Assembly (NCBI GenBank): GCA_017526525.1
Contig: JAFXRG010000041.1
Coordinates: 36,228 to 100,227, forward strand
Origin: Clostridia bacterium
Lineage (GTDB): Bacteria > Bacillota > Clostridia > Christensenellales > Aristaeellaceae
DNA length: 64,000 bases
Direction of reading: 5' to 3'
In this document: positions 1-64,000 of the stretch, one piece after another
Layout: the number at the start of each line of letters is the position of its first letter
Position numbering within the stretch: the first letter of the stretch is position 1
The notes under the pieces: generated by a model
Database searches by the model: none
Seen by the model: the letters and a program-made list of their open reading frames with translations, nothing else
Told to the model about the DNA's origin: nothing
Made by a program: the position numbers and the translations under genes

Positions 1-480
1 AAACTGTACAACCGCGGAGAAATCCAGCGGCGGATTACGGAACGGGTCGAAGAGAAAAAGAACCGGCCGGACGGAGAAGACGCAACCAGCATTGTCATGA
101 TTGACCTGGACGATTTCAAGCACATCAACGATACCTATGGCCACCAGGAGGGGGATCAGGTGCTGATGCGGATTTCCCATCTGATTCATGAAGCGATCGG
201 GAAACTGAATATCAACGCATCGGACGGCCGCTGGGGCGGAGAGGAATTTATGCTCATGCTTCCCGGTGTAACGCAGGAAGCTGCAGCGGCATTTGCTGAG
301 GAGGTCCGGCTGGCCATTGAGGGCCTGCAGTTTGAAAAATGCGGCAAAGTATCCGCCAGTTTCGGTGTGGCCCAGGCCATGCCCGCGGAAGACGCTGATC
401 CGCTGGTGGTTCGGGCGGACACGGCACTGTATAAGGCCAAGGCCGCCGGAAAGAATACCGTATGCCAGGCAAAGGAATAA
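1..480 (+). CDS. Diguanylate cyclase GGDEF domain, C-terminal part (5' end outside window)
   Basis: The reading frame is open from base 1, so the start lies upstream of the window; 159 residues are visible. They make up nearly a whole GGDEF domain: the substrate-site stretch DLDDFKHINDTYGH (about residues 35-48), the signature WGGEEF (GGEEF at residues 79-83) and the closing ALYKAKAAGKN helix. GGDEF domains condense two GTP into cyclic di-GMP. The G-G-E-E-F variant is normally active. Whether a sensor or membrane segment precedes it cannot be seen. The gene ends on a bidirectional terminator shared with the convergent neighbour. The domain call is firm; activity is inferred. Confidence 0.93.
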   Translation, partial: KLYNRGEIQRRITERVEEKKNRPDGEDATSIVMIDLDDFKHINDTYGHQEGDQVLMRISHLIHEAIGKLNINASDGRWGGEEFMLMLPGVTQEAAAAFAEEVRLAIEGLQFEKCGKVSASFGVAQAMPAEDADPLVVRADTALYKAKAAGKNTVCQAKE

Positions 481-482
481 AT

Positions 483-526
483 AAAAAACGGCTGGCAGGG
501 GTTTTGCTCCCTGCCAGCCGTTTTTT
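483..526. terminator. Bidirectional intrinsic terminator
   Basis: A 12-bp perfect GC-rich stem (489-500 with 509-520) with a short loop is flanked by an A run on the left and a T run on the right. It therefore gives a U tract on both strands. It sits between two convergent genes, and the TAA of the minus-strand gene is part of its flank. Confidence 0.9.
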
Positions 527-2252
527 ATCTTGGAGACAGCTGGGTCGCACCGCTGGGCATATCAAAGGCACTGTTGCTGTAGTATACGGTTCCGTTGCTT
601 CCCTCCCAGACATAGTCGTAGGAGGTGGAAATACTGCAGCTGTACCCGTCGCTGGTGGTATATTCATTCCGGTCAAAGATATAGTCCGAGAACCGGTCCG
701 AGGCGCTGTAACTTGAAGAGGACAGGTAGCTGTTCACGGACTGGGAAGTCAGCGCGTTCATGGCCCTGACGTAGGCATTGCTGGCTGCGATGGCAGCGGC
801 CCAGGTGCTTTGAATATGCCGCTGGATCTCTTTGGTCAGATCCTCCTGAAGCTGTTTGAATGTATCGCTGACGGCGGTGTTTGCAATGAAGGCCTGGAAG
901 TCAGTTGCATGAATCCGTTCATAATCGGAAAGAGGACAGGACATATAGTAGTATTCAGGGATATCCCAGGCAGTCATCACTTCGCCTGCGGCATTGAGCT
1001 GATAAGCCCGTACTTCGGCGAGGATGCACAGGGCATAGGTTACGCCTCCGTATTCATAGGTGTATACTTTGTGGGCTGCGGTAACGTCGAACCAGTTCGT
1101 ATTAATATGATTTTGTGCTTTCAATCCGGGCTCAACTTCATTTCTGTATTCATTCAGGGCAGCTTCCACCTTGCTGTTGAAGAAAGAGGAATCCTCATTT
1201 TTCCAGAAGGAAGATCCGGAAACCAGCCTGGAAGCAAGCCAGTCGCAGCACTGGGAAGCGTCCATGTACCTCATCATAAAGATGTACATCTGCGAGTCCA
1301 GTTGTCCGTCCCTGTGGGGGAAGTAACCGGATTTGATCCGCTCAAGATACATTTCGCTGCTGAAATAGCCCAGCGTGGAAGATGCGGAGTTTGAAACGAC
1401 TTGCGCGTGAACACGAATCGGTGCGCCCAGGCAGGTGGTTTCGTCCCCGCAATGTACTTCCGAATACAGGGTGTATCCTGCCGGAACGGCACACTTTCCC
1501 AGCCCGGCGCCCTGCCACGTGATCGGCTGCATCGTGAAGGAGCCAACCCCGTTCGCGAGAACGGGACCGGAGGGAGAAGGATTGGAGGGAGAAACTCCGG
1601 AGGCGGCTGCTTTGTGAAGGGTTTCTTCCGGAATAGCTACCGTGAAATCCGCAATGACCACCGCGGACGGCTGACCGCCGGAGAAAGAGAGAACCGTGCA
1701 GGAACGGTCAGGGTCCGGAAGATCATTTCCGGCCAGTAAATCCGCAAAGCCGTTTCCGTCGTAATGTGCGATGTTTTCGCCGGAATGCATCCAGTAGAAG
1801 CGGAAAGCATCCGGCAGCGGCAGCATTAGCGTATAGTCGCCGACAAAGCGGCCTACCGCGCTGTCATTACGGGTTGCAACGTAAACCTCTCCCAGGGGCC
1901 TGAAAACAACCGGAACCGTGTTTTCGCCGCCGTCAATGGCTATGGATCCGTCGTCCCGGACGGTTACCTGGGAAACCCTGTATTCCGCACCGCCAACCTG
2001 TACGGAACTGCCGGCGTGCAGTGCTTCAATATCTTCCAGCCGGTACTGATCCTGCGCATACAGGGAGACTTTGACGGAACCGCTGTTCAGGAGGCCGGAT
2101 GCATCCGGGATGTCCGCCAGATATACCCCCCAGGAGGTATTCACCTCCGTTTCAGCCGGAAAGGGAAGAACCATGTTTTCTTCTGCCAGGACGCTGCCTG
2201 AAGACAGCAGGATCATGGAGAGAACCAGGAAAAGGGCGAATATGCGTTTCAT
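525..2252 (-). CDS. Secreted protein of unknown function (575 aa)
   Basis: Not assigned to a family I recognise. Residues 1-23 form a clear signal peptide (KR, hydrophobic core, VLA-EE cleavage site), so the protein is probably exported. Residues about 60-175 resemble the N-terminal part of the secreted protein at 8556-9530: LYAQDQY at 64-70 followed by I-x-A-L and a G-x-x-V strand, then LPLPDAF at 144-150 followed by SGE. The rest (about 200-575) has a mixed region with several Cys and a Ser/Tyr-rich C-terminus. The start has AGGAGG six bases upstream. It has its own promoter with a perfect palindrome in it. Function unknown; a cell-surface or binding role is only a guess. Confidence 0.85.
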   Translation of the reverse strand: MKRIFALFLVLSMILLSSGSVLAEENMVLPFPAETEVNTSWGVYLADIPDASGLLNSGSVKVSLYAQDQYRLEDIEALHAGSSVQVGGAEYRVSQVTVRDDGSIAIDGGENTVPVVFRPLGEVYVATRNDSAVGRFVGDYTLMLPLPDAFRFYWMHSGENIAHYDGNGFADLLAGNDLPDPDRSCTVLSFSGGQPSAVVIADFTVAIPEETLHKAAASGVSPSNPSPSGPVLANGVGSFTMQPITWQGAGLGKCAVPAGYTLYSEVHCGDETTCLGAPIRVHAQVVSNSASSTLGYFSSEMYLERIKSGYFPHRDGQLDSQMYIFMMRYMDASQCCDWLASRLVSGSSFWKNEDSSFFNSKVEAALNEYRNEVEPGLKAQNHINTNWFDVTAAHKVYTYEYGGVTYALCILAEVRAYQLNAAGEVMTAWDIPEYYYMSCPLSDYERIHATDFQAFIANTAVSDTFKQLQEDLTKEIQRHIQSTWAAAIAASNAYVRAMNALTSQSVNSYLSSSSYSASDRFSDYIFDRNEYTTSDGYSCSISTSYDYVWEGSNGTVYYSNSAFDMPSGATQLSPR

Positions 2253-2361
2253 GAGAATCCTCCTTTTTGTGATGGCTTGACCGGCCGCGCCGGAGCTGTG
2301 TTTCTTTTTCGATAGGTCAGACGTACAGAGAGGGCGGAAAGTTCCTTTTTTTGCTGATGTT

Positions 2362-2390
2362 ATTATAACGAATCTGAACGTTCAGATCAA
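2362..2390 (-). promoter_or_regulatory. Sigma-A-type promoter of the 575-aa secreted protein gene
   Basis: On the minus strand, TTGATC (2390-2385), 17 bases, then TATAAT (2367-2362). It lies about 110 bp upstream of the start at 2252. Confidence 0.7.
2372..2387. promoter_or_regulatory. Perfect 16-bp palindrome inside the promoter (operator candidate)
   Basis: ATCTGAACGTTCAGAT is a perfect inverted repeat with no spacer. It fills most of the -35/-10 spacer and overlaps the last bases of the -35. That placement is typical of a repressor operator. The regulator is not identifiable from the site. Confidence 0.55.
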
Positions 2391-2426
2391 CGGGAAGCTT
2401 TGCCTGAAGTTTATATATATGAAAGC

Positions 2427-2450
2427 ACGCCTGCCGGGGCCGGCAGGCGT
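2427..2450. terminator. Strong GC-rich hairpin, terminator-like
   Basis: An 11-bp perfect stem with a two-base loop, followed on the plus strand by ATTTTTT. The genes on both sides run on the minus strand, where the tract after the hairpin is only GCTTTCATATATA. It probably ends the 2468-4231 transcript less efficiently, and also blocks plus-strand antisense transcription. Confidence 0.6.
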
Positions 2451-2467
2451 ATTTTTTCGCATTGCAT

Positions 2468-4231
2468 TCAGCGAATGATCCGATAAAGCTCATATCTTCC
2501 GGGTACAGCCGTAAGCTCAAATACGGTTTCGCCGTCCCGGGTATACAGCGGGGAAATCCGGGAAGGTTCACCGGCAGGACTGCTTTTCCGGACGGGCATT
2601 TCAAGGGACCGGGCTTCTCCGGCCACATGCAGGTAAACCGTCAAGGGCTGGGCCTGGGAGGTAACATAGGGATAAATAATCAGCGTATCATTATCATAGG
2701 GGAAGAGGCTGATGCCGGCTTTACACGCAAGATATGCGCCGGTATTGAATTCCTTTCGGATCCGGGTCAGCACCCGGCCGGGCATTTTGTAAAAATCCGG
2801 GAATGAATCCGGGACCGCCAGGGTCCACATCTGTCCGTTTCCGTAGGTATCCTTCAGGAAGATGCCGAAGCTTTCCTCTGTATCCGCTACTTTTGCGACA
2901 GCCCAGGTGGAATTGTTCCGGAATTCGCATACCGGGACATTGATTTCTTCGGTTCCGGTGGGGAAGTCCAGTCCGCGGTGGCTGTTTTCCACCCGGTAGC
3001 GGCGTCCGTGAATATGCCGGCCGGTGAAACGAATGGAAGTCATCCGCTGAATACCGCGATCCATGGCGGCTTCCAGGAAGCCGCTGGTCACCAGGGCTTT
3101 GCCGCCTTCCGCGACATATTTTTCAAGCTTTTCCACCACATTGGGATCGCAGGCGGAGGAACGGGTCAGCAGGAGGGCGGATGCTTTTTCCGGCCAGAAG
3201 GGCGTCAGCATGACCGGCAGGCCGCACATGCCCAGGAAATCCTGTACGTTATCCTCTCCCTGGCAGTTGTCCGGCAGATAGCATGGAATGCCAGCCGGGG
3301 ACCCGCAGTGATCCATCACCTCATCCAGCTTATCCAGATGATATCCCAGGGAAGGAACGAAGGGATGGTCTGCCAGTGCCTGGAAACAGAACATCATGAC
3401 TTCCTTCGGCCGGGAGAAAACCGTCAGGAAGGCCTGCTCCAGATACTGCTCCGTGATGCGGAGATCAAAAGGATCAAACCAGCCGCCGCCGTTATGGCCC
3501 GGCCACATGGATTCAAAATAGGTCATCAGGGAATAGCTCAGGTAGCGGGGGAGATGCTGATCCGTTGTGATGGTATCCCGGGCTTCTGTTCCGGTGTAGA
3601 TTCGGTCGAACAGCTTCCGCTGCGCCGCGGGGTTATAACCTGTTTCCTGGTAGCTTTCCGCCCAGTTCGGATACTTGATGGTGATCCGACAGGCAGGGTT
3701 GGCAGCCTTTGCGGGGCTGATGACATCCTCCCGGCTGACCTTTTCCATCAGAGCGAGCCGGTAGGCCTGCCAGCTTCCATCCCTGATGCCATGGGAGAGG
3801 TTGTATTCATCGCGCCCCCTGCGGCAGGCACTGCAGGTGCAGTTGGTGAAAAAGAAATCATCGATGATGAATTCATTGAAATGCTTCCCCAGATATGAAC
3901 AGACGTCCCGCAGGCGGGCAAGCATTTTTTCGTCGTTATAACAGAAGGTGTCAAAAAGACGCTGTTTCGGCGGATCTCCCTCCGGTGTCGGAATTGTCGT
4001 GGTGAGACCGCCGGCGACCTCGATGCCATGCTCTTCGAAGACCTTCCGGCAAAGCTCCAGATGCGCTTCATCCGCCAGAACGCCGGAGCGGAAAGGCTCC
4101 AGATACACCTTGTCTACCCGCATGTGCTTTTCAAAAAAGGCGATATCCTTTTCCAGCTTTTCTTTTTCCGCACGGGCTGTTCCCTGAGCGACAAAATAGT
4201 ATACAAGCCTGAAATTCCGGTAGTTGCCCAT
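2468..4231 (-). CDS. Glycosidase-like protein, possible TIM barrel plus GATase-like domain (587 aa)
   Basis: Not securely assigned. It has no signal peptide, so it is probably cytoplasmic. Residues about 5-330 look barrel-like: alternating strands and helices with FIIDDFFF followed by a C-T-C-x-x-C motif, and PNWAESYQETGY. This is reminiscent of GH42 and related beta-glycosidase-like families. Residues about 360-420 (LPVMLTPFWPEKA, then LEKYVAEGGKALVTSG) resemble the GATase-like trimerisation domain that follows the barrel in GH42. The tail is beta-rich. The start at 4231 has GGGAGG nine bases upstream. It is followed on the same strand, 41 bp upstream, by the ABC exporter pair. Glycosidase activity is inference; the catalytic acids were not identified. 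Confidence 0.7.
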   Translation of the reverse strand: MGNYRNFRLVYYFVAQGTARAEKEKLEKDIAFFEKHMRVDKVYLEPFRSGVLADEAHLELCRKVFEEHGIEVAGGLTTTIPTPEGDPPKQRLFDTFCYNDEKMLARLRDVCSYLGKHFNEFIIDDFFFTNCTCSACRRGRDEYNLSHGIRDGSWQAYRLALMEKVSREDVISPAKAANPACRITIKYPNWAESYQETGYNPAAQRKLFDRIYTGTEARDTITTDQHLPRYLSYSLMTYFESMWPGHNGGGWFDPFDLRITEQYLEQAFLTVFSRPKEVMMFCFQALADHPFVPSLGYHLDKLDEVMDHCGSPAGIPCYLPDNCQGEDNVQDFLGMCGLPVMLTPFWPEKASALLLTRSSACDPNVVEKLEKYVAEGGKALVTSGFLEAAMDRGIQRMTSIRFTGRHIHGRRYRVENSHRGLDFPTGTEEINVPVCEFRNNSTWAVAKVADTEESFGIFLKDTYGNGQMWTLAVPDSFPDFYKMPGRVLTRIRKEFNTGAYLACKAGISLFPYDNDTLIIYPYVTSQAQPLTVYLHVAGEARSLEMPVRKSSPAGEPSRISPLYTRDGETVFELTAVPGRYELYRIIR

Positions 4232-4272
4232 GAAAAGAAACCTCCCTGTTCATCTTTTATGCTGTGCCGCCG

Positions 4273-6096
4273 TTACGCAGCCCGGTCAAACTGGCTGTTG
4301 AACAGTTCCGCATAGAAGCCGCCCTTGGCCAGCAGCTCTTCATGGCTTCCCTGTTCCACGATATCCCCGTCCCGAAGCACCAGAATAATATCTGCGTTCC
4401 GGATGGTGGACAGACGGTGCGCGATCACAAAGCTGGTACGATGTTCTGTAAGCCGGTCCATGGCCTGCTGGGTAATCAGTTCCGTGCGTGTATCCACGGA
4501 GGAGGTCGCTTCATCCAGAATCAGCATGGGACTGTTCTGAATCATGGCCCGGGCAATTGTCATCAGCTGCTTCTGGCCTTCGGAAATTGTTGTATTGTCC
4601 GACAGGATCGTATCATAGCCTTCGGGAAGCGCTTTGATGAAGGAATGAATTCCGCAGGCTTTGCAGGCAGCCTTCATCTGCTCTTCCGTCACATGCTGTG
4701 TGTTGTAAAGCAGGTTTTCACGAACCGTTCCTTCAAACAGCCAGGTATCCTGCAGGACCATACCGAACTGATCATGGACCTCGCTGCGCTTCATATCCCG
4801 GGTGTTGGTGCCGTCGATCAGGATCTCCCCGTCCGTGGTTTCATAAAAGCGCATCAGAAGGTTGACCAGCGTGGTTTTGCCCGCACCGGTGGGGCCGACA
4901 ATGGCCACCTTCTGGCCGGGAAGGATGTGGGCGGAGAAATCTTTGATGATGAGTTCCTCCGGTTTGTCAGGGTAGGCGAACCGGACATGACGGAACTCCA
5001 CTTCGCCCCGGACTGTATCGATCTTTTTTCCTTTTTCCGCTTCGCCGTCCATTTCCGGTTCGTTCAGGAATTCAAAAATCCGCTCCCCGGCTGCTGCGGC
5101 CGACTGCAGGTTGGTCATGGCCTGGCCGATTTGCTGCACCGGGCTCTGGAACTGCCGCACATAGATCATGAAAGCGGTAATGACGCCGAAAGTAATCGTA
5201 CCGTTCATGGCCAGAACGGCGCCGATCACGCACACGGCCACATATCCGAAATTGCCGATGAAACCCATCAGGGGCTGAACGAGCCCTCCCAGGAACTGGC
5301 TTTTGAAGTTTGCTGCCTTTACTGCCGCGTTCAGCCGGTCGAATTCCGTTTTCACCTGCCGGTCCGCATTGGAAACGCGGATGATGTCATGACCGGTATA
5401 CATTTCCTCAATATATCCGTTCAGGTCCCCCAGGTTCTGCTGCCGGGCGATAAAGTATTTCTGGCTCCGGCCGATGATGATGATCATCAGGATCATGGCA
5501 AGGACCGTGGAAGCCACCGAGGTACCTGCCATGATCCAGTTTGTAATGACCATCATGATCAGACAGCCGACAAACTGGGCGACGGAGGATACAATGGTTG
5601 CCAGGGAATTGGACAGGGAAAAGCTGATCGTATCCACATCATTGGTGATCCGGGACAGCACATCCCCGTGCTCGTGAAAGTTAAAATAGCTCAGGGGCAG
5701 CCGGTTGATTTTTTCCACAATGTCCCTGCGCATCCGTTTGGACAACCGCTGGCTGAAGCCAGCCATCAGGTAATGCTGCAGGAAGGTCAGCAGGGCACTG
5801 ACGGCATAGATCACTGCCAGCAGGATGCCCGTTCGGGCAATTCCGGCCATATCAATACCGGACATCAGCCCGGCTGTAATATAGTCCGTAATTTTGCTGA
5901 TCTGCCGGGGACCGATGATGGTCAGCGCGGCACCTCCCGCGGCAAAAAGCAGGGAGATGATGACAACCGCCGCATCCTTCCGGCTGTAATTCAGCAAATC
6001 CCCCATGGCTTTTTTCATATTCCGGGGCTTTTCAGGCACGCCCCCGGGCCCGAAACGCGCATTGCGCCGGGCCTTTCCGCTTTGATTTCCGTGCAT
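4273..6096 (-). CDS. ABC exporter half-transporter, consensus catalytic Walker B (heterodimer partner)
   Basis: Six-helix type IV membrane domain (about residues 20-320) followed by a nucleotide-binding domain: Walker A GPTGAGKTT, signature ISEGQKQ, Walker B LILDEATSSVD and switch IAHR. The Walker B glutamate is intact but the signature departs from LSGGQ. This is the mirror image of its neighbour and typical of heterodimeric exporters such as TM287/288 and BmrCD. I place the start at 6096: its ATG overlaps the upstream stop as TGATG, with GGAGGG eight bases upstream. An in-frame start 63 bases earlier lies inside the neighbour and has no such signal. Substrate unknown; drug, lipid or peptide export is possible. 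Confidence 0.93.
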   Translation of the reverse strand: MHGNQSGKARRNARFGPGGVPEKPRNMKKAMGDLLNYSRKDAAVVIISLLFAAGGAALTIIGPRQISKITDYITAGLMSGIDMAGIARTGILLAVIYAVSALLTFLQHYLMAGFSQRLSKRMRRDIVEKINRLPLSYFNFHEHGDVLSRITNDVDTISFSLSNSLATIVSSVAQFVGCLIMMVITNWIMAGTSVASTVLAMILMIIIIGRSQKYFIARQQNLGDLNGYIEEMYTGHDIIRVSNADRQVKTEFDRLNAAVKAANFKSQFLGGLVQPLMGFIGNFGYVAVCVIGAVLAMNGTITFGVITAFMIYVRQFQSPVQQIGQAMTNLQSAAAAGERIFEFLNEPEMDGEAEKGKKIDTVRGEVEFRHVRFAYPDKPEELIIKDFSAHILPGQKVAIVGPTGAGKTTLVNLLMRFYETTDGEILIDGTNTRDMKRSEVHDQFGMVLQDTWLFEGTVRENLLYNTQHVTEEQMKAACKACGIHSFIKALPEGYDTILSDNTTISEGQKQLMTIARAMIQNSPMLILDEATSSVDTRTELITQQAMDRLTEHRTSFVIAHRLSTIRNADIILVLRDGDIVEQGSHEELLAKGGFYAELFNSQFDRAA

Positions 6097-7868
6097 CAGG
6101 CTCCCTCCAGTTCCGTACGGGAGAGCTGCGATTCCGCAATCTCCCGGTAAATACTGCAATGCTCCATCAGTTCCTCATGGGTACCGATTCCGGCGACCTT
6201 TCCTTCCTCCAGGACCACAATCCGGTCCGCGTGCTTAATGGTACCGATTCGCTGGGCGACGATCAGGCAGGAAGTTCCTTTCAGGTCCGTGGCAAGGCGT
6301 TTCCGCAGAGCGGAATCCGTCCGGTAATCCAGGGCGGAGAAGGAATCGTCAAAAATGAGGATTTCCGGTTTCCTGGCAATGGTCCTGGCAATGGACAGGC
6401 GCTGTTTTTGTCCGCCGGACAGGTTTGCACCGCCCTGGGCGACATTGGCGTCATATTCTCCCGGAAGCTTTTCGACGAAATCCGCGGCCTGGGCAATATC
6501 CAGGGCAGTTTTCCAGTCTTCTTCCGTGATGGGACGGCCGGTATCGCCGAAGGTCAGGTTTTCCTTTACCGATCCGGAAAAGAGGACTGCTTTCTGTGAA
6601 ATATAACCGACTTTGGAATACAGCTGGCCGAATGTATACGTACGGATATCTTTTCCATCCAGCAGGATTTCACCCGCTGAAGGATCAAACAGGCGGGCCG
6701 CAAGGGAAACCAGCGTAGTTTTTCCGCTTCCGGTTGCACCGATAAAGGCGACTGTTTCACCGGGACGCACATCAAAGGAAATATCCTGCAGGCAGTCTTC
6801 CGACGCGTCCGCGTAACGGAAGGACACGTTCCGGAAGGACAGGCTGCCTTTTTCCGTACCTTTTGTTCCTTCGCCCTCCCGGACCCGGGGACGGGAGGCC
6901 AGCACTTCCTCGATCCGGGCGGCGGATACCTGCGCCCTGGGAAGCATCATAAAGATCATGACCATCATCATAAAGGACATGATCACATAGATGGCATAGG
7001 AGGAAAAGACCACGATTTCACTGAACATTTCCACCCGTTCCGCGATGGATGCCGGACCGAGAACGGGAATGCCGTTGACCAGGGAGGCTCCCAGCCAGTA
7101 GATGGCCAGGGAAAGGCCGCTCATGACCAGCGCAATGACCGGCATGAGCACCGCCAGATGCCGGGAGGTATACAGCTGGGTTGCCATCAGGTTTTGGTTG
7201 GCTTTTTCAAACTTGTCTTCCTGATATTTTTCCGCGTTGAAGGCGCGCACGATCCGAAGCCCTGTCAGGTTTTCCCTGGCGGATCGGTTTACATCATCGA
7301 TCTGCTGCTGCACAATACGGAACTTCGGAAGCAGCAGGCGCATGAGGATCAGGATCACCGTCATGATCACCACCACGGCCGCGGCGGTTACCAGGGAAAG
7401 CTGCCAGTTTTTCCCTATGATTTTCAGCACGGCCCATACCGCCATGATGGGAGCTTTGATCATAACCTGCAGTCCCATGGCTACCAGCATTTGAATCTGT
7501 GTTACGTCATTGGTGGTGCGGGTGATCAGGCTGGCGGTGGAGAACCGCTTGATTTCCTCCGCGCCGAAATCCGTTACCCGATGAAAGACCCTCTCCCGGA
7601 TGGTGAAGCTGAAGTTGGAGGCCAGCCTGGCAGCGAAATATCCCACAATCACCGCCAGCAGTGTACTGCCCAGCGTGCACAGGAGCATTTTGCCCCCGGC
7701 GATCCAGATGACAGACATGGCGCTGCCGGGAGTGACAATGAGGCGGGTAATATCACTCATGTAATCCGGCATGGTCAGATCCACCCAAACCTGGCCCGCT
7801 ACCAGCAGCACACACAGGAAGGCATACCACCGATCCTGCCTGCGCATAAAACGAAATGTTTTCCACAT
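6096..7868 (-). CDS. ABC exporter half-transporter, degenerate catalytic site (heterodimer partner)
   Basis: Membrane domain (about residues 15-320) with six hydrophobic segments, then a nucleotide-binding domain with Walker A GATGSGKTT and an intact LSGGQKQ signature. Walker B is LIFDDSFSALD, with Asp in place of the catalytic Glu, and the switch His is replaced (VAQR). This is the degenerate half of a heterodimeric exporter; the neighbour supplies the working Walker B. Its stop overlaps the partner start by one base, and the marR-type gene ends three bases before its ATG, so all three form one transcript from the promoter at 8353-8380. Regulation by the MarR protein is likely. Confidence 0.93.
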   Translation of the reverse strand: MWKTFRFMRRQDRWYAFLCVLLVAGQVWVDLTMPDYMSDITRLIVTPGSAMSVIWIAGGKMLLCTLGSTLLAVIVGYFAARLASNFSFTIRERVFHRVTDFGAEEIKRFSTASLITRTTNDVTQIQMLVAMGLQVMIKAPIMAVWAVLKIIGKNWQLSLVTAAAVVVIMTVILILMRLLLPKFRIVQQQIDDVNRSARENLTGLRIVRAFNAEKYQEDKFEKANQNLMATQLYTSRHLAVLMPVIALVMSGLSLAIYWLGASLVNGIPVLGPASIAERVEMFSEIVVFSSYAIYVIMSFMMMVMIFMMLPRAQVSAARIEEVLASRPRVREGEGTKGTEKGSLSFRNVSFRYADASEDCLQDISFDVRPGETVAFIGATGSGKTTLVSLAARLFDPSAGEILLDGKDIRTYTFGQLYSKVGYISQKAVLFSGSVKENLTFGDTGRPITEEDWKTALDIAQAADFVEKLPGEYDANVAQGGANLSGGQKQRLSIARTIARKPEILIFDDSFSALDYRTDSALRKRLATDLKGTSCLIVAQRIGTIKHADRIVVLEEGKVAGIGTHEELMEHCSIYREIAESQLSRTELEGA

Positions 7869-7871
7869 GGT

Positions 7872-8333
7872 CTACTTTGTCTCCTTGCATTGATTTCGAA
7901 GATAATCCTCCGCAATATTCAGCATTCTCTGATAGATGCGGATCAGGTTTTCCGTGTCTTCCCGGCCCAGACGGGACAGCAGCCCCGTTGTGGTTTTCAC
8001 GGCCTCCAGCTGCTTTTCCCGGACCAGCTGCCGGCCGGTATCGGACAGGGAGACCATGATTCCGCGCCGGTCCGACGGATTCATCACACGGCATGCATAT
8101 CCTTTTTTCTCCAGGGAATTCAACAGATTGGCCACTCCGCCGGAGCCGATGCCCATCACTTTGCCCAGTTCACCGGCTGAGATGGGCTTCTGCTTTTCAT
8201 TCAGGCAGTACATTACACCGAATTCACCCATTGAAAGGCATCGGGCATTCTGATGGACCGGTTTTCTTTGGGATTTGGTCAGCAGCTCAAGCAGTTTTTC
8301 CGCAGCCCGGCGGAAATAAATCTCATCTTCCAA
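7872..8333 (-). CDS. MarR family transcriptional regulator
   Basis: Winged-helix regulator of about 150 residues. The recognition region reads ISAGELGKVMGIGSGGVANLLNSLEKKGYA, followed by the wing with NPSDRRGIMVSLSDTGRQL, which is the MarR D-x-R-x-x-x-x-x-L-T-x-x-G pattern. It is the first gene of an operon with the ABC exporter pair, so it probably represses its own operon and responds to an exported compound. The start is uncertain: a TTG at 8333 has AGGTGA five bases upstream, while an in-frame GTG at 8342 has no binding site. I chose the TTG. The predicted mRNA start is only a few bases further up, so the leader is very short. Confidence 0.88.
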   Translation of the reverse strand: MEDEIYFRRAAEKLLELLTKSQRKPVHQNARCLSMGEFGVMYCLNEKQKPISAGELGKVMGIGSGGVANLLNSLEKKGYACRVMNPSDRRGIMVSLSDTGRQLVREKQLEAVKTTTGLLSRLGREDTENLIRIYQRMLNIAEDYLRNQCKETK

Positions 8334-8352
8334 GCATCTCACCTCATGAGAG

Positions 8353-8380
8353 ATTATATTCGGGACGACGGACTTGTCAA
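8353..8380 (-). promoter_or_regulatory. Promoter of the marR-ABC exporter operon
   Basis: Minus strand TTGACA (8380-8375), 16 bases, TATAAT (8358-8353): both boxes are consensus. An 8-bp palindrome CTCATGAG (8343-8350) lies just after the -10 and could be part of a MarR site, but is too short to be sure. Confidence 0.8.
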
Positions 8381-8555
8381 TATGGCATTTTTCTTATATT
8401 CTTTTTCTGAGATACCGGCAGCCGGATCCGTAAAAAACGGGATGCTTCCGGTAAAAGAATGCTTCTCCCAAAGAAAAATAAAAAAGGCGGCCGGGATGGG
8501 AACATTCCGCCGGAACGATCGTCCAACACAGTGAAAGGAAAAGGAGGAATCACTG

Positions 8556-9530
8556 ATGAAAAGCAACCGTATTCTGACCGCATTGGTTCTGGTTCTGCTG
8601 TTTTCCGCGGTACTGATGACCTGCGCTTTGGCCATGGAGGTTCATCCTGTTCCGGTGGACCATGACCGGACGGACCTGGCAAACGGGAGTTACTCCCTGA
8701 CCGTCAGAAGCGCGGACCGGATCGCCGGAAGCAACTATTTCATCGCGGTGCTGTATCAGCAGGATGTTTATGACGGGGAACGGATCCGGGCGCTGGCACC
8801 GGGGGATACTGTATACGCAGATGACCGGAAATGGACCGTAAAGGAAATCGTTCTCCATCCTGCCGGGGAAGATCCGGCCGCAGGGGTGACGCTGGAGGTT
8901 TTTACGGAGGAAGAACCGGACAGCTATCTGGTTTTCAATCCCCGGGAGGACGGAACCTACGCTGCTGTGATCAACGACTGGATTCCTGTTACGCTGCTGG
9001 GATCGGTGAAGGTTACGCTTCCGCTGGGGGATGGTTTTGAGTATATCCGCATTTCTTCCGGGGAAGAGGAGGATCCGGCAGGGGAAGCGGAACTGAAGGG
9101 TGACCTGGATCTCTTTGGAGGGGATTCCTTTACTGCCTATAATACCACCTGTGAATTCCGGAATGGCGGGTTGGTTCGGGTGACTCATGCCGATTACCCC
9201 CAGGGCCCGGCGGAATACGAAGAGACGCTGCCTGTACCGGTATGGAAATTCTGCCACGGCCTGCGGGACGGCCTGGATATCGCGGTGATTACAGGCTGGC
9301 GCTCGGATTGTGAGGAAGGGAGCATACAGGTTGAAATAACCCCCGAAGAAACGGAAGAGATCCGCCGCCTGGCAATCAACGGAATGGTTACCGCCAAAGG
9401 CAGCGATGAATCAGTTACCGGAGGCACATGGTTTTATCGCTTTGAAACGCCGGGAGGAAAGCATCTGCTGACGATTGAACTGTACAAAGGGATGATTGTT
9501 GCCGCTGACGGCATGTACCGTTACAAATAA
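8556..9530 (+). CDS. Secreted protein of unknown function (324 aa), paralogous domain with 525-2252
   Basis: No family recognised. A signal peptide covers residues 1-26 (MKSNR, hydrophobic core, CALA-ME). Residues about 60-195 share a pattern with the 575-aa secreted protein at 525-2252: LYQQDVY (66-72), then I-x-A-L, P-G-D-x-V, then LPLGDGF (155-161) followed by SGE and a conserved F-x-x-G-x-x-V-x-x-x-x-D end. The C-terminal third is beta-rich and ends GMYRYK. GGAGG lies eight bases before the start. It has no operon partner on its strand. An extracellular binding or sensing role is possible but unproven. Confidence 0.83.
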   Translation: MKSNRILTALVLVLLFSAVLMTCALAMEVHPVPVDHDRTDLANGSYSLTVRSADRIAGSNYFIAVLYQQDVYDGERIRALAPGDTVYADDRKWTVKEIVLHPAGEDPAAGVTLEVFTEEEPDSYLVFNPREDGTYAAVINDWIPVTLLGSVKVTLPLGDGFEYIRISSGEEEDPAGEAELKGDLDLFGGDSFTAYNTTCEFRNGGLVRVTHADYPQGPAEYEETLPVPVWKFCHGLRDGLDIAVITGWRSDCEEGSIQVEITPEETEEIRRLAINGMVTAKGSDESVTGGTWFYRFETPGGKHLLTIELYKGMIVAADGMYRYK

Positions 9531-9575
9531 AAAATAAAACAGGGACACAAATGGGCGGATTCCGACAGGGAAGGA

Positions 9576-10223
9576 TCAGGACCGGATACTTACCCTGTTT
9601 TTTCCGTCCTTTTTGCCTTTGTATAATTCCTCGTCCGCCGAATTGATCCATTCGTCAATACTCTGGCCTTCCCCGTACCAGGCTGCGCCGATGGTGACGG
9701 TCACCCGCAGCTTTTCTCCCTGGTATTCGAAGGGCCAGGATCCGACTTCTTTCTGTATTTTATAAAGAATATCCAGGTTCTTCCTGCTGCCGGCCAGGAG
9801 GAATTCCTCTCCGCCCCACCGGCATACTTCGATGCCTTCCTGCTGACGGAAGATTCCCGCGACGGTTTTCAGGATATAATCCCCGCAGTTATGCCCGCGG
9901 GTGTCGTTGGTCTGTTTGAAATCATCCAGGTCGGCAATGGCCAGCCAGCTGTTTCGGTTCATGATTCTCGGAAACACGGAGGCTATATAATACCGGTTCG
10001 GCAAACCTGTCAGCTTGTCATGCATGGCTTCGCTGGACAATTCTTCCTGGGATCGGACGGCCACCAAAACAAAAATCTGAAGGATGATCAGCATGATCAC
10101 AAAAACGATAAACGCCCAGAAAAGCTGTAATCCTGCCTGAAAAGCTAAAACGGTTTCCGGATTTGCTTCATCCGGAACGGTGAAAAACGTCCTTTGAATC
10201 CAGACGGGTTTCCGGTCCGGCAA
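9576..10223 (-). CDS. Membrane-anchored GGDEF protein, N-terminally short
   Basis: One membrane segment (about residues 31-55), then a GGDEF domain with DKLTGLPNRYY, ADLDDFKQTNDTRGH and RWGGEEF, ending ELYKGKKDGKN. The catalytic motifs are intact, so cyclic-di-GMP synthesis is possible. The gene is odd at its 5' end. The open frame starts only at a stop at 10233-10235; the first usable start is TTG at 10223, two bases after the previous stop, with no ribosome binding site. Most membrane diguanylate cyclases carry two membrane segments around an outer sensor; here only the second remains. It may be a relic that lost its sensor, or be translated by re-initiation from the gene before it. Confidence 0.8.
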   Translation of the reverse strand: MPDRKPVWIQRTFFTVPDEANPETVLAFQAGLQLFWAFIVFVIMLIILQIFVLVAVRSQEELSSEAMHDKLTGLPNRYYIASVFPRIMNRNSWLAIADLDDFKQTNDTRGHNCGDYILKTVAGIFRQQEGIEVCRWGGEEFLLAGSRKNLDILYKIQKEVGSWPFEYQGEKLRVTVTIGAAWYGEGQSIDEWINSADEELYKGKKDGKNRVSIRS

Positions 10224-10225
10224 AA

Positions 10226-10708
10226 TCAGCGATCAACAGATTCCAGCGAATTCATGATCCGGACAATCAGATCCCGGTCAGCGTCCGCATTTTCCTCCCG
10301 GCCGATTCCAAAGAACGCATAGATTGTGCTGCCTTTTCGAATCAGGAAATTGTTGCTGATCTGGGGTATGCCCTCTTTTTCATAGCTGAAACGATAGCCT
10401 TCCGCTTTTTCCTTTCCGGCCTGCAGGGAGAAAAACTCCAGCAGCCGGTAGCCATAGCCCTCGTAGGCTTTGCGGGTCAGCTGTTCATCCTTTTTTACCA
10501 CTGTTTTCAGATCCGTGACCCAGGAAAGGAACAGGGGGGATTTTTTCCAGAGCGCCAGGAGAACGACGTGGTTTTCCCGGTCCCGGACTCCCCACAGGAA
10601 CGGGTTGGGCGATTTCCGGTACATTTCAAGCAGGGTCGTTTCCGACAGGATTTCAAATGAATCCGGAATCTGCAGCGAAAAGGTTTCGTTGATGATTTGC
10701 TTTTTCAT
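10226..10708 (-). CDS. Small protein of unknown function (160 aa)
   Basis: Not recognised. The chain begins with a beta-rich stretch (ETFSLQIPDSFEIL), has a middle LFLSWVTDLKTVVKK helix and ends with YAFFGIGREENADADRDLIVRIMNSLE. This pattern (a 'native lipid-like or PsbP/DcrB-like' beta sheet with a final helix) is common in small stress or transport accessory proteins, but the resemblance is weak. It has no signal peptide. I start it at the ATG at 10708, which has AGGAAGGAACC just upstream; a longer frame to 10795 has no binding site. It is transcribed from the promoter at 10834-10862 together with the shortened GGDEF gene. Confidence 0.75.
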   Translation of the reverse strand: MKKQIINETFSLQIPDSFEILSETTLLEMYRKSPNPFLWGVRDRENHVVLLALWKKSPLFLSWVTDLKTVVKKDEQLTRKAYEGYGYRLLEFFSLQAGKEKAEGYRFSYEKEGIPQISNNFLIRKGSTIYAFFGIGREENADADRDLIVRIMNSLESVDR

Positions 10709-11018
10709 GGCGGTTCCTTCCTGACGGAACAGATTTTCTCCGTCACGACATTTTTGCCGGACTCCCGGGGTACGTTTATTTTGCGTCTTTGACAATCTGT
10801 GGATCCAGTCAGGCTTCCCCTGCCGGTTTTTACATTATACAGCAGCTTTCCTTCCGCATCAATCGGGGACCGCCCTGCTTCGGCAAACCGGAGGTTTTGC
10901 CCGGGAAGAATCCGGCTTCCCGGAAAATTGGTCATTGTAAAGGCGGGATTTATCTGTTAAAATTGCGATGGGAGTTCTGCATACAGTTTATATAATCTAT
11001 TAAGCAGGGGATGTACAG
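10709..11018. other. Intergenic region with divergent promoters (310 bp)
   Basis: No credible gene. The left part holds the minus-strand promoter at 10834-10862. On the plus strand a TATAAT at 10991-10996 lies 23 bases before the zinc-ribbon start, with no good -35 at normal spacing (nearest TTGCGA at 10963-10968, 22 bases away). I see nothing else. Confidence 0.6.
10834..10862 (-). promoter_or_regulatory. Promoter of the 160-aa gene and GGDEF gene
   Basis: Minus strand TTGATG (10862-10857), 17 bases, TATAAT (10839-10834), about 125 bp upstream of the start at 10708. Confidence 0.7.
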
Positions 11019-11423
11019 ATGCGCCTGACAGAGAGAATCAAAGCACTGATTATCCGGAAAAAGCCGGAACCGGTTCAGAAGCCGGAAGAGCCGGAGCGCC
11101 CGGCACGGATAAAAAAAGTTTGCAGCGGATGCGGAAAGACGTTTTCCGTTGATCCGTCCTGGGAACATATACCGAATTACTGCAAGGAATGCAAAACCCG
11201 GTTTACGCAGGAGAAGGAAAAGAAACAGCGGGCGGGAGCTCCCCGGAAAATCACCCGGAAATGCAGGACATGCGGCAGGTTTTTTACCTTTCCGAGCACG
11301 CTTCCTCATTATCCGAATTATTGCAGCAACTGCCGGAAAAGCCATCAGGCAGCCATGAAGGAAAAATACAGGAACCCTTCGGCAGGAAAAAAGGGAAAGA
11401 CCGGGGAGGTGAAACATCCATGA
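11019..11423 (+). CDS. Double zinc-ribbon protein (134 aa)
   Basis: A basic protein with two related zinc-binding units: VCSGCGKTF to YCKECKTRF (about residues 35-67) and KCRTCGRFF to YCSNCRKSH (about 83-112). Each has a C-x-x-C pair followed by a second C-x-x-C. Tandem units of this kind occur in small nucleic-acid-binding or adaptor proteins; no specific role is known to me. Its stop overlaps the SstT start as ATGA, so the two are co-translated. AGGGG lies eight bases before the start. The link to serine uptake is positional only. Confidence 0.85.
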   Translation: MRLTERIKALIIRKKPEPVQKPEEPERPARIKKVCSGCGKTFSVDPSWEHIPNYCKECKTRFTQEKEKKQRAGAPRKITRKCRTCGRFFTFPSTLPHYPNYCSNCRKSHQAAMKEKYRNPSAGKKGKTGEVKHP

Positions 11424-12679
11424 GTAAGCTGATTCGGAAGGTGCGTCAGACAAGTCCCATGCTGCGGATTATCATTACCCTTGTGATCGGTGCTGTTCTC
11501 GGAATCCTGGCTCCGGGAATTACGATTATCGAAATGATGGGGTCTGTATTTGTCGGGGCTCTGAAAGCAATTGCCCCGATTCTTGTGTTTGTTTTGGTTA
11601 TTTCTTCCCTGACACAAAGCAAAGCCGGGCTGGACAGGCGATTCGGCACCGTGATTTTCCTGTATCTGCTGTCCACCGTTCTTGCCGGTGTGGTGGCGGT
11701 GTCGGCCTGCTTCCTGTTTCCGCTTAAGGTACCGCTGCCGATGAAAGTGGAAGAAGTGACCGGAACGCCGACCAGCGTCTGGGTGGCTTTGGGGGACCTG
11801 GTGATCGGGATGGTCAGCAATCCTGTGGCGGCGCTGGCGGAGGCAAACTATATCAGTATTCTGTTCTGGGCTGTGCTGCTGGGGCTGATCTTCCGGAAAA
11901 AGGCTTCCGAATCCATGGTTCAGGTGATTTCCGACCTGTCGGATGGAATTTCAAAGCTGGTAAGCTGGATTATCAGCCTGGCGCCTTTGGGCATTATGGG
12001 GTTGATTTACAATACGGTTTCGCACCACGGGATTTCCATCTTTGCTGATTACGGGAAGCTGCTGCTCCTGCTGGTCGGTACGATGCTGGTGTGCGCACTG
12101 GTGCTGAATCCCCTGCTGGTTTTCCTGGCGATCCGGAGGAATCCCTATCCGCTGGTTTTCCGGTGCCTGAAGGAAAGCGCGGTGATGGCATTCTTCATGC
12201 GTTCTTCCGCGGCAAACATCCCGGTGAATATGAAGCTTTGCAAGAAACTTGGACTGGATGAGGAAGTGTATTCCGTATCCATTCCGCTGGGCGCCACCAT
12301 CAATATGGACGGAGCGGCGGTGGTGATTTCCATTCTGGCCATGACGGCTGCCTATACGGTGGGCGTGAAGGTTGACCTGGCATCCGCGATTGTTCTTTCG
12401 CTGGTATCAACCATAGCAGCCTGCGGAACATCCGGTGTGGCCGGCGGATCGCTGCTGCTTGTACCGCTGGCCTGTTCCGTTTTCGGCGTTCCTCCGGACG
12501 CGGGTATGGCGATGGTGGGCGTCGGGTATGTGATCAACGCGATTCAGGATTCCTTTGAAACAGCTTTGAATTCGTCCGGAGACGTGCTGTTTACCGCCAC
12601 TGCGGAATACCGCCAGTGGCGCCGGACCGGGAAAAGCCTGCCCCGTTTCCTCGGAGGAACCACGGAAACAGAGATTTAG
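11420..12679 (+). CDS. sstT: Serine/threonine:sodium symporter SstT
   Basis: A 419-residue membrane protein of the dicarboxylate/amino acid:cation symporter family. Hydrophobic segments start at residue 15. The family's substrate-site hairpins show as FFMRSSAANIPVNM and the unwound TM7 motif as IPLGATINMDGAA, followed by ACGTSGVAGGS and the late VINAIQDSFETALN. The S-S-A-A-N-I-P and N-M-D-G-A patterns are typical of SstT. It imports L-serine and L-threonine with Na+. The ATG at 11420 overlaps the previous stop by four bases; open frame upstream of it belongs to the zinc-ribbon gene in another frame. The serine dehydratase gene follows 15 bases later, which supports the substrate. Confidence 0.95.
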   Translation: MSKLIRKVRQTSPMLRIIITLVIGAVLGILAPGITIIEMMGSVFVGALKAIAPILVFVLVISSLTQSKAGLDRRFGTVIFLYLLSTVLAGVVAVSACFLFPLKVPLPMKVEEVTGTPTSVWVALGDLVIGMVSNPVAALAEANYISILFWAVLLGLIFRKKASESMVQVISDLSDGISKLVSWIISLAPLGIMGLIYNTVSHHGISIFADYGKLLLLLVGTMLVCALVLNPLLVFLAIRRNPYPLVFRCLKESAVMAFFMRSSAANIPVNMKLCKKLGLDEEVYSVSIPLGATINMDGAAVVISILAMTAAYTVGVKVDLASAIVLSLVSTIAACGTSGVAGGSLLLVPLACSVFGVPPDAGMAMVGVGYVINAIQDSFETALNSSGDVLFTATAEYRQWRRTGKSLPRFLGGTTETEI

Positions 12680-12694
12680 GGAGAGTGCAGTTTT

Positions 12695-13897
12695 ATGAAG
12701 ACCATCAAATCTGTATACAAAATCGGTCACGGCCCCTCCAGTTCCCATACGGTGGGTCCCTACCGGGCGGCTGTGCTGATCCGGAAACGCTATCCGGAGG
12801 CGGATGGCTTCAGGGTTACACTCTTTGGCTCCCTGGCGTTTACCGGGGAGGGACACGGAACCGGGAAGGCGATCCTGAGCGGCCTTCCCGGGGCAAAGAT
12901 CCTGTTTAACCGGAAGGAAACGGATCTTCCGCATCCGAATACCATGCTGTTTGAAGCTTTCCGGGAGGGAAAAACCATCGGAACCAACCGGGTGTTCAGC
13001 ATCGGCGGCGGAAATATCCGTTTCGAAGGCGAAACATCGGAAGAAGAAAAGGAAGTTTATCCCCAGAAAAATTTCACCGAAATCCTGGAAACCTGCAAAG
13101 AGAAAAAAATATCCCTCTGCCGGTTCATCACGCAAATGGAGGATGACGGGCTGAGGGAATACCTAAAAACGGTATGGCAGGCCATGAAAGAATCCGTTGT
13201 TCGCGGCCTGGCTGCGGAGGGAACGCTGCCCGGAGGCCTCGGCGTGGCCCGAAAAGCCGGAACGCTGTTCCGGAAACGCTGCTACAATGAAAGCGCGGAT
13301 GTGGCTATGAACCGCATCATCGCGGCCTATGCCTATGCGGTCAGCGAAGAAAACGCGGATGAACATATTGTAGTGACGGCGCCAACCTGCGGAAGCTGCG
13401 GGGTTCTGCCTGCCGTGATGTACTATATGGAAACAGACCGTGGCTTTCCGGAGGAGGAAATCCTGAGCGCGCTGGCGGTGGCAGGCCTGGTGGGCAACGT
13501 GATCCGCACCAATGCCAGCATTTCCGGCGCGGAATGCGGATGCCAGGCAGAAATCGGCAGCGCCTGCTCCATGACGGCGGCGGCGCTGGCGTCCCTGTAC
13601 GGCCTGAATACGGATCAGATCGAATATGCTGCGGAGATTGCCATGGAGCACAACCTGGGGCTGACCTGTGACCCGGTGAAGGGCCTGGTCCAGATTCCCT
13701 GTATCGAACGCAACGCCGTTGCGGCCATGCGGGCGATCAGTTCCGTGAACCTGTCCAGGTTCCTGTATGAAACCCGGAAGATTTCCTTTGACGAGGTGGT
13801 GGCGACCATGTACCGCACCGGGAAGGATATGGACGAAAAATACCGGGAAACAAGCCACGGCGGACTGGCGCAGATCTATACCGGGTATCAGGGATAA
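12695..13897 (+). CDS. sdaA: L-serine ammonia-lyase (iron-sulfur, single chain)
   Basis: Deaminates L-serine to pyruvate and ammonia using a [4Fe-4S] cluster. The N-terminal beta part carries the hallmark IGHGPSSSHTVGP (about residues 10-22). The C-terminal alpha part carries APTCGSCGVLP (Cys232, Cys235), GAECGCQAE (Cys281, Cys283) and SACSM (Cys291), which include the likely cluster ligands, then ALASLYG and NLGLTCDPVKGLVQIPCIERN. At 400 residues it is shorter than the usual 450-460 of one-chain enzymes. GGGAGAG precedes the start. With SstT upstream it forms a serine uptake and catabolism unit. Confidence 0.95.
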   Translation: MKTIKSVYKIGHGPSSSHTVGPYRAAVLIRKRYPEADGFRVTLFGSLAFTGEGHGTGKAILSGLPGAKILFNRKETDLPHPNTMLFEAFREGKTIGTNRVFSIGGGNIRFEGETSEEEKEVYPQKNFTEILETCKEKKISLCRFITQMEDDGLREYLKTVWQAMKESVVRGLAAEGTLPGGLGVARKAGTLFRKRCYNESADVAMNRIIAAYAYAVSEENADEHIVVTAPTCGSCGVLPAVMYYMETDRGFPEEEILSALAVAGLVGNVIRTNASISGAECGCQAEIGSACSMTAAALASLYGLNTDQIEYAAEIAMEHNLGLTCDPVKGLVQIPCIERNAVAAMRAISSVNLSRFLYETRKISFDEVVATMYRTGKDMDEKYRETSHGGLAQIYTGYQG

Positions 13898-13933
13898 CCG
13901 ATCCGCGGAAAGCCCGCCGGGCAATCCGACGGA

Positions 13934-15517
13934 TCAGTGCTGAATCTGCGTGCCTTTCTGCGCCATCTGCTTCGCAACTGCCGGGGCCAGATAACGGACG
14001 ACCGCGGGAATCAGTTCGTGATCAAAATTTTCACGCACATCGCATTTTTCCCCGATGACCAGGGTGGATTCGCATCCCGGACGGCAGGCAGGCCAGGCGG
14101 GAAGGGTATCGTGTCCGGGCCGGCCGGTCCGGGCGAAGGCCATGACGCTGCCGAAAACCTGCTCCTGGACCCTTTCCGCGGTGCTGTTGTCGCCGTCCGG
14201 CCGGTGGGTATGCTCCACCAGATCGATATTGTGGAATACATACGGAATATCGCTGCAATGCCAGGGAGGCGTGGAGCCGCAGAGGGGCTGGTCCAGGCTG
14301 AATAGATAGGAGAAGGTGCAGTCGTTCAGCGCGGAACGCCGGGCAATGTATTCGATTTCCGGGCCGCGGAAAATGTAATCCAGCTGCAGGAGGTCGATGA
14401 GTTCCCGCTCCGGATAGGCTTTGCGGAACAGGGGGATCAGGATGTCCGCCGCTTCATCGCCGGCGATGCCGCGCAGGATTTCCTGTTGCTTCGGCCCGGA
14501 CAGGGAAGCCCTGTCAAAGGGCGGGGGCGCAAAGGAAAAGAACTCACTGAAGACGCTGCCGACCATCAGCGGGACTTGCCGGGTTTCCTTCCGGAACCCG
14601 ACCCGGCAGGGATCGCCGGCATAAAACGCGTTGGGGTGCGGTTTGCAGCCCACATACTTTCCTGCCTTCTGAAAAGCGGGCCGGAGCTTCAGATACGCCC
14701 GGGCAAGCCGCCGGTAATCCACGGTTTCCAGGTCGTGGACGGAGGACAGGCCCAGTTCGGCCAGGAGGGCTTCGGCCATTTCCCGGCCGGAGTTCCGTTC
14801 GTCCGCCAGCATGCCGATGACGCCGCTCATATTGATTCCTTTGGCGTACAGGCCGTCCGCCGCGGGCGTCTGCAGCAGGGTTGTGACTTTTGCCCCACCG
14901 CCGGACTGGCCGAATACCGTAACGTTTGCCGGATCGCCGCCGAAAGCGGCGATGTTTTCATGCACCCATTGCAGGGCCGCGATGATATCGTCCGTGCCGG
15001 CATTGGCGGAGTTTGCGTACTCCGTGCCGAAATCGGAAAGATCAAAATAGCCCAGGATATTCAGCCGGTGATTGACGGTAACCACCACTGCATCGCCGAG
15101 CCGGGCCATGTTCGCGCCGTCATAAGCCACCTGCTCAATGGCGGAGCCGGCTTCGAATCCGCCTCCGTGAAGCCATACCAGAACGGGCCGCCCCCGGTCA
15201 TCCGGCGCGGGGGTCCAGATGTTCAGGTTCAGGCAGTCCTCATCCATGGGCCAGAATCTGTGGGGAACATAAAGCTCACCGCTCGGCCTGTCGTTTGTCA
15301 TCAGCGGGCAGACATAGCCGTAGCTGGCGGCGTCAAAAACGTTTTCCCATTTTTCAACGGGTTCGGGGGCGTGGAATCTTTTTGCTTTGGCATAGGGGAT
15401 TCCCTTGAAAATATAAAGGCCGTTCTGCTCATAGCCCTTTACGGACCCCTTGTCCGTCCGGATGACCGCGGTGCCGCTGTCGCATCTGAAAGTCTGGCCC
15501 ATTTCCGTATCACGCAT
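13934..15517 (-). CDS. Type B carboxylesterase
   Basis: Alpha/beta hydrolase of 527 residues. The oxyanion loop VWLHGGGFEAGS, the nucleophile elbow FGQSGGG (usual form GESAGG), an acid region GSVFSEFFSF and the catalytic His in PPWHCSDIPYVF match type B esterases (COesterase family). No signal peptide, so cytoplasmic. It could remove acetyl, feruloyl or similar esters from imported sugars or act on xenobiotics; nothing nearby fixes the substrate. The start at 15517 has a weak binding site; an ATG 15 bases later is possible. It has its own promoter at 15588-15615. Confidence 0.92.
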   Translation of the reverse strand: MRDTEMGQTFRCDSGTAVIRTDKGSVKGYEQNGLYIFKGIPYAKAKRFHAPEPVEKWENVFDAASYGYVCPLMTNDRPSGELYVPHRFWPMDEDCLNLNIWTPAPDDRGRPVLVWLHGGGFEAGSAIEQVAYDGANMARLGDAVVVTVNHRLNILGYFDLSDFGTEYANSANAGTDDIIAALQWVHENIAAFGGDPANVTVFGQSGGGAKVTTLLQTPAADGLYAKGINMSGVIGMLADERNSGREMAEALLAELGLSSVHDLETVDYRRLARAYLKLRPAFQKAGKYVGCKPHPNAFYAGDPCRVGFRKETRQVPLMVGSVFSEFFSFAPPPFDRASLSGPKQQEILRGIAGDEAADILIPLFRKAYPERELIDLLQLDYIFRGPEIEYIARRSALNDCTFSYLFSLDQPLCGSTPPWHCSDIPYVFHNIDLVEHTHRPDGDNSTAERVQEQVFGSVMAFARTGRPGHDTLPAWPACRPGCESTLVIGEKCDVRENFDHELIPAVVRYLAPAVAKQMAQKGTQIQH

Positions 15518-15587
15518 CCTTTCGTTTTGCCGTTCATTGCTTTGCTATCCATGTTTTTTCAGCCGCTGCTGCGTTTTTTCTGAGTCC

Positions 15588-15615
15588 ATTATACGTGAAA
15601 GAAACAGAAAAGCAA
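15588..15615 (-). promoter_or_regulatory. Promoter of the carboxylesterase gene
   Basis: Minus strand TTGCTT (15615-15610), 16 bases, TATAAT (15593-15588), about 70 bp before the start. Confidence 0.6.
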
Positions 15616-15748
15616 CAGTGCTTTTTCCGGGTCCGGACGAACGTTGTTTTTCTGACGGCAAACGGGTAAAATGTCACCGGACAAGCCTGACACCGCGGCG
15701 GGGAATGCTTCCGGCTCGGGAAGAATGAACGGGGATTCAGAGGATAAT

Positions 15749-16513
15749 ATGATTGAATATCATGTGAGGATTAACGGGATTCAGGTGAACGCCTCCTTCC
15801 GGGAACAAACGGTGGAAAAGATTTTTCTTCCGCTGCTGCAAAGACTGACGGCGCTTCAGAAAAACCGGGGGAAGCGGATCCTGGTGATGCTGGCGGCGCC
15901 GCCTGGCGCGGGGAAAAGCACACTGGCCGGCTTCCTGGAACAGCTTGCCCGGGAACAGAAGGAGCCGGACAGCTTCCAGAGCATCGGGATGGACGGCTTT
16001 CACAGAAGACAGGAATACCTGGTCAGCCATTGCACCGAACGGAATGGCCGGCAGATTCCGATGGTGGAAATTAAAGGGGCGCCCGTTACCTTTGACCTGG
16101 AGCGCCTGACCGATAGCGTCAGGAGGGTGGCATCCGGGGCAACCTGCGGATGGCCTGTTTACGACCGGATGCTCCATAATCCGGTGGAGGATGCGCTGAC
16201 CGTCAGCGGAAAGGTTATTCTCCTGGAGGGAAACTATCTTCTGCTGAATGAGCCCGGATGGAACGAACTGAGAAACTATGCCGATTATACCGTATCCGTC
16301 CGCGCGGAGGAGGCGTTTCTGCGCGAAAGGCTGACGGACAGGAAAATCAAAACCGGAAAGGATCCGGAAGAGGCCGCCCGCTTTGTGGATTTCAGCGACA
16401 TGCCGAATGTCCGCCTGTGCCTTGAAAAAACGGCAGAGGCGGACCTGCAGCTGCAGCTGGACCGCAGCGGGGATTATCATCTTGTTTCAGAAAAGGCAAA
16501 CGGTGGAGACTGA
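15749..16513 (+). CDS. P-loop nucleoside/nucleotide kinase family protein
   Basis: A 254-residue phosphoribulokinase/uridine kinase-like protein. Walker A is APPGAGKST (about residues 50-58), then SIGMDGFHRR, which is the Walker-B-like D-x-F-H of this family, a VYDRMLHNP motif, and LEGNYLLLNEPGWNEL. This set is typical of YggC/FrcK-like sugar or nucleoside kinases. It likely phosphorylates a small sugar or nucleoside. The frame is open upstream to 15671, but the ATG at 15749 has AGAGGAT at good spacing and begins just before conserved sequence. It stands alone between two minus-strand genes. Substrate unknown. Confidence 0.88.
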   Translation: MIEYHVRINGIQVNASFREQTVEKIFLPLLQRLTALQKNRGKRILVMLAAPPGAGKSTLAGFLEQLAREQKEPDSFQSIGMDGFHRRQEYLVSHCTERNGRQIPMVEIKGAPVTFDLERLTDSVRRVASGATCGWPVYDRMLHNPVEDALTVSGKVILLEGNYLLLNEPGWNELRNYADYTVSVRAEEAFLRERLTDRKIKTGKDPEEAARFVDFSDMPNVRLCLEKTAEADLQLQLDRSGDYHLVSEKANGGD

Positions 16514-16519
16514 AAGCAG

Positions 16520-17674
16520 TCAGTAGGTTCCTTCCGTGCTGAATACGATGCCTTTGTCCTCTTTTTTGACGGAGGTATTCCGGCGGCGGTTCAGTTCCCG
16601 GAGGAACAGGTCTTCATCAAAGGGAATTTCCACCGTTTCATTCAGCCAGGAGGACAGGTACATGGCGTTGGACAGGGTCAGGCCGCGGATTCCCTCCGTG
16701 CCCTCCGCCACCAGCGGTTCGCCGCGGAGAATGCGGGCAGCAAAAGCTTTCATTACGCCGATATGCTGCTCGTTCATCCCGTCCGTTTCCGGAAGGAGGT
16801 GTTCCACCTCCGGTTTCCGGAACCCTTCCCGGCAGGTTTTGCAGAAAACGCGTTCGTTTTCGCTCAGCCGGTCAAATTCCAGCCGGTCATTTTCACAGAT
16901 GATTTTACCCATCTCAAAGGTCAGCTCCAGGCGGTTGGTGCCCGGCGCGTCGCCGGTGGTGGTGACAAACACGCCGGTGGCGCCGTTTTCGAATTCAAGA
17001 TAGGCGGTAACATCGTCCTCCACCTCAATATCATGCCATTTTGCCTCGTGGCAGAAAGCCCGGACTTTTTTCGGCATTCCGCACAGCCATTGCAGGAGGT
17101 CCAGCTGATGCGGGCACTGGTTCAGCAGCACGCCGCCGCCTTCTCCGTCCCAGGTTGCTTTCCAGCCGGCGGCATCGTAATAAGCCTGGGTACGGTACCA
17201 GTCCGTGATGATCCAGTTCATCCGCTTCATGGCGCCCAGTTCGCCGCTGCTGATCATTTCATGCAGCTTGCGATAAACGCAGTTGGTGCGCTGATTGAAC
17301 ATGATGGCGAAAACCTTGCTGCTTTTTTCCGCAATTTCATTCATTTCCCGGACCTGGCGGGTATAAACGCCGGCCGGCTTTTCGCTGAGCGCATGTACGC
17401 CGTGCTGCAGGGCGTAAATGACATATTCCGGATGATAATAATGCGGGGTGGCAATCAGAACAGCGTCGCAGCAGCCGGAATCGATCAGCTGCCGGCCGTC
17501 AGAAAAGCGCTGAACCTCTTCGGGAAAATGTTCCCGGGCATATTCCAGACGCGCCGGCCGGATGTCCGCCACCGCGGTCAGCTTCAATTCCGGAACCTTA
17601 CCGGCCAGAAGACCTTTGGCGTGCTCGGTTCCCATTCCGCCGATTCCGATAATTCCAAGACGAACCTGCTCCAT
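16520..17674 (-). CDS. Gfo/Idh/MocA family oxidoreductase
   Basis: NAD(P)-dependent sugar or inositol dehydrogenase family, 384 residues. N-terminal Rossmann fold with GIGGMGTEHAKG (about residues 9-20), the conserved EKP motif in ALSEKPAGVY, and the C-terminal beta sheet domain with GWKATWDGEGGGVLLNQCPHQLDLLQWL. The last stretch matches the catalytic GG-x-x-x-D/N-x-x-x-H-x-x-D region. AGGAGG lies eight bases before the start. A promoter-like TTTACT-17-TATGAT is at 17710-17738. Substrate not deducible; the nearby glycan genes make a sugar likely. Confidence 0.93.
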   Translation of the reverse strand: MEQVRLGIIGIGGMGTEHAKGLLAGKVPELKLTAVADIRPARLEYAREHFPEEVQRFSDGRQLIDSGCCDAVLIATPHYYHPEYVIYALQHGVHALSEKPAGVYTRQVREMNEIAEKSSKVFAIMFNQRTNCVYRKLHEMISSGELGAMKRMNWIITDWYRTQAYYDAAGWKATWDGEGGGVLLNQCPHQLDLLQWLCGMPKKVRAFCHEAKWHDIEVEDDVTAYLEFENGATGVFVTTTGDAPGTNRLELTFEMGKIICENDRLEFDRLSENERVFCKTCREGFRKPEVEHLLPETDGMNEQHIGVMKAFAARILRGEPLVAEGTEGIRGLTLSNAMYLSSWLNETVEIPFDEDLFLRELNRRRNTSVKKEDKGIVFSTEGTY

Positions 17675-17709
17675 ATTTGATTCCTCCTGTTGAACGCAGA
17701 TTTTTCTGC

Positions 17710-17738
17710 ATCATAACATGAGAAGGGAAACCAGTAAA
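17710..17738 (-). promoter_or_regulatory. Likely promoter of the 384-aa oxidoreductase gene
   Basis: Minus strand TTTACT (17738-17733), 17 bases, TATGAT (17715-17710), about 36 bp before the start. Confidence 0.5.
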
Positions 17739-17768
17739 TACCCCGGAAGGAATCGGCCGCGGAATTCA

Positions 17769-17797
17769 TTGACTGCCGGAAAAACTTGAAATATAAT
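17769..17797 (+). promoter_or_regulatory. Promoter of the 52-aa gene and the secreted protein gene
   Basis: TTGACT (17769-17774), 17 bases, TATAAT (17792-17797); near consensus. It runs divergent from the oxidoreductase promoter, whose -35 is 30 bp away. Confidence 0.72.
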
Positions 17798-17854
17798 GAA
17801 ACCGCTCAGGAAAAAACGAGGCGATGCTTCGATATTAAAAAACGGAGGGAAGCC

Positions 17855-18013
17855 ATGTCGCCGGATCTTCAGGATCTGCTGCGGCTTCAGGATCCGCACA
17901 ACGCCACCGGCGGGGCTTTCGACGATATTCTTAACGGACTGAGCAAAATTTCGGTTGCTGTCTGGCCGATGGTGATCCGGCGGCTCTGCGGTGACGGAAC
18001 GGAAGACGAATAA
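17855..18013 (+). CDS. Small protein, 52 aa, unknown function
   Basis: No known family. ATG at 17855 preceded by GGAGGG at six bases, which is as good as any site in the window. The chain MSPDLQDLLRLQDPHNATGG continues to an amphipathic stretch ISVAVWPMVIRRLCG and an acidic end GDGTEDE. It is too short and not hydrophobic enough to be clearly a membrane protein. The next gene starts 21 bases after its stop, so both come from the promoter at 17769-17797. A role linked to the secreted neighbour is only suggested by this. Confidence 0.6.
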   Translation: MSPDLQDLLRLQDPHNATGGAFDDILNGLSKISVAVWPMVIRRLCGDGTEDE

Positions 18014-18034
18014 ACAAAAACGGAGGAAAGAAAC

Positions 18035-19279
18035 ATGAAAAAAATGACAAAAAGGCTGGTTTTCCTGGCACTGGCGCTGGTTCTGGCGCTGACCCAGACG
18101 GTTTCCGCGGAGGAATCCGGCCTGGTGAAAGGCATTTTTGACGCGCTGACAGCGGAAGGATCCTACTACAGATCCATCAAGGAGACGGACATTGCTGACG
18201 GGGCCCGGTTTGAGGAAACCCTGGACGGAGACAGCTTCACGATTACCATCAGCGGAACCGACAGCCTGGACGGGAGCTGGACTTTCACAAAGGAGGGCGA
18301 TTTCCTGACCGCCACCATGGATGCCACGGATATTTTCGGCAGGATGCTGTCCATAGCGGTTTTACGGGCCGCCGGGGACTACTACGGAATCAACGGGAAG
18401 CTGCTGAACGGTTATATCGCCGGCATGAGCGTCCTGGGGCTGGAGAATCCTTACTTCCGGTTCGAAACGGATGAAAAGGAAGAGAAACAGAAGGCTGTCA
18501 TCTACATTGCAGCGCCTTTCGAGATGGCGGAGCTGGAGCAGATGGTTGCCACCGAGGAGATTGTCGAACGGTTCGGATTTGAACCTTTCGGGACGGAATA
18601 CATGACCCGGATGTTCAATCTCGGCCGGATCACCATGATGATGAACGGCAGTGCGGACAATGCCACGATCCTGCTGCTCGAATACGGCGACCTGGACGAA
18701 GCGGCATATCAGTCCGTGATCGGCGCGGTGAGCGCGATGAAGCCGGACGGATGGGAAGCTTTTGTGAAAGAATTTACGGAACTGAAAAACGCCGAAGGCG
18801 AAGGATGGTCTGTGCAGCTGAACGCGGATGAGGAAACCGTACGCGAAATCGAGCCGGAACCCTACGAAGAATACAGTAACATCGTGATCCGCTTCGGCGC
18901 CCGGGAGACCGGGACGGAAGGGAACGCCGCGGAAACCGAAGAGAATACCGCGCAGGAACAGGATTTCCAGTACGTTCTGTACGTGGGCACCAACGACAAG
19001 GATACCAATACGCCGGTGTTTACCCAGGAAGAAGCGCTGGAAAGGACCATTGAGATCCTGCTGAAGCATTTCGGCGGCTACACCATTCAGGAAGCCCACG
19101 GCGGATGGATCTCTGACGGGAAACAATACCGGGAATATACGCTGGTGATCTACCTGAGCGATACGGACATCGATTCCGTGCACGCCGCCGCAGACGAGCT
19201 GCTGGAAGTTTTCCACCAGAGCAGCGTGCTGATTCAAAAAAACGAGACCCATACGGAGTTCTATTCTTCGGAGAAGTAA
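18035..19279 (+). CDS. Secreted protein of unknown function (414 aa)
   Basis: Signal peptide at residues 1-25 (MKKMTKRLVF, hydrophobic core, VSA-EE). The rest is acidic, with about 220 residues of mixed alpha/beta (DGDSFTITISGTDSLDGSW, then ITMMMNGSADNATILLLEYG) and a Glu/Thr-rich linker at about 285-305. A C-terminal domain (about 308-410) begins FQYVLYVGTNDKDTNTPVFT. That phrase resembles a DUF3574-like or small NAD-independent sensor fold (YVGTNDKDT is seen in several small Clostridia proteins); I cannot name the family with confidence. AAACGGAGGAAAG precedes the start. Probably extracellular. Confidence 0.82.
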   Translation: MKKMTKRLVFLALALVLALTQTVSAEESGLVKGIFDALTAEGSYYRSIKETDIADGARFEETLDGDSFTITISGTDSLDGSWTFTKEGDFLTATMDATDIFGRMLSIAVLRAAGDYYGINGKLLNGYIAGMSVLGLENPYFRFETDEKEEKQKAVIYIAAPFEMAELEQMVATEEIVERFGFEPFGTEYMTRMFNLGRITMMMNGSADNATILLLEYGDLDEAAYQSVIGAVSAMKPDGWEAFVKEFTELKNAEGEGWSVQLNADEETVREIEPEPYEEYSNIVIRFGARETGTEGNAAETEENTAQEQDFQYVLYVGTNDKDTNTPVFTQEEALERTIEILLKHFGGYTIQEAHGGWISDGKQYREYTLVIYLSDTDIDSVHAAADELLEVFHQSSVLIQKNETHTEFYSSEK

Positions 19280-19296
19280 CGGACGAAAAGGAAAAC

Positions 19297-19324
19297 CCGC
19301 CGGTTCCGCAATACGGGCCGGCGG
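19297..19324. terminator. Probable terminator between convergent genes
   Basis: A 7-bp GC stem (19297-19303 with 19318-19324), 14-base loop, then ATTATTTTAT. The U tract is imperfect on the plus side; on the minus side it is TTTTCCTTTTC. Confidence 0.5.
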
Positions 19325-19350
19325 ATTATTTTATACGCTTTTTCCGGTGA

Positions 19351-20796
19351 TCAGTTCAGCAGGAAGGTCAGCAGGGTAAAATACCCCAGCAGCAGGATCA
19401 GCAGCAGGATCTCCTGCTTCCAGCGGCTTTGCAGGAGGCTTACGGTTTCCCGCATAAAGGCGTTGGGCCAGAACCACCATTTGGTTTTGCTGCCGATACC
19501 TTCCGCGAAAAGACCGGCTTTGGATGCCCAGATTCCGCTGCGGAAAACGTGATAGCTGGTGGTGGAGAAAACGACCTTGCTTTCCGGTTTGAGCCGGCGG
19601 ATGATTTTTTTGGAAAATGCCATATTTTCAAAGGTGTTTTTTGAGGCGGTTTCCGGAACAATCAGTTCCTCTGGCACATCCCTGGAAAGCAGATAGCGGC
19701 GCATGGCCTCCGCCTCCGGCATGGATTCATCCGGCCCCTGGCCACCGGAGGGAATAAAAAGGGCTTCTTTGCCGGTCTGTTCTTTCTGTTCGCGCCAGAA
19801 GTCCAGGGCCCGGTCCACCCGGCCCCGGAGCAGGGGCGGAAGGCTTCCGTCCTTCCGGAACCAGCAGCCGAGAATGACGATGAAATCCTTATCCGGAGCG
19901 GGCCGGCGGCGGGCGGCGGTGATGCCGCTGATGACGGAACCGGCAAGCATGCATTCCCAGTAAACAAACACCGTCGAATAAGCGTTTTCAAAAACACTGC
20001 GGATCCGGTTTTCCCATTCCGATCCGGAAAAATCCCGGAAAATCAGCAACAGGCCTCCGACGACGCCCAGAATCAGCAGCAGGCTGATGCCCAGCGCGAA
20101 AACGTTGCGCAGACGGGGACGCTCCCGCCGCAGCAGCACGATGTTGCTGACCGCCATGGTCAGGGAAAAGAGAATAAACAGGGGAGAGGTCAGGAGCATG
20201 AATTGGGTGGAGGCGCCGCTGAGGGCGGAATACACGGAGTACATCGGGTAATTGACCGGATCGGACAGGTGGCGGATGGTGACCTCCAGAAGGCAGAGGC
20301 CTGTTACCAGGGAAAAGAGGGAAAACCCGGCAAAATAAATGGTCATATGCTGATAGAAAGCGGCGCCTTTGGCGTTTCGAAAATGCCGGAGCATCACACC
20401 GCCGGTCATCAGCCAGAACAGGGTGGACGCGACCATGAAAACGGAATCCCCGGTGAAACCGCCGGTTGCGGCGTCATACAGCGTCAGGAAACGGGAGACA
20501 CGGACCGGGAGGAAACTCAGGACGTTCCCATCCCGGTCAAGAAGCGTCAGGTCCGTTTCTCCCTGTCGGCGGGCAAAAACCGGGACCCGGACGGCTTCGG
20601 AAACGATTTCCGGCGTTCCGACGTCCACGATTCCGGGCTGCGTTGATACCACCCGGTAGCTGTCCAGGGTTGCGCCTTCCTGTACGGAAGTACGGAAATA
20701 GATCCGGTGGCTCTGAAAAAACGAAACGCGGCAGACCGCGCAAAACAGAAGCAGCAGTAAGGCACCGAGGGCGATCTGTTTTCCTGCTTTTTTCAT
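19351..20796 (-). CDS. Membrane protein with C-terminal DUF218 (YdcF/SanA/ElyC-type) domain
   Basis: Residue 7 onward is a signal-anchor, followed by an outer beta-rich stretch (about 30-110) and five more hydrophobic segments up to about residue 300. The DUF218 domain (about 308-455) starts FIVILGCWFRKDGSLPPLLRGRVDRAL and has PSGGQGPDE, MRRYLLSRDVPEELI, E-x-x-S-x-N-T-x-E-N (ETASKNTFENMAFS) and TTSYHVFRS, all family hallmarks. A last membrane helix closes it (about 458-480). DUF218 proteins act in envelope or cell-wall precursor processes; the chemistry is not settled. GGAGG lies seven bases before the start. Confidence 0.9.
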   Translation of the reverse strand: MKKAGKQIALGALLLLLFCAVCRVSFFQSHRIYFRTSVQEGATLDSYRVVSTQPGIVDVGTPEIVSEAVRVPVFARRQGETDLTLLDRDGNVLSFLPVRVSRFLTLYDAATGGFTGDSVFMVASTLFWLMTGGVMLRHFRNAKGAAFYQHMTIYFAGFSLFSLVTGLCLLEVTIRHLSDPVNYPMYSVYSALSGASTQFMLLTSPLFILFSLTMAVSNIVLLRRERPRLRNVFALGISLLLILGVVGGLLLIFRDFSGSEWENRIRSVFENAYSTVFVYWECMLAGSVISGITAARRRPAPDKDFIVILGCWFRKDGSLPPLLRGRVDRALDFWREQKEQTGKEALFIPSGGQGPDESMPEAEAMRRYLLSRDVPEELIVPETASKNTFENMAFSKKIIRRLKPESKVVFSTTSYHVFRSGIWASKAGLFAEGIGSKTKWWFWPNAFMRETVSLLQSRWKQEILLLILLLGYFTLLTFLLN

Positions 20797-20892
20797 GATG
20801 ATTCCTCCACGTGGGTGCTTGCAGCTTTTTTATCATACCACAAAAAGGCGGATTGCGGAGAAACCTATTTTATTTCAGGAACGCGGTTCCGA

Positions 20893-20921
20893 TTGACACC
20901 GGGCAGAGGGTTCGCTATAAT
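20893..20921 (+). promoter_or_regulatory. Promoter P1 of the merR-MMPL operon
   Basis: TTGACA (20893-20898), 17 bases, TATAAT (20916-20921): both boxes are perfect consensus. The start codon is 50 bases downstream. Confidence 0.8.
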
Positions 20922-20925
20922 CCTC

Positions 20926-20956
20926 CTGACATTGAAGCTTGCTCTAAGTATATACT
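20926..20956 (+). promoter_or_regulatory. MerR-type operator / second promoter with 19-bp spacer
   Basis: CTGACA (20926-20931) and TATACT (20951-20956) are 19 bases apart, the long spacing characteristic of promoters activated by MerR proteins. The spacer holds an imperfect 8-2-8 inverted repeat (ATTGAAGC / GCTCTAAG, 20931-20948). A perfect 12-bp palindrome AAGTATATACTT sits at 20946-20957. A transcript from here would start near 20963, nearly inside the ribosome binding site, so it may serve mainly as an operator that blocks P1. Confidence 0.5.
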
Positions 20957-20971
20957 TGGGAGGAACCTGGA

Positions 20972-21358
20972 ATGTATTCGATTCAGGAAGTGAGCCGCAG
21001 GACGGGACTGAGCACGCATACGCTGCGCTTTTATGAAAAGGAAGGACTGCTGACCGGGGTAGAACGGAGCGTGGGCGGTTTCCGCCAGTATTCCGACGAG
21101 GATCTGGAGACACTCGGGCTGGTATGCTGCCTGAAAAATACCGGGATGTCCCTGCGGGAGATCCTGCAGTTTGTCCAGCTGACCCGGGAAGGGGAGCATA
21201 CCCTGAAGGAACGGGTGGCGCTGCTGCAGGAACACCGGGAAAATGTGATCCGGCGGATCAGCGAAATGCAGAAGCATCTGGACAAGGTCACCTGGAAACT
21301 GAATTATTACTCTGAAAAGCTGAAAGAATATCAGACGGGAAAGCAGGAAAAGAAATGA
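20972..21358 (+). CDS. MerR family transcriptional regulator
   Basis: 128 residues. The N-terminal winged helix starts MYSIQEVSRRTGLSTHTLRFYEKEGLL, the family signature, with the wing at GFRQYSDEDLETL. It is followed by a coiled-coil dimerisation helix (about 75-120) and a short tail without a sensor domain or Cys ligand set. The effector is therefore unknown. GGGAGGAA lies ahead of the start. Its TGA overlaps the start of the MMPL pump by four bases (ATGA), so it is very likely the pump's own regulator, acting at the dyad at 20926-20957. Confidence 0.92.
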   Translation: MYSIQEVSRRTGLSTHTLRFYEKEGLLTGVERSVGGFRQYSDEDLETLGLVCCLKNTGMSLREILQFVQLTREGEHTLKERVALLQEHRENVIRRISEMQKHLDKVTWKLNYYSEKLKEYQTGKQEKK

Positions 21359-23556
21359 AAAGAAAACTGGCGGAAGGGATTGTAAAGGCTCGGTTTTTCC
21401 TGATGGCGCTTGTGCTGCTGCTGACCGTTCCGGCGGCACTGTCCATCGGCAAAACCAGGATTAATTATGACCTGAACCGTTATCTTTCGGACAGCACGAT
21501 GACCAAGCGCGCCCTGAAGGTGATGGAGCAGGAATTTTCCTCCGGCGAACAGCTTCGGGTGATGTTTTCGGACCGCACGGCGGAGGAACTGGCAGAATAT
21601 ACCGCCGAACTGAACGCAATGCCGGAGGTGCTGCTGGCATCCCATCAGCCGGAAACGGGCGTGGTGCAGGAAAACGGAACCAACTGGCAGCTGGTGACGG
21701 TGGCGCTGAATGATTGCGACGGCGCCCAGACCGTACAGAAAATCCGGAGCATGTTCCCCCAGGCGGGAACGTATTACGTGGGAGGAACGGCGGCTTCACA
21801 GCTGGATGTGCAGCACAGGGTGGGAGAAGAAATCCCGTTGGTGATGATTATTGCTGTTGTGGTGGTACTTGCAATGCTGCTGCTGACTTCCCACGCCTGG
21901 GCGGAACCGGCGGTGCTGCTGGTGGTACTCGGGACCGCCATCGTGCTGAACATGGGAACAAATTTCGTGTTTCCGGACGTATCTTTCATCACGTTTGCCG
22001 TCAGTGCGATTCTGCAGCTGGCGCTGAGCATTGATTATGCCATTATGCTGCTGCATACGTTCAACGGCTTCCGGGACGCGGGAATGACGGCGACGGAGGC
22101 CATGACGGAGGCGCTTCGGGAGTGCTTCATGCGGATTGCCTCCAGCGCGCTGACCACGGTGGCCGGACTGCTTTCCCTGCTGTTTATGAGCTTTACTATC
22201 GGCTTTGATATCGGGATGGTTCTTTCCAAAGGAATCCTGATCAGCATGCTGTGCGTGTTCCTGCTGATGCCCGGACTGACGCTGCTGATGGAAAAACCGC
22301 TGCAGGCAACCCGGCACCGGCCGGTGCGCCTGGGAGGAGAGCGGCTGGCCGGGTGGATCGTGAAGGCCCGGCGGCCTTTGGCGGTTGTGCTGGCGTTGGC
22401 GGTGATCGGCGGATTTTACCTGAACAGCCGGGTGACCTACAGTTTCAGCGGTCCGGATGTGACCGGCATGTCGGAGACGAAGGCCATCAATGATCGGTTC
22501 CGGGCTTCCTCGCCCATTGTGATCCTGATGCCGGGTGGGGAAGAGGACGAGGACTACGACCGGCAGCGGCAGCTTGCGGAGAAGCTGAAAGAGATCCGGC
22601 GGGCAGACGGAACACCGGCGGTGAAGGGAATTTCTGCCATGGTGACCACCGGCGCCGAGGCGCTGAAGCAGTATACACCGGAGGATGTGGCGGCCCTGGC
22701 GGGAATCGATGTGAACACGGTACGGGTCTTTTTCTCCCTGATGGGATTCGGGGAATCCGTGCGGGCGGATAAGATCCTGGCGGCGGCGGCATCGCTGGCG
22801 GCAGGCAATGAAAAAGTTGAGGAGCTGCAGAAACAGCTGGCGACAGCCCGGGAGGCTTTTATCGGACCGAACTATGCCCGGATGCTGGCGGATCCCGCTT
22901 TTTCCACCGGCGACGGAGATTTCAGGGATTGCATGAAAGCCGTGCTGGATGCCTGCGGGGAGGTTTACGGGGACCAGGTTTACATAACGGGCACCCACAT
23001 GTCCAATTATGATATTTCCAACGCATTCCGCGGGGACCTGCTCCGGGTGAACCTGATCACGCTGCTGGCGATCCTGCTGATTGTGACGGTTTCCTTCCGG
23101 GCCCTTCGGCTGCCGGTTCTGCTGGTGTTTGTGATTGAAGGCGCCATCTGGATCAACATGGGAGTTTCCGTGTTGACCGGAAGCACCATCTTCTTCATTT
23201 CGTACCTGATCTGCCTGTCCATTCAGATGGGCGCCACGATCGATTACGGGATCCTGCTGAGCGATCAGTACAGGGCGCAGCGGCGAAGCGGGAAAACCGC
23301 AGGGGAAGCGCTGTCCGAAGCCATGAAAAAGGCCCTGCCGACCGTTCTGACCTCGGGGATCATCCTGATCGTGGCAGGGTTCATTATCGGAAAATGCTGC
23401 AGTATTTACTATATTTCCAGCATTGGTTTGCTGGTATCCCGGGGCGCCCTGGTTTCCGTGGCGCTGGTGCTCCTGCTGCTGCCGCCGCTCCTGCTTTCGG
23501 ACAGGATTTCGGGCGTTATTCCGTCCCGGCGCCGTTCTTCACGCAAAGCTGAGTGA
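21355..23556 (+). CDS. MMPL/RND-superfamily transporter
   Basis: 733 residues, two MMPL repeats. Each begins with one membrane helix (about residues 12-29 and 337-355), a large outer loop, then a block of five membrane helices (about 160-310 and 555-720). Conserved pieces are LALSIDYAIMLLHTF and SIQMGATIDYGILLSDQYR, where S-I-D-Y and T-I-D-Y mark the proton-relay helix 4, and GLLSLLFMSFTIGFDIGM. It probably exports a lipid or hydrophobic drug with proton motive force. It is co-translated with the merR gene. Its last 41 bases overlap the 3' end of the convergent GH9 gene. Confidence 0.93.
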   Translation: MKRKLAEGIVKARFFLMALVLLLTVPAALSIGKTRINYDLNRYLSDSTMTKRALKVMEQEFSSGEQLRVMFSDRTAEELAEYTAELNAMPEVLLASHQPETGVVQENGTNWQLVTVALNDCDGAQTVQKIRSMFPQAGTYYVGGTAASQLDVQHRVGEEIPLVMIIAVVVVLAMLLLTSHAWAEPAVLLVVLGTAIVLNMGTNFVFPDVSFITFAVSAILQLALSIDYAIMLLHTFNGFRDAGMTATEAMTEALRECFMRIASSALTTVAGLLSLLFMSFTIGFDIGMVLSKGILISMLCVFLLMPGLTLLMEKPLQATRHRPVRLGGERLAGWIVKARRPLAVVLALAVIGGFYLNSRVTYSFSGPDVTGMSETKAINDRFRASSPIVILMPGGEEDEDYDRQRQLAEKLKEIRRADGTPAVKGISAMVTTGAEALKQYTPEDVAALAGIDVNTVRVFFSLMGFGESVRADKILAAAASLAAGNEKVEELQKQLATAREAFIGPNYARMLADPAFSTGDGDFRDCMKAVLDACGEVYGDQVYITGTHMSNYDISNAFRGDLLRVNLITLLAILLIVTVSFRALRLPVLLVFVIEGAIWINMGVSVLTGSTIFFISYLICLSIQMGATIDYGILLSDQYRAQRRSGKTAGEALSEAMKKALPTVLTSGIILIVAGFIIGKCCSIYYISSIGLLVSRGALVSVALVLLLLPPLLLSDRISGVIPSRRRSSRKAE

Positions 23557-25156
23557 AAAAAGCGGCGACGAAGACTGCCGGGGAATTCCAGTATACGGCG
23601 ATTTCGTTCGTATCCGCGGAAAAAGTTTCATCCACGAAGGATTTGGCGGGCGGCGTGTTTTCGCCCAGCCGGCTGCGGGTGGCCGGGAAGGAAGCATATT
23701 TGTTCGGACCGCCGGAGATCAGTCCCGGAACGGGGGCGTCGATGCCGTCGGCCCCGGAGGGCCGGTGATGGGGGAAGCGCACCGTGTTTTCGCCGAAACC
23801 GGTGACAAAGCACAGATCCAGCGCATTCATTCCCAGAACGTAATACCACTGATCCAGCGCCGCGTCCAGCATATCCGTCCGGCCGGTGAGCAGGTGGTTC
23901 ATCATCATGGCCATGGCGCCGGAAAGAATGGGAAGGACGCTGCCCCAACCGTACTGCTCCGGTGAAAGGGCGGTTCCGTAACCGGAAGCCCGGGCGCAGG
24001 AAAGGGGCTTTTCGCTCTGGCGCAGGAATTTTTCGCGGAGCTCTGTGAACAGCACAGGGCCCGCTTTTTCTTTCAGGACAAACAGGCAGCACAGGGCGCC
24101 GAGGCCGCCGACGTTTGCCCAGCCGAAGGCTGTCAACTGCTGGCCGGCGGCATACAGCCGTTCCGCTTCCTCCCGGAAGCGGGATTCCCCGGTGGAGGCA
24201 AAAAGCTCACAGGCCGCCCAGAAACGCTCATCCGAATCGCTGCCGTCCCCGTATACGCCGGTATGCACGCCCTCCGGATTCCGGAAGGGGACAAAATCGG
24301 GATGATGCTGCAGCCAGTCCCAGGCATGGACGGCGGAAAGAAGCATGCGGTTCGCAAAGGCCGGATCATACGCCCGGTAAATCCGGAAAGCCAGCGCCAG
24401 GCAGGCGGCGGCCGCCGCCGTGGCACAGTGGGAGGCCGGCATCAGGTATTCCGGATCCAGATCCTCCTGGGGCATGATAAAAGGCGCAAAATGATCTTTG
24501 GTTAGCTTGTGGTGGAAGGAACCGTCGGAACGCTGCATCTGCAGGATCCAGTTCAGTTCCCAGGCACATTCGCTCAGCAGGTCCGGCAGTTCGCTTCCGG
24601 ATTCGGGAATGTTCAGGGAACCGGAACATCCTTCCGGAAAGAGAAGCCAGGCATACAGAAGATGAGCGGCCGCGACAGCGCCCGGCCCGGTGTATTTTCC
24701 GTAATCGCCGGCATCGTGCCAGCCGCCGGTGACCCGACGGGAAACGGAGCGGTCCAGCCAGTCCACCGCGGGCGCGGTGTGGCAGGCGGGATGCGCATAA
24801 TCCCCGGCATGCCGGCGATCCAGCGCACAGCCGCAGCGCTGAAAATAGAAGCCTTTGATCAGCGCGTCGGTGACGCTGCGCCAAGGGTCGGAGGTCACTT
24901 CGAATCTGCGCTTTTCCCCGCAGGCTTCCAGAAAGTAGCAGCCGGGGGCAAGCCGGCCCGGACTGAACAGGGCGGCACGGTCGCCGGAAGCGGCGTCCGT
25001 CGGCGCAGGTTCCGCTTCCAGGCGGAAAAGCTCTTTTCCGGTACTGTCCTTCAGAACAGCCGGGCCCTCCCCGACGAGGACAGCGCGCACCGGCAGAACG
25101 GAAGCATAGCCTTCCTGGCAAAGACGGAAGACGGAGGAGCGGGCGGGATCGGTCAT
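23516..25156 (-). CDS. Glycoside hydrolase family 9 (endoglucanase-type), cytoplasmic
   Basis: 546 residues. An N-terminal Ig-like domain (about 10-88, as in CelD-type GH9) is followed by the alpha/alpha barrel. Catalytic motifs are intact: the paired Asp in GGWHDAGDYGKY (Asp148, Asp151), the VRFPHHRPSGAD loop and the proton-donor Glu518 in TNEIAVYWNSP. GH9 enzymes invert beta-1,4-glucosidic bonds; small ones of this kind often act on oligosaccharides or exo-glucosaminidase substrates. There is no signal peptide, so a cytoplasmic role on imported beta-glucans is likely. It overlaps the MMPL gene by 41 bases at the 3' end. Promoter-like TTGACT (25243-25238) with TAAAAT has a long 19-base spacer. 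Confidence 0.93.
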   Translation of the reverse strand: MTDPARSSVFRLCQEGYASVLPVRAVLVGEGPAVLKDSTGKELFRLEAEPAPTDAASGDRAALFSPGRLAPGCYFLEACGEKRRFEVTSDPWRSVTDALIKGFYFQRCGCALDRRHAGDYAHPACHTAPAVDWLDRSVSRRVTGGWHDAGDYGKYTGPGAVAAAHLLYAWLLFPEGCSGSLNIPESGSELPDLLSECAWELNWILQMQRSDGSFHHKLTKDHFAPFIMPQEDLDPEYLMPASHCATAAAAACLALAFRIYRAYDPAFANRMLLSAVHAWDWLQHHPDFVPFRNPEGVHTGVYGDGSDSDERFWAACELFASTGESRFREEAERLYAAGQQLTAFGWANVGGLGALCCLFVLKEKAGPVLFTELREKFLRQSEKPLSCARASGYGTALSPEQYGWGSVLPILSGAMAMMMNHLLTGRTDMLDAALDQWYYVLGMNALDLCFVTGFGENTVRFPHHRPSGADGIDAPVPGLISGGPNKYASFPATRSRLGENTPPAKSFVDETFSADTNEIAVYWNSPAVFVAAFFTQLCVKNGAGTE

Positions 25157-25260
25157 GGTTGAATCAGGCTCCTTTCATCAGACAAAGGGGATTTTCAGCC
25201 GGGAATGACCTTATTTTACGGATTGAAGTGCCCTCTAAGTCAATTTTTATCTTTGAGGTG

Positions 25261-27639
25261 TCAGAATCGTCTCCGCCCGGAAGAATGGCAGGTATCGCAG
25301 AGACGGTATGGCCAGTTCCAGGGAAGCCGGCGGCGGCAGGAGGGACAGGTCCGCTGCTGCAGTTTCTGGGTGGAAAGAATATGCACAATCCCCTGGGAAA
25401 TCAGATCCTTCCTTCGCTGGATTTCCGCCAGCAGGGAATCCGGATCCTCCAGGAAGAGCCGGGTGTAATTGTAATACAGGTCACAGCGGCGGTAATCCGC
25501 CTCCAGGTCATCCAGCATCCGGATGGTGCAGCTTTCCGGATCCAGCATTTCCGGAAGCTCCGGCAGCACATCGATATGCGTACTGTGGCATTCGGCGTGA
25601 TACATGGCCTTCCAGCGTGAAAGGAGATCCGGTTCTTTTTCGTCAAAGGGAATACACAAAAAGCGATACAGAAGATGCCGGTCGGTTTTCGGGGTTTCCA
25701 TCATGGCGGCCAGTTCGGCCATCCGGGCGGCGGAAGCCTTTGAAAAGCATCCCTTGTCCTGCATGCGCAGCCACTGTTCGAGAATGCGGGTCAGGGGCAG
25801 GGGAATGCCCAGCAGGGAATCCGGAAAGCTGATGACGCCTTCGGTGAGGGGCATCAGCGGACGGGAAAGGGCCTGCACAATTTCCTTTTTAAAACCGAAG
25901 GCATTGACGTAGCCGATTTCATATTTCCCGTAGCGGCCGGCCCGGCCGGCAATCTGCTTGATTTCCGCATCCGTGAGCATCCGGGTGACGTCCCCGTCAT
26001 ATTTTTCGGATTCCAGGAAGACGACCCGCTGAATCGGCAGGTTCATGCCCATGGCAATGGCATCGGTGGAGACCACGACCTCCGTGACGCCGCGCATGAA
26101 ACGGTCCGCCTGGTTTCGCCTTACATCCGGAGGCAGCGCTCCGTAAATCAGGGAAACCTTGTATCCCCGGCTTCGAAGCTCCGCGGCAACGGCGTGAACC
26201 CGGGCTTTTGAAAAGACGATCAGGGCATCCCCCGGCCGTACGGAGCCGGGAAACTGAAAACCTTCCTTTTCCACTTCCAGCGGGGTCATGCGCTCATGGC
26301 GCACAAGGGTCAGATCATCCCCGCAATCCTCAATAATCTGCGTCAGCAGTTTCTCGGCATCCGGGGAGGCACAGGCATGAATTTCATCCGCGCACAGGCC
26401 CAGAATCGCCGCGGTCCAGGCGCCGCCACGGTTCCGGTCGGCGATCATCTGGCATTCGTCGATGACTGCCACGTCGTAATGGGTTTTGAGATCGGCCATC
26501 TCCACGGTGGAGGACTGAACCCGGCTGAAGGGAACCCGGATCTGCTCCTCGCCCGTAACCAGGGAACAGGGAATATCGTCCAGGTTCAGCGCCTCGAACT
26601 GTTCGGCGGCCAGAAGGCGCAGGGGGCCCAGATACAGGCCGTTTTCGGCGCCGTGAAGCCGCTGGATTCCTTCATAGGTTTTTCCGGAGTTGGTGGGTCC
26701 CAGATGCAGGAAAAAGCGGCGCTTCATCTGACGGGCCAGCGGATACAGATCCCGGTAATGCTCCGGAATTGCATCCAGCAGCGCGGTGCGGATGCGCTTT
26801 TCCCGCCGGTAAGCGGCATCCTGCTGCTTTTGCAGCCGGATCAGGGCGGGATTCTTTTCCAGGAGGCGGCGGATCCGCTCCCGGGGGAACCGGCCGTTCA
26901 GCGCGTTGAGCAGCAGCCGGGCGGCGCGCTCCGTTTCCCGGCTGACGCCGGTGGCTATGGTTTCTCCGGAGGGAAGGCGGATGCTGCGGCAGGGGGAAAG
27001 GTCCGGAAATGCTTTGGAGGCCTCCCCGCGGAGGAAGGACTCCGGAGTGCCCGGATGAAAGGCCGGGGCGATATTTTTCAGGGTCAGGCCCCCGGGATAG
27101 GAAAGATTCAGAACCCGGCGGACCACGCTGGCGCCGGAATCATCTTCCGGCAGGCGGGCGGCGGGATCCCCTGTCCGCAAAAAGCGGACCATCCGGTTTT
27201 CCGCCCGGGCGGTCAGCTGCCCGAGATTATCTTCGAAAAAGCGCCGGAGGTTTCCGCTGCGGAGGACGTTCAGGGCGGCGTAAGCCTTTTCCAGGGGAAC
27301 GCGGCATTTTTCCACCGTCCGCAGGAAGGAAAGATCCACCGGACGGCCGGCGTCCAGTTCCCGGGAGATCATGCGGGCGAGACGGTCAAACTCGGCCCGG
27401 GCTCCGGGCTGAACCAGTTCGCCCTGCACAAGCCCCTGGTAAATCCGGTCCCGGCGCTGCAGCTGGCGCAGGGTGTTGCGGAAAGCGTCACTTTGCAGGT
27501 AGGCTTCCTTTTCAGCGGGCTTCATGCTGCGGGTGATGACGCGGACCTTGTTCAGGGCACTCTGGTAGATGTATCTGTCACGCTCGGAAAGCAGCGACTG
27601 AACATAGGCATCCAGGGCTTTCCGGTTTTCCCGGTTCAT
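25261..27639 (-). CDS. SUV3-like DExH RNA helicase
   Basis: 792 residues. The helicase core has Walker A GPTNSGKT (about residue 313-320), DECQ as motif II (about 393) and QIAGRAGRYG as motif VI. G-P-T-N-S-G-K-T with D-E-C-Q is the SUV3 subgroup rather than DEAD-box. N-terminal helical region (1-300) is Arg-rich; the C-terminal part has a SUV3-type helical domain and ends with a Cys-x-x-Cys ribbon (CPSCRRR to LCDTCHSS). Mitochondrial SUV3 unwinds RNA for PNPase; a role in RNA turnover is inferred. The ATG at 27639 has GGGAGGT upstream; open frame beyond it has none. Confidence 0.92.
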   Translation of the reverse strand: MNRENRKALDAYVQSLLSERDRYIYQSALNKVRVITRSMKPAEKEAYLQSDAFRNTLRQLQRRDRIYQGLVQGELVQPGARAEFDRLARMISRELDAGRPVDLSFLRTVEKCRVPLEKAYAALNVLRSGNLRRFFEDNLGQLTARAENRMVRFLRTGDPAARLPEDDSGASVVRRVLNLSYPGGLTLKNIAPAFHPGTPESFLRGEASKAFPDLSPCRSIRLPSGETIATGVSRETERAARLLLNALNGRFPRERIRRLLEKNPALIRLQKQQDAAYRREKRIRTALLDAIPEHYRDLYPLARQMKRRFFLHLGPTNSGKTYEGIQRLHGAENGLYLGPLRLLAAEQFEALNLDDIPCSLVTGEEQIRVPFSRVQSSTVEMADLKTHYDVAVIDECQMIADRNRGGAWTAAILGLCADEIHACASPDAEKLLTQIIEDCGDDLTLVRHERMTPLEVEKEGFQFPGSVRPGDALIVFSKARVHAVAAELRSRGYKVSLIYGALPPDVRRNQADRFMRGVTEVVVSTDAIAMGMNLPIQRVVFLESEKYDGDVTRMLTDAEIKQIAGRAGRYGKYEIGYVNAFGFKKEIVQALSRPLMPLTEGVISFPDSLLGIPLPLTRILEQWLRMQDKGCFSKASAARMAELAAMMETPKTDRHLLYRFLCIPFDEKEPDLLSRWKAMYHAECHSTHIDVLPELPEMLDPESCTIRMLDDLEADYRRCDLYYNYTRLFLEDPDSLLAEIQRRKDLISQGIVHILSTQKLQQRTCPSCRRRLPWNWPYRLCDTCHSSGRRRF

Positions 27640-27736
27640 TCGCAGCCACCTCCCGATTTTTTTCCGGAAACAGTATACCATGATTTCACAGGCCGGAACA
27701 GCGCCCGGGGAAAAGAAGGAAAAAGAAACGGACCGG

Positions 27737-27761
27737 AAAACAACCGCGGGAAACCCCGCGG
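27737..27761 (-). terminator. Intrinsic terminator of the 322-aa oxidoreductase gene
   Basis: A 7-bp all-GC stem (27744-27750 with 27755-27761), a four-base loop and, on the minus strand, TTGTTTTCC. It lies 33 bases after the stop at 27794. Confidence 0.7.
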
Positions 27762-27793
27762 CTGCCTGAGGGAACGTATGGAACCGGCGAAAA

Positions 27794-28762
27794 TCACCAG
27801 CCGATTTCCGCAAGGATCCGGTCCATGACCCGGGCGGTCATCCGGGAGAAATCCCGGGGAATATGGGGAACAGCTTCCCCACGGACACAGCGGCTGAGCT
27901 GTTCCACCTCCAGGGAATAGTTATGGGGGCACAGGACGGTTTTGGTTTCGGCTTTGCCGTTGCGGACCACCGTATAGGGAATCTCCCCGGCCTGATTGAA
28001 CTGCACAGGGGAAAAGATTTCCCCCTCCGTTCCGAGAATATGGAAGCGGTCAAGACGGCCGGCATCCGCCAGCATTCCGCAGTCCAGCGCAGCCACGGGA
28101 CCGTTCTGATACAGCAGGAGCACCGTGGTAAACAGATCCACCCCCCGGGGAGAAAACTGGGCGGTTGCTTTTATTTCCTCCGGCTCCCGGCCCAACATCC
28201 AGAGCACCATGCTCAGGGGATAGCAGCCCAGGTCGTACATGGCGCCGCCACCGGTTTCCCGCTGCAGGCGGATATCCGTATCCGGCCGGAGACCACCGAT
28301 GAAACCGGATTCCACATAGCGGATTTCCCCGACGGCGCCGCTTTCCAGTTCCTTTTTGACCGCGGCCACGAAAGGGGAATGCAGATAGGCGAAGGCTTCC
28401 ATGAGGAAAACATGGTTTTCTTCCGCGGCCTGAAACATCCGGACCACCTGTTCTTCGTTCATCGCCAGGGGTTTTTCGCACAGGACGTGTTTGCCTGCCT
28501 GCAGGGCACGGATGCTCCATTCACAGTGAAGATTGTTGGGAAGGGGAATATAAACCGCTTCCACGGCGGGGTCCGCCAGCAGTTTGTCATAGCTGCCATA
28601 GGATTTTTCAAAGCCGAAGGTCTCCTGCCAGGCACGGGCTTTTTCGGGATTCCGGCCGGCGATGGCATACAGCGAGCAGCTTTCTGCCTGCAGCATGCTG
28701 GGGATGGTGGCTCCGCGCGCGATGTCCGCGGTGCCGAGAACGCCCCATTGAACTTTCTTCAT
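27794..28762 (-). CDS. Gfo/Idh/MocA family oxidoreductase
   Basis: 322 residues. Rossmann start VLGTADIARGATIPSML, EKPLAMNEEQ (catalytic Lys in EKP) and the second-domain GGGAMYDLGCYPLSM region, which places it with the dimeric dihydrodiol/xylose dehydrogenase branch of the family. It likely oxidises a sugar with NAD(P)+. It differs from the other family member in this window at 16520-17674 in length and C-terminal domain. GGAGG lies ten bases before the start. Promoter at 28803-28831 and terminator at 27737-27761 make it a single-gene unit. Confidence 0.93.
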   Translation of the reverse strand: MKKVQWGVLGTADIARGATIPSMLQAESCSLYAIAGRNPEKARAWQETFGFEKSYGSYDKLLADPAVEAVYIPLPNNLHCEWSIRALQAGKHVLCEKPLAMNEEQVVRMFQAAEENHVFLMEAFAYLHSPFVAAVKKELESGAVGEIRYVESGFIGGLRPDTDIRLQRETGGGAMYDLGCYPLSMVLWMLGREPEEIKATAQFSPRGVDLFTTVLLLYQNGPVAALDCGMLADAGRLDRFHILGTEGEIFSPVQFNQAGEIPYTVVRNGKAETKTVLCPHNYSLEVEQLSRCVRGEAVPHIPRDFSRMTARVMDRILAEIGW

Positions 28763-28802
28763 TCAACATTCGCCTCCTGTTTTCAGTTTTGATGTCAGCG
28801 AC

Positions 28803-28831
28803 AGTATACCGGACCCGGGGAATGAAAGCAA
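28803..28831 (-). promoter_or_regulatory. Promoter of the 322-aa oxidoreductase gene
   Basis: Minus strand TTGCTT (28831-28826), 17 bases, TATACT (28808-28803), 41 bp before the start. The -35 touches the edge of the hairpin at 28830-28865. Confidence 0.55.
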
Positions 28832-28865
28832 GCAGGCTTTCCGGAAACCGGGGGAAAGCCTGCTT
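28830..28865. repeat. Long perfect inverted repeat (13-bp stem)
   Basis: AAGCAGGCTTTCC (28830-28842) pairs perfectly with 28853-28865 around a ten-base loop. A run of seven Ts follows nine bases later, too far for a standard terminator. It lies between divergent genes, so it may be an operator, a leader hairpin for the ABC operon, or a degraded terminator. Confidence 0.6.
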
Positions 28866-29014
28866 GAATGCAGTTTTTTTCTTGTGATATTGCGGCGGAT
28901 ATGATACTGTTGCAGGGAACAAAAACCGGGGAGCAGGGGGTTGCAGCGGCAATCCGGGGGGGATCCCGCCGGAGAAATCCTGCACGGTGAACCAAAGGAG
29001 TTTTCGGCTCTTCC

Positions 29015-30781
29015 ATGAAACTGATTCTGAGATATTTGCGCCCTTACCGGCTGTTTATCCTGCTTGTCATGGTGATCAAGCTCCTGGGGACAGGGACGGA
29101 TCTGCTGATGCCCTATGTGCTGGAGCATCTGCTGGACCACGTGATCCCCGGGGCGGCCGACGCCTGGCCGGTGATTGCCTGGAGCGGCGTGATGTTTCTT
29201 CTCACACTGATTACGCGGATCCTGAACATTACGGCGAACCGGATGAGCGTCCGGGTGGCGCGCGACAGCGCCTTTGCCATCCGGAGGGATCTGTTTCACA
29301 CGGCCCTGAACCTTTCCGGCCGCCAGATGGACCAGGTGGGCCTGCCCTCCCTGATTTCCCGGATGACCAGCGATACCTACAACGTACAGGGCTTTATCCG
29401 GATGATCCAGACCATGGGGATCCGGGCGCCGATCATGCTGCTGGGCGGCATTGCCATTACCCTGACGATGGATACAGGACTGGCGCTGATCCTGTGCATT
29501 ACGGCGCCGGTGATGATTGTCCTGGTGTGCTTTGTTTCCTGGAAAGGAATTCCCATGTACAACGAGGTACAGCGGCGGATGGACCTGCTGGTGCAGCGGA
29601 TGCGGGAGAGCATTACGGGAATCCGGGTCGTGAAGGCGCTGGGAAAGGAATCCTATGAGCGCCGGCGCTACGGGGAAGCAAACGCCGGCATGACGCGGCA
29701 GGAAATCAAGGCCAGTGTCATCATGAGCCTGCCCGGACCGATTGTGACGCTGTTCCTGAACGTGGGCCTGACCCTGGTGGTGCTCATCGGCGCCCGGCGG
29801 GTAAACGGTGGACAGACGGAACCCGGCGTGATCCTGGCCTTTCTGACCTATTTCAATATGATTCTCATGGGCGTGATGGGCCTGAACCGGATTTTCATGA
29901 TGATGTCCAAGGCCAACGCCTCCGCCAACCGGATCGGGGAAGTGATCGACCTGCCGGAAGAGCTGACGCCCCTGGCCGAGGAAGAAACCGCGAAGGCACC
30001 GGGGGACGAAGCGCTGATTTTCGATCATGTGTCCTTCAATTACGATGAGGATCCCTCCGTGGAAGCCCACGGCCAGTTCCTGGGAGAGGAGCGCCAGAAA
30101 TGCCTGGATGATATTTCCTTCCGGGTGCGAAAAGGCGGAAGTCTCGGGATTATCGGCGCCACCGGCAGCGGGAAAACCAGCATTATCAACCTGATGATGC
30201 GTTTTTACGATCCCCAGCAGGGGCATGTTTTCGTGGACGGCCGGGATGTCCGCGCCTATCACCGGGATGAGCTGCACCGGAAGTTCGGGGTGGTTTTCCA
30301 GAACGATGTGATTTTTGCCGACACGATCCGGGAAAACGTGGTTTTCGGCCGGGATGTCAGCGATGAAATGATGGAGCGGGCGGCGGAGGACGCCATGGCC
30401 AGCGGATTCGTGGAATCCAGGGAGGAACGGTATGATCACCGGGCGGCCATCCGCGGGGCGAACTTCTCCGGCGGCCAGAAGCAGCGCCTGCTGATTACCC
30501 GGGCCCTGGCGGCGCAGCCGGAGATCCTGGTCCTGGACGATGCTTCCTCGGCCCTGGATTACCGGACGGATGCGAAACTGCGCAAGGCAATCCGTGAAAA
30601 CCACGGGGAGGCCACCACCGTGGTGATTGCCCAGCGGATTTCCTCGGTTCTTTCCATGGATGAAATCATCGTCCTGCAGGAAGGCCGGATGATCGGAAAG
30701 GGCAGCCACAGGGAACTGATGGAATCCTGCGCGGAATACCGGGAGATTTACCGGACACAGATGAGCGAAGGACAGGAATGA
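29015..30781 (+). CDS. ABC exporter half-transporter, degenerate catalytic site
   Basis: 588 residues: six-helix membrane domain (about 12-310), then a nucleotide-binding domain with Walker A GATGSGKTS, signature FSGGQKQ, Walker B LVLDDASSALD (Asp replaces the catalytic Glu) and switch IAQR (Gln replaces His). A short insertion (EDPSVEAHGQFLGEE) lies before Walker A. It is the degenerate half of a heterodimer, the same arrangement as at 6096-7868. AAAGGAG is about 14 bases from the ATG, a long spacing. The partner follows 54 bases later. Substrate unknown. Confidence 0.93.
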   Translation: MKLILRYLRPYRLFILLVMVIKLLGTGTDLLMPYVLEHLLDHVIPGAADAWPVIAWSGVMFLLTLITRILNITANRMSVRVARDSAFAIRRDLFHTALNLSGRQMDQVGLPSLISRMTSDTYNVQGFIRMIQTMGIRAPIMLLGGIAITLTMDTGLALILCITAPVMIVLVCFVSWKGIPMYNEVQRRMDLLVQRMRESITGIRVVKALGKESYERRRYGEANAGMTRQEIKASVIMSLPGPIVTLFLNVGLTLVVLIGARRVNGGQTEPGVILAFLTYFNMILMGVMGLNRIFMMMSKANASANRIGEVIDLPEELTPLAEEETAKAPGDEALIFDHVSFNYDEDPSVEAHGQFLGEERQKCLDDISFRVRKGGSLGIIGATGSGKTSIINLMMRFYDPQQGHVFVDGRDVRAYHRDELHRKFGVVFQNDVIFADTIRENVVFGRDVSDEMMERAAEDAMASGFVESREERYDHRAAIRGANFSGGQKQRLLITRALAAQPEILVLDDASSALDYRTDAKLRKAIRENHGEATTVVIAQRISSVLSMDEIIVLQEGRMIGKGSHRELMESCAEYREIYRTQMSEGQE

Positions 30782-30835
30782 GCGGGGCCATGGAAAAAAG
30801 CAAAACGGAGAAAAACGGATGAAGGAGGCGAAACG

Positions 30836-32602
30836 ATGGCACGGGATACCGTGATGAAAAAACCGAAGGACACCCGCGGCGCGCTTCGCCGGCTCCTCCG
30901 GTACCTGGGCCCCTGGAAATATGTGATTGCCGGAATTGTGGTGTTGAGCCTGTTCGGCAACCTGCTGAACCTTTGGGGTCCCAGCCTGGCCGGGGACGCC
31001 ATCCGGGAAGCGGCCGCGGGCCCGGGCAAGGTCAATTTTGACGCCGTGTCCCGGGATGCCGGACTCATGCTGCTGTGCTACGTGGGATCCGCGGTGCTGG
31101 GATTCGGCATCAGCCTGATGATGACGGTGATCAGCAAACGGGTGGCCCGCAGGATGCGGCAGGATGTTTTTGACAAGCTGATGCTGCTGCCGGTAGGCTT
31201 TTTCGACCGGCATCAGGCGGGGGATGTGATCAGCAGGGTCAGCTACGACATTGATGTGATTTCCACCAGCCTGGCAACGGATATCGTTCAGATTCTTTCC
31301 AGCGTGGTCACGGTGGTCGGATCGCTGGTGATGATGATTGCCATTTCGCTGCCGCTGTCGGCGCTGACGCTGGTGACCGTGCCGGTTTCCGTGATTTACA
31401 CCGTTTACATGAGAAAAAAGACCCAGCCCCGTTACGCCAAACGATCCCGGTGCTACGGGACCATGAACGGCTTTGTGGAAGAAATGCTTTCCGGACAGAA
31501 AACCATTCTGGCCTATGCCTATGAGAACCGCGTGGATGAGCGCTTTGACAGCATCAATAAGGATTCCGCCGATGCGTTTCGGGACGCGGAGCATTACGGC
31601 GTGACGCTGGGGCCCACCATGACCGCCATCAACAACCTGGGACTCAGCCTGATTGCGCTGCTGGGCGGAATCCTGTTCCTGAACGGACAGATGGACCTGG
31701 GGCGCATGTCCTCTTTCGTACTGTACAGCCGGAAATTTGCGGGCCCCATCAATGCGATTGCGGAAGTTTTCAATGAGCTGTTTTCTGCGCTGGCTGCCTC
31801 CGAACGGGTGTTTTCCCTGCTGGATGAGGAGGAGGAAAGCGCGGACGCACCAGAAGCCCGGATGCTTACGAAGATCCGGGGGGATGTTTCCGTCGAGCAT
31901 GTGAATTTCGGGTATGAAGACGGAAAAACCATCCTTCATGACCTGAACCTGGAGGCCCCGGCCGGCAAGCTGACCGCCATTGTCGGGCCTACCGGGGCGG
32001 GGAAAACGACCATCATCAACCTGCTGATGCGCTTTTATGACCCGAACAGCGGCGTGATCCGCATTGACGGACAGGAAATCCGCACCGCGGTGCGCCGCAG
32101 CGTGCGGAGCGCCTACGCCATGGTGCTGCAGGACACCTGGGTTTTTCACGGCACCATTTTTGAAAACATTGCCTACGGAAAGGAAAACGCGACGATGGAG
32201 GAAGTGGTGGCTGCCGCGAAAGCAGCCCGGATTCATCCCTTTATCATGCGGCTGCCCCAGGGGTATGACACGGTGATCAGTGAGGACGGCGGCAATATTT
32301 CCAAGGGCCAGAAGCAGCTGCTGACCATTGCCCGGGCGATGCTGTACGACGCGCCGATGCTGATCCTGGATGAAGCGACCTCCAATGTGGACACCGCAAC
32401 GGAGCGGGAGATCCAGAAGGCCATGCGGGAGCTGATGAAGCAGAAAACCTGCTTCGTGATTGCCCACCGGCTTTCCACCATTGAAAACGCCGACCAGATC
32501 CTGGTGCTCCGGGACGGGGATGTGGTGGAGCAGGGAACACACCGGCAGCTGATGGAAAGAAAGGGATTCTATCACCAGATGTATGCGGCGCAGTTTGAAT
32601 AG
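30836..32602 (+). CDS. ABC exporter half-transporter, consensus Walker B partner
   Basis: 588 residues, membrane domain (about 35-330) and nucleotide-binding domain with Walker A GPTGAGKTT, degenerate signature ISKGQKQ, intact Walker B LILDEATSNVD and switch IAHR. With the gene before it this gives one working and one degenerate ATP site. It resembles the half-transporter at 4273-6096 closely in these motifs, so the two pairs are probably paralogues. GGAGG is seven bases before the ATG. No regulator gene adjoins this pair. Confidence 0.93.
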   Translation: MARDTVMKKPKDTRGALRRLLRYLGPWKYVIAGIVVLSLFGNLLNLWGPSLAGDAIREAAAGPGKVNFDAVSRDAGLMLLCYVGSAVLGFGISLMMTVISKRVARRMRQDVFDKLMLLPVGFFDRHQAGDVISRVSYDIDVISTSLATDIVQILSSVVTVVGSLVMMIAISLPLSALTLVTVPVSVIYTVYMRKKTQPRYAKRSRCYGTMNGFVEEMLSGQKTILAYAYENRVDERFDSINKDSADAFRDAEHYGVTLGPTMTAINNLGLSLIALLGGILFLNGQMDLGRMSSFVLYSRKFAGPINAIAEVFNELFSALAASERVFSLLDEEEESADAPEARMLTKIRGDVSVEHVNFGYEDGKTILHDLNLEAPAGKLTAIVGPTGAGKTTIINLLMRFYDPNSGVIRIDGQEIRTAVRRSVRSAYAMVLQDTWVFHGTIFENIAYGKENATMEEVVAAAKAARIHPFIMRLPQGYDTVISEDGGNISKGQKQLLTIARAMLYDAPMLILDEATSNVDTATEREIQKAMRELMKQKTCFVIAHRLSTIENADQILVLRDGDVVEQGTHRQLMERKGFYHQMYAAQFE

Positions 32603-32625
32603 AAAGGACATATTCAGCAAAAACC

Positions 32626-33372
32626 ATGATGAACGATGTGACGATCCGGCACCTGCTGGATCTTTGCCGGAGAAATGAAAAAACCGGAACCTGGCAGTAT
32701 TCCGGTTTTCTTTCCCCCGCGGAGCAGGATGATTTTCTTCGCTGCCCGGAGGCTGCCGGCTATTCCTTTTTCCTGACCGGCGGTTATGAGGAGGCGGAAC
32801 GGAAAATCCTTGCCGCCGGGAATCCGGAGGAATCCGGACTGCCCGAGGTGCCGGTCCGGGTGATCGCCGTATCTCCGAAATCGGAAAAATTTGCGGAGGA
32901 GCTGACGCACCGGGACTTCCTCGGCGCGGTGCTGGGCCTGGGCATCGAACGCGGACTGATCGGCGATATCCTGGTGCGGGACCGGTATGCCTGGGTTATC
33001 TGCCTGGCCCCGGCCGCGGAGCTGCTGACTTCTTCACTGGACCAGGTTCGCAGGACTGCGGTGACCGCCTCGGAAGCCCCGCCGGATGTGCCGGAGCTGC
33101 GGCCGAAATACATACCACTCCGGCTGAATGTGGCTTCCGAACGGCTGGATGCTGTTACCGCTGCCTTTGCGGGGCTGTCCCGGGGACAGACGGAAAAGCT
33201 GTTCAGCGCGGAAAAGGTTTTTGTGAACGGAAGAACTGCCGCAGACCGAAGCAGCAAGCTGAAGGAGGGGGATATTCTCTCCGTTCGCGGCTTCGGCAAG
33301 GCAGTCTATGACGGAATCGAATATGAAACACGGAAAAACCGGCTGTGGGTCATGCTGAGAAAGCTGGGCTGA
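32626..33372 (+). CDS. YlmH-type S4 RNA-binding protein
   Basis: 248 residues. The N-terminal region matches YlmH (GYSFFLTGGYEEAERKILAAG, then HRDFLGAVLGLGIERGLIGDIL). The S4 domain is at about 178-245 (RLDAVTAAFAGLSRGQTEKLF, then GKVFVNGR-like and LKEGDILSVRGFGK). YlmH homologues bind stalled large ribosomal subunits and act in quality control (RqcP2), and are usually in the dcw/ylm cluster in Bacilli. Here it stands apart from division genes, 23 bases after the ABC exporter. Family call firm, role inferred. Confidence 0.93.
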   Translation: MMNDVTIRHLLDLCRRNEKTGTWQYSGFLSPAEQDDFLRCPEAAGYSFFLTGGYEEAERKILAAGNPEESGLPEVPVRVIAVSPKSEKFAEELTHRDFLGAVLGLGIERGLIGDILVRDRYAWVICLAPAAELLTSSLDQVRRTAVTASEAPPDVPELRPKYIPLRLNVASERLDAVTAAFAGLSRGQTEKLFSAEKVFVNGRTAADRSSKLKEGDILSVRGFGKAVYDGIEYETRKNRLWVMLRKLG

Positions 33373-33414
33373 CGGGGCCGTCCTTCCGGAAGCCCGGAAA
33401 GAGAGACTGCTGAA

Positions 33415-34299
33415 TCAAAGCCGGCGGATGACCGAAGGATCCATTTTGCGCAGGTTCGTGCAGCCGGTATACGCCATGGCCTTTTTCAGCTCCGCGTTGA
33501 CCCGGAGCAGGTAATCCTTCACGCCGTTGTTTTCATCCGTCCGGATGGCGGTCATCAGCGGGCGGCCGATACAGACCCCGGAAGCGCCCAGCGCCAGCGC
33601 TTTGAAGGCATCCATGCCGGTTTTGATTTCACAATCCACGAACAGGGGAATACTCTTTCCGGCCAGCCGGGAAATTTCCGGGAGCACCGCCAGCGGCGGA
33701 ACCGCATATTCAATGCGGTTGTTATGATGGGACAGGACCAGCCCTTTTGCGCCTGCGGCGAGACAGCGTTCCGCATCCCGAAGGCTCAGGATCCCCTTGA
33801 TGATCACCGGCAGGCGGCAGGCACCCGTGATTTCTTCCAGCTCCGCGGTCCGGAGCGGCGCCATTTCCACCCCGTCAATCCGGTCGTGGGAACCGTCCTC
33901 CGCAAAAGGATGATCGATATCGATGCCGACTGCCAGCAGTCCCAGCGCTTCCGCATGACGGATTTTCCGGTAAATCAGTTCCCGATCCGCATAGGGCTTA
34001 ATGATTTCGATCATCGGCGCACCAAAGGCGGCCAGCCTTTCAATTTCCGCTTCCTCCGCCATGCCGTACCAGAGGATTGCGCCGGCATCCCTGGCGCCCC
34101 TGGCCAGCGCATCCGCTGCGCCGGGGTGCATAAAATGATCCAGGTGGGACAGGGCGGCGGTCATGACCGGAGAGGCTGCTTTCTGTCCGTACAGCTCATA
34201 TTCAATACAGGGGGTTTCAGAATCCATATAGCGGGTTTCAATCAGCAGGGAATCCAGGTATTCCCTGGAAATCCGGTTGGAATTGCCGATGTCTGACAT
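33415..34299 (-). CDS. FMN-dependent alpha-hydroxy-acid dehydrogenase-like protein
   Basis: 294 residues, a TIM barrel of the lactate/glycolate oxidase family. Shared features: N-terminal substrate-domain sequence, VIIKGILS (Lys that binds the FMN), LSHHNNR (catalytic His, usual form SNHGGR) and IKTGMDAFKALALGASGVCIGRPLM. Two canonical stretches are altered: GG after the His is NN, and the FMN phosphate loop D-G-G-I-R is D-C-E-I-K. The family length is usually 350-400, so it is also short. Good ribosome binding site (GGAGG). It may bind FMN weakly, or use another substrate; type 2 isopentenyl isomerase is a related fold. Confidence 0.85.
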   Translation of the reverse strand: MSDIGNSNRISREYLDSLLIETRYMDSETPCIEYELYGQKAASPVMTAALSHLDHFMHPGAADALARGARDAGAILWYGMAEEAEIERLAAFGAPMIEIIKPYADRELIYRKIRHAEALGLLAVGIDIDHPFAEDGSHDRIDGVEMAPLRTAELEEITGACRLPVIIKGILSLRDAERCLAAGAKGLVLSHHNNRIEYAVPPLAVLPEISRLAGKSIPLFVDCEIKTGMDAFKALALGASGVCIGRPLMTAIRTDENNGVKDYLLRVNAELKKAMAYTGCTNLRKMDPSVIRRL

Positions 34300-34370
34300 G
34301 ACGTGTTCCTCCTTGCTTTTCAGCCGGGCAAATGCATTCTTCCGGAACGGAACCGGACGGTGAAAACCGG

Positions 34371-35414
34371 TCAGACCAGTTCCATATACCTCCGGTAGGT
34401 CCGGAAACCGGAAGCCTCATAAAAAGCCAGGGCGCCCCGGTTGAACTCCCACATGTTCAGCTCAATCCGACTGAAGCCTTTTTCGGAGGCATAATCACGA
34501 ATGAAGCGGATCATGGCGCCGGCGATGCCCCGGCGCCTGTACGGCGCATCCACCCCAAACTCGTCCACATCCAGGAAATCGCGGACGTACATAAAGGGGT
34601 TTTCGGGCCGGACAATATGGTGCAAAACAGCAAACCCGCAGATTTTTCCTTCAGTTTCCGCCACCACGATCTCCTGGGCCGGATCGTTGAAGATGACCCG
34701 GATGTAATCCCGCAGTTCATCGCAGAATCCGGGTTTGAACACCTCCGGTTTTCCGGAAACGTGGAGATCGTTCACCTGTTTGCGCAGCCGGTTGACGCTG
34801 TCCAGATCCTGCTCCCGGGCGAGACGGACGGTGACCGCCGCGGGCGCCTGGCGGGGCGGCGCAGGAACACGGTCGCTCCGCAGCAGCCCGAAGATGGCCA
34901 TATCACAAATGCCCTGGTTGTTTTTGCCGCTGCCCCGGAGAACGCCCTCCGGCTTCATGCCGGCTTTTTCCATGACCCTTCCGGAATTCGGATTCCGGAT
35001 ATCATGACCGGCCATCACCCGGTTGACACCGACGGTGTCAAAAAGATAATCCATGACCGTCCGCAGGGCTTCGGGCATGAGGCCGCGCCCCCAGCAGGAC
35101 CGGCCCAGGCAATAACCGATTTCGGCTTCTCCGATGGCCTCCTCCAGGCGAACAACGGCAATGCTGCCGATGACGGCGCCGGTTTCCTTCAGGACAACGG
35201 CCCAGTTGAAGAAGCCGCCGTTTTCATACTGCGGAATCCAGTAATCCATCAGCCCGCGGGTGGCCTCCACGGAAGAATGGGCCGGCCAGGTCAGGAAACG
35301 GGTCACTTCAGGATCAGAGGCCCAGTTGCGGTACATATCTTCGGCATCCTCTTTGCGGAAGGGCCGGAGAAGCAGCCGGTGGGTCTCAAGCGCCTGTGTG
35401 CCGGTCTTGTTCAT
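34371..35414 (-). CDS. Protein with two GNAT acetyltransferase domains
   Basis: 347 residues. The N-terminal half (about 10-175) is RimJ/RimL-like: RLLLRPFRKEDAEDMY, then GEAEIGYCLGRSCWGRGLMPEALR with the acetyl-CoA loop, and ending near GVLRGSGKNNQG. The C-terminal half (about 188-345) is a separate GNAT with YRRRGIAGAMIRFIRDYA and FYEASGF. Each half has its own acetyl-CoA motif (R/Q-x-x-G-x-A/G). Substrates unknown. The start at 35414 is chosen because AAGGAG then has normal spacing; an ATG at 35423 touches the binding site. Confidence 0.9.
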   Translation of the reverse strand: MNKTGTQALETHRLLLRPFRKEDAEDMYRNWASDPEVTRFLTWPAHSSVEATRGLMDYWIPQYENGGFFNWAVVLKETGAVIGSIAVVRLEEAIGEAEIGYCLGRSCWGRGLMPEALRTVMDYLFDTVGVNRVMAGHDIRNPNSGRVMEKAGMKPEGVLRGSGKNNQGICDMAIFGLLRSDRVPAPPRQAPAAVTVRLAREQDLDSVNRLRKQVNDLHVSGKPEVFKPGFCDELRDYIRVIFNDPAQEIVVAETEGKICGFAVLHHIVRPENPFMYVRDFLDVDEFGVDAPYRRRGIAGAMIRFIRDYASEKGFSRIELNMWEFNRGALAFYEASGFRTYRRYMELV

Positions 35415-35486
35415 ACTTTTCATCTCCTTTTCTTAATCATAACCGGACTTGCCTTCCTGTCAAGGGCAAAAGGCGGGGAATGCAAA

Positions 35487-35516
35487 TTGACAAAAATAGC
35501 CATGAATGGATAAAAT
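35487..35516 (+). promoter_or_regulatory. Promoter of the LacI-sensor GGDEF gene
   Basis: TTGACA (35487-35492), 18 bases, TAAAAT (35511-35516). The start codon is about 230 bases downstream, leaving a long leader. Confidence 0.7.
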
Positions 35517-35522
35517 AGAATC

Positions 35523-35746
35523 AACGTGAAAAGAAAAAAGAGCATTTCATTTTCTGCTGAGAACAGCGGAGGGGGAAGGGTGCGCAAAACCGGAAAAGAA
35601 CAGCGACTTTACAAGGCCCGCCTGTTCCGATAGAATAAAAGCCAAGAAAGAACGCAAATCAGACAGCTTTACGCTGAGGCCCTGAAGGGAACCCATCATC
35701 ATATTCTGAGGAACCGCGCAGGGACGCGCGGACGGAGGCCCCTGCA
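35523..35746 (+). other. Long untranslated leader before the GGDEF gene
   Basis: About 224 bases with no credible open frame. It contains local pairings such as GAACAG (35606-35611 region) with a distant CTGTTC, and GCTG-AGAA-CAGC near 35560. I compared it by eye with the c-di-GMP, SAM, THF, ydaO and guanidine riboswitch cores and found no match. GGAGG lies eight bases before the ATG. Possible regulatory RNA; no class assigned. Confidence 0.4.
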
Positions 35747-37684
35747 ATGAACGGATACAGGAGAATCGGATTTCTGACCGCTTACCCGGAAACCACCCAT
35801 GTGCGGAGAGTGCTGGAAGGCGTGGCAGGACAATGCGAAAAGTACGGATACGATTTGTGCGTATTTGCTTCCAGCGTTCATTTTTCCTTTCCGCATGAAA
35901 ACTACATCCGCGGAGAAGGCAATATTTTCAGGCTGGCCAATTTTGACCGGCTGGACGGCGTGATTGTTGACAGTACGGCGATCGTCGGAGATCCGGGAAA
36001 TGCGATTTCCGAGGGACTGTACGCCCGCCTTGCCCAATATGAAAAGCTGCCGAAATGCGTCCTGGAGCTGCCGGTGGACGGCATGGAGCTGATTCCGAGC
36101 AACGATGAGGAAGCGATGCGGGAACAATGCCGGCATGTGATTGAGGTTCACGGCCGGAAAAGGATCTGCGTCCTGACCGGACACCAGGGGAACGAGATCG
36201 CGGAGGCGAGGCTGGCCATCTATCTGGACGAGATCCGGAAACACGGGTTGGACGTTCTGCCGGAGCATATTGTCTACGGTGACTTTTATTATTTCAGCGG
36301 CGATACGCTGGCCAGGCAGATTGCCGGGGGTGAGATTCCGCGCCCGGACGCGGTGGTCTGCGCCAGCGACTGCATGGCCATGGCGCTGGTGGACCGGCTG
36401 ACCAAATCGGGGGTCCGCGTTCCGGAGGACGTGGTGGTGATCGGATTTGATTCCTCGGACGAAGGCGCCGTGAACCTGACCACCATCGCGTCCTATGAGC
36501 CGGCGGATATGGAAATGGGAGCCAACGCGGTGGACTACCTGCGGAGCGTCATGGAACCCGGCGCGGAGCTGATGCCTTTCCGCCGGGATGTTTCCGCGCG
36601 CTTTCACGCCGGCGCCAGCTGCGGGTGCATGACGGACCCGGCGTATGCCATGAAAAGCTTCCGGGGATCCCTGTATATCAGCAGCTACAATCCGGCGGAT
36701 GAGGAACAGAACGAGCGGGTGGGCCTCGGAGCCTTTATGGAGTCGTACGTTATGGAAGGCTTCACCGCCTCCGGGTCCTCGGCGGAATGCATCCGGAACA
36801 TTTTCAACTATGCCGATCTGCTGAAACCTTACCGGAATTTTTACCTGTGCCTGAAGGAAAACTGGAAGAACATGGATGACGATACCTATGAGGGATATCC
36901 TGAGAAGATGAGAATCTATGTGGCCAATTCCAAGGTGGGGGACAGGATGTATTACGGGGAGGATGAGAGCGAATCGTTTCCGACGGAGATCATGCTTCCG
37001 CATCTGGAGGAAGCCCGGGAGAGGCCTTCCGTCTGGTATTTCTCCCCGGTGCATTTTGACGGCGCGCTGCTGGGATACACGGTGCTGCAGAGGAAGCTTA
37101 CAGGACAACCTGTGATCAACATGATCCACCGGAACTGGCTGCGGTACCTGAACAACGCGCTTGAAATGATCCGGTCCAAGGAACGGCTGCAAACCCTTTC
37201 CGTGCGGGACACCATGACCGGGGCCTATAACCGGCGGGGCATGTACGAGATGTACCGGACCATGCTTTCGGAAGCCCGGAAAGGGGACTCGCTGTTTGTG
37301 AGCGTTGTGGATATGGACGGCCTGAAATATGTAAATGACACCTTCGGGCACGGCGAAGGGGACTTTGGAATCCGGACGGTATGCTCCGCCCTGATGTCTG
37401 TGGCCGGTAAGAACGAAATCTGCGTGAGGAGTGGCGGAGACGAGTTTTTCCTGATCGGAATCGGAAGCTACCGCCGGGAGGATGAGGCAAAACGGGCCGC
37501 GGAATTTACGGAAGCGGTGGAGAAGGCCTCCGACCGGGCCGGCAAGCCGTATCCGGTTTCCGCCAGCATCGGGTGCGTGGTGTTTGCCGACTGCCGCGCA
37601 ATCAGCCTGGACAACGCACTGGGCGAGGCGGATGAAAGGATGTACCGCTACAAGATCAAAAACAAAAAGCATCGGCTCGTGTAA
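35747..37684 (+). CDS. LacI-type sugar-sensor domain fused to GGDEF diguanylate cyclase
   Basis: 645 residues, no signal peptide or membrane segment. Residues about 5-285 are a LacI/XylR-type periplasmic-binding fold (RRIGFLTAYPE start, DGVIVDST, GRKRICVLTGHQGNEIAEAR, DAVVCASDCMAMALVDRL, GFDSSDEGAVNLTTIASYE) but the DNA-binding helix-turn-helix is missing. A linker of about 190 residues follows, then a GGDEF domain (about 478-640) with DTMTGAYNRRGMYE, DMDGLKYVNDTFGH, SGGDEFF (near 562-567) and YPVSASIG. The motif is canonical. It should make cyclic di-GMP in response to a cytoplasmic sugar. A GH2 gene follows 28 bases later. LacI-GGDEF fusions are known in Clostridia; this one has no obvious published role that I know of. 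Confidence 0.9.
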   Translation: MNGYRRIGFLTAYPETTHVRRVLEGVAGQCEKYGYDLCVFASSVHFSFPHENYIRGEGNIFRLANFDRLDGVIVDSTAIVGDPGNAISEGLYARLAQYEKLPKCVLELPVDGMELIPSNDEEAMREQCRHVIEVHGRKRICVLTGHQGNEIAEARLAIYLDEIRKHGLDVLPEHIVYGDFYYFSGDTLARQIAGGEIPRPDAVVCASDCMAMALVDRLTKSGVRVPEDVVVIGFDSSDEGAVNLTTIASYEPADMEMGANAVDYLRSVMEPGAELMPFRRDVSARFHAGASCGCMTDPAYAMKSFRGSLYISSYNPADEEQNERVGLGAFMESYVMEGFTASGSSAECIRNIFNYADLLKPYRNFYLCLKENWKNMDDDTYEGYPEKMRIYVANSKVGDRMYYGEDESESFPTEIMLPHLEEARERPSVWYFSPVHFDGALLGYTVLQRKLTGQPVINMIHRNWLRYLNNALEMIRSKERLQTLSVRDTMTGAYNRRGMYEMYRTMLSEARKGDSLFVSVVDMDGLKYVNDTFGHGEGDFGIRTVCSALMSVAGKNEICVRSGGDEFFLIGIGSYRREDEAKRAAEFTEAVEKASDRAGKPYPVSASIGCVVFADCRAISLDNALGEADERMYRYKIKNKKHRLV

Positions 37685-37712
37685 TCGCGCAGGGAAAAAG
37701 GAGGACATAAGG

Positions 37713-40178
37713 ATGAAACATATTGAACTGGATGAGCAGTGGGAGTTTCGACGGGGGTTTCTGGATGCCGTCGGGCAGCTGGCGGAGGTGCCTGCCGAAA
37801 AAGTAAACCTTCCGCATGACGGCATGATCGGCACCCCGGTCTCGCCGGACGCGCCGGCACGGGCGGACAGCGGGTATTTCACCGGCGGCATAACCAACTA
37901 TACCAAGCATGTCCTGTTTCCGGCGGAATGGAAAACGGAATGCGTTGGCCTGCAATTTGACGGCGTGATGATGAATGCCTCCGTGGAGGTGAACGGATCC
38001 CTGGCGGCGCGCCATCACTACGGGTATGCGCCCTTTTATGTGGATCTGACTTCCCGGGTGACCTTCGGGGAGGAAAACCGGATCACTGTTCACACCAATA
38101 CCAGCATGCAGCCGAATTCCCGGTGGTATACCGGCTCGGGCCTGTACCGGGGCGTCAGGCTGCTGCACGGCCCGAGGGTACATATCGTTCCGGACAGCGT
38201 TTTTGTCCGCACAAAGGAATTGGCGGACGGCTGCGCGTTCCTGGAGGCCCGGGTGGAAGTGGAAAACGCCACCCTGGAAAACAGGCTGGCGGAAGTGACA
38301 GTGACACTTGCGGAAGAGGATTCGGACCGGGAAGCTGCCCGGGCCCGGGGCGTGATATACATCGGAGCCGGCGGAAAGGAAACCGCCCGGATCGCTTTCC
38401 GGGCGGAAAAACCAAAGCTCTGGAGCGCTGAGGAACCGAATCTCTACCGTGTGCATGCTTCCGCGCGGGACCTGGGAGAATACCGGACGCATTTCGAACC
38501 CTCCCCGGAGGGCACTGCGGATGAGGAAACCGTGCTGTTCGGAATCCGGACAATTACGGCGGACGCGGTTCGGGGGCTTCGAATCAACGGCAGGGAGGTT
38601 AAGCTGAAGGGCGGATGCCTTCACCATGACAACGGGCTGCTGGGCGCGGTGTCGCTGTACGAAACGGAAGCACGCAAGATCCGCAAACTGAAGGAAGCGG
38701 GCTTCAACGCCATCCGCACGGCGCACAATCCGCCCTCCTCCGCGCTGATCGAAGCCTGCGACCGGCTGGGCATGTATGTTTTTGACGAAGCGTTTGACTG
38801 CTGGAACATGGCAAAGCGCGGCGGGGATTTCAGCCAGCACTTTGCGGAACACGGGGAAGAGGATTTGCAGGCCTTTGTCCGGAGGGACCGCAGTCATCCT
38901 TCCGTGATTCTCTGGTCCACCGGCAATGAGATTCCGGAACGGGGAGGCCTTTCCGACGGATATACCGTGGCTGCCCGGCTGGCAGAAACGGTGCGGCGCC
39001 TGGACGGAAGCCGGCCGGTCAGCAACGGAATCTGCTCCATGTGGAGCGGGCTGGACGACGCGCTGGCGGTGACCCAGGCACAGGAACAGAACTCGGGAGC
39101 CGGCTTTGGATCCACCCTGTGGGAAAAGGTTACGGAACCTTTTGCCAACGGCCTGGATGTGGTTGGATACAATTATATGGAGGAGCTGTACGAACGGGAT
39201 CATGAAATGTTCCCGGACAGGGTGATTCTGGGATCGGAAAACTTTCCGAAGGAGATCGGCTACCGATGGCCTTTTGTGGAGAGCCATTCCTACGTGATCG
39301 GAGACTTTACCTGGACCGCCTGGGACTATATCGGGGAAGCCGGCATCGGCAAAGCGGCCTATGTGGATCCGGAGGATCCGCTGGCAAAGAAAGGGCACTG
39401 GGCGCTGATGCCGCAGTATGCCTCTCCGTTCCCGTGGCGGACGGCCAACGACGCGGACTTTGACATTACCGGACAGATGCTGCCGCAGGGCGTATACAGG
39501 AGCATCGTCTGGGGAAATCCACGGACGGGTCTTTTCTCCCTGCCGCCGGAAACCTGGCATAAAACAGAGATTATCACCATGTGGGGATTCCCGGGGGTCC
39601 GGGCGGAATGGACCTATCCCGGCAGCGAAGGAAAACCGGTTGAGCTGGTAGTTTTTTCCGGCGCGGAGGAGGTGGAGCTGCTGGTGAACGGCCGCTCTGC
39701 CGGGCGGAAAAAGGTTTGCTTTGAAAAACCGCTGCCCTGCTCCGTGCGCTTTGAAACCGTTTATGAGCCGGGCACGGTGGAGGCTGTCAGCTACCGGAAC
39801 GGCAAGGAGGTCAGCCGGGACCGGTTGACCACGGCCGGCGAACCGGCGGCGATTGAGCTGATTCCCGAAAAGAAAACCATGCAGGCGGACGGGCATGACC
39901 TGATTTATGTACAGGCTGTGATTCGGGACCGGAATGGCACGGTGGTGCCGAACGCTCTGGTGCGCCTGACGGCGGAGGTAACCGGATGCGCATCCCTGGC
40001 GGCCTTCGGATCCGGAAATCCCGTTACCGACGAAAACTATACGGATTGCCGCACGGTGAGCTACCGGGGCCGGGCAATGGCGATTCTCCGTTCCGGAAAG
40101 GAAAAAGGCCCCGTCTGCCTCCGCGTCACCGCGGAGGGCCTGCCCGCCGCCGAAGTGAAGGACCTCTCCGCGGAGTAA
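37713..40178 (+). CDS. Glycoside hydrolase family 2 (beta-galactosidase-like)
   Basis: 821 residues, cytoplasmic. N-terminal jelly-roll domain with IELDEQWEFRRGF and the RWYTGSGLYRGVRL motif, Ig-like middle, TIM barrel with GCLHHDNGLLGAV, IRTAHNPPSSALIEACDRLGM, acid/base Glu406 in STGNEIPERG and nucleophile Glu509 in LGSENFP. Retaining hydrolase of terminal beta-galactosyl, glucuronyl, mannosyl or arabinosyl groups; the beta-glucuronidase N-x-K motif is not visible, so galactosidase-like is most probable. The start at 37713 has GGAGG ten bases upstream. It follows the sensor-GGDEF gene by 28 bases and is probably co-transcribed. A terminator at 40218-40251 follows. Confidence 0.93.
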   Translation: MKHIELDEQWEFRRGFLDAVGQLAEVPAEKVNLPHDGMIGTPVSPDAPARADSGYFTGGITNYTKHVLFPAEWKTECVGLQFDGVMMNASVEVNGSLAARHHYGYAPFYVDLTSRVTFGEENRITVHTNTSMQPNSRWYTGSGLYRGVRLLHGPRVHIVPDSVFVRTKELADGCAFLEARVEVENATLENRLAEVTVTLAEEDSDREAARARGVIYIGAGGKETARIAFRAEKPKLWSAEEPNLYRVHASARDLGEYRTHFEPSPEGTADEETVLFGIRTITADAVRGLRINGREVKLKGGCLHHDNGLLGAVSLYETEARKIRKLKEAGFNAIRTAHNPPSSALIEACDRLGMYVFDEAFDCWNMAKRGGDFSQHFAEHGEEDLQAFVRRDRSHPSVILWSTGNEIPERGGLSDGYTVAARLAETVRRLDGSRPVSNGICSMWSGLDDALAVTQAQEQNSGAGFGSTLWEKVTEPFANGLDVVGYNYMEELYERDHEMFPDRVILGSENFPKEIGYRWPFVESHSYVIGDFTWTAWDYIGEAGIGKAAYVDPEDPLAKKGHWALMPQYASPFPWRTANDADFDITGQMLPQGVYRSIVWGNPRTGLFSLPPETWHKTEIITMWGFPGVRAEWTYPGSEGKPVELVVFSGAEEVELLVNGRSAGRKKVCFEKPLPCSVRFETVYEPGTVEAVSYRNGKEVSRDRLTTAGEPAAIELIPEKKTMQADGHDLIYVQAVIRDRNGTVVPNALVRLTAEVTGCASLAAFGSGNPVTDENYTDCRTVSYRGRAMAILRSGKEKGPVCLRVTAEGLPAAEVKDLSAE

Positions 40179-40217
40179 TCTCCGGAACGGGGCCGGGATT
40201 TTCAAAGACATTTCCAT

Positions 40218-40251
40218 AAAAAAACTCCCTCTGCCGAACCTGGCGGAGGGA
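40218..40251. terminator. Bidirectional intrinsic terminator
   Basis: A 10-bp stem (40226-40235 with 40242-40251, one G-T pair) has seven As on the left, giving T7 on the minus strand, and ATTTTG on the right. It serves the convergent GH2 and discoidin-like genes. Confidence 0.8.
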
Positions 40252-40272
40252 ATTTTGAAGTTTCCGGCAAAA

Positions 40273-41052
40273 TCAGTCCGGATCCCGGCCGATGACTTCC
40301 CATTGCCGGAGGGCAGGGAAGGCAGAGGGGTCGTCGCTTTTGATCATGCGCTCGAGTCGCAGCCAGCGGACGGCCCGGTTGTGCAGGGGGATCCACTGGC
40401 GGTCCCCTGTTTTCTCCAGGTCAAAGGACAGGTCGCTTCCGTCGGACAGCACCACATGGCCGGAGGTCCACCAGGCGTCGTGGGGGAAATCCGCCCGCAG
40501 GGTCAGGGCCATTTTTTCCGCAAGCACCGTGCGGCCCAGATCCAGCATACACCAGGCGTCCTCCCGGGCGCCGATTCCCCAGCTCTGGAACGGCCATTCC
40601 CCGTGGAAGGTGTTGGCGCGGATGCCGTCGATCACATTGCGGGCGCAGAAACAGGCTTCATTCCGGGTTTCCACATTGGCGGTGCAGTGGGGGTAAAAAT
40701 CCGTATCCCCGCGAAGGTCTGCGGGATTCAGGGCCAGGTTCCTGACGCACAGATGCCCGTTTTCCGGAAAGACGGCGGCAAAAATCAGATGCCGGGGCGC
40801 TTCGAAAGTGCCGGGGGCATAGGCCAGGCGGTGTTCCCCGGCGGGAACCGGCCACGTCAGGGTGCCTTTCGGAAGGAAAACTTCCCCGGAGGCCATGGCC
40901 TGGTCCATCCGGACCCGGAGATGGGCGGGGCCGGAAATGCAGATCCGGTCCCCGGGCTGGTAAACCCGGTCCACGGACAGCCATACCTCTTCCGGATGTT
41001 CCGCCCGGGCGAGGATGGTTCCGTCTCCGGACTGCACGGTAACGGTAATCAT
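40273..41052 (-). CDS. Discoidin (F5/8 type C)-like carbohydrate-binding protein, cytoplasmic
   Basis: 259 residues, no signal peptide. The N-terminal half (about 1-95) is a small beta sandwich with VFLPKGTLTWPVPAGEHRLAY. The C-terminal half has ARNVIDGIRANTFHGEWPFQSWGIGARED, then AWCMLDLGRTVLAEKMALTLRADFPHDAWW, matching the coagulation factor 5/8 C-domain pattern (N-x-x-D-G, W, D-L-G, V-x-x-I). Such modules bind sugars. The ATG at 41052 has AAAGGAG ten bases upstream; a GTG at 41061 is too close to it. It is downstream of the LacI-type repressor gene by 22 bases, so it belongs to the acidic-glycan regulon. Lack of export is unusual for this fold. Confidence 0.8.
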   Translation of the reverse strand: MITVTVQSGDGTILARAEHPEEVWLSVDRVYQPGDRICISGPAHLRVRMDQAMASGEVFLPKGTLTWPVPAGEHRLAYAPGTFEAPRHLIFAAVFPENGHLCVRNLALNPADLRGDTDFYPHCTANVETRNEACFCARNVIDGIRANTFHGEWPFQSWGIGAREDAWCMLDLGRTVLAEKMALTLRADFPHDAWWTSGHVVLSDGSDLSFDLEKTGDRQWIPLHNRAVRWLRLERMIKSDDPSAFPALRQWEVIGRDPD

Positions 41053-41074
41053 ACGCAGCACACTCCTTTATGCA

Positions 41075-42121
41075 TTACAGTCTTCGGTAACCCAGATGGG
41101 CGCCGCAGCTTTCACGGACCACCAGCGTGGCGTCCCGTACGATCGCAAAGGAACGGGAGGAAGACTCCCGGGCCAGCAGCAGTTCCCGGACCGCGCTCTG
41201 GGCCATTTCTTCCGGATGCAGATCCACAGAGGTGAGGGACGGGTCCGTATAGGCGCAGAAAAACTGATTATCGCAGCCGATAATCGCCATATCCTGCGGA
41301 AGCGTAAGCCCCATTTTTTTCAGCTGTTTCATCACGCCGAGGGCTACCAGATCGTTGAAGGTGACAATGGCGGTCGGCCAGTGGGTGGGTTCCAGGCCGG
41401 AAAGCATGCGGAGAACGGCCCTTTCCCCGCTTTCCATGTCATACCCCGCGTCCACGTGATAGGCCGGATCATCCGGCAGATCCATTTTCCGGAGCTGCTC
41501 CAGAAAACCGCTGCCCCGCCGGGAAGTGTCCTTGCTGTGCATGGAACCGCCGAGAAAAGCGATGCGCCGATGCCCCAGTGTGTGCAGGTGACGGACCGGA
41601 AGACGGGAGCAGTTGACCAGGTCGCTTTGAATGCAGATACATTCCAGGGAAACGTCCGGAGGGCAGATGGTGGCTACCGGCATGTATTTGCCGAGTTTTT
41701 CGAGGGCGGCGTTCAGGTCTCTCCGGTCTTCTGACCAGATGCTTCCGGCAAACAGGACGCCGTCCATCCGGCAGCGGATCAGTTCGCTGACCAGTTCGGG
41801 AGAGATGGCCTGGTTTTCCATGGTCTGGAAAAGGCGGATGCAGCATCCGTTCTTTTCCGCCTCCCAGTAAGCCGCGTCCAGAATACGGTTAAAATACAGA
41901 TTGGAAATAACAGGAAGAACAACCGCCAGGGTCCGGCTGCGGTTTCCGTTCAGATTTTGCGCGGAAATACTGGGCGTGTAGGCGTGCGCGTCGATGACCT
42001 GCTGAACTTTCAGGCGGGTGGCTTCCTTTACATGCGGATCGTGCCGGACCACCCGCGTTACCGTGGCGGTGGAAACTCCGGCTTCACGGGCAATATCATA
42101 AATCGTAGGCTTTATGTTCAT
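41075..42121 (-). CDS. LacI family transcriptional repressor
   Basis: 348 residues. N-terminal helix-turn-helix and hinge: TIYDIAREAGVSTATVTRVVRHDPHVKEATRLKV (about 5-38), then an effector-binding periplasmic-binding-type domain (about 60-345) with LAVVLPVISNLYFNRILD, HRRIAFLGGS, TAIVTFNDLVALGVMKQLKKMG and DMAIIGCDNQFF. Effector is probably a sugar made from the imported oligosaccharide. The start is at 42121, with GGAGGGTG upstream; the open frame reaches 42268 without a binding site. It is divergent from the sugar-transport operon and its own promoter is at 42141-42169, near an operator. Confidence 0.95.
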   Translation of the reverse strand: MNIKPTIYDIAREAGVSTATVTRVVRHDPHVKEATRLKVQQVIDAHAYTPSISAQNLNGNRSRTLAVVLPVISNLYFNRILDAAYWEAEKNGCCIRLFQTMENQAISPELVSELIRCRMDGVLFAGSIWSEDRRDLNAALEKLGKYMPVATICPPDVSLECICIQSDLVNCSRLPVRHLHTLGHRRIAFLGGSMHSKDTSRRGSGFLEQLRKMDLPDDPAYHVDAGYDMESGERAVLRMLSGLEPTHWPTAIVTFNDLVALGVMKQLKKMGLTLPQDMAIIGCDNQFFCAYTDPSLTSVDLHPEEMAQSAVRELLLARESSSRSFAIVRDATLVVRESCGAHLGYRRL

Positions 42122-42140
42122 GGTTACACCCTCCGCGGGT

Positions 42141-42169
42141 ATCCTATCATGAATCGGCTGCAAATGCAA
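42141..42169 (-). promoter_or_regulatory. Promoter of the lacI-type repressor gene
   Basis: Minus strand TTGCAT (42169-42164), 17 bases, TAGGAT (42146-42141). The O1 palindrome is only six bases upstream of its -35, so a repressor bound there could affect it. Confidence 0.55.
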
Positions 42170-42174
42170 GAAAA

Positions 42175-42190
42175 ATGTTACCGATAACAT
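42175..42190. promoter_or_regulatory. Operator O1 (LacI-type or cre-like)
   Basis: ATGTTACCGATAACAT: a 16-bp inverted repeat with central CG and one mismatched pair, the form bound by LacI-family proteins. The inner 14 bases (42176-42189) match the CcpA cre consensus TGWAANCGNTNWCA at all but one position. Confidence 0.7.
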
Positions 42191-42231
42191 GAGTATATCC
42201 GAAGATCCGAAAAAGTTTTTTGGCAAAACTC

Positions 42232-42260
42232 TTGACAAAACGGGATGAAAGAAATAATAT
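42232..42260 (+). promoter_or_regulatory. Strong promoter of the sugar-transport operon
   Basis: TTGACA (42232-42237), 17 bases, TAATAT (42255-42260). It lies between O1 and O2; transcription would start near 42267. Confidence 0.85.
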
Positions 42261-42316
42261 TTAGACAAATATTAGGGAAACGAAAGGGAAACGGATCGGA
42301 GACAGCACTCCGAAAA

Positions 42317-42332
42317 GTGAAACCGATAACAT
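42317..42332. promoter_or_regulatory. Operator O2; perfect cre-consensus match in the leader
   Basis: GTGAAACCGATAACAT. The right half is identical to that of O1. The 14-mer 42318-42331 matches the cre consensus TGWAANCGNTNWCA at every position. It lies about 50 bases after the predicted start site, so bound repressor or CcpA could act as a roadblock. O1 and O2 are 142 bp apart, which allows looping. Confidence 0.75.
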
Positions 42333-42363
42333 TTCCCAAACAATGATGGAGGAGGAAACCTAT

Positions 42364-43605
42364 ATGAAGAAAATGCTGTCTGTGCTGCTGGCCGCGATTA
42401 TGATGGTCTCGCTGCTGGCCGTACCCGCCCTGGCCGAGGACCAGGTGCTGACCGTGGTGACCTGGGATGCCACCACCACCCCTTATCTGATTGCCCAGAA
42501 GGAAGCTTTTGAAGCTGCCAACCCCGGTATCAAAATTGAGTATGTTGACGTTGCTTCCCAGGACTACGCGGTGAAAACCACCACCATGCTGGAAGGCGGA
42601 GACACCAGCGACGTGTTCATGATCAAGGAAATTGACAACCTGATCAACTGGCAGGCGCAGGGCTTCGCGGCCCCTCTGGCGGACTATGTTTCCGGCTATG
42701 ACATGTCCGGCTTCGTGGGAACCGAAGTGAACTACGCGGTGGACGGCGTACAGTATGCCATTCCGTTCCGCAGCGACTTCTGGGTTCTGTTCTACAACAA
42801 GGATCTGTTCGACGCTGCCGGCGAGGCCTATCCCACCAACGACATGACCTGGGATCAGTACGCTGAACTGGCCAAGAAGATGACCGACAAGGAAAAGGGC
42901 ATTTACGGAACCCACTATCACACCTGGCTGTCCGCCGTGGCGAACTGGGCTGTCTGCGACGGCGTCAACACGCTGGCTGACAAGAACTATGATGATCTGC
43001 TCTACTTCTACAAACTGTATCAGGATCTGGAAGACAACGGAGCCTGCATGAGCTATGCGGATCTGAAGGCTTCAGGCCTGCACTACTCCGCGGCCTTCGC
43101 CAACGGCAACGTTGCGATGATGCCCATGGGCTACTGGTACGTTTCCACGCTGATCGGCTACAACAAGGAAGGCACCTGCAACTTCAACTGGGGCATCGTG
43201 GCTGTTCCGCATCTGGAAGGCGTTGCTGCCGGATCTTCATTCGGCAACCTGACCGGCGCGATGATCAACGCCAAGTCCGAGCAGAAGGATCTGGCCTGGA
43301 AGTATATCTCCTGGCTGGGCGGCGAGGAAGGCTCTCTGGCTACCGCTTCCACCGGCGCCCGTCCTGCGTGGGTTTCCGAAGGTGTTGCCGCGTGCATGTC
43401 CTCCGTGGAAGGTTTCCCGTCTGACGACAACAGCAAGGCTGCCCTGCTGCCCGCCGCTGTCTCGATGGAATGGCCGGTGGCCGAGAAGGTTTCCGACATC
43501 AAGACCATTGTGAACGAAGAACACAGCCTGATCATGGCCCGTGAAATCACGCCCGAAGAAGGCGTTCAGGAAATGAACGAGCGCGTGGCTGAACTGTTCG
43601 AATAA
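42364..43605 (+). CDS. ABC transporter extracellular sugar-binding protein
   Basis: 413 residues. Signal peptide at 1-22 (MKKMLSVLLA, hydrophobic core, ALA-ED); no lipobox Cys is evident. The mature protein is a family 1 extracellular solute-binding protein: TVVTWDATTTPYLIAQKEAFEAANPGIKIEYVDV, YAIPFRSDFWVLFYNKDLFDAAG, WDQYAELAKKMTDKEKG, MMPMGYWYVSTL and a C-terminal MNERVAEL. It delivers an oligosaccharide to the permeases that follow. Start chosen at 42364, after GGAGGAGG. First gene of the operon; regulated by O1/O2. A lipoprotein anchor would be normal in Gram-positives, so lack of a Cys is odd but may be compensated by a non-lipid anchor. Confidence 0.94.
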   Translation: MKKMLSVLLAAIMMVSLLAVPALAEDQVLTVVTWDATTTPYLIAQKEAFEAANPGIKIEYVDVASQDYAVKTTTMLEGGDTSDVFMIKEIDNLINWQAQGFAAPLADYVSGYDMSGFVGTEVNYAVDGVQYAIPFRSDFWVLFYNKDLFDAAGEAYPTNDMTWDQYAELAKKMTDKEKGIYGTHYHTWLSAVANWAVCDGVNTLADKNYDDLLYFYKLYQDLEDNGACMSYADLKASGLHYSAAFANGNVAMMPMGYWYVSTLIGYNKEGTCNFNWGIVAVPHLEGVAAGSSFGNLTGAMINAKSEQKDLAWKYISWLGGEEGSLATASTGARPAWVSEGVAACMSSVEGFPSDDNSKAALLPAAVSMEWPVAEKVSDIKTIVNEEHSLIMAREITPEEGVQEMNERVAELFE

Positions 43606-43628
43606 TCTGTTTCGGTATCGATTCTCCC

Positions 43629-43663
43629 AGGCAGGGAAGGCCGCTTGCCTTCCCTGCCTTTTT
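43629..43663 (+). terminator. Intercistronic hairpin, likely partial terminator
   Basis: A perfect 13-bp stem (43629-43641 with 43647-43659) and a five-base loop, followed by TTTTT. It lies between the binding-protein gene and the permeases, where such hairpins raise binding protein over permease. Confidence 0.75.
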
Positions 43664-43692
43664 CAGAAACAAGGGAAAGGATGAGATAACAC

Positions 43693-44649
43693 ATGAGCCA
43701 GGCAGGTGTGAAAAAAGTCCGGTACAGGATGGGAAAACTGGAAAGAAAGAATACGCTGGTGGCTTACTCTTTTCTGGCACCGAACTTTATCGGATTTGCG
43801 GTTTTCACGCTGGTACCGGTGATCTGTGCCATCGCGCTCTCACTGTTCGAGTGGAACGGCGGAGATATTTCCAAGATGAAGTTTGTCGGCCTGGATAATT
43901 ACGCAACAATCTTTGCTACGAAAAAAGTAGCGGAGAAGGGTCTTGGATATTTCTTTACCCGGGCAGACCTGGGCATTGCGCTGAAGAACACGGTATATTA
44001 CACAGTGATCACGGTTCCCATGACCATTGTGTGTGCACTGGCGCTGGCGCTGCTGCTGAACAAAATCAAGGGAGCGGTGTTTTTCCGGACGGTGTTTTTC
44101 TTTCCCTATGTATCTTCCATGGTGGCGATCTGTGTGTGCTGGTCTTTCATGCTGATGAAAGACGGACCGATCAATCAGCTGATCATGGCTCTGGGAATTG
44201 ATTTTAACAAAGGATGGACCGCAGACAGCACTATGGCGATCTGGTCCATTATTCTGGTCAGTGTCTGGCGGAATATGGGATATTACATGGTGCTGTATCT
44301 GGCAGCGCTGCAGGGAATTCCGCGGGAGCTGATGGAAGCGGCCACCGTAGACGGAGCAAACAAATGGCAGCAGTTCCTTCACGTGACGCTGCCGCAGCTG
44401 AAGCCGACGACCTTCTTTGTTTCTGTGATGATGGTGATCTCCTGCTTCAAGATTTATGACGTGGTAGCCATCATGACCGACGGCGGCCCGGGCCGGGCAA
44501 CCAAGATGCTGGTAACCTATATCTATGACGAAGCCTTTGTCAAGGTACGGTACGGTCAGGCCAGCGCCATTTCCATGGTGCTGCTGGTGATTGTGCTGCT
44601 GGTAACCATTATCCAGTTCAGCTCCGAGAAGAAATTCTCCAGTGACTGA
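43693..44649 (+). CDS. ABC sugar transporter permease, MalF-type
   Basis: 318 residues with six membrane helices (first at about 25-45). Contains the cytoplasmic EAA loop that meets the ATPase: MEAATVDGANKWQQFLHVTLPQL (about 215-235). Typical of the binding-protein-dependent MalF/UgpA class. The gene follows the binding protein after the hairpin at 43629-43663 and precedes its partner by 17 bases. Confidence 0.95.
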   Translation: MSQAGVKKVRYRMGKLERKNTLVAYSFLAPNFIGFAVFTLVPVICAIALSLFEWNGGDISKMKFVGLDNYATIFATKKVAEKGLGYFFTRADLGIALKNTVYYTVITVPMTIVCALALALLLNKIKGAVFFRTVFFFPYVSSMVAICVCWSFMLMKDGPINQLIMALGIDFNKGWTADSTMAIWSIILVSVWRNMGYYMVLYLAALQGIPRELMEAATVDGANKWQQFLHVTLPQLKPTTFFVSVMMVISCFKIYDVVAIMTDGGPGRATKMLVTYIYDEAFVKVRYGQASAISMVLLVIVLLVTIIQFSSEKKFSSD

Positions 44650-44666
44650 GAAAGGAGGAAAAGAAA

Positions 44667-45533
44667 ATGGAAACGGCTTTACACAGCAAGGAAATCCGGA
44701 AGGACAATCCGACCCTGCGCAGGATCCTGAGAGTGATTGTGTGGATTTTGCTGATCGTTCTGGCGGCTTTTACCCTGGTGCCTTTCATTTGGATGATTTC
44801 CTCCTCCCTGAAGCTGGACCGGGAAGTGTTTGCTTTCCCGATGCGTTGGGTTCCGGAGACATTTCACTGGGAAAACTATTCCCTGATCTGGCAGAAGGTG
44901 CCGCTGCTGAACTACTTCAAAAATACGGCATTTATCGCGATTGTGGTGACGCTTCTGCAGACGCTGACCTCTTCCTTTGCGGCTTACGCTTTCGCAAAGC
45001 TGAACTTCCGCGGGAGGGATGTTCTGTTCCTGTGCTATATCGGCACCATTGCGGTACCGTGGCAGGCTTATATGCTGCCGCAGTTCATCATGATGCGGTC
45101 CATGGGCCTTTACGACACTCTGTGGGCTATGGTGGTGCTGCAGGCATTCTCTGCCTTCGGCGTGTTCCTGATGCGGCAGTTTTACCGTTCGATTCCCACG
45201 GAACTGTGTGAGGCGGCCCGGCTGGACGGCCTAAGCGAATACGGAATCTGGGCACGGATTATGCTGCCGCTTTCGAAGGCGGCCATTGCCACGCTGGTGA
45301 TTTTCACCTTTGTCAACACCTGGAACGACTACATGGGGCCGATGATTTACCTGACCCGGGATGTCAACAAGACGGTGCAGGTCGGCCTGCGGCGTTTTAT
45401 TCAGGAAAATTCCAGCGACTACCACCTGATTATGGCGGCTTCCCTGTGCTCCCTGCTGCCGGTTTCCGTTGTCTTCCTGTGCCTGCAGCGGTATTTCATT
45501 GAAGGCATTGCCACATCCGGCCTGAAGGGATAA
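44667..45533 (+). CDS. ABC sugar transporter permease, MalG-type
   Basis: 288 residues, six membrane helices (first at about 22-44), EAA loop CEAARLDGLSEYGIWARIMLP (about 180-200). MalG/UgpE class, ending IATSGLKG as many of this class do. AAAGGAGGAAAAGAAA precedes the ATG. With the MalF-type protein it makes the channel; no ATPase gene is found in the operon. Confidence 0.95.
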   Translation: METALHSKEIRKDNPTLRRILRVIVWILLIVLAAFTLVPFIWMISSSLKLDREVFAFPMRWVPETFHWENYSLIWQKVPLLNYFKNTAFIAIVVTLLQTLTSSFAAYAFAKLNFRGRDVLFLCYIGTIAVPWQAYMLPQFIMMRSMGLYDTLWAMVVLQAFSAFGVFLMRQFYRSIPTELCEAARLDGLSEYGIWARIMLPLSKAAIATLVIFTFVNTWNDYMGPMIYLTRDVNKTVQVGLRRFIQENSSDYHLIMAASLCSLLPVSVVFLCLQRYFIEGIATSGLKG

Positions 45534-45546
45534 TCCGGAGGGAAAC

Positions 45547-47373
45547 ATGTTTGCGGAATTTTTACAGAACCAACCAATGAGGGCAATGCTGCGGAACGGA
45601 TCCCGGATGCTTTATCCGCCGGCAGAGGACCGGACATGCTGGGACGGGATTCCGGAGAAAATGCGGATGGAAATCCGGAAGCTGGCGGCAGAATACCGGG
45701 AAGCCGCTTATCCCATGCGGAGTGCCAGTGGATTTATGGCCTTTGTGCGGGATGGCAGCCGGCAGGCGGATGAGAAACCGTATTTCACACGGCGCAGAAA
45801 GCTGTGCGCCGCTGTGCTGCATGCCTGCGCATTTCCGGAGGAAGCGGATACGGACGCGGTCATCGACGGCATCTGGTGCATCTGCGAGGAAAGCAGCTGG
45901 GTGATCAGCGCGCATAATGTGAACCCAATTCCGGGGGCGCCCGCCGCCGCGGAATTCCCGCTGCCGGATGTCCGCAAACCGTATATTGACCTGTTCAGCG
46001 CGCAGACCGGCATGATTCTTTCCCTGACCTCCTCGCTGCTGGGGAAACAGCTGGACCGCGTTTCCCCGGTGATCCGCAAACGGATCACGGAGGAGATCCG
46101 GCGCCGGATCCTGCGGCCGTTTATGACTACGGACGATTTCTGGTGGATGGGATTCCGGCGGAAGGACCTGAATAACTGGACCCCGTGGATTCTTTCCAAT
46201 GTGATGGTGTGCGCTGCGCTGGCTCCCATGCCGGCCGGTTGGCTGGCGGCGCTGCTGACCCGGGCCTGCGGCATGCTGGACCGGTACCTGGATGTGATTC
46301 CGCCGGACGGAGGCTGCGACGAGGGCGCCGGCTACTGGAACATGGCCGGCGGCGCGCTGCTGGACTGCCTGGAGCTGCTGGAAAAAATGACCGGGGGAAA
46401 AATGAGTTTCCGGGAAAACGAAAAGATCCGGAATATTCTGCGGTTTCCCCTGAAAACGTCCCTGGGGAACGGCTGGTTTGCCAATTTCGCGGACTGCGAC
46501 GCGCGGCCGTTCATCAGCGGGGAGCGGATGGAAACCGCCGGTCGGATGCTGAAGGATCCGGAGCTGACGGCCCTTGGAACGCGGATGCGGGGAACCGTTG
46601 CAGACCAGCTGAATGATGTGCCGCACCTGACCCGGGCGCTGGACCTGATCTTTCACGAGCCGGCCGAGGCATCCCGCTGCGCGGAGCTCAAAGCGGAAGA
46701 CATATACCTGCCGGACCTGCAGGTGCGTACCCTTCGGCGGGGCAAGTGGACGCTGGCCTGCAAAGGCGGGCACAACGGGGAAAACCACAACCACAACGAC
46801 GTGGGCTCCTTTATCCTTTTCCAGGGAGGCGAGCCGGCGGTGGTAGATGCGGGCAACATGACCTATACCGCCAAAACCTTCTCAGCGGAACGCTACACGC
46901 TGTGGAATGTCCGGGCGGACTGGCATAACCTGCCCATGGCGGACGGCTGCTGCCAGCAGCCGGGAAGGGAGTATGCCGCCCGGGAGGTGAAATGCACACC
47001 GGACGGGATGGAACTGAACCTGGAAGGCGCATACCCGCAGGAAGCCGGCATTCTCTGCCTGAAACGTTCCTTTGCACTTGGGCCGGAGGGCCTCCGGCTG
47101 ACGGACGAGGGAAGGCTGCAGACACCCCGGGAGGTCACCTGGGTTTTCCTTTTGCGGAACCAGCCCGAATGGAAATGCGGGCAGGTGACGGCAGGAAAGC
47201 TGGCGATCCGCTGCCCGGAAGGAATGGCCTTTTCGGCGGAGGAAAAGCCGGTGACGGATCCGCGTATGGCCCGGAATTGGCCGGGAAGCCTTTGGAGGGT
47301 ACAGCTGAAAATCGGAAAAACAGACCGTTTCCGGGTGGAATTTGTGTTTTGTGCACAGGAACGGGAGGCATAA
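45547..47373 (+). CDS. Heparinase II/III-like polysaccharide lyase or glycan-active protein
   Basis: 608 residues, no signal peptide. Residues about 60-360 are an alpha/alpha toroid (GAGYWNMAGGALLDCLELLEKM). The C-terminal beta-sandwich half (about 380-600) has the Heparinase II/III signature with KGGHNGENHNHNDVGSF (His409, His414, His416, Asp418), VVDAGNMTYTAKTFSAERYTLW and DWHNLPMADG. Family lyases cleave uronate glycans by beta-elimination to leave unsaturated uronyl ends. In this operon, GH88 acts on those ends and the beta-glucuronidase on saturated ones. It is cytoplasmic, so it would act on imported oligosaccharides. GGAGGG precedes the ATG by four bases. Exact substrate (heparosan, chondroitin, alginate-like or plant acidic glycan) unknown. 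Confidence 0.88.
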   Translation: MFAEFLQNQPMRAMLRNGSRMLYPPAEDRTCWDGIPEKMRMEIRKLAAEYREAAYPMRSASGFMAFVRDGSRQADEKPYFTRRRKLCAAVLHACAFPEEADTDAVIDGIWCICEESSWVISAHNVNPIPGAPAAAEFPLPDVRKPYIDLFSAQTGMILSLTSSLLGKQLDRVSPVIRKRITEEIRRRILRPFMTTDDFWWMGFRRKDLNNWTPWILSNVMVCAALAPMPAGWLAALLTRACGMLDRYLDVIPPDGGCDEGAGYWNMAGGALLDCLELLEKMTGGKMSFRENEKIRNILRFPLKTSLGNGWFANFADCDARPFISGERMETAGRMLKDPELTALGTRMRGTVADQLNDVPHLTRALDLIFHEPAEASRCAELKAEDIYLPDLQVRTLRRGKWTLACKGGHNGENHNHNDVGSFILFQGGEPAVVDAGNMTYTAKTFSAERYTLWNVRADWHNLPMADGCCQQPGREYAAREVKCTPDGMELNLEGAYPQEAGILCLKRSFALGPEGLRLTDEGRLQTPREVTWVFLLRNQPEWKCGQVTAGKLAIRCPEGMAFSAEEKPVTDPRMARNWPGSLWRVQLKIGKTDRFRVEFVFCAQEREA

Positions 47374-47376
47374 AAA

Positions 47377-49179
47377 ATGACCGGAATGAAAAATCCCCTG
47401 CGGACCCGGCAGGACCTGATGCAGGCGGCCGCGGCCATCCTGCAGCCGCTGACCGGATGCATGACGCCGGGAAAGGCCAGGATCTATGTGGGCAAAGGGT
47501 CCGCCCATTATTCGGAGGATGTGGCCGGCATGGAATGCTGGTCCCGGGCGCTGTGGGCGCTGGTGCCGATGCTGATGGGGAAATCTCCCGAAGCCGAAAG
47601 CCTCTGGCCCCTGTGGCGGGAGGGAATGATCCACGGGACGGATCCGGAAGACGGGGAATACTGGGGAGACCTCCGGGACTGCGACCAGCGGATGGTGGAA
47701 ATGGCGGTGATCGGGTGCGGCCTGTGCTTTGTGCCGGAACACTTTCTGGAACCGCTGAATGACAGGGAACGGCAGCATCTGTACAACTGGCTGAACCAGA
47801 TCAACATTTATGATATGCCGAAAAACAACTGGCGTTTTTTCCGGATTCTGGTGAATATCGGTTTCCGGAAAAACGGACTTCCGGTGGATGAAGAGAAGCT
47901 GCGGCAGGACCTGGACATGATGGAGAGTCACTACACCGCGGACGGATGGTATTTTGATTATCCCACGAAGCGGGATTATTACACCCTGTGGGGATTCCAT
48001 TTTTACAGCCTGCTGTATGCGGCAGCGATGGGACAGGAGGATCCGGAAAGGGATGCCCGGTTCCGGGAACGGGCGGCGATGATTGCGCCGCGTTTCGCCT
48101 GCTGGTTTGACCGGGAAGGAAGAGGCCTGCCCTACGGCCGAAGCCTGACCTACCGCTTCTGCCAGAGCTCCTTCTGGGCTGCGATGGCTTTTGCGGGGGT
48201 GACCTGCAACGAACTGCGGCCGGGACAGGTCAAGCATCTGCTGCTGAACAACCTGCGGTTCTGGCTGAACCGGCCGATTTTTGACCGGGGCGGCGCGCTG
48301 ACTGTTGGGTACGGATATCCCAACCTGTGCGCGGCGGAGGGGTACAACGCGCAGGGATCGCCCTACTGGGCGCTCAAGTCTTTCTGGGTCCTGGCCCTGC
48401 CGGAGGATCATCCCTTCTGGAAAACGGAAGAGGAGGAATATCTTCCGCCGGAAAGGTTCTGCGACCGGCAAGTGCGCCTGCTCCTGACCCGGGATCCGGA
48501 AAACCGGCAGGCGGTGGCCTATACTGCGGGCAACCATGCCTGGGAGCATATGCACGAAGACGAAAAATATGAGAAGTTTGCCTATTCCACCCAGTTCGCC
48601 TTTTCCGTGGCCAAGGAGGATTCCGCGCTGAACCGGGGCGCCTATGACAGCATGCTGGCGCTTCGGGAGGAGGGACGGGACCTCTGGAACGTACGCAGCG
48701 GATGTGAAGCCTCTGAGCTGACCGAGAACCGGGTGACCTTTACCTGGTCCCCGATGAACGGCGTGACGATCGATACGGTGATTGCGCCCCTGGGGATGTG
48801 GCATGTCCGGAAGCATGTCATCCGGACGGAACGCTCCCTGGAAGCCGCGGAAGGCGCGTTTTCCGTGCCGAAGGACTGGGCCGGGGCGCGGCCCTGTGAC
48901 CGGATCTGCTCGGCGACGGAAGCGGATGAGTATCATGCTGCGGCCTCCGGCGGGAAGGGCACCAGCGCGATTTACGCCCTGAAAGGGTACACGGGCGCGG
49001 AAGTGATTCACACGGAACCGAACACGAACCTGATGGAACCCCGTTGCGTCCTGCCGACGCTGCACAGCCGGCTGGCGCCGGGGGAGCATACGCTGCTGTG
49101 CGCGGTTTTCACGGACAGCGGGGATCATCTGCCCGCAGAAATACCGGAGGAGGTGCGGAAGCTTGCAGAATCGCTATGA
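47377..49179 (+). CDS. DUF2264 family protein
   Basis: 600 residues, no signal peptide. N-terminal part (about 5-380) is alpha-helical and toroid-like with GSAHYSEDVAGMECWSRALWALVPML, then DGEYWGDLRDCDQRMVEMAVIG; the tail (about 390-600) is beta-rich. This is the DUF2264 pattern. Members are common next to heparinase-like and GH88 genes in glycan loci, but I know no firmly assigned activity; a lyase or hydrolase on uronate sugars is possible. It starts three bases after the lyase stop, with GGAGG eight bases upstream, and its 3' end overlaps the GH88 gene by 17 bases. Confidence 0.9.
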   Translation: MTGMKNPLRTRQDLMQAAAAILQPLTGCMTPGKARIYVGKGSAHYSEDVAGMECWSRALWALVPMLMGKSPEAESLWPLWREGMIHGTDPEDGEYWGDLRDCDQRMVEMAVIGCGLCFVPEHFLEPLNDRERQHLYNWLNQINIYDMPKNNWRFFRILVNIGFRKNGLPVDEEKLRQDLDMMESHYTADGWYFDYPTKRDYYTLWGFHFYSLLYAAAMGQEDPERDARFRERAAMIAPRFACWFDREGRGLPYGRSLTYRFCQSSFWAAMAFAGVTCNELRPGQVKHLLLNNLRFWLNRPIFDRGGALTVGYGYPNLCAAEGYNAQGSPYWALKSFWVLALPEDHPFWKTEEEEYLPPERFCDRQVRLLLTRDPENRQAVAYTAGNHAWEHMHEDEKYEKFAYSTQFAFSVAKEDSALNRGAYDSMLALREEGRDLWNVRSGCEASELTENRVTFTWSPMNGVTIDTVIAPLGMWHVRKHVIRTERSLEAAEGAFSVPKDWAGARPCDRICSATEADEYHAAASGGKGTSAIYALKGYTGAEVIHTEPNTNLMEPRCVLPTLHSRLAPGEHTLLCAVFTDSGDHLPAEIPEEVRKLAESL

Positions 49180-50272
49180 GGAAAAACTGAACGCCATTGC
49201 GGCAAAATTCCGGAAAACGGCGGAGGCGGCTGCAGCCGAGGGAATAATCCCTTACCAGAGCGCCGGAGGAAAATGGATTTCCAGCCCCTATGACGGCAAC
49301 AGCTGGTGGACCGGCGGATTCTGGCCCGGACTCATGTGGCAGCTGTATACCCTTACAGGAGATGCTTTCTTCCAGACTGAGGCGCGCCGGGCACAGAAGC
49401 TGCTGACGGATGAATTCCGCACTTTCCGCCGGCTGAATCATGATGTGGGGTTTATGTACCTGCTTTCCTGCGGGGCGGACGCAAAGCTGACCGGGAACGA
49501 GCAGGCGGAAACGGACACGCTGCATGCGGCCTCCCTGCTGATGGGCCGCTTTAACCCGGCAGGATTTATCCGGGCCTGGAATGAGCCGGAACGCACCGGG
49601 TTTGCGATTATTGACTGCATGATGAACCTGACGCTCCTGTACCGCGCCAGCCGGGATACGGGAGATCCGCGGTTCCGGCAGGTGGCGGAAATCCATGCGG
49701 ATACGACACGGAGGGAATTCCTGCGGCCGGACGGATCGGTCAGCCATATTATCGAGTTTGACCCGGAAAGCGGAAAGAGGGTCCGGGAACATCCGGGACA
49801 GGGCTATGCGCTGGGAACGCAGTGGAGCCGGGGACAGGCCTGGGGCCTGTACGGATTTGCGCTGGCTTTCCGCCATCTGCAGAAGCCTGCCTACCTGGAG
49901 GCTGCCGGGAAAATTGCCCGGAATTTCGCGGCGCACATCCGGGAGGATGGCCTGACGGACTGCGATTTCTGCCAGCCGAAGGAAGAGAAGCGGATTGACA
50001 ACATTGCCGGGGCGGTGGCAGCCTGCGGTTTCCAGGAACTGGCGAAGCTGACGGGCGAGGCCGAATGGAAAAACTGCGCCGAGCGCCTGGTGAACGCCAT
50101 GCTGGAGCACTGCGCGGACCTGGGAGGGGACCGCTGCGGCATTCTCACCCACTGCACGGCCAGCTACCACGACGACGGAGCCGGACAGCATACGAATATT
50201 ACCTACGGGGATTATTTCCTGGTGGAGGCCCTGATGAAGCTTTGCGGGAAGGACCCGGAGCTGTGGAGCTGA
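49163..50272 (+). CDS. Glycoside hydrolase family 88 unsaturated glucuronyl hydrolase
   Basis: 369 residues, alpha/alpha six-hairpin barrel. Key parts: SWWTGGFWPGLMW (about 50-62), catalytic Asp94 in NHDVGFMY, Asp151 in IIDCMMNL (these match Asp88 and Asp149 of Bacillus GL1 UGL), and GTQWSRGQAWGLYGF. It hydrates the double bond of unsaturated uronyl ends and releases the uronate as a keto-sugar. No signal peptide. Start is TTG at 49163 with GGAGGAGGT eight bases upstream; no later ATG fits. It overlaps the DUF2264 gene and precedes the glucuronidase by 23 bases. Confidence 0.93.
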   Translation: MQNRYEEKLNAIAAKFRKTAEAAAAEGIIPYQSAGGKWISSPYDGNSWWTGGFWPGLMWQLYTLTGDAFFQTEARRAQKLLTDEFRTFRRLNHDVGFMYLLSCGADAKLTGNEQAETDTLHAASLLMGRFNPAGFIRAWNEPERTGFAIIDCMMNLTLLYRASRDTGDPRFRQVAEIHADTTRREFLRPDGSVSHIIEFDPESGKRVREHPGQGYALGTQWSRGQAWGLYGFALAFRHLQKPAYLEAAGKIARNFAAHIREDGLTDCDFCQPKEEKRIDNIAGAVAACGFQELAKLTGEAEWKNCAERLVNAMLEHCADLGGDRCGILTHCTASYHDDGAGQHTNITYGDYFLVEALMKLCGKDPELWS

Positions 50273-50295
50273 AACCGGGAGAAACGGAGAGAAAC

Positions 50296-52038
50296 ATGAA
50301 CACACTGTATCCGCAGAACAATGCTTCACGGATGGTGACGGACCTGGGCGGCATCTGGGATTTCCGCTTTCAGGGGGACGCGGAATGGCAGCCGATTGCG
50401 GTGCCCGCTTCCTACAATGATCAGAGCCCGGATCCGCGGTTCCGGAATCGTGCCGGAGTGGTGGAATACCGCCGGAAGATTACCTTTCCCGCCTGCTGGA
50501 AGGATCTGCGCGTCTGCCTGCGCTTTGACGCGGTGGCCCACAGTGCCCGGGTTTTGCTGAATGGCCGGGAAATCGCCGTTCACCGGGGAGGCTTCCTGCC
50601 CTTTGAGGTGGAACTGAACGGCCAGATGCAGCCGGGGGAAACGGCGGAGCTGACCGTGGAGGCGGATAACCGGATTAACCATGATACGCTGCCCATCGGC
50701 ACGGAAGGAGATACCGCCTTTTTCGGCTCGGACAATCCGGGGATTCCGGCGGTGGAAGCTGGCAAACGGATGCAGCAGGAGCGGGGCATCAACCGGCCAG
50801 CGTTCGATTTCTTCAACTATACCGGCATCCAGCGTCCGGTCCGGATGACCGCGACGCCTCGGCAGTATATCCGGGATATTACCCTGGTGCCCTCCCTGGA
50901 TGGAGAAGTGCGCTTCAGCGTGGAAACCGGGGGAGCGGAGGGCCCGGTGCGGATTGTGATCCTGGACGACGAAGGAAAGCAGGCGGCAGAAGGAACAGGA
51001 CGGGAGGGCACGCTGCGGATTCCGGATCCGCATCTGTGGGAACCCCGGCCGGGCACGCCGTACCTTTATACCGCCCGGGTGACGTTCGGGGAGGACCTGT
51101 ACGAACTGCCCTTCGGAATCCGGGAAGTGCGGGTGGAGGGCACCCGCTTCCTGTTGAACGGAAAACCTTTCCGGTTCCACGGCCCCTGCAAGCATGAGGA
51201 CAGCCCCTTCCACGGCCGGGGAACCGACCCCTGCCTGAACGTGACGGACATCAACCTTTATCACTGGCTGAATGCAAACTGTTTCCGGACCAGCCATTAT
51301 CCCTATGCGGAGGAAATGTACCAGCTGTGCGACCGGGAAGGAATTGTGATTGTGGACGAAACCCCGGCGGTGGGAATGTGGGCGGATCAAAATTATGGCT
51401 GGAACCTGGCGGACTACCACCGGCAGGTGCTGCAGGACATGATTGCCCGGGACAAAAATCATCCCTGTGTGGTGATGTGGAGCCTGGGGAACGAGCCGGA
51501 CACGGACAGCATGCCGGAGGCGGCCTATGAATACTGGCATCCGCTGTATGAAGCTGCCCACCGGCTGGATCCCCAGAACCGGCCGGTGACGGTGGTCGGA
51601 TGCCAGAACCGCTATGACAAGGACCGGGTGATCTGTTCCATGGATGTGGTGCTGATCAACCGGTATTACGGGTGGTACAATCTTTCCGGAGACCTGGAAG
51701 CCGCCAAATATGCTTTCCGGATCGAACTGGACTGGTGGCAGGAACAGCATAAGCCTCTGATTCTTTCCGAGTACGGCGCGGATACGGTGGCCGGCCTGCA
51801 CGGAGCAGTGGCCGAAATGTTCACCGAGGAGTATCAGGTGGCCTTCTATGAAGCCATCAGCGAATGCCTGGACGAACGGGATTTCGTGATCGGGGAAATG
51901 CCCTGGAATTTTGCCGATTTCGCCACGATGCAGGGCCCCATGCGGGTGGGCGGAAACCGCAAAGGATTATTTACCCGGGACCGCAGGCCCAAGATGGCGG
52001 CCCACTGGTTCCGGGAAAGATGGGGAAAATTCAATTAA
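50296..52038 (+). CDS. uidA: Beta-glucuronidase (GH2)
   Basis: 580 residues, cytoplasmic. MVTDLGGIWDFRF start, jelly-roll, Ig-like domain and TIM barrel. Acid/base Glu400 in SLGNEPDTDS, nucleophile Glu492 in LSEYGAD, and the glucuronide-binding N-x-K motif GGNRKGLFTRDRRPK (Asn554, Lys556). Spacings (92, 62) match E. coli UidA (413, 504, 566, 568). It hydrolyses beta-linked glucuronic acid from imported oligosaccharides. The ATG at 50296 follows GGAGA; open frame further up belongs to GH88 in another frame. Last gene of the operon; hairpin at 52057-52084. Confidence 0.96.
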   Translation: MNTLYPQNNASRMVTDLGGIWDFRFQGDAEWQPIAVPASYNDQSPDPRFRNRAGVVEYRRKITFPACWKDLRVCLRFDAVAHSARVLLNGREIAVHRGGFLPFEVELNGQMQPGETAELTVEADNRINHDTLPIGTEGDTAFFGSDNPGIPAVEAGKRMQQERGINRPAFDFFNYTGIQRPVRMTATPRQYIRDITLVPSLDGEVRFSVETGGAEGPVRIVILDDEGKQAAEGTGREGTLRIPDPHLWEPRPGTPYLYTARVTFGEDLYELPFGIREVRVEGTRFLLNGKPFRFHGPCKHEDSPFHGRGTDPCLNVTDINLYHWLNANCFRTSHYPYAEEMYQLCDREGIVIVDETPAVGMWADQNYGWNLADYHRQVLQDMIARDKNHPCVVMWSLGNEPDTDSMPEAAYEYWHPLYEAAHRLDPQNRPVTVVGCQNRYDKDRVICSMDVVLINRYYGWYNLSGDLEAAKYAFRIELDWWQEQHKPLILSEYGADTVAGLHGAVAEMFTEEYQVAFYEAISECLDERDFVIGEMPWNFADFATMQGPMRVGGNRKGLFTRDRRPKMAAHWFRERWGKFN

Positions 52039-52056
52039 AAAGAGATATGAAAGCAG

Positions 52057-52084
52057 CCGGGCGTCCGCAGCAGCGGACGCCCGG
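52057..52084. terminator. GC-rich hairpin between convergent genes
   Basis: A perfect 12-bp stem (52057-52068 with 52073-52084) with a four-base loop. No clear U tract on the plus side; minus side has CTGCTTTCAT. Probably ends both operons, less efficiently than an ordinary terminator. Confidence 0.6.
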
Positions 52085-52090
52085 AAATGG

Positions 52091-52501
52091 TTAACCGATG
52101 ATTTTTTTCGCGAAGTCCGCAGCGGCCTTCAGGTCTTCCTCATTGGGCCGGCCCTTGTGGACGCCCTTGAACTCTCCGCGGCAGTGGAACTCCCGCTCAT
52201 CCATGGGAATGCCAACGGCATCCGCTTCCGCTTTCACTTTTTTGTAAGTGGAATTCAGCATGGCCGCGGAACCGAAATTGACGATTTTTCCGATTTTGCT
52301 TTTGTCCAGCGACCGGACATATTTTTTTACCTCCGGATCAATGCTGAAGGCATAGTAGGAATTGCCCAGGAACAGAATGTCCACGGGTTCCGAAACCGGG
52401 GTGCTGATGGGGAGCGCTTCCGCGCCGACTGCGGCGGCCACGGCTTCCGCAAGCTTTTTCGTATTGCCTGTTTTGGTGTAGTATCTGACGGCAACTTTCA
52501 T
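52091..52501 (-). CDS. Flavodoxin family protein
   Basis: 136 residues. N-terminal VAVRYYTKTGNTKKLAEAVA is the FMN phosphate loop (T-x-T-G-N-T), then LFLGNSYYAFSIDPEVKKYV and IVNFGSAAMLNSTYKKV. Small flavodoxin-like electron carrier or quinone reductase type. The partner is unknown. AAGGAGGT is seven bases before the ATG. It has no operon partner. Confidence 0.9.
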   Translation of the reverse strand: MKVAVRYYTKTGNTKKLAEAVAAAVGAEALPISTPVSEPVDILFLGNSYYAFSIDPEVKKYVRSLDKSKIGKIVNFGSAAMLNSTYKKVKAEADAVGIPMDEREFHCRGEFKGVHKGRPNEEDLKAAADFAKKIIG

Positions 52502-52618
52502 CTGAGTAACCTCCTTTGTTTTTTTTGCATTTCGCGAACTGTACGGTTTACTTCAGCACGCTGATGTTGTTCAGCGTGTTTCTGACAGATGCCTGATCCG
52601 CAGGGAACGCCTGATCGT

Positions 52619-54100
52619 TTATTCCGCGGGCACATAGGAAGCGAAAAGCTCCAGGTCGGTATCGGGAAGATCCCCGGGCCCGTAAAGGGTGCCGTTTGTG
52701 GCGGCCCATCCTGCAAAACGGCTTCCTTCCCGGAGCGGGGCTTCCGGAAAATCGGATTCGGAAAGCTGTCCGTCAGGAAGCGGAATTTGCGCGGTGGAAA
52801 GATATTCCCCGTCCGCATAGAAATAGACTTCCACCCAGGCTTCCGCCAGGTCCGACTCCAGATGGCTGTTGATCCAGTCAATCCGCTGCCGGAACCAGTT
52901 CCGGATCCGGGCGGCCTGATCCGCCAGGTCATCCTGTTCCAGGGATTCTTCCGCGAAGCCGGCGGCGGCGTTCCGCTCCCAGGCCGGACGGATCTCCTCC
53001 GTCCAGCGGTCGATAACGCCTCCGTCCCGGGCCATGTCCGTCAGGATCGGGCACAGGACGGACCATTCCTCCTTCAGGATTTCCCGGTAAGCGGGACTGA
53101 AGGCCCGCAGATGGTCCAGCCAGGGCATTCGCACCGTATTGAAGCCTTCCGCCGGCGAAGAGGAAGGAAGGGAAAGATCAAAATCCCACAAAGGCCCCCA
53201 GCACAGGCTGTCCCCGGTGGTGTAAAGGTAGGTGCTGGGCGTAAAGGCGCCGTCCCCGTTCATAAAGAACTCTTCGATCCACCAGTACCGGGCGGCGGAG
53301 GACAGGTCCATCAGGCCGGCACAGGGGAGGCCGGAGGCATTTTCCGGAACCTCCGCATAGACCGCATCCTCCACCTGCTGCAGAAATGCCTGCAGGCTTT
53401 CTTTCTGCTTCGCATCCGCGACGGGATCGGAGGGGTCGTCGCTGGCAAAAACCGGATCCTCGCAGAGGAAGCGGATGCCGCGGGAGGTTGAAACGATGTT
53501 TTCCTCCGCTTCGTCCTCATCGGGACTCATGGAAAGAAGGAAATCATCGTCGCCGATATGAACCCGGTTTTTGCCCTTCCGGATCTGCTGGCTGAGCACA
53601 TAGCAGCCCTGGTATTCATCATTGACATACAGTTCCACGGGAACCATTTTGGGCGTGTACGGAAGGCCGAAGGCACGGCCGGCATAGGACATCAGCCGGT
53701 TGCGGAGCAGGGAGCCGTCGATGGCGTCGGCCAGCAGCACCCAGTGCTTTCCGGAACTCATTCCCAGCAGGTCCGCTCCGCTTTGAAGCTTGAGCTTGAA
53801 GGGCTTTTTCCGGTTCAGCCAGGTGGAGTTGCCCCGGCCGCGAAGATAGGCAAGGGGCAGGGATTCCAGACTTTCCGCCCCGCCGAATTCGCCGCGCCAA
53901 TCTTCCGGAACACGAAGACTGAGGCTGCCGCCTTTCGCCCGGTATGAATGATCCGGGCTTTCCAGAACGAGGCGGAAGGCCTCCGGATCCACGGTCAGGC
54001 AGAGGGACGGAAGCCCGCTGTCTTCGGCAGAAGCCGGCAGGCAGGCCGAAAGCAGGCAGAGCAGCACGGAAAGAAAAAGGATAAAAGGGTTTTTTTTCAT
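52619..54100 (-). CDS. Secreted CotH-type kinase-like protein
   Basis: About 493 residues. Signal peptide (MKKNPFILFLSVLLCLLSAC region). CotH domain at about 30-400: YLRGRGNSTWLNRKKPFKLKL, HWVLLADAIDGSLLRNRLMSY, VPVELYVNDEYQGCYVLSQQI and the acidic active region GPLWDFDLSLPSS. CotH proteins are atypical kinases that modify spore coat or surface proteins; here the protein is secreted. The C-terminus (about 430-493; YFYADGEYL, then FAGWAATNGTLYGP) resembles an InlB/Listeria-Bacteroides beta repeat, which suggests surface attachment. Three starts are possible: ATG 54112, GTG 54103 and ATG 54100. The 54100 ATG has better spacing from GGAGGA. Confidence 0.87.
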   Translation of the reverse strand: MKKNPFILFLSVLLCLLSACLPASAEDSGLPSLCLTVDPEAFRLVLESPDHSYRAKGGSLSLRVPEDWRGEFGGAESLESLPLAYLRGRGNSTWLNRKKPFKLKLQSGADLLGMSSGKHWVLLADAIDGSLLRNRLMSYAGRAFGLPYTPKMVPVELYVNDEYQGCYVLSQQIRKGKNRVHIGDDDFLLSMSPDEDEAEENIVSTSRGIRFLCEDPVFASDDPSDPVADAKQKESLQAFLQQVEDAVYAEVPENASGLPCAGLMDLSSAARYWWIEEFFMNGDGAFTPSTYLYTTGDSLCWGPLWDFDLSLPSSSPAEGFNTVRMPWLDHLRAFSPAYREILKEEWSVLCPILTDMARDGGVIDRWTEEIRPAWERNAAAGFAEESLEQDDLADQAARIRNWFRQRIDWINSHLESDLAEAWVEVYFYADGEYLSTAQIPLPDGQLSESDFPEAPLREGSRFAGWAATNGTLYGPGDLPDTDLELFASYVPAE

Positions 54101-54230
54101 CACGGAAATCATTCCTCCGGGAAAGAAAGATCAGGACGGGAACCCGGCATCCGGGCCGGAGCGGTTCGGGAAGAACCGCGGAGATTATCATACCATATCT
54201 GCCCCGGCAGGAAAAGAACCGGAAAGCAAC

Positions 54231-54259
54231 TTGCGGCAGGCGCGGTTTTATGTCATACT
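54231..54259 (+). promoter_or_regulatory. Weak promoter candidate for the GH51 gene
   Basis: TTGCGG (54231-54236), 17 bases, CATACT (54254-54259), 42 bp before the start. Neither box is strong. Confidence 0.3.
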
Positions 54260-54301
54260 TTGCGGGAAGAGCGGACCACTAAAGCTGAACAGGAGGAACC
54301 T

Positions 54302-56758
54302 ATGAGCAGAGTTCAGATCCATACAAAGGAAATACGTTTTCCCACGGCCCCGGATCTTTACGGCCTTTTCTTTGAGGACATCAGCCGCGCGGGAGACGGC
54401 GGGCTTTATCCGGAAATGCTGCGCAACCGCTCCTTTGAAGATTCACTGATTCCCGAGGGGTGCGTAACGAAGGACAACGGCCGGACCTTTGTTTCACCCA
54501 CCGGCTGGATCGATGAATTCAACAATGGGGAAGGAATGAACCAGTGGGTGGAGAACAACCGGGTGATTCCGACGCCGGTTCCCGCCTGGTACAGCGACCA
54601 GGCGGAAATGACGCTGGATCCGGAAGATGTTCTGAACCCTGCGAGGAAAACCTCCCTGCGGGTGAAGTTCAGCGCCGGGGGGAGTATCCGGAACATCGGT
54701 TTTGGCGGCATTCCCCAGGAAAAAGGGAAAACATACCGTTTCTTTATGTTTGCGAAGACGGACCGGGAAACGGTGCTGAGGCTGTCCGTTGAAAAGGAAG
54801 GCCGGGAATCCGCTTCTGCCGGGATCGGACTCCGGGGCGGGGAGTGGACCCGGTACGACGCGGAGCTGACTGCTTCCGAAACCATGCAGGATGCGGTTTT
54901 CCGCATCCGGTGCGACGGGGAAGCGACCGTGCGGTTCGGATTTACGTCGCTGATGCCTGCGGAGACCTTCATGGGACACGGGCTTCGGAAGGACCTGGCG
55001 GAAAAGCTCCGGGATATTCATCCTGCGTTTCTGCGCTTTCCGGGCGGCTGCATTGTGGAAGGCTTTACCATGGAAACCGTATGGTATTTTCGCAATACCG
55101 TGGGTCCTGCCTGGGAACGTCCGTCCCACTGGCTGCTGTGGCATTACCGCACCACCAACGGCCTGGGCTTTCATGAATATCTCCAGCTGTGCGAAGACCT
55201 TCAGGTGGCCCCGCTGTATGTCTGCAACTGCGGGATGACCTGCCAGGGACGCAATCCCCGGTACTTCAGCGAGGAAGAACAGGCAGACATGCTGGAGGAT
55301 ATCCTGAACGCGCTGGAATATGCGCTGGGACCGGCGGATTCCCGCTGGGGCGCGGTACGGGCCCGCATGGGGCATGAGGCGCCTTTCCGGCTGGATTACC
55401 TGGAAATCGGCAACGAGAACTGGGGTTCCGAATATGAATGGCGCTTCGACGCGATTAAAAAAGCCGTGCACGAGCGGTATCCCGGCATCACCTTTATTGC
55501 CAACGACCGGGGACGCGGCCGGAAGCTTGAAGCGGAGATCGCGGATGATCACTATTACAACATGCCGGAATTTTTTGCGGAAGGCATTACCCGGTACGAC
55601 CATTATGACCGGAAAGACGCGGACGTATTCGTCGGGGAGTTTTCCGTGAACCAGACCTATGAAGGGCAGCTGCGGGCAGCCATTGCCGAGGCGATGTTCA
55701 TGGTAGGCTTCGAACGCAACCAGGACAAAGTCCGGCTGGCCTCCTACGCGCCGCTGTTTCAGCATGTACGGTACGGTTCCTGGTTTCCCAACCTGGTTAT
55801 TTACGATAACTGCCGGAGCTTTGCCATTCCGACCTACTATGCATGGCGGCTTTTCGGAGGAAACCGCGGCAGCCACGTGGCGGCTTCCACGGAGGAGGTC
55901 GGAAAGATTCCCTACGACATTCACGGCCTGCCGGCGCTTTCCGGAGACGACGGCATCCGGTACCGGAACCTTCGCTGGAACGGACAGGCTGTCCGGCCTT
56001 CCCGATGCATTCTGGCGGAAACGGAGGAAACCGGGGACGGGGAGATCCGGGTTTTCCGGAAGAAGGAAGAGGGAATGCCGGACTTCTCCTTCAAGGTGTA
56101 CCCCCTGGTGACGCTGGGGGAGGACCAGGAATGCCGGCAGGGCGTTTTTGAAGCGGACGTGTTCTGTGAGGAGGGAAAGGATATCGCGCTGGGAATCCTG
56201 GTTTCCCCGAAACCCCTTTCCTACTATGACCGGAATAACCCGAATCCATGCGATCCCTGGAGCATGCGCTTCCTGGAAGTCTCCAGGTGGATTCTGTCCG
56301 GCGGACGGTCCTGGGTGGCCCGGGACAGCTTTCCGCCGGTGCCGGTTTCGGAGCCCCGGCAGGTACGCTTGAGGATGAACGCCTTCAATCATCTGAAATA
56401 TACTGTCTCGGACCATGCGGTGACGATGGAGGTCAACGGGGAGATCATTGACACGGCGGAGCTGCCGGTCTATCCGGCTATGGGCACGGTGGCCACGGTG
56501 ACCGCGGAAGAGGTGTTCGTCAAGATCGTGAACTTCAGCGAAAACGCCGAGCCGGTGGAAATTACGCTGGACTGCGGCGTGGAACCGGAGTATACCGTCG
56601 GCCTGCTGACCGGAGACGCCGAGGCGGAAAACAGCCTGGAAGATCCGGAACATGTTCACGATGTGACGCTTCATCTGTCCGGTGCTTCCTCGTGCTTTAC
56701 CTATACGGCTCCTCCGCTGTCGGTCAATATCCTGAAACTGACAAGGAAAAAAGACTGA
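54302..56758 (+). CDS. GH51 alpha-L-arabinofuranosidase with N-terminal carbohydrate-binding region
   Basis: 818 residues, no signal peptide. The N-terminal part (about 80-220) is a beta-sandwich CBM-like region, then the TIM barrel: LRFPGGCIVEGF, acid/base Glu372 in EIGNENWGSEYE, nucleophile Glu446 in VFVGEFSVNQTY, and PTYYAWRLFGGNRG, ending with a GH51-type beta-sandwich domain. It removes terminal alpha-L-arabinofuranose from arabinan, arabinoxylan or arabinogalactan oligosaccharides. AGGAGGAACCT precedes the ATG; frame upstream has no binding site. Independent of the operon at 42-52 kb, but it fits plant or gum glycans with glucuronic acid and arabinose. Confidence 0.95.
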   Translation: MSRVQIHTKEIRFPTAPDLYGLFFEDISRAGDGGLYPEMLRNRSFEDSLIPEGCVTKDNGRTFVSPTGWIDEFNNGEGMNQWVENNRVIPTPVPAWYSDQAEMTLDPEDVLNPARKTSLRVKFSAGGSIRNIGFGGIPQEKGKTYRFFMFAKTDRETVLRLSVEKEGRESASAGIGLRGGEWTRYDAELTASETMQDAVFRIRCDGEATVRFGFTSLMPAETFMGHGLRKDLAEKLRDIHPAFLRFPGGCIVEGFTMETVWYFRNTVGPAWERPSHWLLWHYRTTNGLGFHEYLQLCEDLQVAPLYVCNCGMTCQGRNPRYFSEEEQADMLEDILNALEYALGPADSRWGAVRARMGHEAPFRLDYLEIGNENWGSEYEWRFDAIKKAVHERYPGITFIANDRGRGRKLEAEIADDHYYNMPEFFAEGITRYDHYDRKDADVFVGEFSVNQTYEGQLRAAIAEAMFMVGFERNQDKVRLASYAPLFQHVRYGSWFPNLVIYDNCRSFAIPTYYAWRLFGGNRGSHVAASTEEVGKIPYDIHGLPALSGDDGIRYRNLRWNGQAVRPSRCILAETEETGDGEIRVFRKKEEGMPDFSFKVYPLVTLGEDQECRQGVFEADVFCEEGKDIALGILVSPKPLSYYDRNNPNPCDPWSMRFLEVSRWILSGGRSWVARDSFPPVPVSEPRQVRLRMNAFNHLKYTVSDHAVTMEVNGEIIDTAELPVYPAMGTVATVTAEEVFVKIVNFSENAEPVEITLDCGVEPEYTVGLLTGDAEAENSLEDPEHVHDVTLHLSGASSCFTYTAPPLSVNILKLTRKKD

Positions 56759-56766
56759 GAACGGGT

Positions 56767-56796
56767 GCAAAAAAACTCCTTCGCTGTGAAGGAGTT
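56767..56796. terminator. Bidirectional intrinsic terminator
   Basis: A 9-bp stem (56774-56782 with 56788-56796) with a five-base loop. Seven As on the left give T7 for the minus-strand gene that ends at 56825; on the plus side ATTT follows. Confidence 0.8.
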
Positions 56797-56824
56797 ATTT
56801 GCATCCAGGGTCCGCGGATAAAAT

Positions 56825-58297
56825 TTACAGCTCTGAAGAAACAGGTTCGGTTTTCAGCTGTTTCAGCTGATTTTTCCGTTCATACATCAGCTTGTCGGCA
56901 CGCCGGAACGTATCCTGCAGCTGCATGTCCCCGGGCTCATAATCCGCCATGCCCGCGGCAATGACAGGACCGCCGGAACAGTTGTTTTCGTCGGTTTTCC
57001 TGTTCAGCTCCTCAAAAATCTCTTCTCTCCGGTCATAATCCGCTCCCTGCAGGAACACCGCAAACTCGTCCCCTCCGATCCGGTAAACCGGGCTGTGGTC
57101 ATACAACGAACAGATCAGGTGGCTTGCATCCCGGATCAGCCGGTCCCCTTCGTCGTGGCCTTTTGTATCATTCACCTTCTTCAGGCCGTTCAGGTCGCAG
57201 ACCACCAGCGCAAAGGGGCTTGCGGAACCGCTTTGGAGGCCGGCATTCACCGCGGCTTCCTTCTGTGAATAGGCGTATTTGTTTCCGACGCCGGTGAGTG
57301 AATCCCGGACCGCAATGGTTCGCTGCTGCTCCAGCAAGGCCGTGGATTTGCGCCGCTGCTGAAGCGCAAACAGGAAGAAGAAGGTCAGCAGGGACAGCAG
57401 GGTCACCAGAATCTGGATGGTGCTTCGCAGGATCGTCTGATCCTTGATTCCGGCAATCTTGTCATAAATCAGGTTTTCGGGAATCAGCACGGTAAACATC
57501 CAGTCCGCGTCCGGAATCGGGGAATAATACAGGATCTGCTTGTTTCCGGAATGCATAAAATGCACTTCTCCGGCTTCTTCGTTCGTAAACTGCCCGGACA
57601 GGACGGTCCACTGATCCCCAGTGAGATATGTGCGCATTTCCTGGATCAGATTGGATTTTTTCCCCACAGGACCAAAATCCAGGCCGGTGAGGTTTACGCC
57701 GTTCCGGTAATAAAGGCTGAAGTGCGTTCCGTTGTCTTCCGTGTCGAAGGCCAGCAGGCTGACGATGTCTTCCATTTTGATTTCGATGAAGCAGGTTTTC
57801 AGCTTTTTTCCCAGGAAGGTACGATCATGAATCGGAACAGCCTGGCAGATCTGCTTTCCTGCGCCGTAGACGCTGGAAGTGGTGATGGTCATCTTGCCGG
57901 CCTGGTCCCCGGACAGGAACTCATAGCGGCTTCCGCCCATATAGGTAGTCTGCTTCGTGTAGACCACATTGTCTTCATCAACGACGGCGAAAAGGCCCAG
58001 CCCGTAAAGCGATTCCACATTGCCGATATACTGCCTCAGGGCATCCTGAGAAGAAAGCACCCGGTCGTCCATCAGGTCAACGGCACGCTGCATCTGTTCC
58101 GCCTGCGATTCAAAGAAGCGGGAAACAACCTGGCTTCTGCGCCCCGCCAGCTCTTCCAGGTAGAAGGTGCTGACGGTGCTGACCGCCTGATCCGTAGCGT
58201 TCCGGGCTCCGGCAGACATCCACAGGGTTGCAGCGGTGATAACCAGGATTACCAGCAGGATACCGATCACCGCCAAATAAGGAAAAGAACGTTTCAT
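56825..58297 (-). CDS. Membrane sensor diguanylate cyclase (dCache-GGDEF)
   Basis: 490 residues. Membrane helix 1 at about 5-27, an extracellular sensor of about 280 residues (dCache-like, with LYGLGLFAVVDEDNVVY and AVPIHDRTFLGKKLKTCFIEIKM), membrane helix 2 at about 311-331, then a GGDEF domain (about 345-480) with DSLTGVGNKYAYSQ, DLNGLKKVNDTKGH, YRIGGDEFAVFL and ADKLMYERKN. Motifs are canonical. It should make cyclic di-GMP when an outside ligand binds. Its gene lies 21 bases downstream of a secreted sugar-binding-protein gene with no ABC permease; the binding protein may deliver the ligand to the sensor. Promoter at 59419-59447 serves both. Confidence 0.92.
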   Translation of the reverse strand: MKRSFPYLAVIGILLVILVITAATLWMSAGARNATDQAVSTVSTFYLEELAGRRSQVVSRFFESQAEQMQRAVDLMDDRVLSSQDALRQYIGNVESLYGLGLFAVVDEDNVVYTKQTTYMGGSRYEFLSGDQAGKMTITTSSVYGAGKQICQAVPIHDRTFLGKKLKTCFIEIKMEDIVSLLAFDTEDNGTHFSLYYRNGVNLTGLDFGPVGKKSNLIQEMRTYLTGDQWTVLSGQFTNEEAGEVHFMHSGNKQILYYSPIPDADWMFTVLIPENLIYDKIAGIKDQTILRSTIQILVTLLSLLTFFFLFALQQRRKSTALLEQQRTIAVRDSLTGVGNKYAYSQKEAAVNAGLQSGSASPFALVVCDLNGLKKVNDTKGHDEGDRLIRDASHLICSLYDHSPVYRIGGDEFAVFLQGADYDRREEIFEELNRKTDENNCSGGPVIAAGMADYEPGDMQLQDTFRRADKLMYERKNQLKQLKTEPVSSEL

Positions 58298-58318
58298 TGC
58301 TATGCTATCCCTCAGTTC

Positions 58319-59374
58319 TTAAAGCTCGCCGTACAGCAGCTCCAGCATTTGCTGCGCATCCTCCTGATAGATTATGGTTGTAATTTCCTCTGTTTTTTCC
58401 GGGTACAGGGTTCCGGGAAGACATCCGTCTGCCACCCGGACCGCCACCTGCACTGTATCAAAACCAATGGAAAAACAATCCTGAATCCCCAGGCAGTAGA
58501 TGACGCCTTCATTCAGATAACGCAGCGCTTCGCGGTCATGATCCATTCCGACGATAACCACGCTGCGTCCCGTTTCCTGCACAGCCCGGGCGGCGCCTAC
58601 CGGATTGCTCATATTGCAGCAGACGATGCCGGCAAGATCTTCATGCTGCTGCAGGATCGTCAGCGTCAGGCCGCGGGCCAGGTCGATGCTGTCCTGGTCG
58701 TATTCTTCCGCGACGATTTCCATTTCCGGATAGCGGGCGACGGTATCCCGGACACCTTTTGCACGGTCTTCATGACACGGGGCACCATGGGTTCCCACCA
58801 GCACCGCGATTTTTCCCTTTCCGCCCAGCTTTTTACAAAGAGCTTCCGCCAGCTGGGCACCGTCCTCATAGTTGTGCGTGTTTCCCACATACGCGATCCG
58901 GCGGCAACCCGGCCCCGCATCGGAGCTGGAGAAGGTCATGACGCGGATTCCTTTTTCCGCCATTTCATTCAGCACCGGCGTGATGATTTCCTCATCCGCC
59001 ACATCCACGCCGATGACGTCGTAGCTGCCGCCTGCCGCCTCTTCCAGCCGGCGGATCTGATCTTCCGCGGAAGCTGTCACGGGGGCCATGTATTCGTAGC
59101 TGATGGTGATGCCCCTGGCCGCGTACTGCTGCTGCGCCTCTTCCATCCCCATGGCTACGGCGTCCCACCAGGCATGAACAGTTTTATAGGTGAAATAGAA
59201 ATTGTAATGATCTTTGGCCGGTTGATAGCCATCCAGAGACCGGTTAAAGTGAACCGGCATTCCGGGGTCTTTTGCGGCGCTGCTTTCGGCAGAAGCCGGC
59301 AAGGGAAACACTCCGACCAGGAAAAAAAGTCCCAGAACCAGAATCAGGCTGCCTTTGAGTTTCCGATGCTTCAT
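58319..59374 (-). CDS. Secreted sugar-binding protein (Peripla_BP_4 / ribose-type)
   Basis: 351 residues. Signal peptide at 1-28 (MKHRKLKG, hydrophobic core, ASA-ES); no lipobox Cys. The fold is the RbsB/LacI-type periplasmic-binding domain: MPVHFNRSLDGYQPA, ISYEYMAPVTASAEDQIRRLEEAAGGSYDVIGVDVADEE, GCRRIAYVGNTHNYEDGAQLAEALCKKL, RSVVIVGMDHDREALRYLNEG. It has no transport genes around it and is followed by the dCache-GGDEF gene, so it is more likely to act in sensing than in uptake. Confidence 0.9.
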   Translation of the reverse strand: MKHRKLKGSLILVLGLFFLVGVFPLPASAESSAAKDPGMPVHFNRSLDGYQPAKDHYNFYFTYKTVHAWWDAVAMGMEEAQQQYAARGITISYEYMAPVTASAEDQIRRLEEAAGGSYDVIGVDVADEEIITPVLNEMAEKGIRVMTFSSSDAGPGCRRIAYVGNTHNYEDGAQLAEALCKKLGGKGKIAVLVGTHGAPCHEDRAKGVRDTVARYPEMEIVAEEYDQDSIDLARGLTLTILQQHEDLAGIVCCNMSNPVGAARAVQETGRSVVIVGMDHDREALRYLNEGVIYCLGIQDCFSIGFDTVQVAVRVADGCLPGTLYPEKTEEITTIIYQEDAQQMLELLYGEL

Positions 59375-59418
59375 GCTGCGCGTTCCCCTCTTTTTTTATA
59401 TCAACCGGTATCCTGTTT

Positions 59419-59447
59419 ATTATAGGATGTTTTCTCCATGAATACAA
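59419..59447 (-). promoter_or_regulatory. Promoter of the sugar-binding protein/GGDEF operon
   Basis: Minus strand TTGTAT (59447-59442), 17 bases, TATAAT (59424-59419), about 45 bp before the start. Confidence 0.65.
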
Positions 59448-59533
59448 TTGGTAAATTTTGGTTTTTTACAATCGGGGAGGAAAGGCAGCCGCTGCCCTTT
59501 GTATTTCCCGGGGTTTTGCCCGGCAGTTTATCC

Positions 59534-59569
59534 CGAAAAAAGAAACCGGCAGCCGATACCGGCTGCCGG
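59534..59569 (-). terminator. Intrinsic terminator of the 292-aa secreted protein gene
   Basis: A stem of nine or more GC-rich pairs (59546-59554 with 59561-59569) followed on the minus strand by TTTCTTTTTTCGG. It lies about 80 bases after the stop at 59647. Confidence 0.75.
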
Positions 59570-59646
59570 GGGATTAACCTTCGGTTTGAGAACGACCCGG
59601 TCCGGCGGATAATCCCCGGATTCCGCTTTCACGGGCAGGGAAGGGA

Positions 59647-60525
59647 TCAGTTTTCCCCGTAATTCTCCAGCGTTGTAACAAAGGCCAGGAAAGAGCTGAC
59701 GCTGCAACGGACGGAAGCATCCTCACGCAGGGACTCCAGGTGTTCTGCCACGCCAGCATCGTAATAAGCATCCGTCAGCTTTTCATTTTCCTGCAACAGA
59801 CGCAGTGCTTCTTCGGTGACAGCCGGTTCAGCTGCATCAAACGCTTCCAGTTCTTCTTCGGTGAGCAAGGCACGGGCGGCAAACATTTCGGGGGCGAGTT
59901 CATCCGCCTTTACCAGCCAGATCGCGTTTTCAAAGCAGAAAGAGAACACATCATTGACCGCGGCGGCGATTTTAAGCTCTCCGCCGGCAGATCCGGCTTC
60001 CGCAAAAGTGACCGGACGGAAATAACCTTCTGCCAGGGTCTCCGCAGACGGAGCATTGACTGTTTCGCGGACCAGGTTCATTTCAGCGCTTTCGCCCAGA
60101 TAGGAATCCTCCCATTTCAGCACGCCGTCTTCCGTCAGGGTGAAACGGCCTTTTCCCTGATCCTCCAGAAACTCTGCTTCATTTTCATTGCTTTCCGCAT
60201 CCAGACTGGTATACCGGACGTAGAGACCGTTGTCATAGACCAGTCCGGTTCCGTCCTCATGGGCGGTCATCCGGTAACTGTCAAAGGAATCCGCGGAATT
60301 GGCCCAGGTCATACAGATGATGTAGTTTCCGCCGGGAGTTTCGCCCAGCATATCGTTGGACCAGGCTTCAAAGTCCCGCAGGATCACAATCTGGGCGCGG
60401 TCAAATTCAGGATCGGACCAGGAACCCGTAAAATCGGGCGTTTCGGGGCTTTCCGCGAAAGCTGCCATCGGCAGGAGTCCGGCAAGCATCAGGACAGAGA
60501 GAATCAGTGCAATCCATTTTTTCAT
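59647..60525 (-). CDS. Secreted protein of unknown function (292 aa)
   Basis: Signal peptide at 1-24 (MKKWIALILS, hydrophobic core, AFA-ES). The mature start SPETPDFTGSWSDPEFDRAQIVI and the following beta-rich section (about 30-150, with GKGRFTLTEDGVLKWEDSY) look lipocalin-like; this is only a resemblance. The C-terminal half has a Glu/Ala-rich helix. Start is ATG at 60525 with GGAGGT six bases upstream; the first ATG of that group at 60531 touches the binding site. Frame beyond this is a chance extension. Confidence 0.8.
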   Translation of the reverse strand: MKKWIALILSVLMLAGLLPMAAFAESPETPDFTGSWSDPEFDRAQIVILRDFEAWSNDMLGETPGGNYIICMTWANSADSFDSYRMTAHEDGTGLVYDNGLYVRYTSLDAESNENEAEFLEDQGKGRFTLTEDGVLKWEDSYLGESAEMNLVRETVNAPSAETLAEGYFRPVTFAEAGSAGGELKIAAAVNDVFSFCFENAIWLVKADELAPEMFAARALLTEEELEAFDAAEPAVTEEALRLLQENEKLTDAYYDAGVAEHLESLREDASVRCSVSSFLAFVTTLENYGEN

Positions 60526-60966
60526 GTTCATACCTCCAGTTATGTGTGTTTGTTTATTTATTTTCCGGCCGGAAACGCTTCTTACCCTGCGATTCCGGAT
60601 CCGGGGGTACCCCTGTTTTTGTGCTGTTCCCATGGAATTTCCGTGAACCGTATCCGCCAGATCCCATCACCTCCCCGGGCGTTTGGTCTATCGGCTTCCA
60701 CTGATTGATACGAAGCAGGATCTTTCTGTGTCAGATGGTGCGCCGGATTTTGGCAGATTCCGTTAATTTCCCGAAAAATACTGCCGGAGCAACCGGGACG
60801 GGGCACCGGGGAGGCCGTCACGAAGCCGTGAGATTTGGATCCCTTACAGAAGGAAAACGAACGACGGAGGGAAAATATTATTGTAAAGAAATTTTTCTGA
60901 CAGCTTTCCCGGCGCTCCGGCCAAGACCGCGGAGCTGCGACCCGGGGAGAGGAGAAACGCAGCATC
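60526..60966. other. Gene-free stretch (441 bp) between divergent genes
   Basis: No supportable gene and no promoter with good spacing on either strand. It contains small GC hairpins such as CACG-AAGC-CGTG near 60821. An A/T-rich patch (about 60870-60895) precedes the clostripain gene. No riboswitch class recognised. Possibly a long leader for the protease gene. Confidence 0.5.
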
Positions 60967-63117
60967 ATGAAAGCAAATCCTGAGAAGAGAATCCGGAAAT
61001 TCCTGTTTTTCCTGGGCGCCATGGCGGCAGCCCTGGGAGTGTTTTTTGCGGGCCTTTGCGGCGCGGCGGCGGAGGAAGGGGCCCCGGCACCCGGAGATGA
61101 AGCGGCTGAATGGACCGTGCTGATTTACGTATGCGGTTCCGATCTGGAATCGCAGTACAGTTTCGCCACCGGGAACCTGCAGGAGATCGCCGGGGTGCAC
61201 GAACCGGAAAACCGGATCGGGACCATCCTTGCCGACGTGAGAGATATTTCCGACCTGCAGGTGAAGCTGCCGGGACAGGTCCATATTCTGCTGGAGACCG
61301 GCGGGGCCTCCGAATGGCATGCGCAGGATCTGGGAATGGAGATCCGGACTGACTGCCTGCAGGACTGGGAATATATTCCGGGAAAAGGCAACGAAAACGG
61401 TGAATTCCGGATGCTTCGGGAAAAACCGCTGGCCAGTATGGCCGAAGCCGGAACGCTGGCAGAATTTATTTCCTGGGGACAGGCAAACTATCCCGCAAAG
61501 AAATACGCGCTGATTCTCTGGGATCACGGCGGCGGAAGCAAGACGGGCCTGTTTATCGACGAACTGTTTTCCGGGGATTTTATGGCCCTGGATGAACTGA
61601 AGGAGGCGCTGGCGGCCGGCGGCGTGCATTTTGAAGCGATTGTTTTTGATGCCTGCATGATGGCCAATATTGAAACCGCATGCGCGGTCCGGGAATATGC
61701 CTCCTGGATGATCGCATCCCAGGAAACGGTGCCCGCAAAGGGAACCGCCATCGGGGACTGGCTGCAGGAACTGCTGTACGTTACGGATGCTGACGGGCGG
61801 TCGCTGGGCCGATGGATCTGCGACATGACACAGATCAAATTCGCCAATGAGGAGGATGAACAGTCCCGGGAAATGATGACCTGGTCGGTGATCAATCTTT
61901 CAAAAATAGAACGGCTGGCAAAGAATTTCGATAAATTTTTTGCCGGCATGAATGAATTTTACGTAAAGTATCCGCTTCTTCTGTCAAGTTTTGTCCGCAG
62001 CGTCTTCCATACGGAACAGTACGGAAACGGATCGGAGAACATGATGGATCTGGCGGGAATCCTGTATGAGCAATCCCTCCGGAGCGTGGCGGATGAATCC
62101 CTGCAGTGGGAAATGCAGGATGCCCTGGCGGAAGCGGTGGATTACTGCCTGCGGGGGGCAGGAAAACCGGCAGCCAGGGGGCTCTCGTTCTGCTATGCTA
62201 CGAATTTCACGCTTCCAGAGCTGGACGTATACGCAAGAAACTGTCCGAGTCCCAGCTATCTTGCGCTGCTGGATGCCATCAGCCCATGGACCGCACCGGA
62301 CGAGGTTTATCAGCAGGTGGCAAAACTGCCGGAGATGGCGGAACTGCCGGGAAGCACCATTACAATTCACAAGACGGTACTGGAAGACGGGGTGCCGGCA
62401 TTTTCGGTGGAGGATGAAAACAATTACCTGGGAGCGGTTACCTGCAATCTGTACAAAATGGATGAGGAAACCGAACAAATGATCAGCCTCGGCCTGGTGC
62501 CCGCCCTTTACGAGACAGACAGCGGGATTTACCATTGGCATACAAACGGATACTGGGCATCGATTGACGGAAATCTGTGCCATCTGGAGATGCTGACCAT
62601 TCCCCTGAACGGAAATTACGACATCCTGTTCAATATCCCGATTTCCGTGGATGCCAGAAGATGGAACATGCGGAGCGGATACCGCTGGAAAAAGGACCTC
62701 TTTGAAGTCTACGGCCTGTGGCAGGGATTCAACGCGGACAACCAGATGTTCAACCGGAATTCAAGGCCGATTTCCAGCGTGACGGGGCAGGAATACTACC
62801 TGATCTATCCTGTGGTGTCGGAGGACGGCCTGCTGTACGGGGAATATGAGCCCAGCGGCCCGATGACCTTCCAGCGGATGGTGAACATTGAAAAGACCTT
62901 GCTGCCGCCGGGGAACTATGAGCTGGAATACGTGCTGTATGATGTTTTTATCCGGCAGGTTTGCCTGGAACGGGTGAAGATGACCTGGGACGGAACCAGC
63001 ATGAAAATCACGGATTCTGCCTGGGAGGGAGATCAGACCATGGATATTTCCTCTTATTACACGAAGAATACGACGAATTTTTCCGTGCAGGATGTTGAAA
63101 AACTGACGGAAAACTGA
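60967..63117 (+). CDS. Clostripain-family (C11) cysteine protease, secreted
   Basis: 716 residues. Signal peptide at about 1-35 (KRIRKF, then hydrophobic). Peptidase C11 domain: WTVLIYVCGSDLES (about 49-62), catalytic His187 in LILWDHGGGS and Cys230 in IVFDACMMAN, then ASWMIASQETVP. Clostripain cuts after Arg or Lys and is activated by self-cleavage; the short loop between the His and Cys is consistent with that. The large C-terminal part (about 400-716) is beta-rich. It is probably an extracellular protease. AGGAG is 12 bases before the ATG. A UUCG-loop terminator follows. Confidence 0.93.
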   Translation: MKANPEKRIRKFLFFLGAMAAALGVFFAGLCGAAAEEGAPAPGDEAAEWTVLIYVCGSDLESQYSFATGNLQEIAGVHEPENRIGTILADVRDISDLQVKLPGQVHILLETGGASEWHAQDLGMEIRTDCLQDWEYIPGKGNENGEFRMLREKPLASMAEAGTLAEFISWGQANYPAKKYALILWDHGGGSKTGLFIDELFSGDFMALDELKEALAAGGVHFEAIVFDACMMANIETACAVREYASWMIASQETVPAKGTAIGDWLQELLYVTDADGRSLGRWICDMTQIKFANEEDEQSREMMTWSVINLSKIERLAKNFDKFFAGMNEFYVKYPLLLSSFVRSVFHTEQYGNGSENMMDLAGILYEQSLRSVADESLQWEMQDALAEAVDYCLRGAGKPAARGLSFCYATNFTLPELDVYARNCPSPSYLALLDAISPWTAPDEVYQQVAKLPEMAELPGSTITIHKTVLEDGVPAFSVEDENNYLGAVTCNLYKMDEETEQMISLGLVPALYETDSGIYHWHTNGYWASIDGNLCHLEMLTIPLNGNYDILFNIPISVDARRWNMRSGYRWKKDLFEVYGLWQGFNADNQMFNRNSRPISSVTGQEYYLIYPVVSEDGLLYGEYEPSGPMTFQRMVNIEKTLLPPGNYELEYVLYDVFIRQVCLERVKMTWDGTSMKITDSAWEGDQTMDISSYYTKNTTNFSVQDVEKLTEN

Positions 63118-63144
63118 AAAAAGTGAAAGAATCTGTTTCCTGAC

Positions 63145-63167
63145 AACCGGCTTCGGCCGGTTTTTTT
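63145..63167 (+). terminator. Intrinsic terminator of the clostripain gene
   Basis: A 7-bp stem AACCGGC / GCCGGTT with a UUCG tetraloop, followed by T5 or more. It lies about 28 bases after the stop. Confidence 0.9.
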
Positions 63168-63360
63168 ATAAAAATGTTAAATTTTTGTTACATTGGATAT
63201 GGTAAACTGACGGGAAATAGTATATAATCGTATCATCTATATGGAAAACTGGATTTTTATATCCTGTCTGCTGCTTCAGGCCGGAAGAAAAGCGATCAGG
63301 CAAGTGAACGTACCGGGACATTCGGAAGACCCGAAGACCGATAAAGAGAGGAATTTATCC
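63168..63360 (+). other. Leader and promoter region of the surface protein gene
   Basis: A consensus TATAAT at 63223-63228 with no good -35 at 16-18 bases. About 130 bases of leader follow with hairpin-forming pieces (CTTC-AGGCCG-GAAG near 63276 and a CGGG/CCCG pair near 63315). GAGAGGA is eight bases before the start. No known riboswitch recognised. Confidence 0.45.
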
Positions 63361-64000
63361 ATGAAAAAGCGTTTGGTAGCATTCATGCTGGTTCTGACAA
63401 TGTGCTGGAGCTCCACGGTGAATTTTAGCAGCGGAGCTTTTACCGCCTATGCAGAAATCCCGGAGAAGGAGTTTGAAGAATCTTCTCCTGCCGGGGAAGA
63501 AGAGGGCGAAGGCCTGCCGGAAAACCCAGCCGGAGAGACGCAGGGGTTGCCTGAAGCGAACCCCTCTCCGGAATCTGCCGGGGGTTCAGACCCGGAGGAG
63601 CTCCCTGCGGAAAACAAGGATGCCGGGGACGTCTCTGCCGAAGGCGGGGAGACCGGGAAAAACGCGGAGGAGACTGCGAAGGGAACAAATTCCGGAGAAG
63701 AATCCGCGGAAAGCGGGGACGCTCGGGATCAATCCGCAGAGGACAATGAAACGGAAAAAGAGTCCGCCGGGAATACGGATACGGAAGGCTCTGTAAATTC
63801 CGAAGAGGACGCGGAAGCGCCTGCGGAAGGTGCACAGTCCGGAGAAGAACCTGCAGGGGGGACGGACGGCGAAGAGCAGCCTGCGGAAGGTGCGCAGTCC
63901 GGAGAAGAACCTGCAGAGGGGACGGACGGCGAAGAGCAGACTGCGGAAGGTGCGCAGTCCGGAGAAGAACCTGCAGAGGGGACGGACGGCGAAGAGCAGA
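63361..64000 (+). CDS. Secreted surface protein with Glu/Ser/Gly-rich repeats (3' end outside window)
   Basis: Open to the end of the window; 213 residues visible. It begins with a signal peptide (MKKRLVAFMLVLTMCWSSTV, ending near AYA-EI). The mature chain is very acidic and low in complexity, rich in Glu, Gly, Ala, Ser and Pro, with no hydrophobic or structured domain in view. From residue 155 it consists of a 20-residue repeat encoded by a 60-bp tandem repeat. Such regions are stalks or linkers of large surface proteins; the functional domain probably lies beyond the window. Confidence 0.8.
   Translation, partial: MKKRLVAFMLVLTMCWSSTVNFSSGAFTAYAEIPEKEFEESSPAGEEEGEGLPENPAGETQGLPEANPSPESAGGSDPEELPAENKDAGDVSAEGGETGKNAEETAKGTNSGEESAESGDARDQSAEDNETEKESAGNTDTEGSVNSEEDAEAPAEGAQSGEEPAGGTDGEEQPAEGAQSGEEPAEGTDGEEQTAEGAQSGEEPAEGTDGEEQ
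63821..64000 (+). repeat. 60-bp tandem repeat, three copies in view
   Basis: Copies at 63821-63880, 63881-63940 and 63941-64000. The second and third are identical; the first differs at three positions. Each codes for the same 20 residues with small changes. The array runs into the window edge, so the number of copies is unknown. Confidence 0.95.

Follow-up and report, generated by a model that had tools for sequence, protein, structure and literature searches.

A LacI-type receptor domain joined through a GAF-fold region to a GGDEF domain in a Clostridia bacterium

Few sugar receptors are understood as well as LacI-type domains, and an RxxD site is often present in diguanylate cyclases without defining them. 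The gating of cyclic-di-GMP turnover by a binding-protein-like domain is exemplified by RmcA of Pseudomonas aeruginosa, in which an SBP_bac_3 domain, described as periplasmic, senses arginine, according to the account given in a 2022 census of cyclic-di-GMP sensors (PMC8846402). The same census tabulates Peripla_BP/LacI-like domains among the sensor domains without a validated role. A HAMP-GGDEF protein with reported alpha-glucosidase activity was set aside as a precedent, since the accessible text of that paper mentions no LacI domain (PMC5457731), and three further papers are, in their accessible parts, off topic for LacI-type/GGDEF fusions (PMC1183210, PMC6912079, PMC12268683). Among open-licence papers, we found no study of a LacI-type/GGDEF fusion. 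Here, we describe such a fusion, encoded in a 64,000-nucleotide stretch of a gut-type Clostridia genome that we call the window, together with its relatives.

Domains and conserved residues of the fusion protein

The fusion gene (35747..37684, +) encodes 645 residues comprising a LacI-type sensor, a GAF-fold domain and a GGDEF domain. A directly read ribosome binding site, GGAGG (35734..35738, +), lies eight bases before the ATG. Further upstream, a consensus scan returned a promoter-like TTGACA-18-TAAAAT (35487..35516, +; 11 of 12 matches); the scan gave 8 such sites in the region against a shuffled mean of 3.1, and the match is not read as evidence of function. M1 is common to ten aligned relatives, and upstream the frame meets a stop 23 codons ahead of the ATG. 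Pfam matched Peripla_BP_3/Peripla_BP_1 (LacI-type) and GGDEF. A preliminary description of this DNA had read the protein as a LacI-type ligand-binding fold that begins at the protein start, lacks a DNA-binding domain and is joined, as a cytoplasmic receptor, to a canonical SGGDEF domain. This reading holds: the motif is intact, no membrane-like stretch occurs along the 645 residues, and a helix-turn-helix is absent from the protein (Pfam) and from the three translated upstream frames (by eye). A hidden helix-turn-helix reached from an alternative start, which that description had named as fatal to its reading, was rejected on this by-eye inspection.

The sensor, residues 1-292 (35747..36622, +), was assigned by Pfam, by alignment with PurR and by fold; it has the ligand-binding fold of the LacI/GalR family without the N-terminal helix-turn-helix. 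R155, F180 and D235 align with R196, F221 and D275 of PurR (numbering from the alignment), of which we take R196 and D275 to be the Arg/Asp pair of the pocket and F221 its stacking position. In the MAFFT alignment of 113 proteins, 110 have R155 and 104 have D235; since per-domain identity between paralogues is as low as 13-33%, counts for single columns hinge on this alignment. Both residues are invariant within the orthogroups of 26, 24, 23, 7 and 6 members, while D235 is replaced by E in five of the seven relatives from other genera and by G in L234. Each of these five larger orthogroups has one fixed residue at position 180 (W, M, W, L and F, respectively), the pattern that would be expected of receptors with different ligands, although it is no proof of this. 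The retained Arg/Asp pair of the pocket known from LacI and PurR would make polar compounds resembling sugars or nucleosides the likeliest class of ligand, and the fold makes a sugar possible.

The sensor closes with Ser-Cys-Gly-Cys. The Cys-Gly-Cys motif (residues 292-294; 36620..36628, +) emerged from the alignment of 113 proteins, 110 of which have both Cys292 and Cys294; it occurs in none of the 13 other Peripla_BP_3 proteins of the same genome, although three LacI regulators have SC at their end. Beyond it, the preliminary description had seen a joiner of about 190 residues. This part does indeed lack a Pfam match between the sensor and the GGDEF domain at E 0.01, but it is more than a joiner: structure prediction and fold comparison place a GAF-fold domain at about residues 335-455 (36749..37111, +), at middling confidence (pLDDT 74; five models 44-74). 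The domain thus has the GAF fold and is too diverged for the Pfam profile. It holds Cys368, present in 102 of the 113 proteins, and is followed by a predicted long helix (residues 459-486; 37121..37204, +) that joins it to the GGDEF domain.

One rival reading assigns the actual sensing, perhaps of a nucleotide, to this GAF-fold domain and reduces the LacI-type domain to a structural or dimerising scaffold. In its favour, the GAF domains of Lcd1 and DcpA sense cAMP or GDP, as stated in the census (PMC8846402), and one orthogroup of three proteins (L063:9235-11163, L202:5955-7895, L203:6010-7959) has lost the pocket residues (R155M, D235N) together with the CxC motif, yet keeps its GGDEF motif. 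These are exactly the three proteins in which CxC is missing, and they form one lineage. Against it stand the retention of R155 and D235 in nearly all other aligned proteins and the conservation of the LacI-type sensor, which between orthologues is as high (74-79% identity) as that of other parts (68-75% for the CGC-GAF part). We therefore regard a GAF-only sensor as rather unlikely.

The GGDEF domain spans residues 486-640 (37202..37666, +; Pfam E 1.3e-24). It combines the GGDEF fold with the motif of diguanylate cyclases, read as SGGDEF at residues 562-567 (37430-37447, +), and with D522, N530 and D531, which are presumably the further substrate residues; these and D488 are kept, along with SGGDEF, in all six members of the orthogroup to which the window's protein belongs. 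The RxxD product-inhibition site is absent here and present in one of 102 relatives, which suggests that regulation differs from that of textbook cyclases. Some GGDEF proteins serve purely as receptors, and the fusion might likewise have ceased to be an enzyme and bind cyclic-di-GMP or GTP instead. The complete set of motif and substrate residues speaks against this, as does the lack of the product-binding RxxD site, and we consider such a role very unlikely; the protein is more plausibly an active cyclase.

Distribution and output types of the family

The genome that holds the window (2.76 Mb, 64% complete) encodes eight proteins with both LacI-type and GGDEF domains according to Pfam, among 32 GGDEF and 21 Peripla_BP_3 matches. 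Counting this genome, 35 of 45 genomes of the genus contain a match to the fusion at E <= 1e-25; close orthologues (73-75%) occur in three others (G012, G030 and G034), and two goat-reticulum MAGs carry the fusion at 76-77% identity. Relatives at 41-46% were found in Lachnospiraceae, Ruminococcus, Eubacterium ruminantium and other Clostridia. Across the class, at least 9 of 196 genomes (at least 5 of 132 genera), again including the own genome, gave a match at E <= 1e-70, these counts being lower bounds because up to six candidates were scored per genome. For comparison we assembled 97 fusion proteins, namely the window's, those of the other own-genome loci, those of 15 further loci and those of 79 of 80 stretches; L204 gave no full fusion and was left out. 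The 97 fall into orthogroups of 26, 24, 23, 7, 6, 3, 2, 2, 2, 1 and 1. In a midpoint-rooted tree of 53 of the 113 sequences, built on their first 500 residues and containing some long branches, the window's orthogroup of six nests inside relatives from other families, apart from the paralogues of the genus (support 100/97 or better), which suggests that its fusion may have been acquired horizontally. The family is thus sizeable.

Its outputs are not uniform. The [GS]GDE motif is found in 95 of the 97 fusions, the exceptions being two EAL proteins of the own genome, and its first Gly is Ser in 26. The same sensor and GAF region precedes an EAL domain with a degenerate GGDEF, EAL alone, an intact GGDEF plus EAL, or GGDEF followed by a C39-like peptidase region. 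In the own genome, L065:7394-11284 and L066:4299-8192 encode LacI-GGDEF-EAL proteins of ~1300 residues, both counted among the eight. Their GGDEF is degenerate, their EAL looks intact, and Pfam matches nothing in another ~400 residues; a separate GGDEF protein adjoins the L065 gene downstream. L225:1443-4787 and L226:1421-4768, a pair of copies from a single genome outside the genus, encode a LacI-type sensor with EAL and no GGDEF match (~1115 residues). In two genus genomes, a Peptidase_C39_2-like region follows LacI-GGDEF (L151:4701-7604 and L158:5760-8879; 967 and 1039 residues).

With the same receptor attached to GGDEF (synthesis) or EAL (breakdown), one receptor type could push the signal either way. 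All eight proteins with EAL but without an intact GGDEF lack Cys368, and they sit at two separate positions in the tree; of the other 105 proteins, 3 lack it. The conserved cysteines might serve in redox sensing or metal binding. It is a tentative and rather speculative extension of this idea that the family represents cytosolic switches of Clostridia that would read both a metabolite, bound in the pocket of the LacI-type domain, and either redox state or a metal, at the CGC motif and the GAF cysteine, with GGDEF or EAL as output. No PilZ receptor was found in the own genome, which is 64% complete.

Gene neighbourhood and the adjacent GH2 glycosidase

As first described, the next gene, 28 bases on and on the same strand, encodes a GH2 glycosidase (37713..40178, +; 821 residues, Pfam), which we do not count as part of a conserved unit. 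The short gap makes a shared transcript of the two genes plausible in the own genome. The preliminary description had gone further and tied a sugar signal to GH2 expression; in the corresponding model, the sensor binds a sugar released by the GH2, and an operon lets cyclic-di-GMP follow glycosidase expression. Apart from the gap and the common orientation, the absence of a terminator-like site between the genes fits this model, as do the sugars that are frequent ligands of LacI-type folds and the sugar-type permeases, SBP and LacI regulator encoded 3-7 kb downstream of the fusion. The comparison of loci is at odds with it. A GH2-family gene directly adjoins one of the 97 fusions, the window's own, and a relative of the window's GH2 neighbours none of the five orthologues (73-77%), so that the adjacency lacks the conservation of a sugar-utilisation unit. 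The flanks covered for these orthologues amount to about 8-10 kb per side at L081, L097 and L098, about 0.9 kb per side at L080, and 2.3 kb downstream and 9.7 kb upstream at L096, and within them no relative of the window's GH2, LacI regulator or SBP appears as a neighbour; a 25% LacI match at L097 falls within the fusion gene itself, and L096 has a different GH2-family gene ~7.4 kb upstream of the fusion. The neighbourhoods of the low-GC relatives L082-L087 were checked by tblastn with window proteins only.

At greater distance, a GH2-family gene lies 3-8 kb away in 9 of the 97 loci, 78 of which are flanked by 4 kb or more on each side. One case is L096. Another is L197 in genome G025, where an orthologue of the window's GH2 (57%) lies 3.4 kb upstream of a paralogous fusion, and seven belong to orthogroup 0 (7 of 26 members: L127, L153, L154, L156, L162, L170 and L190), where the fusion is preceded on its own strand, at ~3-4 kb and three to five genes away, by a GH2-family gene that differs from the window's. 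Both the G025 and the orthogroup 0 cases mildly favour a GH2 connection. By a rough estimate, which takes about 14 kb for each locus and the roughly 10 GH2 candidates that a first look gave in each genome, chance would yield about 5 of 97 loci; 10 were seen, seven of which represent one inherited neighbourhood.

The two genes also appear to be inherited apart. Relatives of the GH2 at E <= 1e-150 occur in 34 of the 45 genus genomes, own included; G012 and G030, which have the orthologous fusion, contain none at this threshold, and in G034 the orthologous fusion and the GH2 relative lie on different contigs. Conversely, none of 11 GH2 orthologues, with flanks of up to 1.5 kb, lies next to a fusion or to a LacI regulator or SBP like those of the window. 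Glycoside hydrolases make up only 2 of 44 same-strand neighbours of the fusions by Pfam (24 downstream at any distance and 20 upstream within 100 bp), namely the window's GH2 and a GH5 upstream of L171. We conclude that the GH2 is probably a chance neighbour and that its coupling to the fusion through a sugar is unlikely; what stands of the initial reading is a cytosolic LacI-type receptor on a cyclase with intact motifs.

Other neighbours vary. The downstream gene lies on the opposite strand in 70 of the 97 loci and on the same strand in 24 (15 within 100 bp), with none in three; a same-strand upstream gene within 100 bp occurs in 20. The 44 same-strand neighbours include six SBP_bac_5, two Peripla_BP_4, two RnfC and five GGDEF and/or EAL proteins as well as others (Pfam), and a 75-residue upstream "neighbour" at L174 resembles the N-terminus of the fusion itself, which it overlaps. 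In orthogroup 0, the convergent neighbours that recur are DUF1292-, YqgF- and PNPase-like, as named by eye from their N-termini. In orthogroup 1 (e.g. L135:5314-6327 and L061:11025-12932), a T2SSE (PilT-like) ATPase is encoded directly upstream in six loci and SBP_bac_5 in six others, and a link to pili or peptide uptake is possible. Five other fusions (L062, L143, L193, L198 and L201) have relatives of the sugar-type permeases at a distance of 2-6 kb, a point in favour of the GH2 model, and relatives of the LacI regulator lie near six; some paralogues may accordingly be tied to solute uptake.

Within the window, 41075-52038 encodes a LacI regulator, an SBP, two permeases, a heparinase-like protein, a DUF2264 protein and a second GH2, and is a probable polysaccharide-use locus. 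A palindrome, TGTTACCGATAACA, lies ahead of the SBP gene (42176-42189). With three mismatches allowed, it occurs 3 times in the window against a shuffle mean of 2.2; because this is no commoner than in shuffles, its identity as an operator is only a guess. It has no copy upstream of the fusion, which speaks against the GH2 model, and the idea that the LacI regulator nearby controls the fusion was rejected; the only shared 9-mer covers the -35 box. Rfam gave no match in the window at gathering scores, and in a search for cyclic-di-GMP-I riboswitches the control genomes were all silent. A 259-residue protein without a Pfam match (40273-41052, -) is encoded between the GH2 and the LacI regulator, an Alpha-L-arabinofuranosidase-like protein (ASD1_dom, Alpha-L-AF_C) at 54302-56758 (+), and a YlmH-like S4 RNA-binding protein, with a sub-cut-off score to the Sll1252-type PS_II_S4 family, at 32626-33372 (+).

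Proposed mechanism and comparison with known systems

We propose, with a probability of roughly 0.7, that the fusion protein is a soluble one-component, ligand-gated cytosolic diguanylate cyclase with no dedicated link to the GH2. In this hypothetical mechanism, (i) a cytosolic small molecule would close the LacI-type Venus-flytrap domain; (ii) the movement would be transmitted by way of the junction at Cys-Gly-Cys and of the relay with the GAF fold, and then along the helix of residues 459-486; (iii) the GGDEF domains of a presumed dimer would meet in an altered way, turning cyclic-di-GMP synthesis up or down. The output would probably act on the cyclic-di-GMP pool of the cell rather than being dedicated to the neighbouring glycosidase. 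As a soluble protein of 645 residues that keeps its pocket pair, the fusion lends itself to a first test of whether a LacI-type receptor can gate a cyclase. Comparing orthogroups with different residues at the stacking position would offer a handle on the evolution of ligand choice under a constant output, and the cysteine motif is a candidate second input that can be tested. The weak linkage to the GH2, in turn, warns against inferring function from a single neighbouring gene.

In summary, the LacI-type domain class had been listed among cyclic-di-GMP sensors without a validated role; the window's fusion joins such a receptor, by way of a GAF-fold relay that Pfam does not match, to a predicted one-component cyclase. 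The entry in the census (PMC8846402) concerns the same class of sensor domain and, in the accessible text, names neither a protein or ligand nor a GAF relay or Cys motif. With RmcA, as described in that source, the fusion would share the gating of cyclic-di-GMP turnover through a binding-protein-like domain, but the domains belong to different binding-protein families and the output of RmcA is a phosphodiesterase. The ligand-binding core is common to the fusion and to LacI/GalR regulators such as LacI, PurR and CcpA; in contrast to these, the fusion lacks a DNA-binding domain, has a GGDEF output and carries a terminal Cys-Gly-Cys on its sensor. In GAF-GGDEF cyclases such as Dcsbis (4zmu) and Lcd1, the GAF fold is likewise followed by a helix and then by GGDEF; the fusion, with a GAF domain beyond Pfam detection, adds a LacI-type domain in front.
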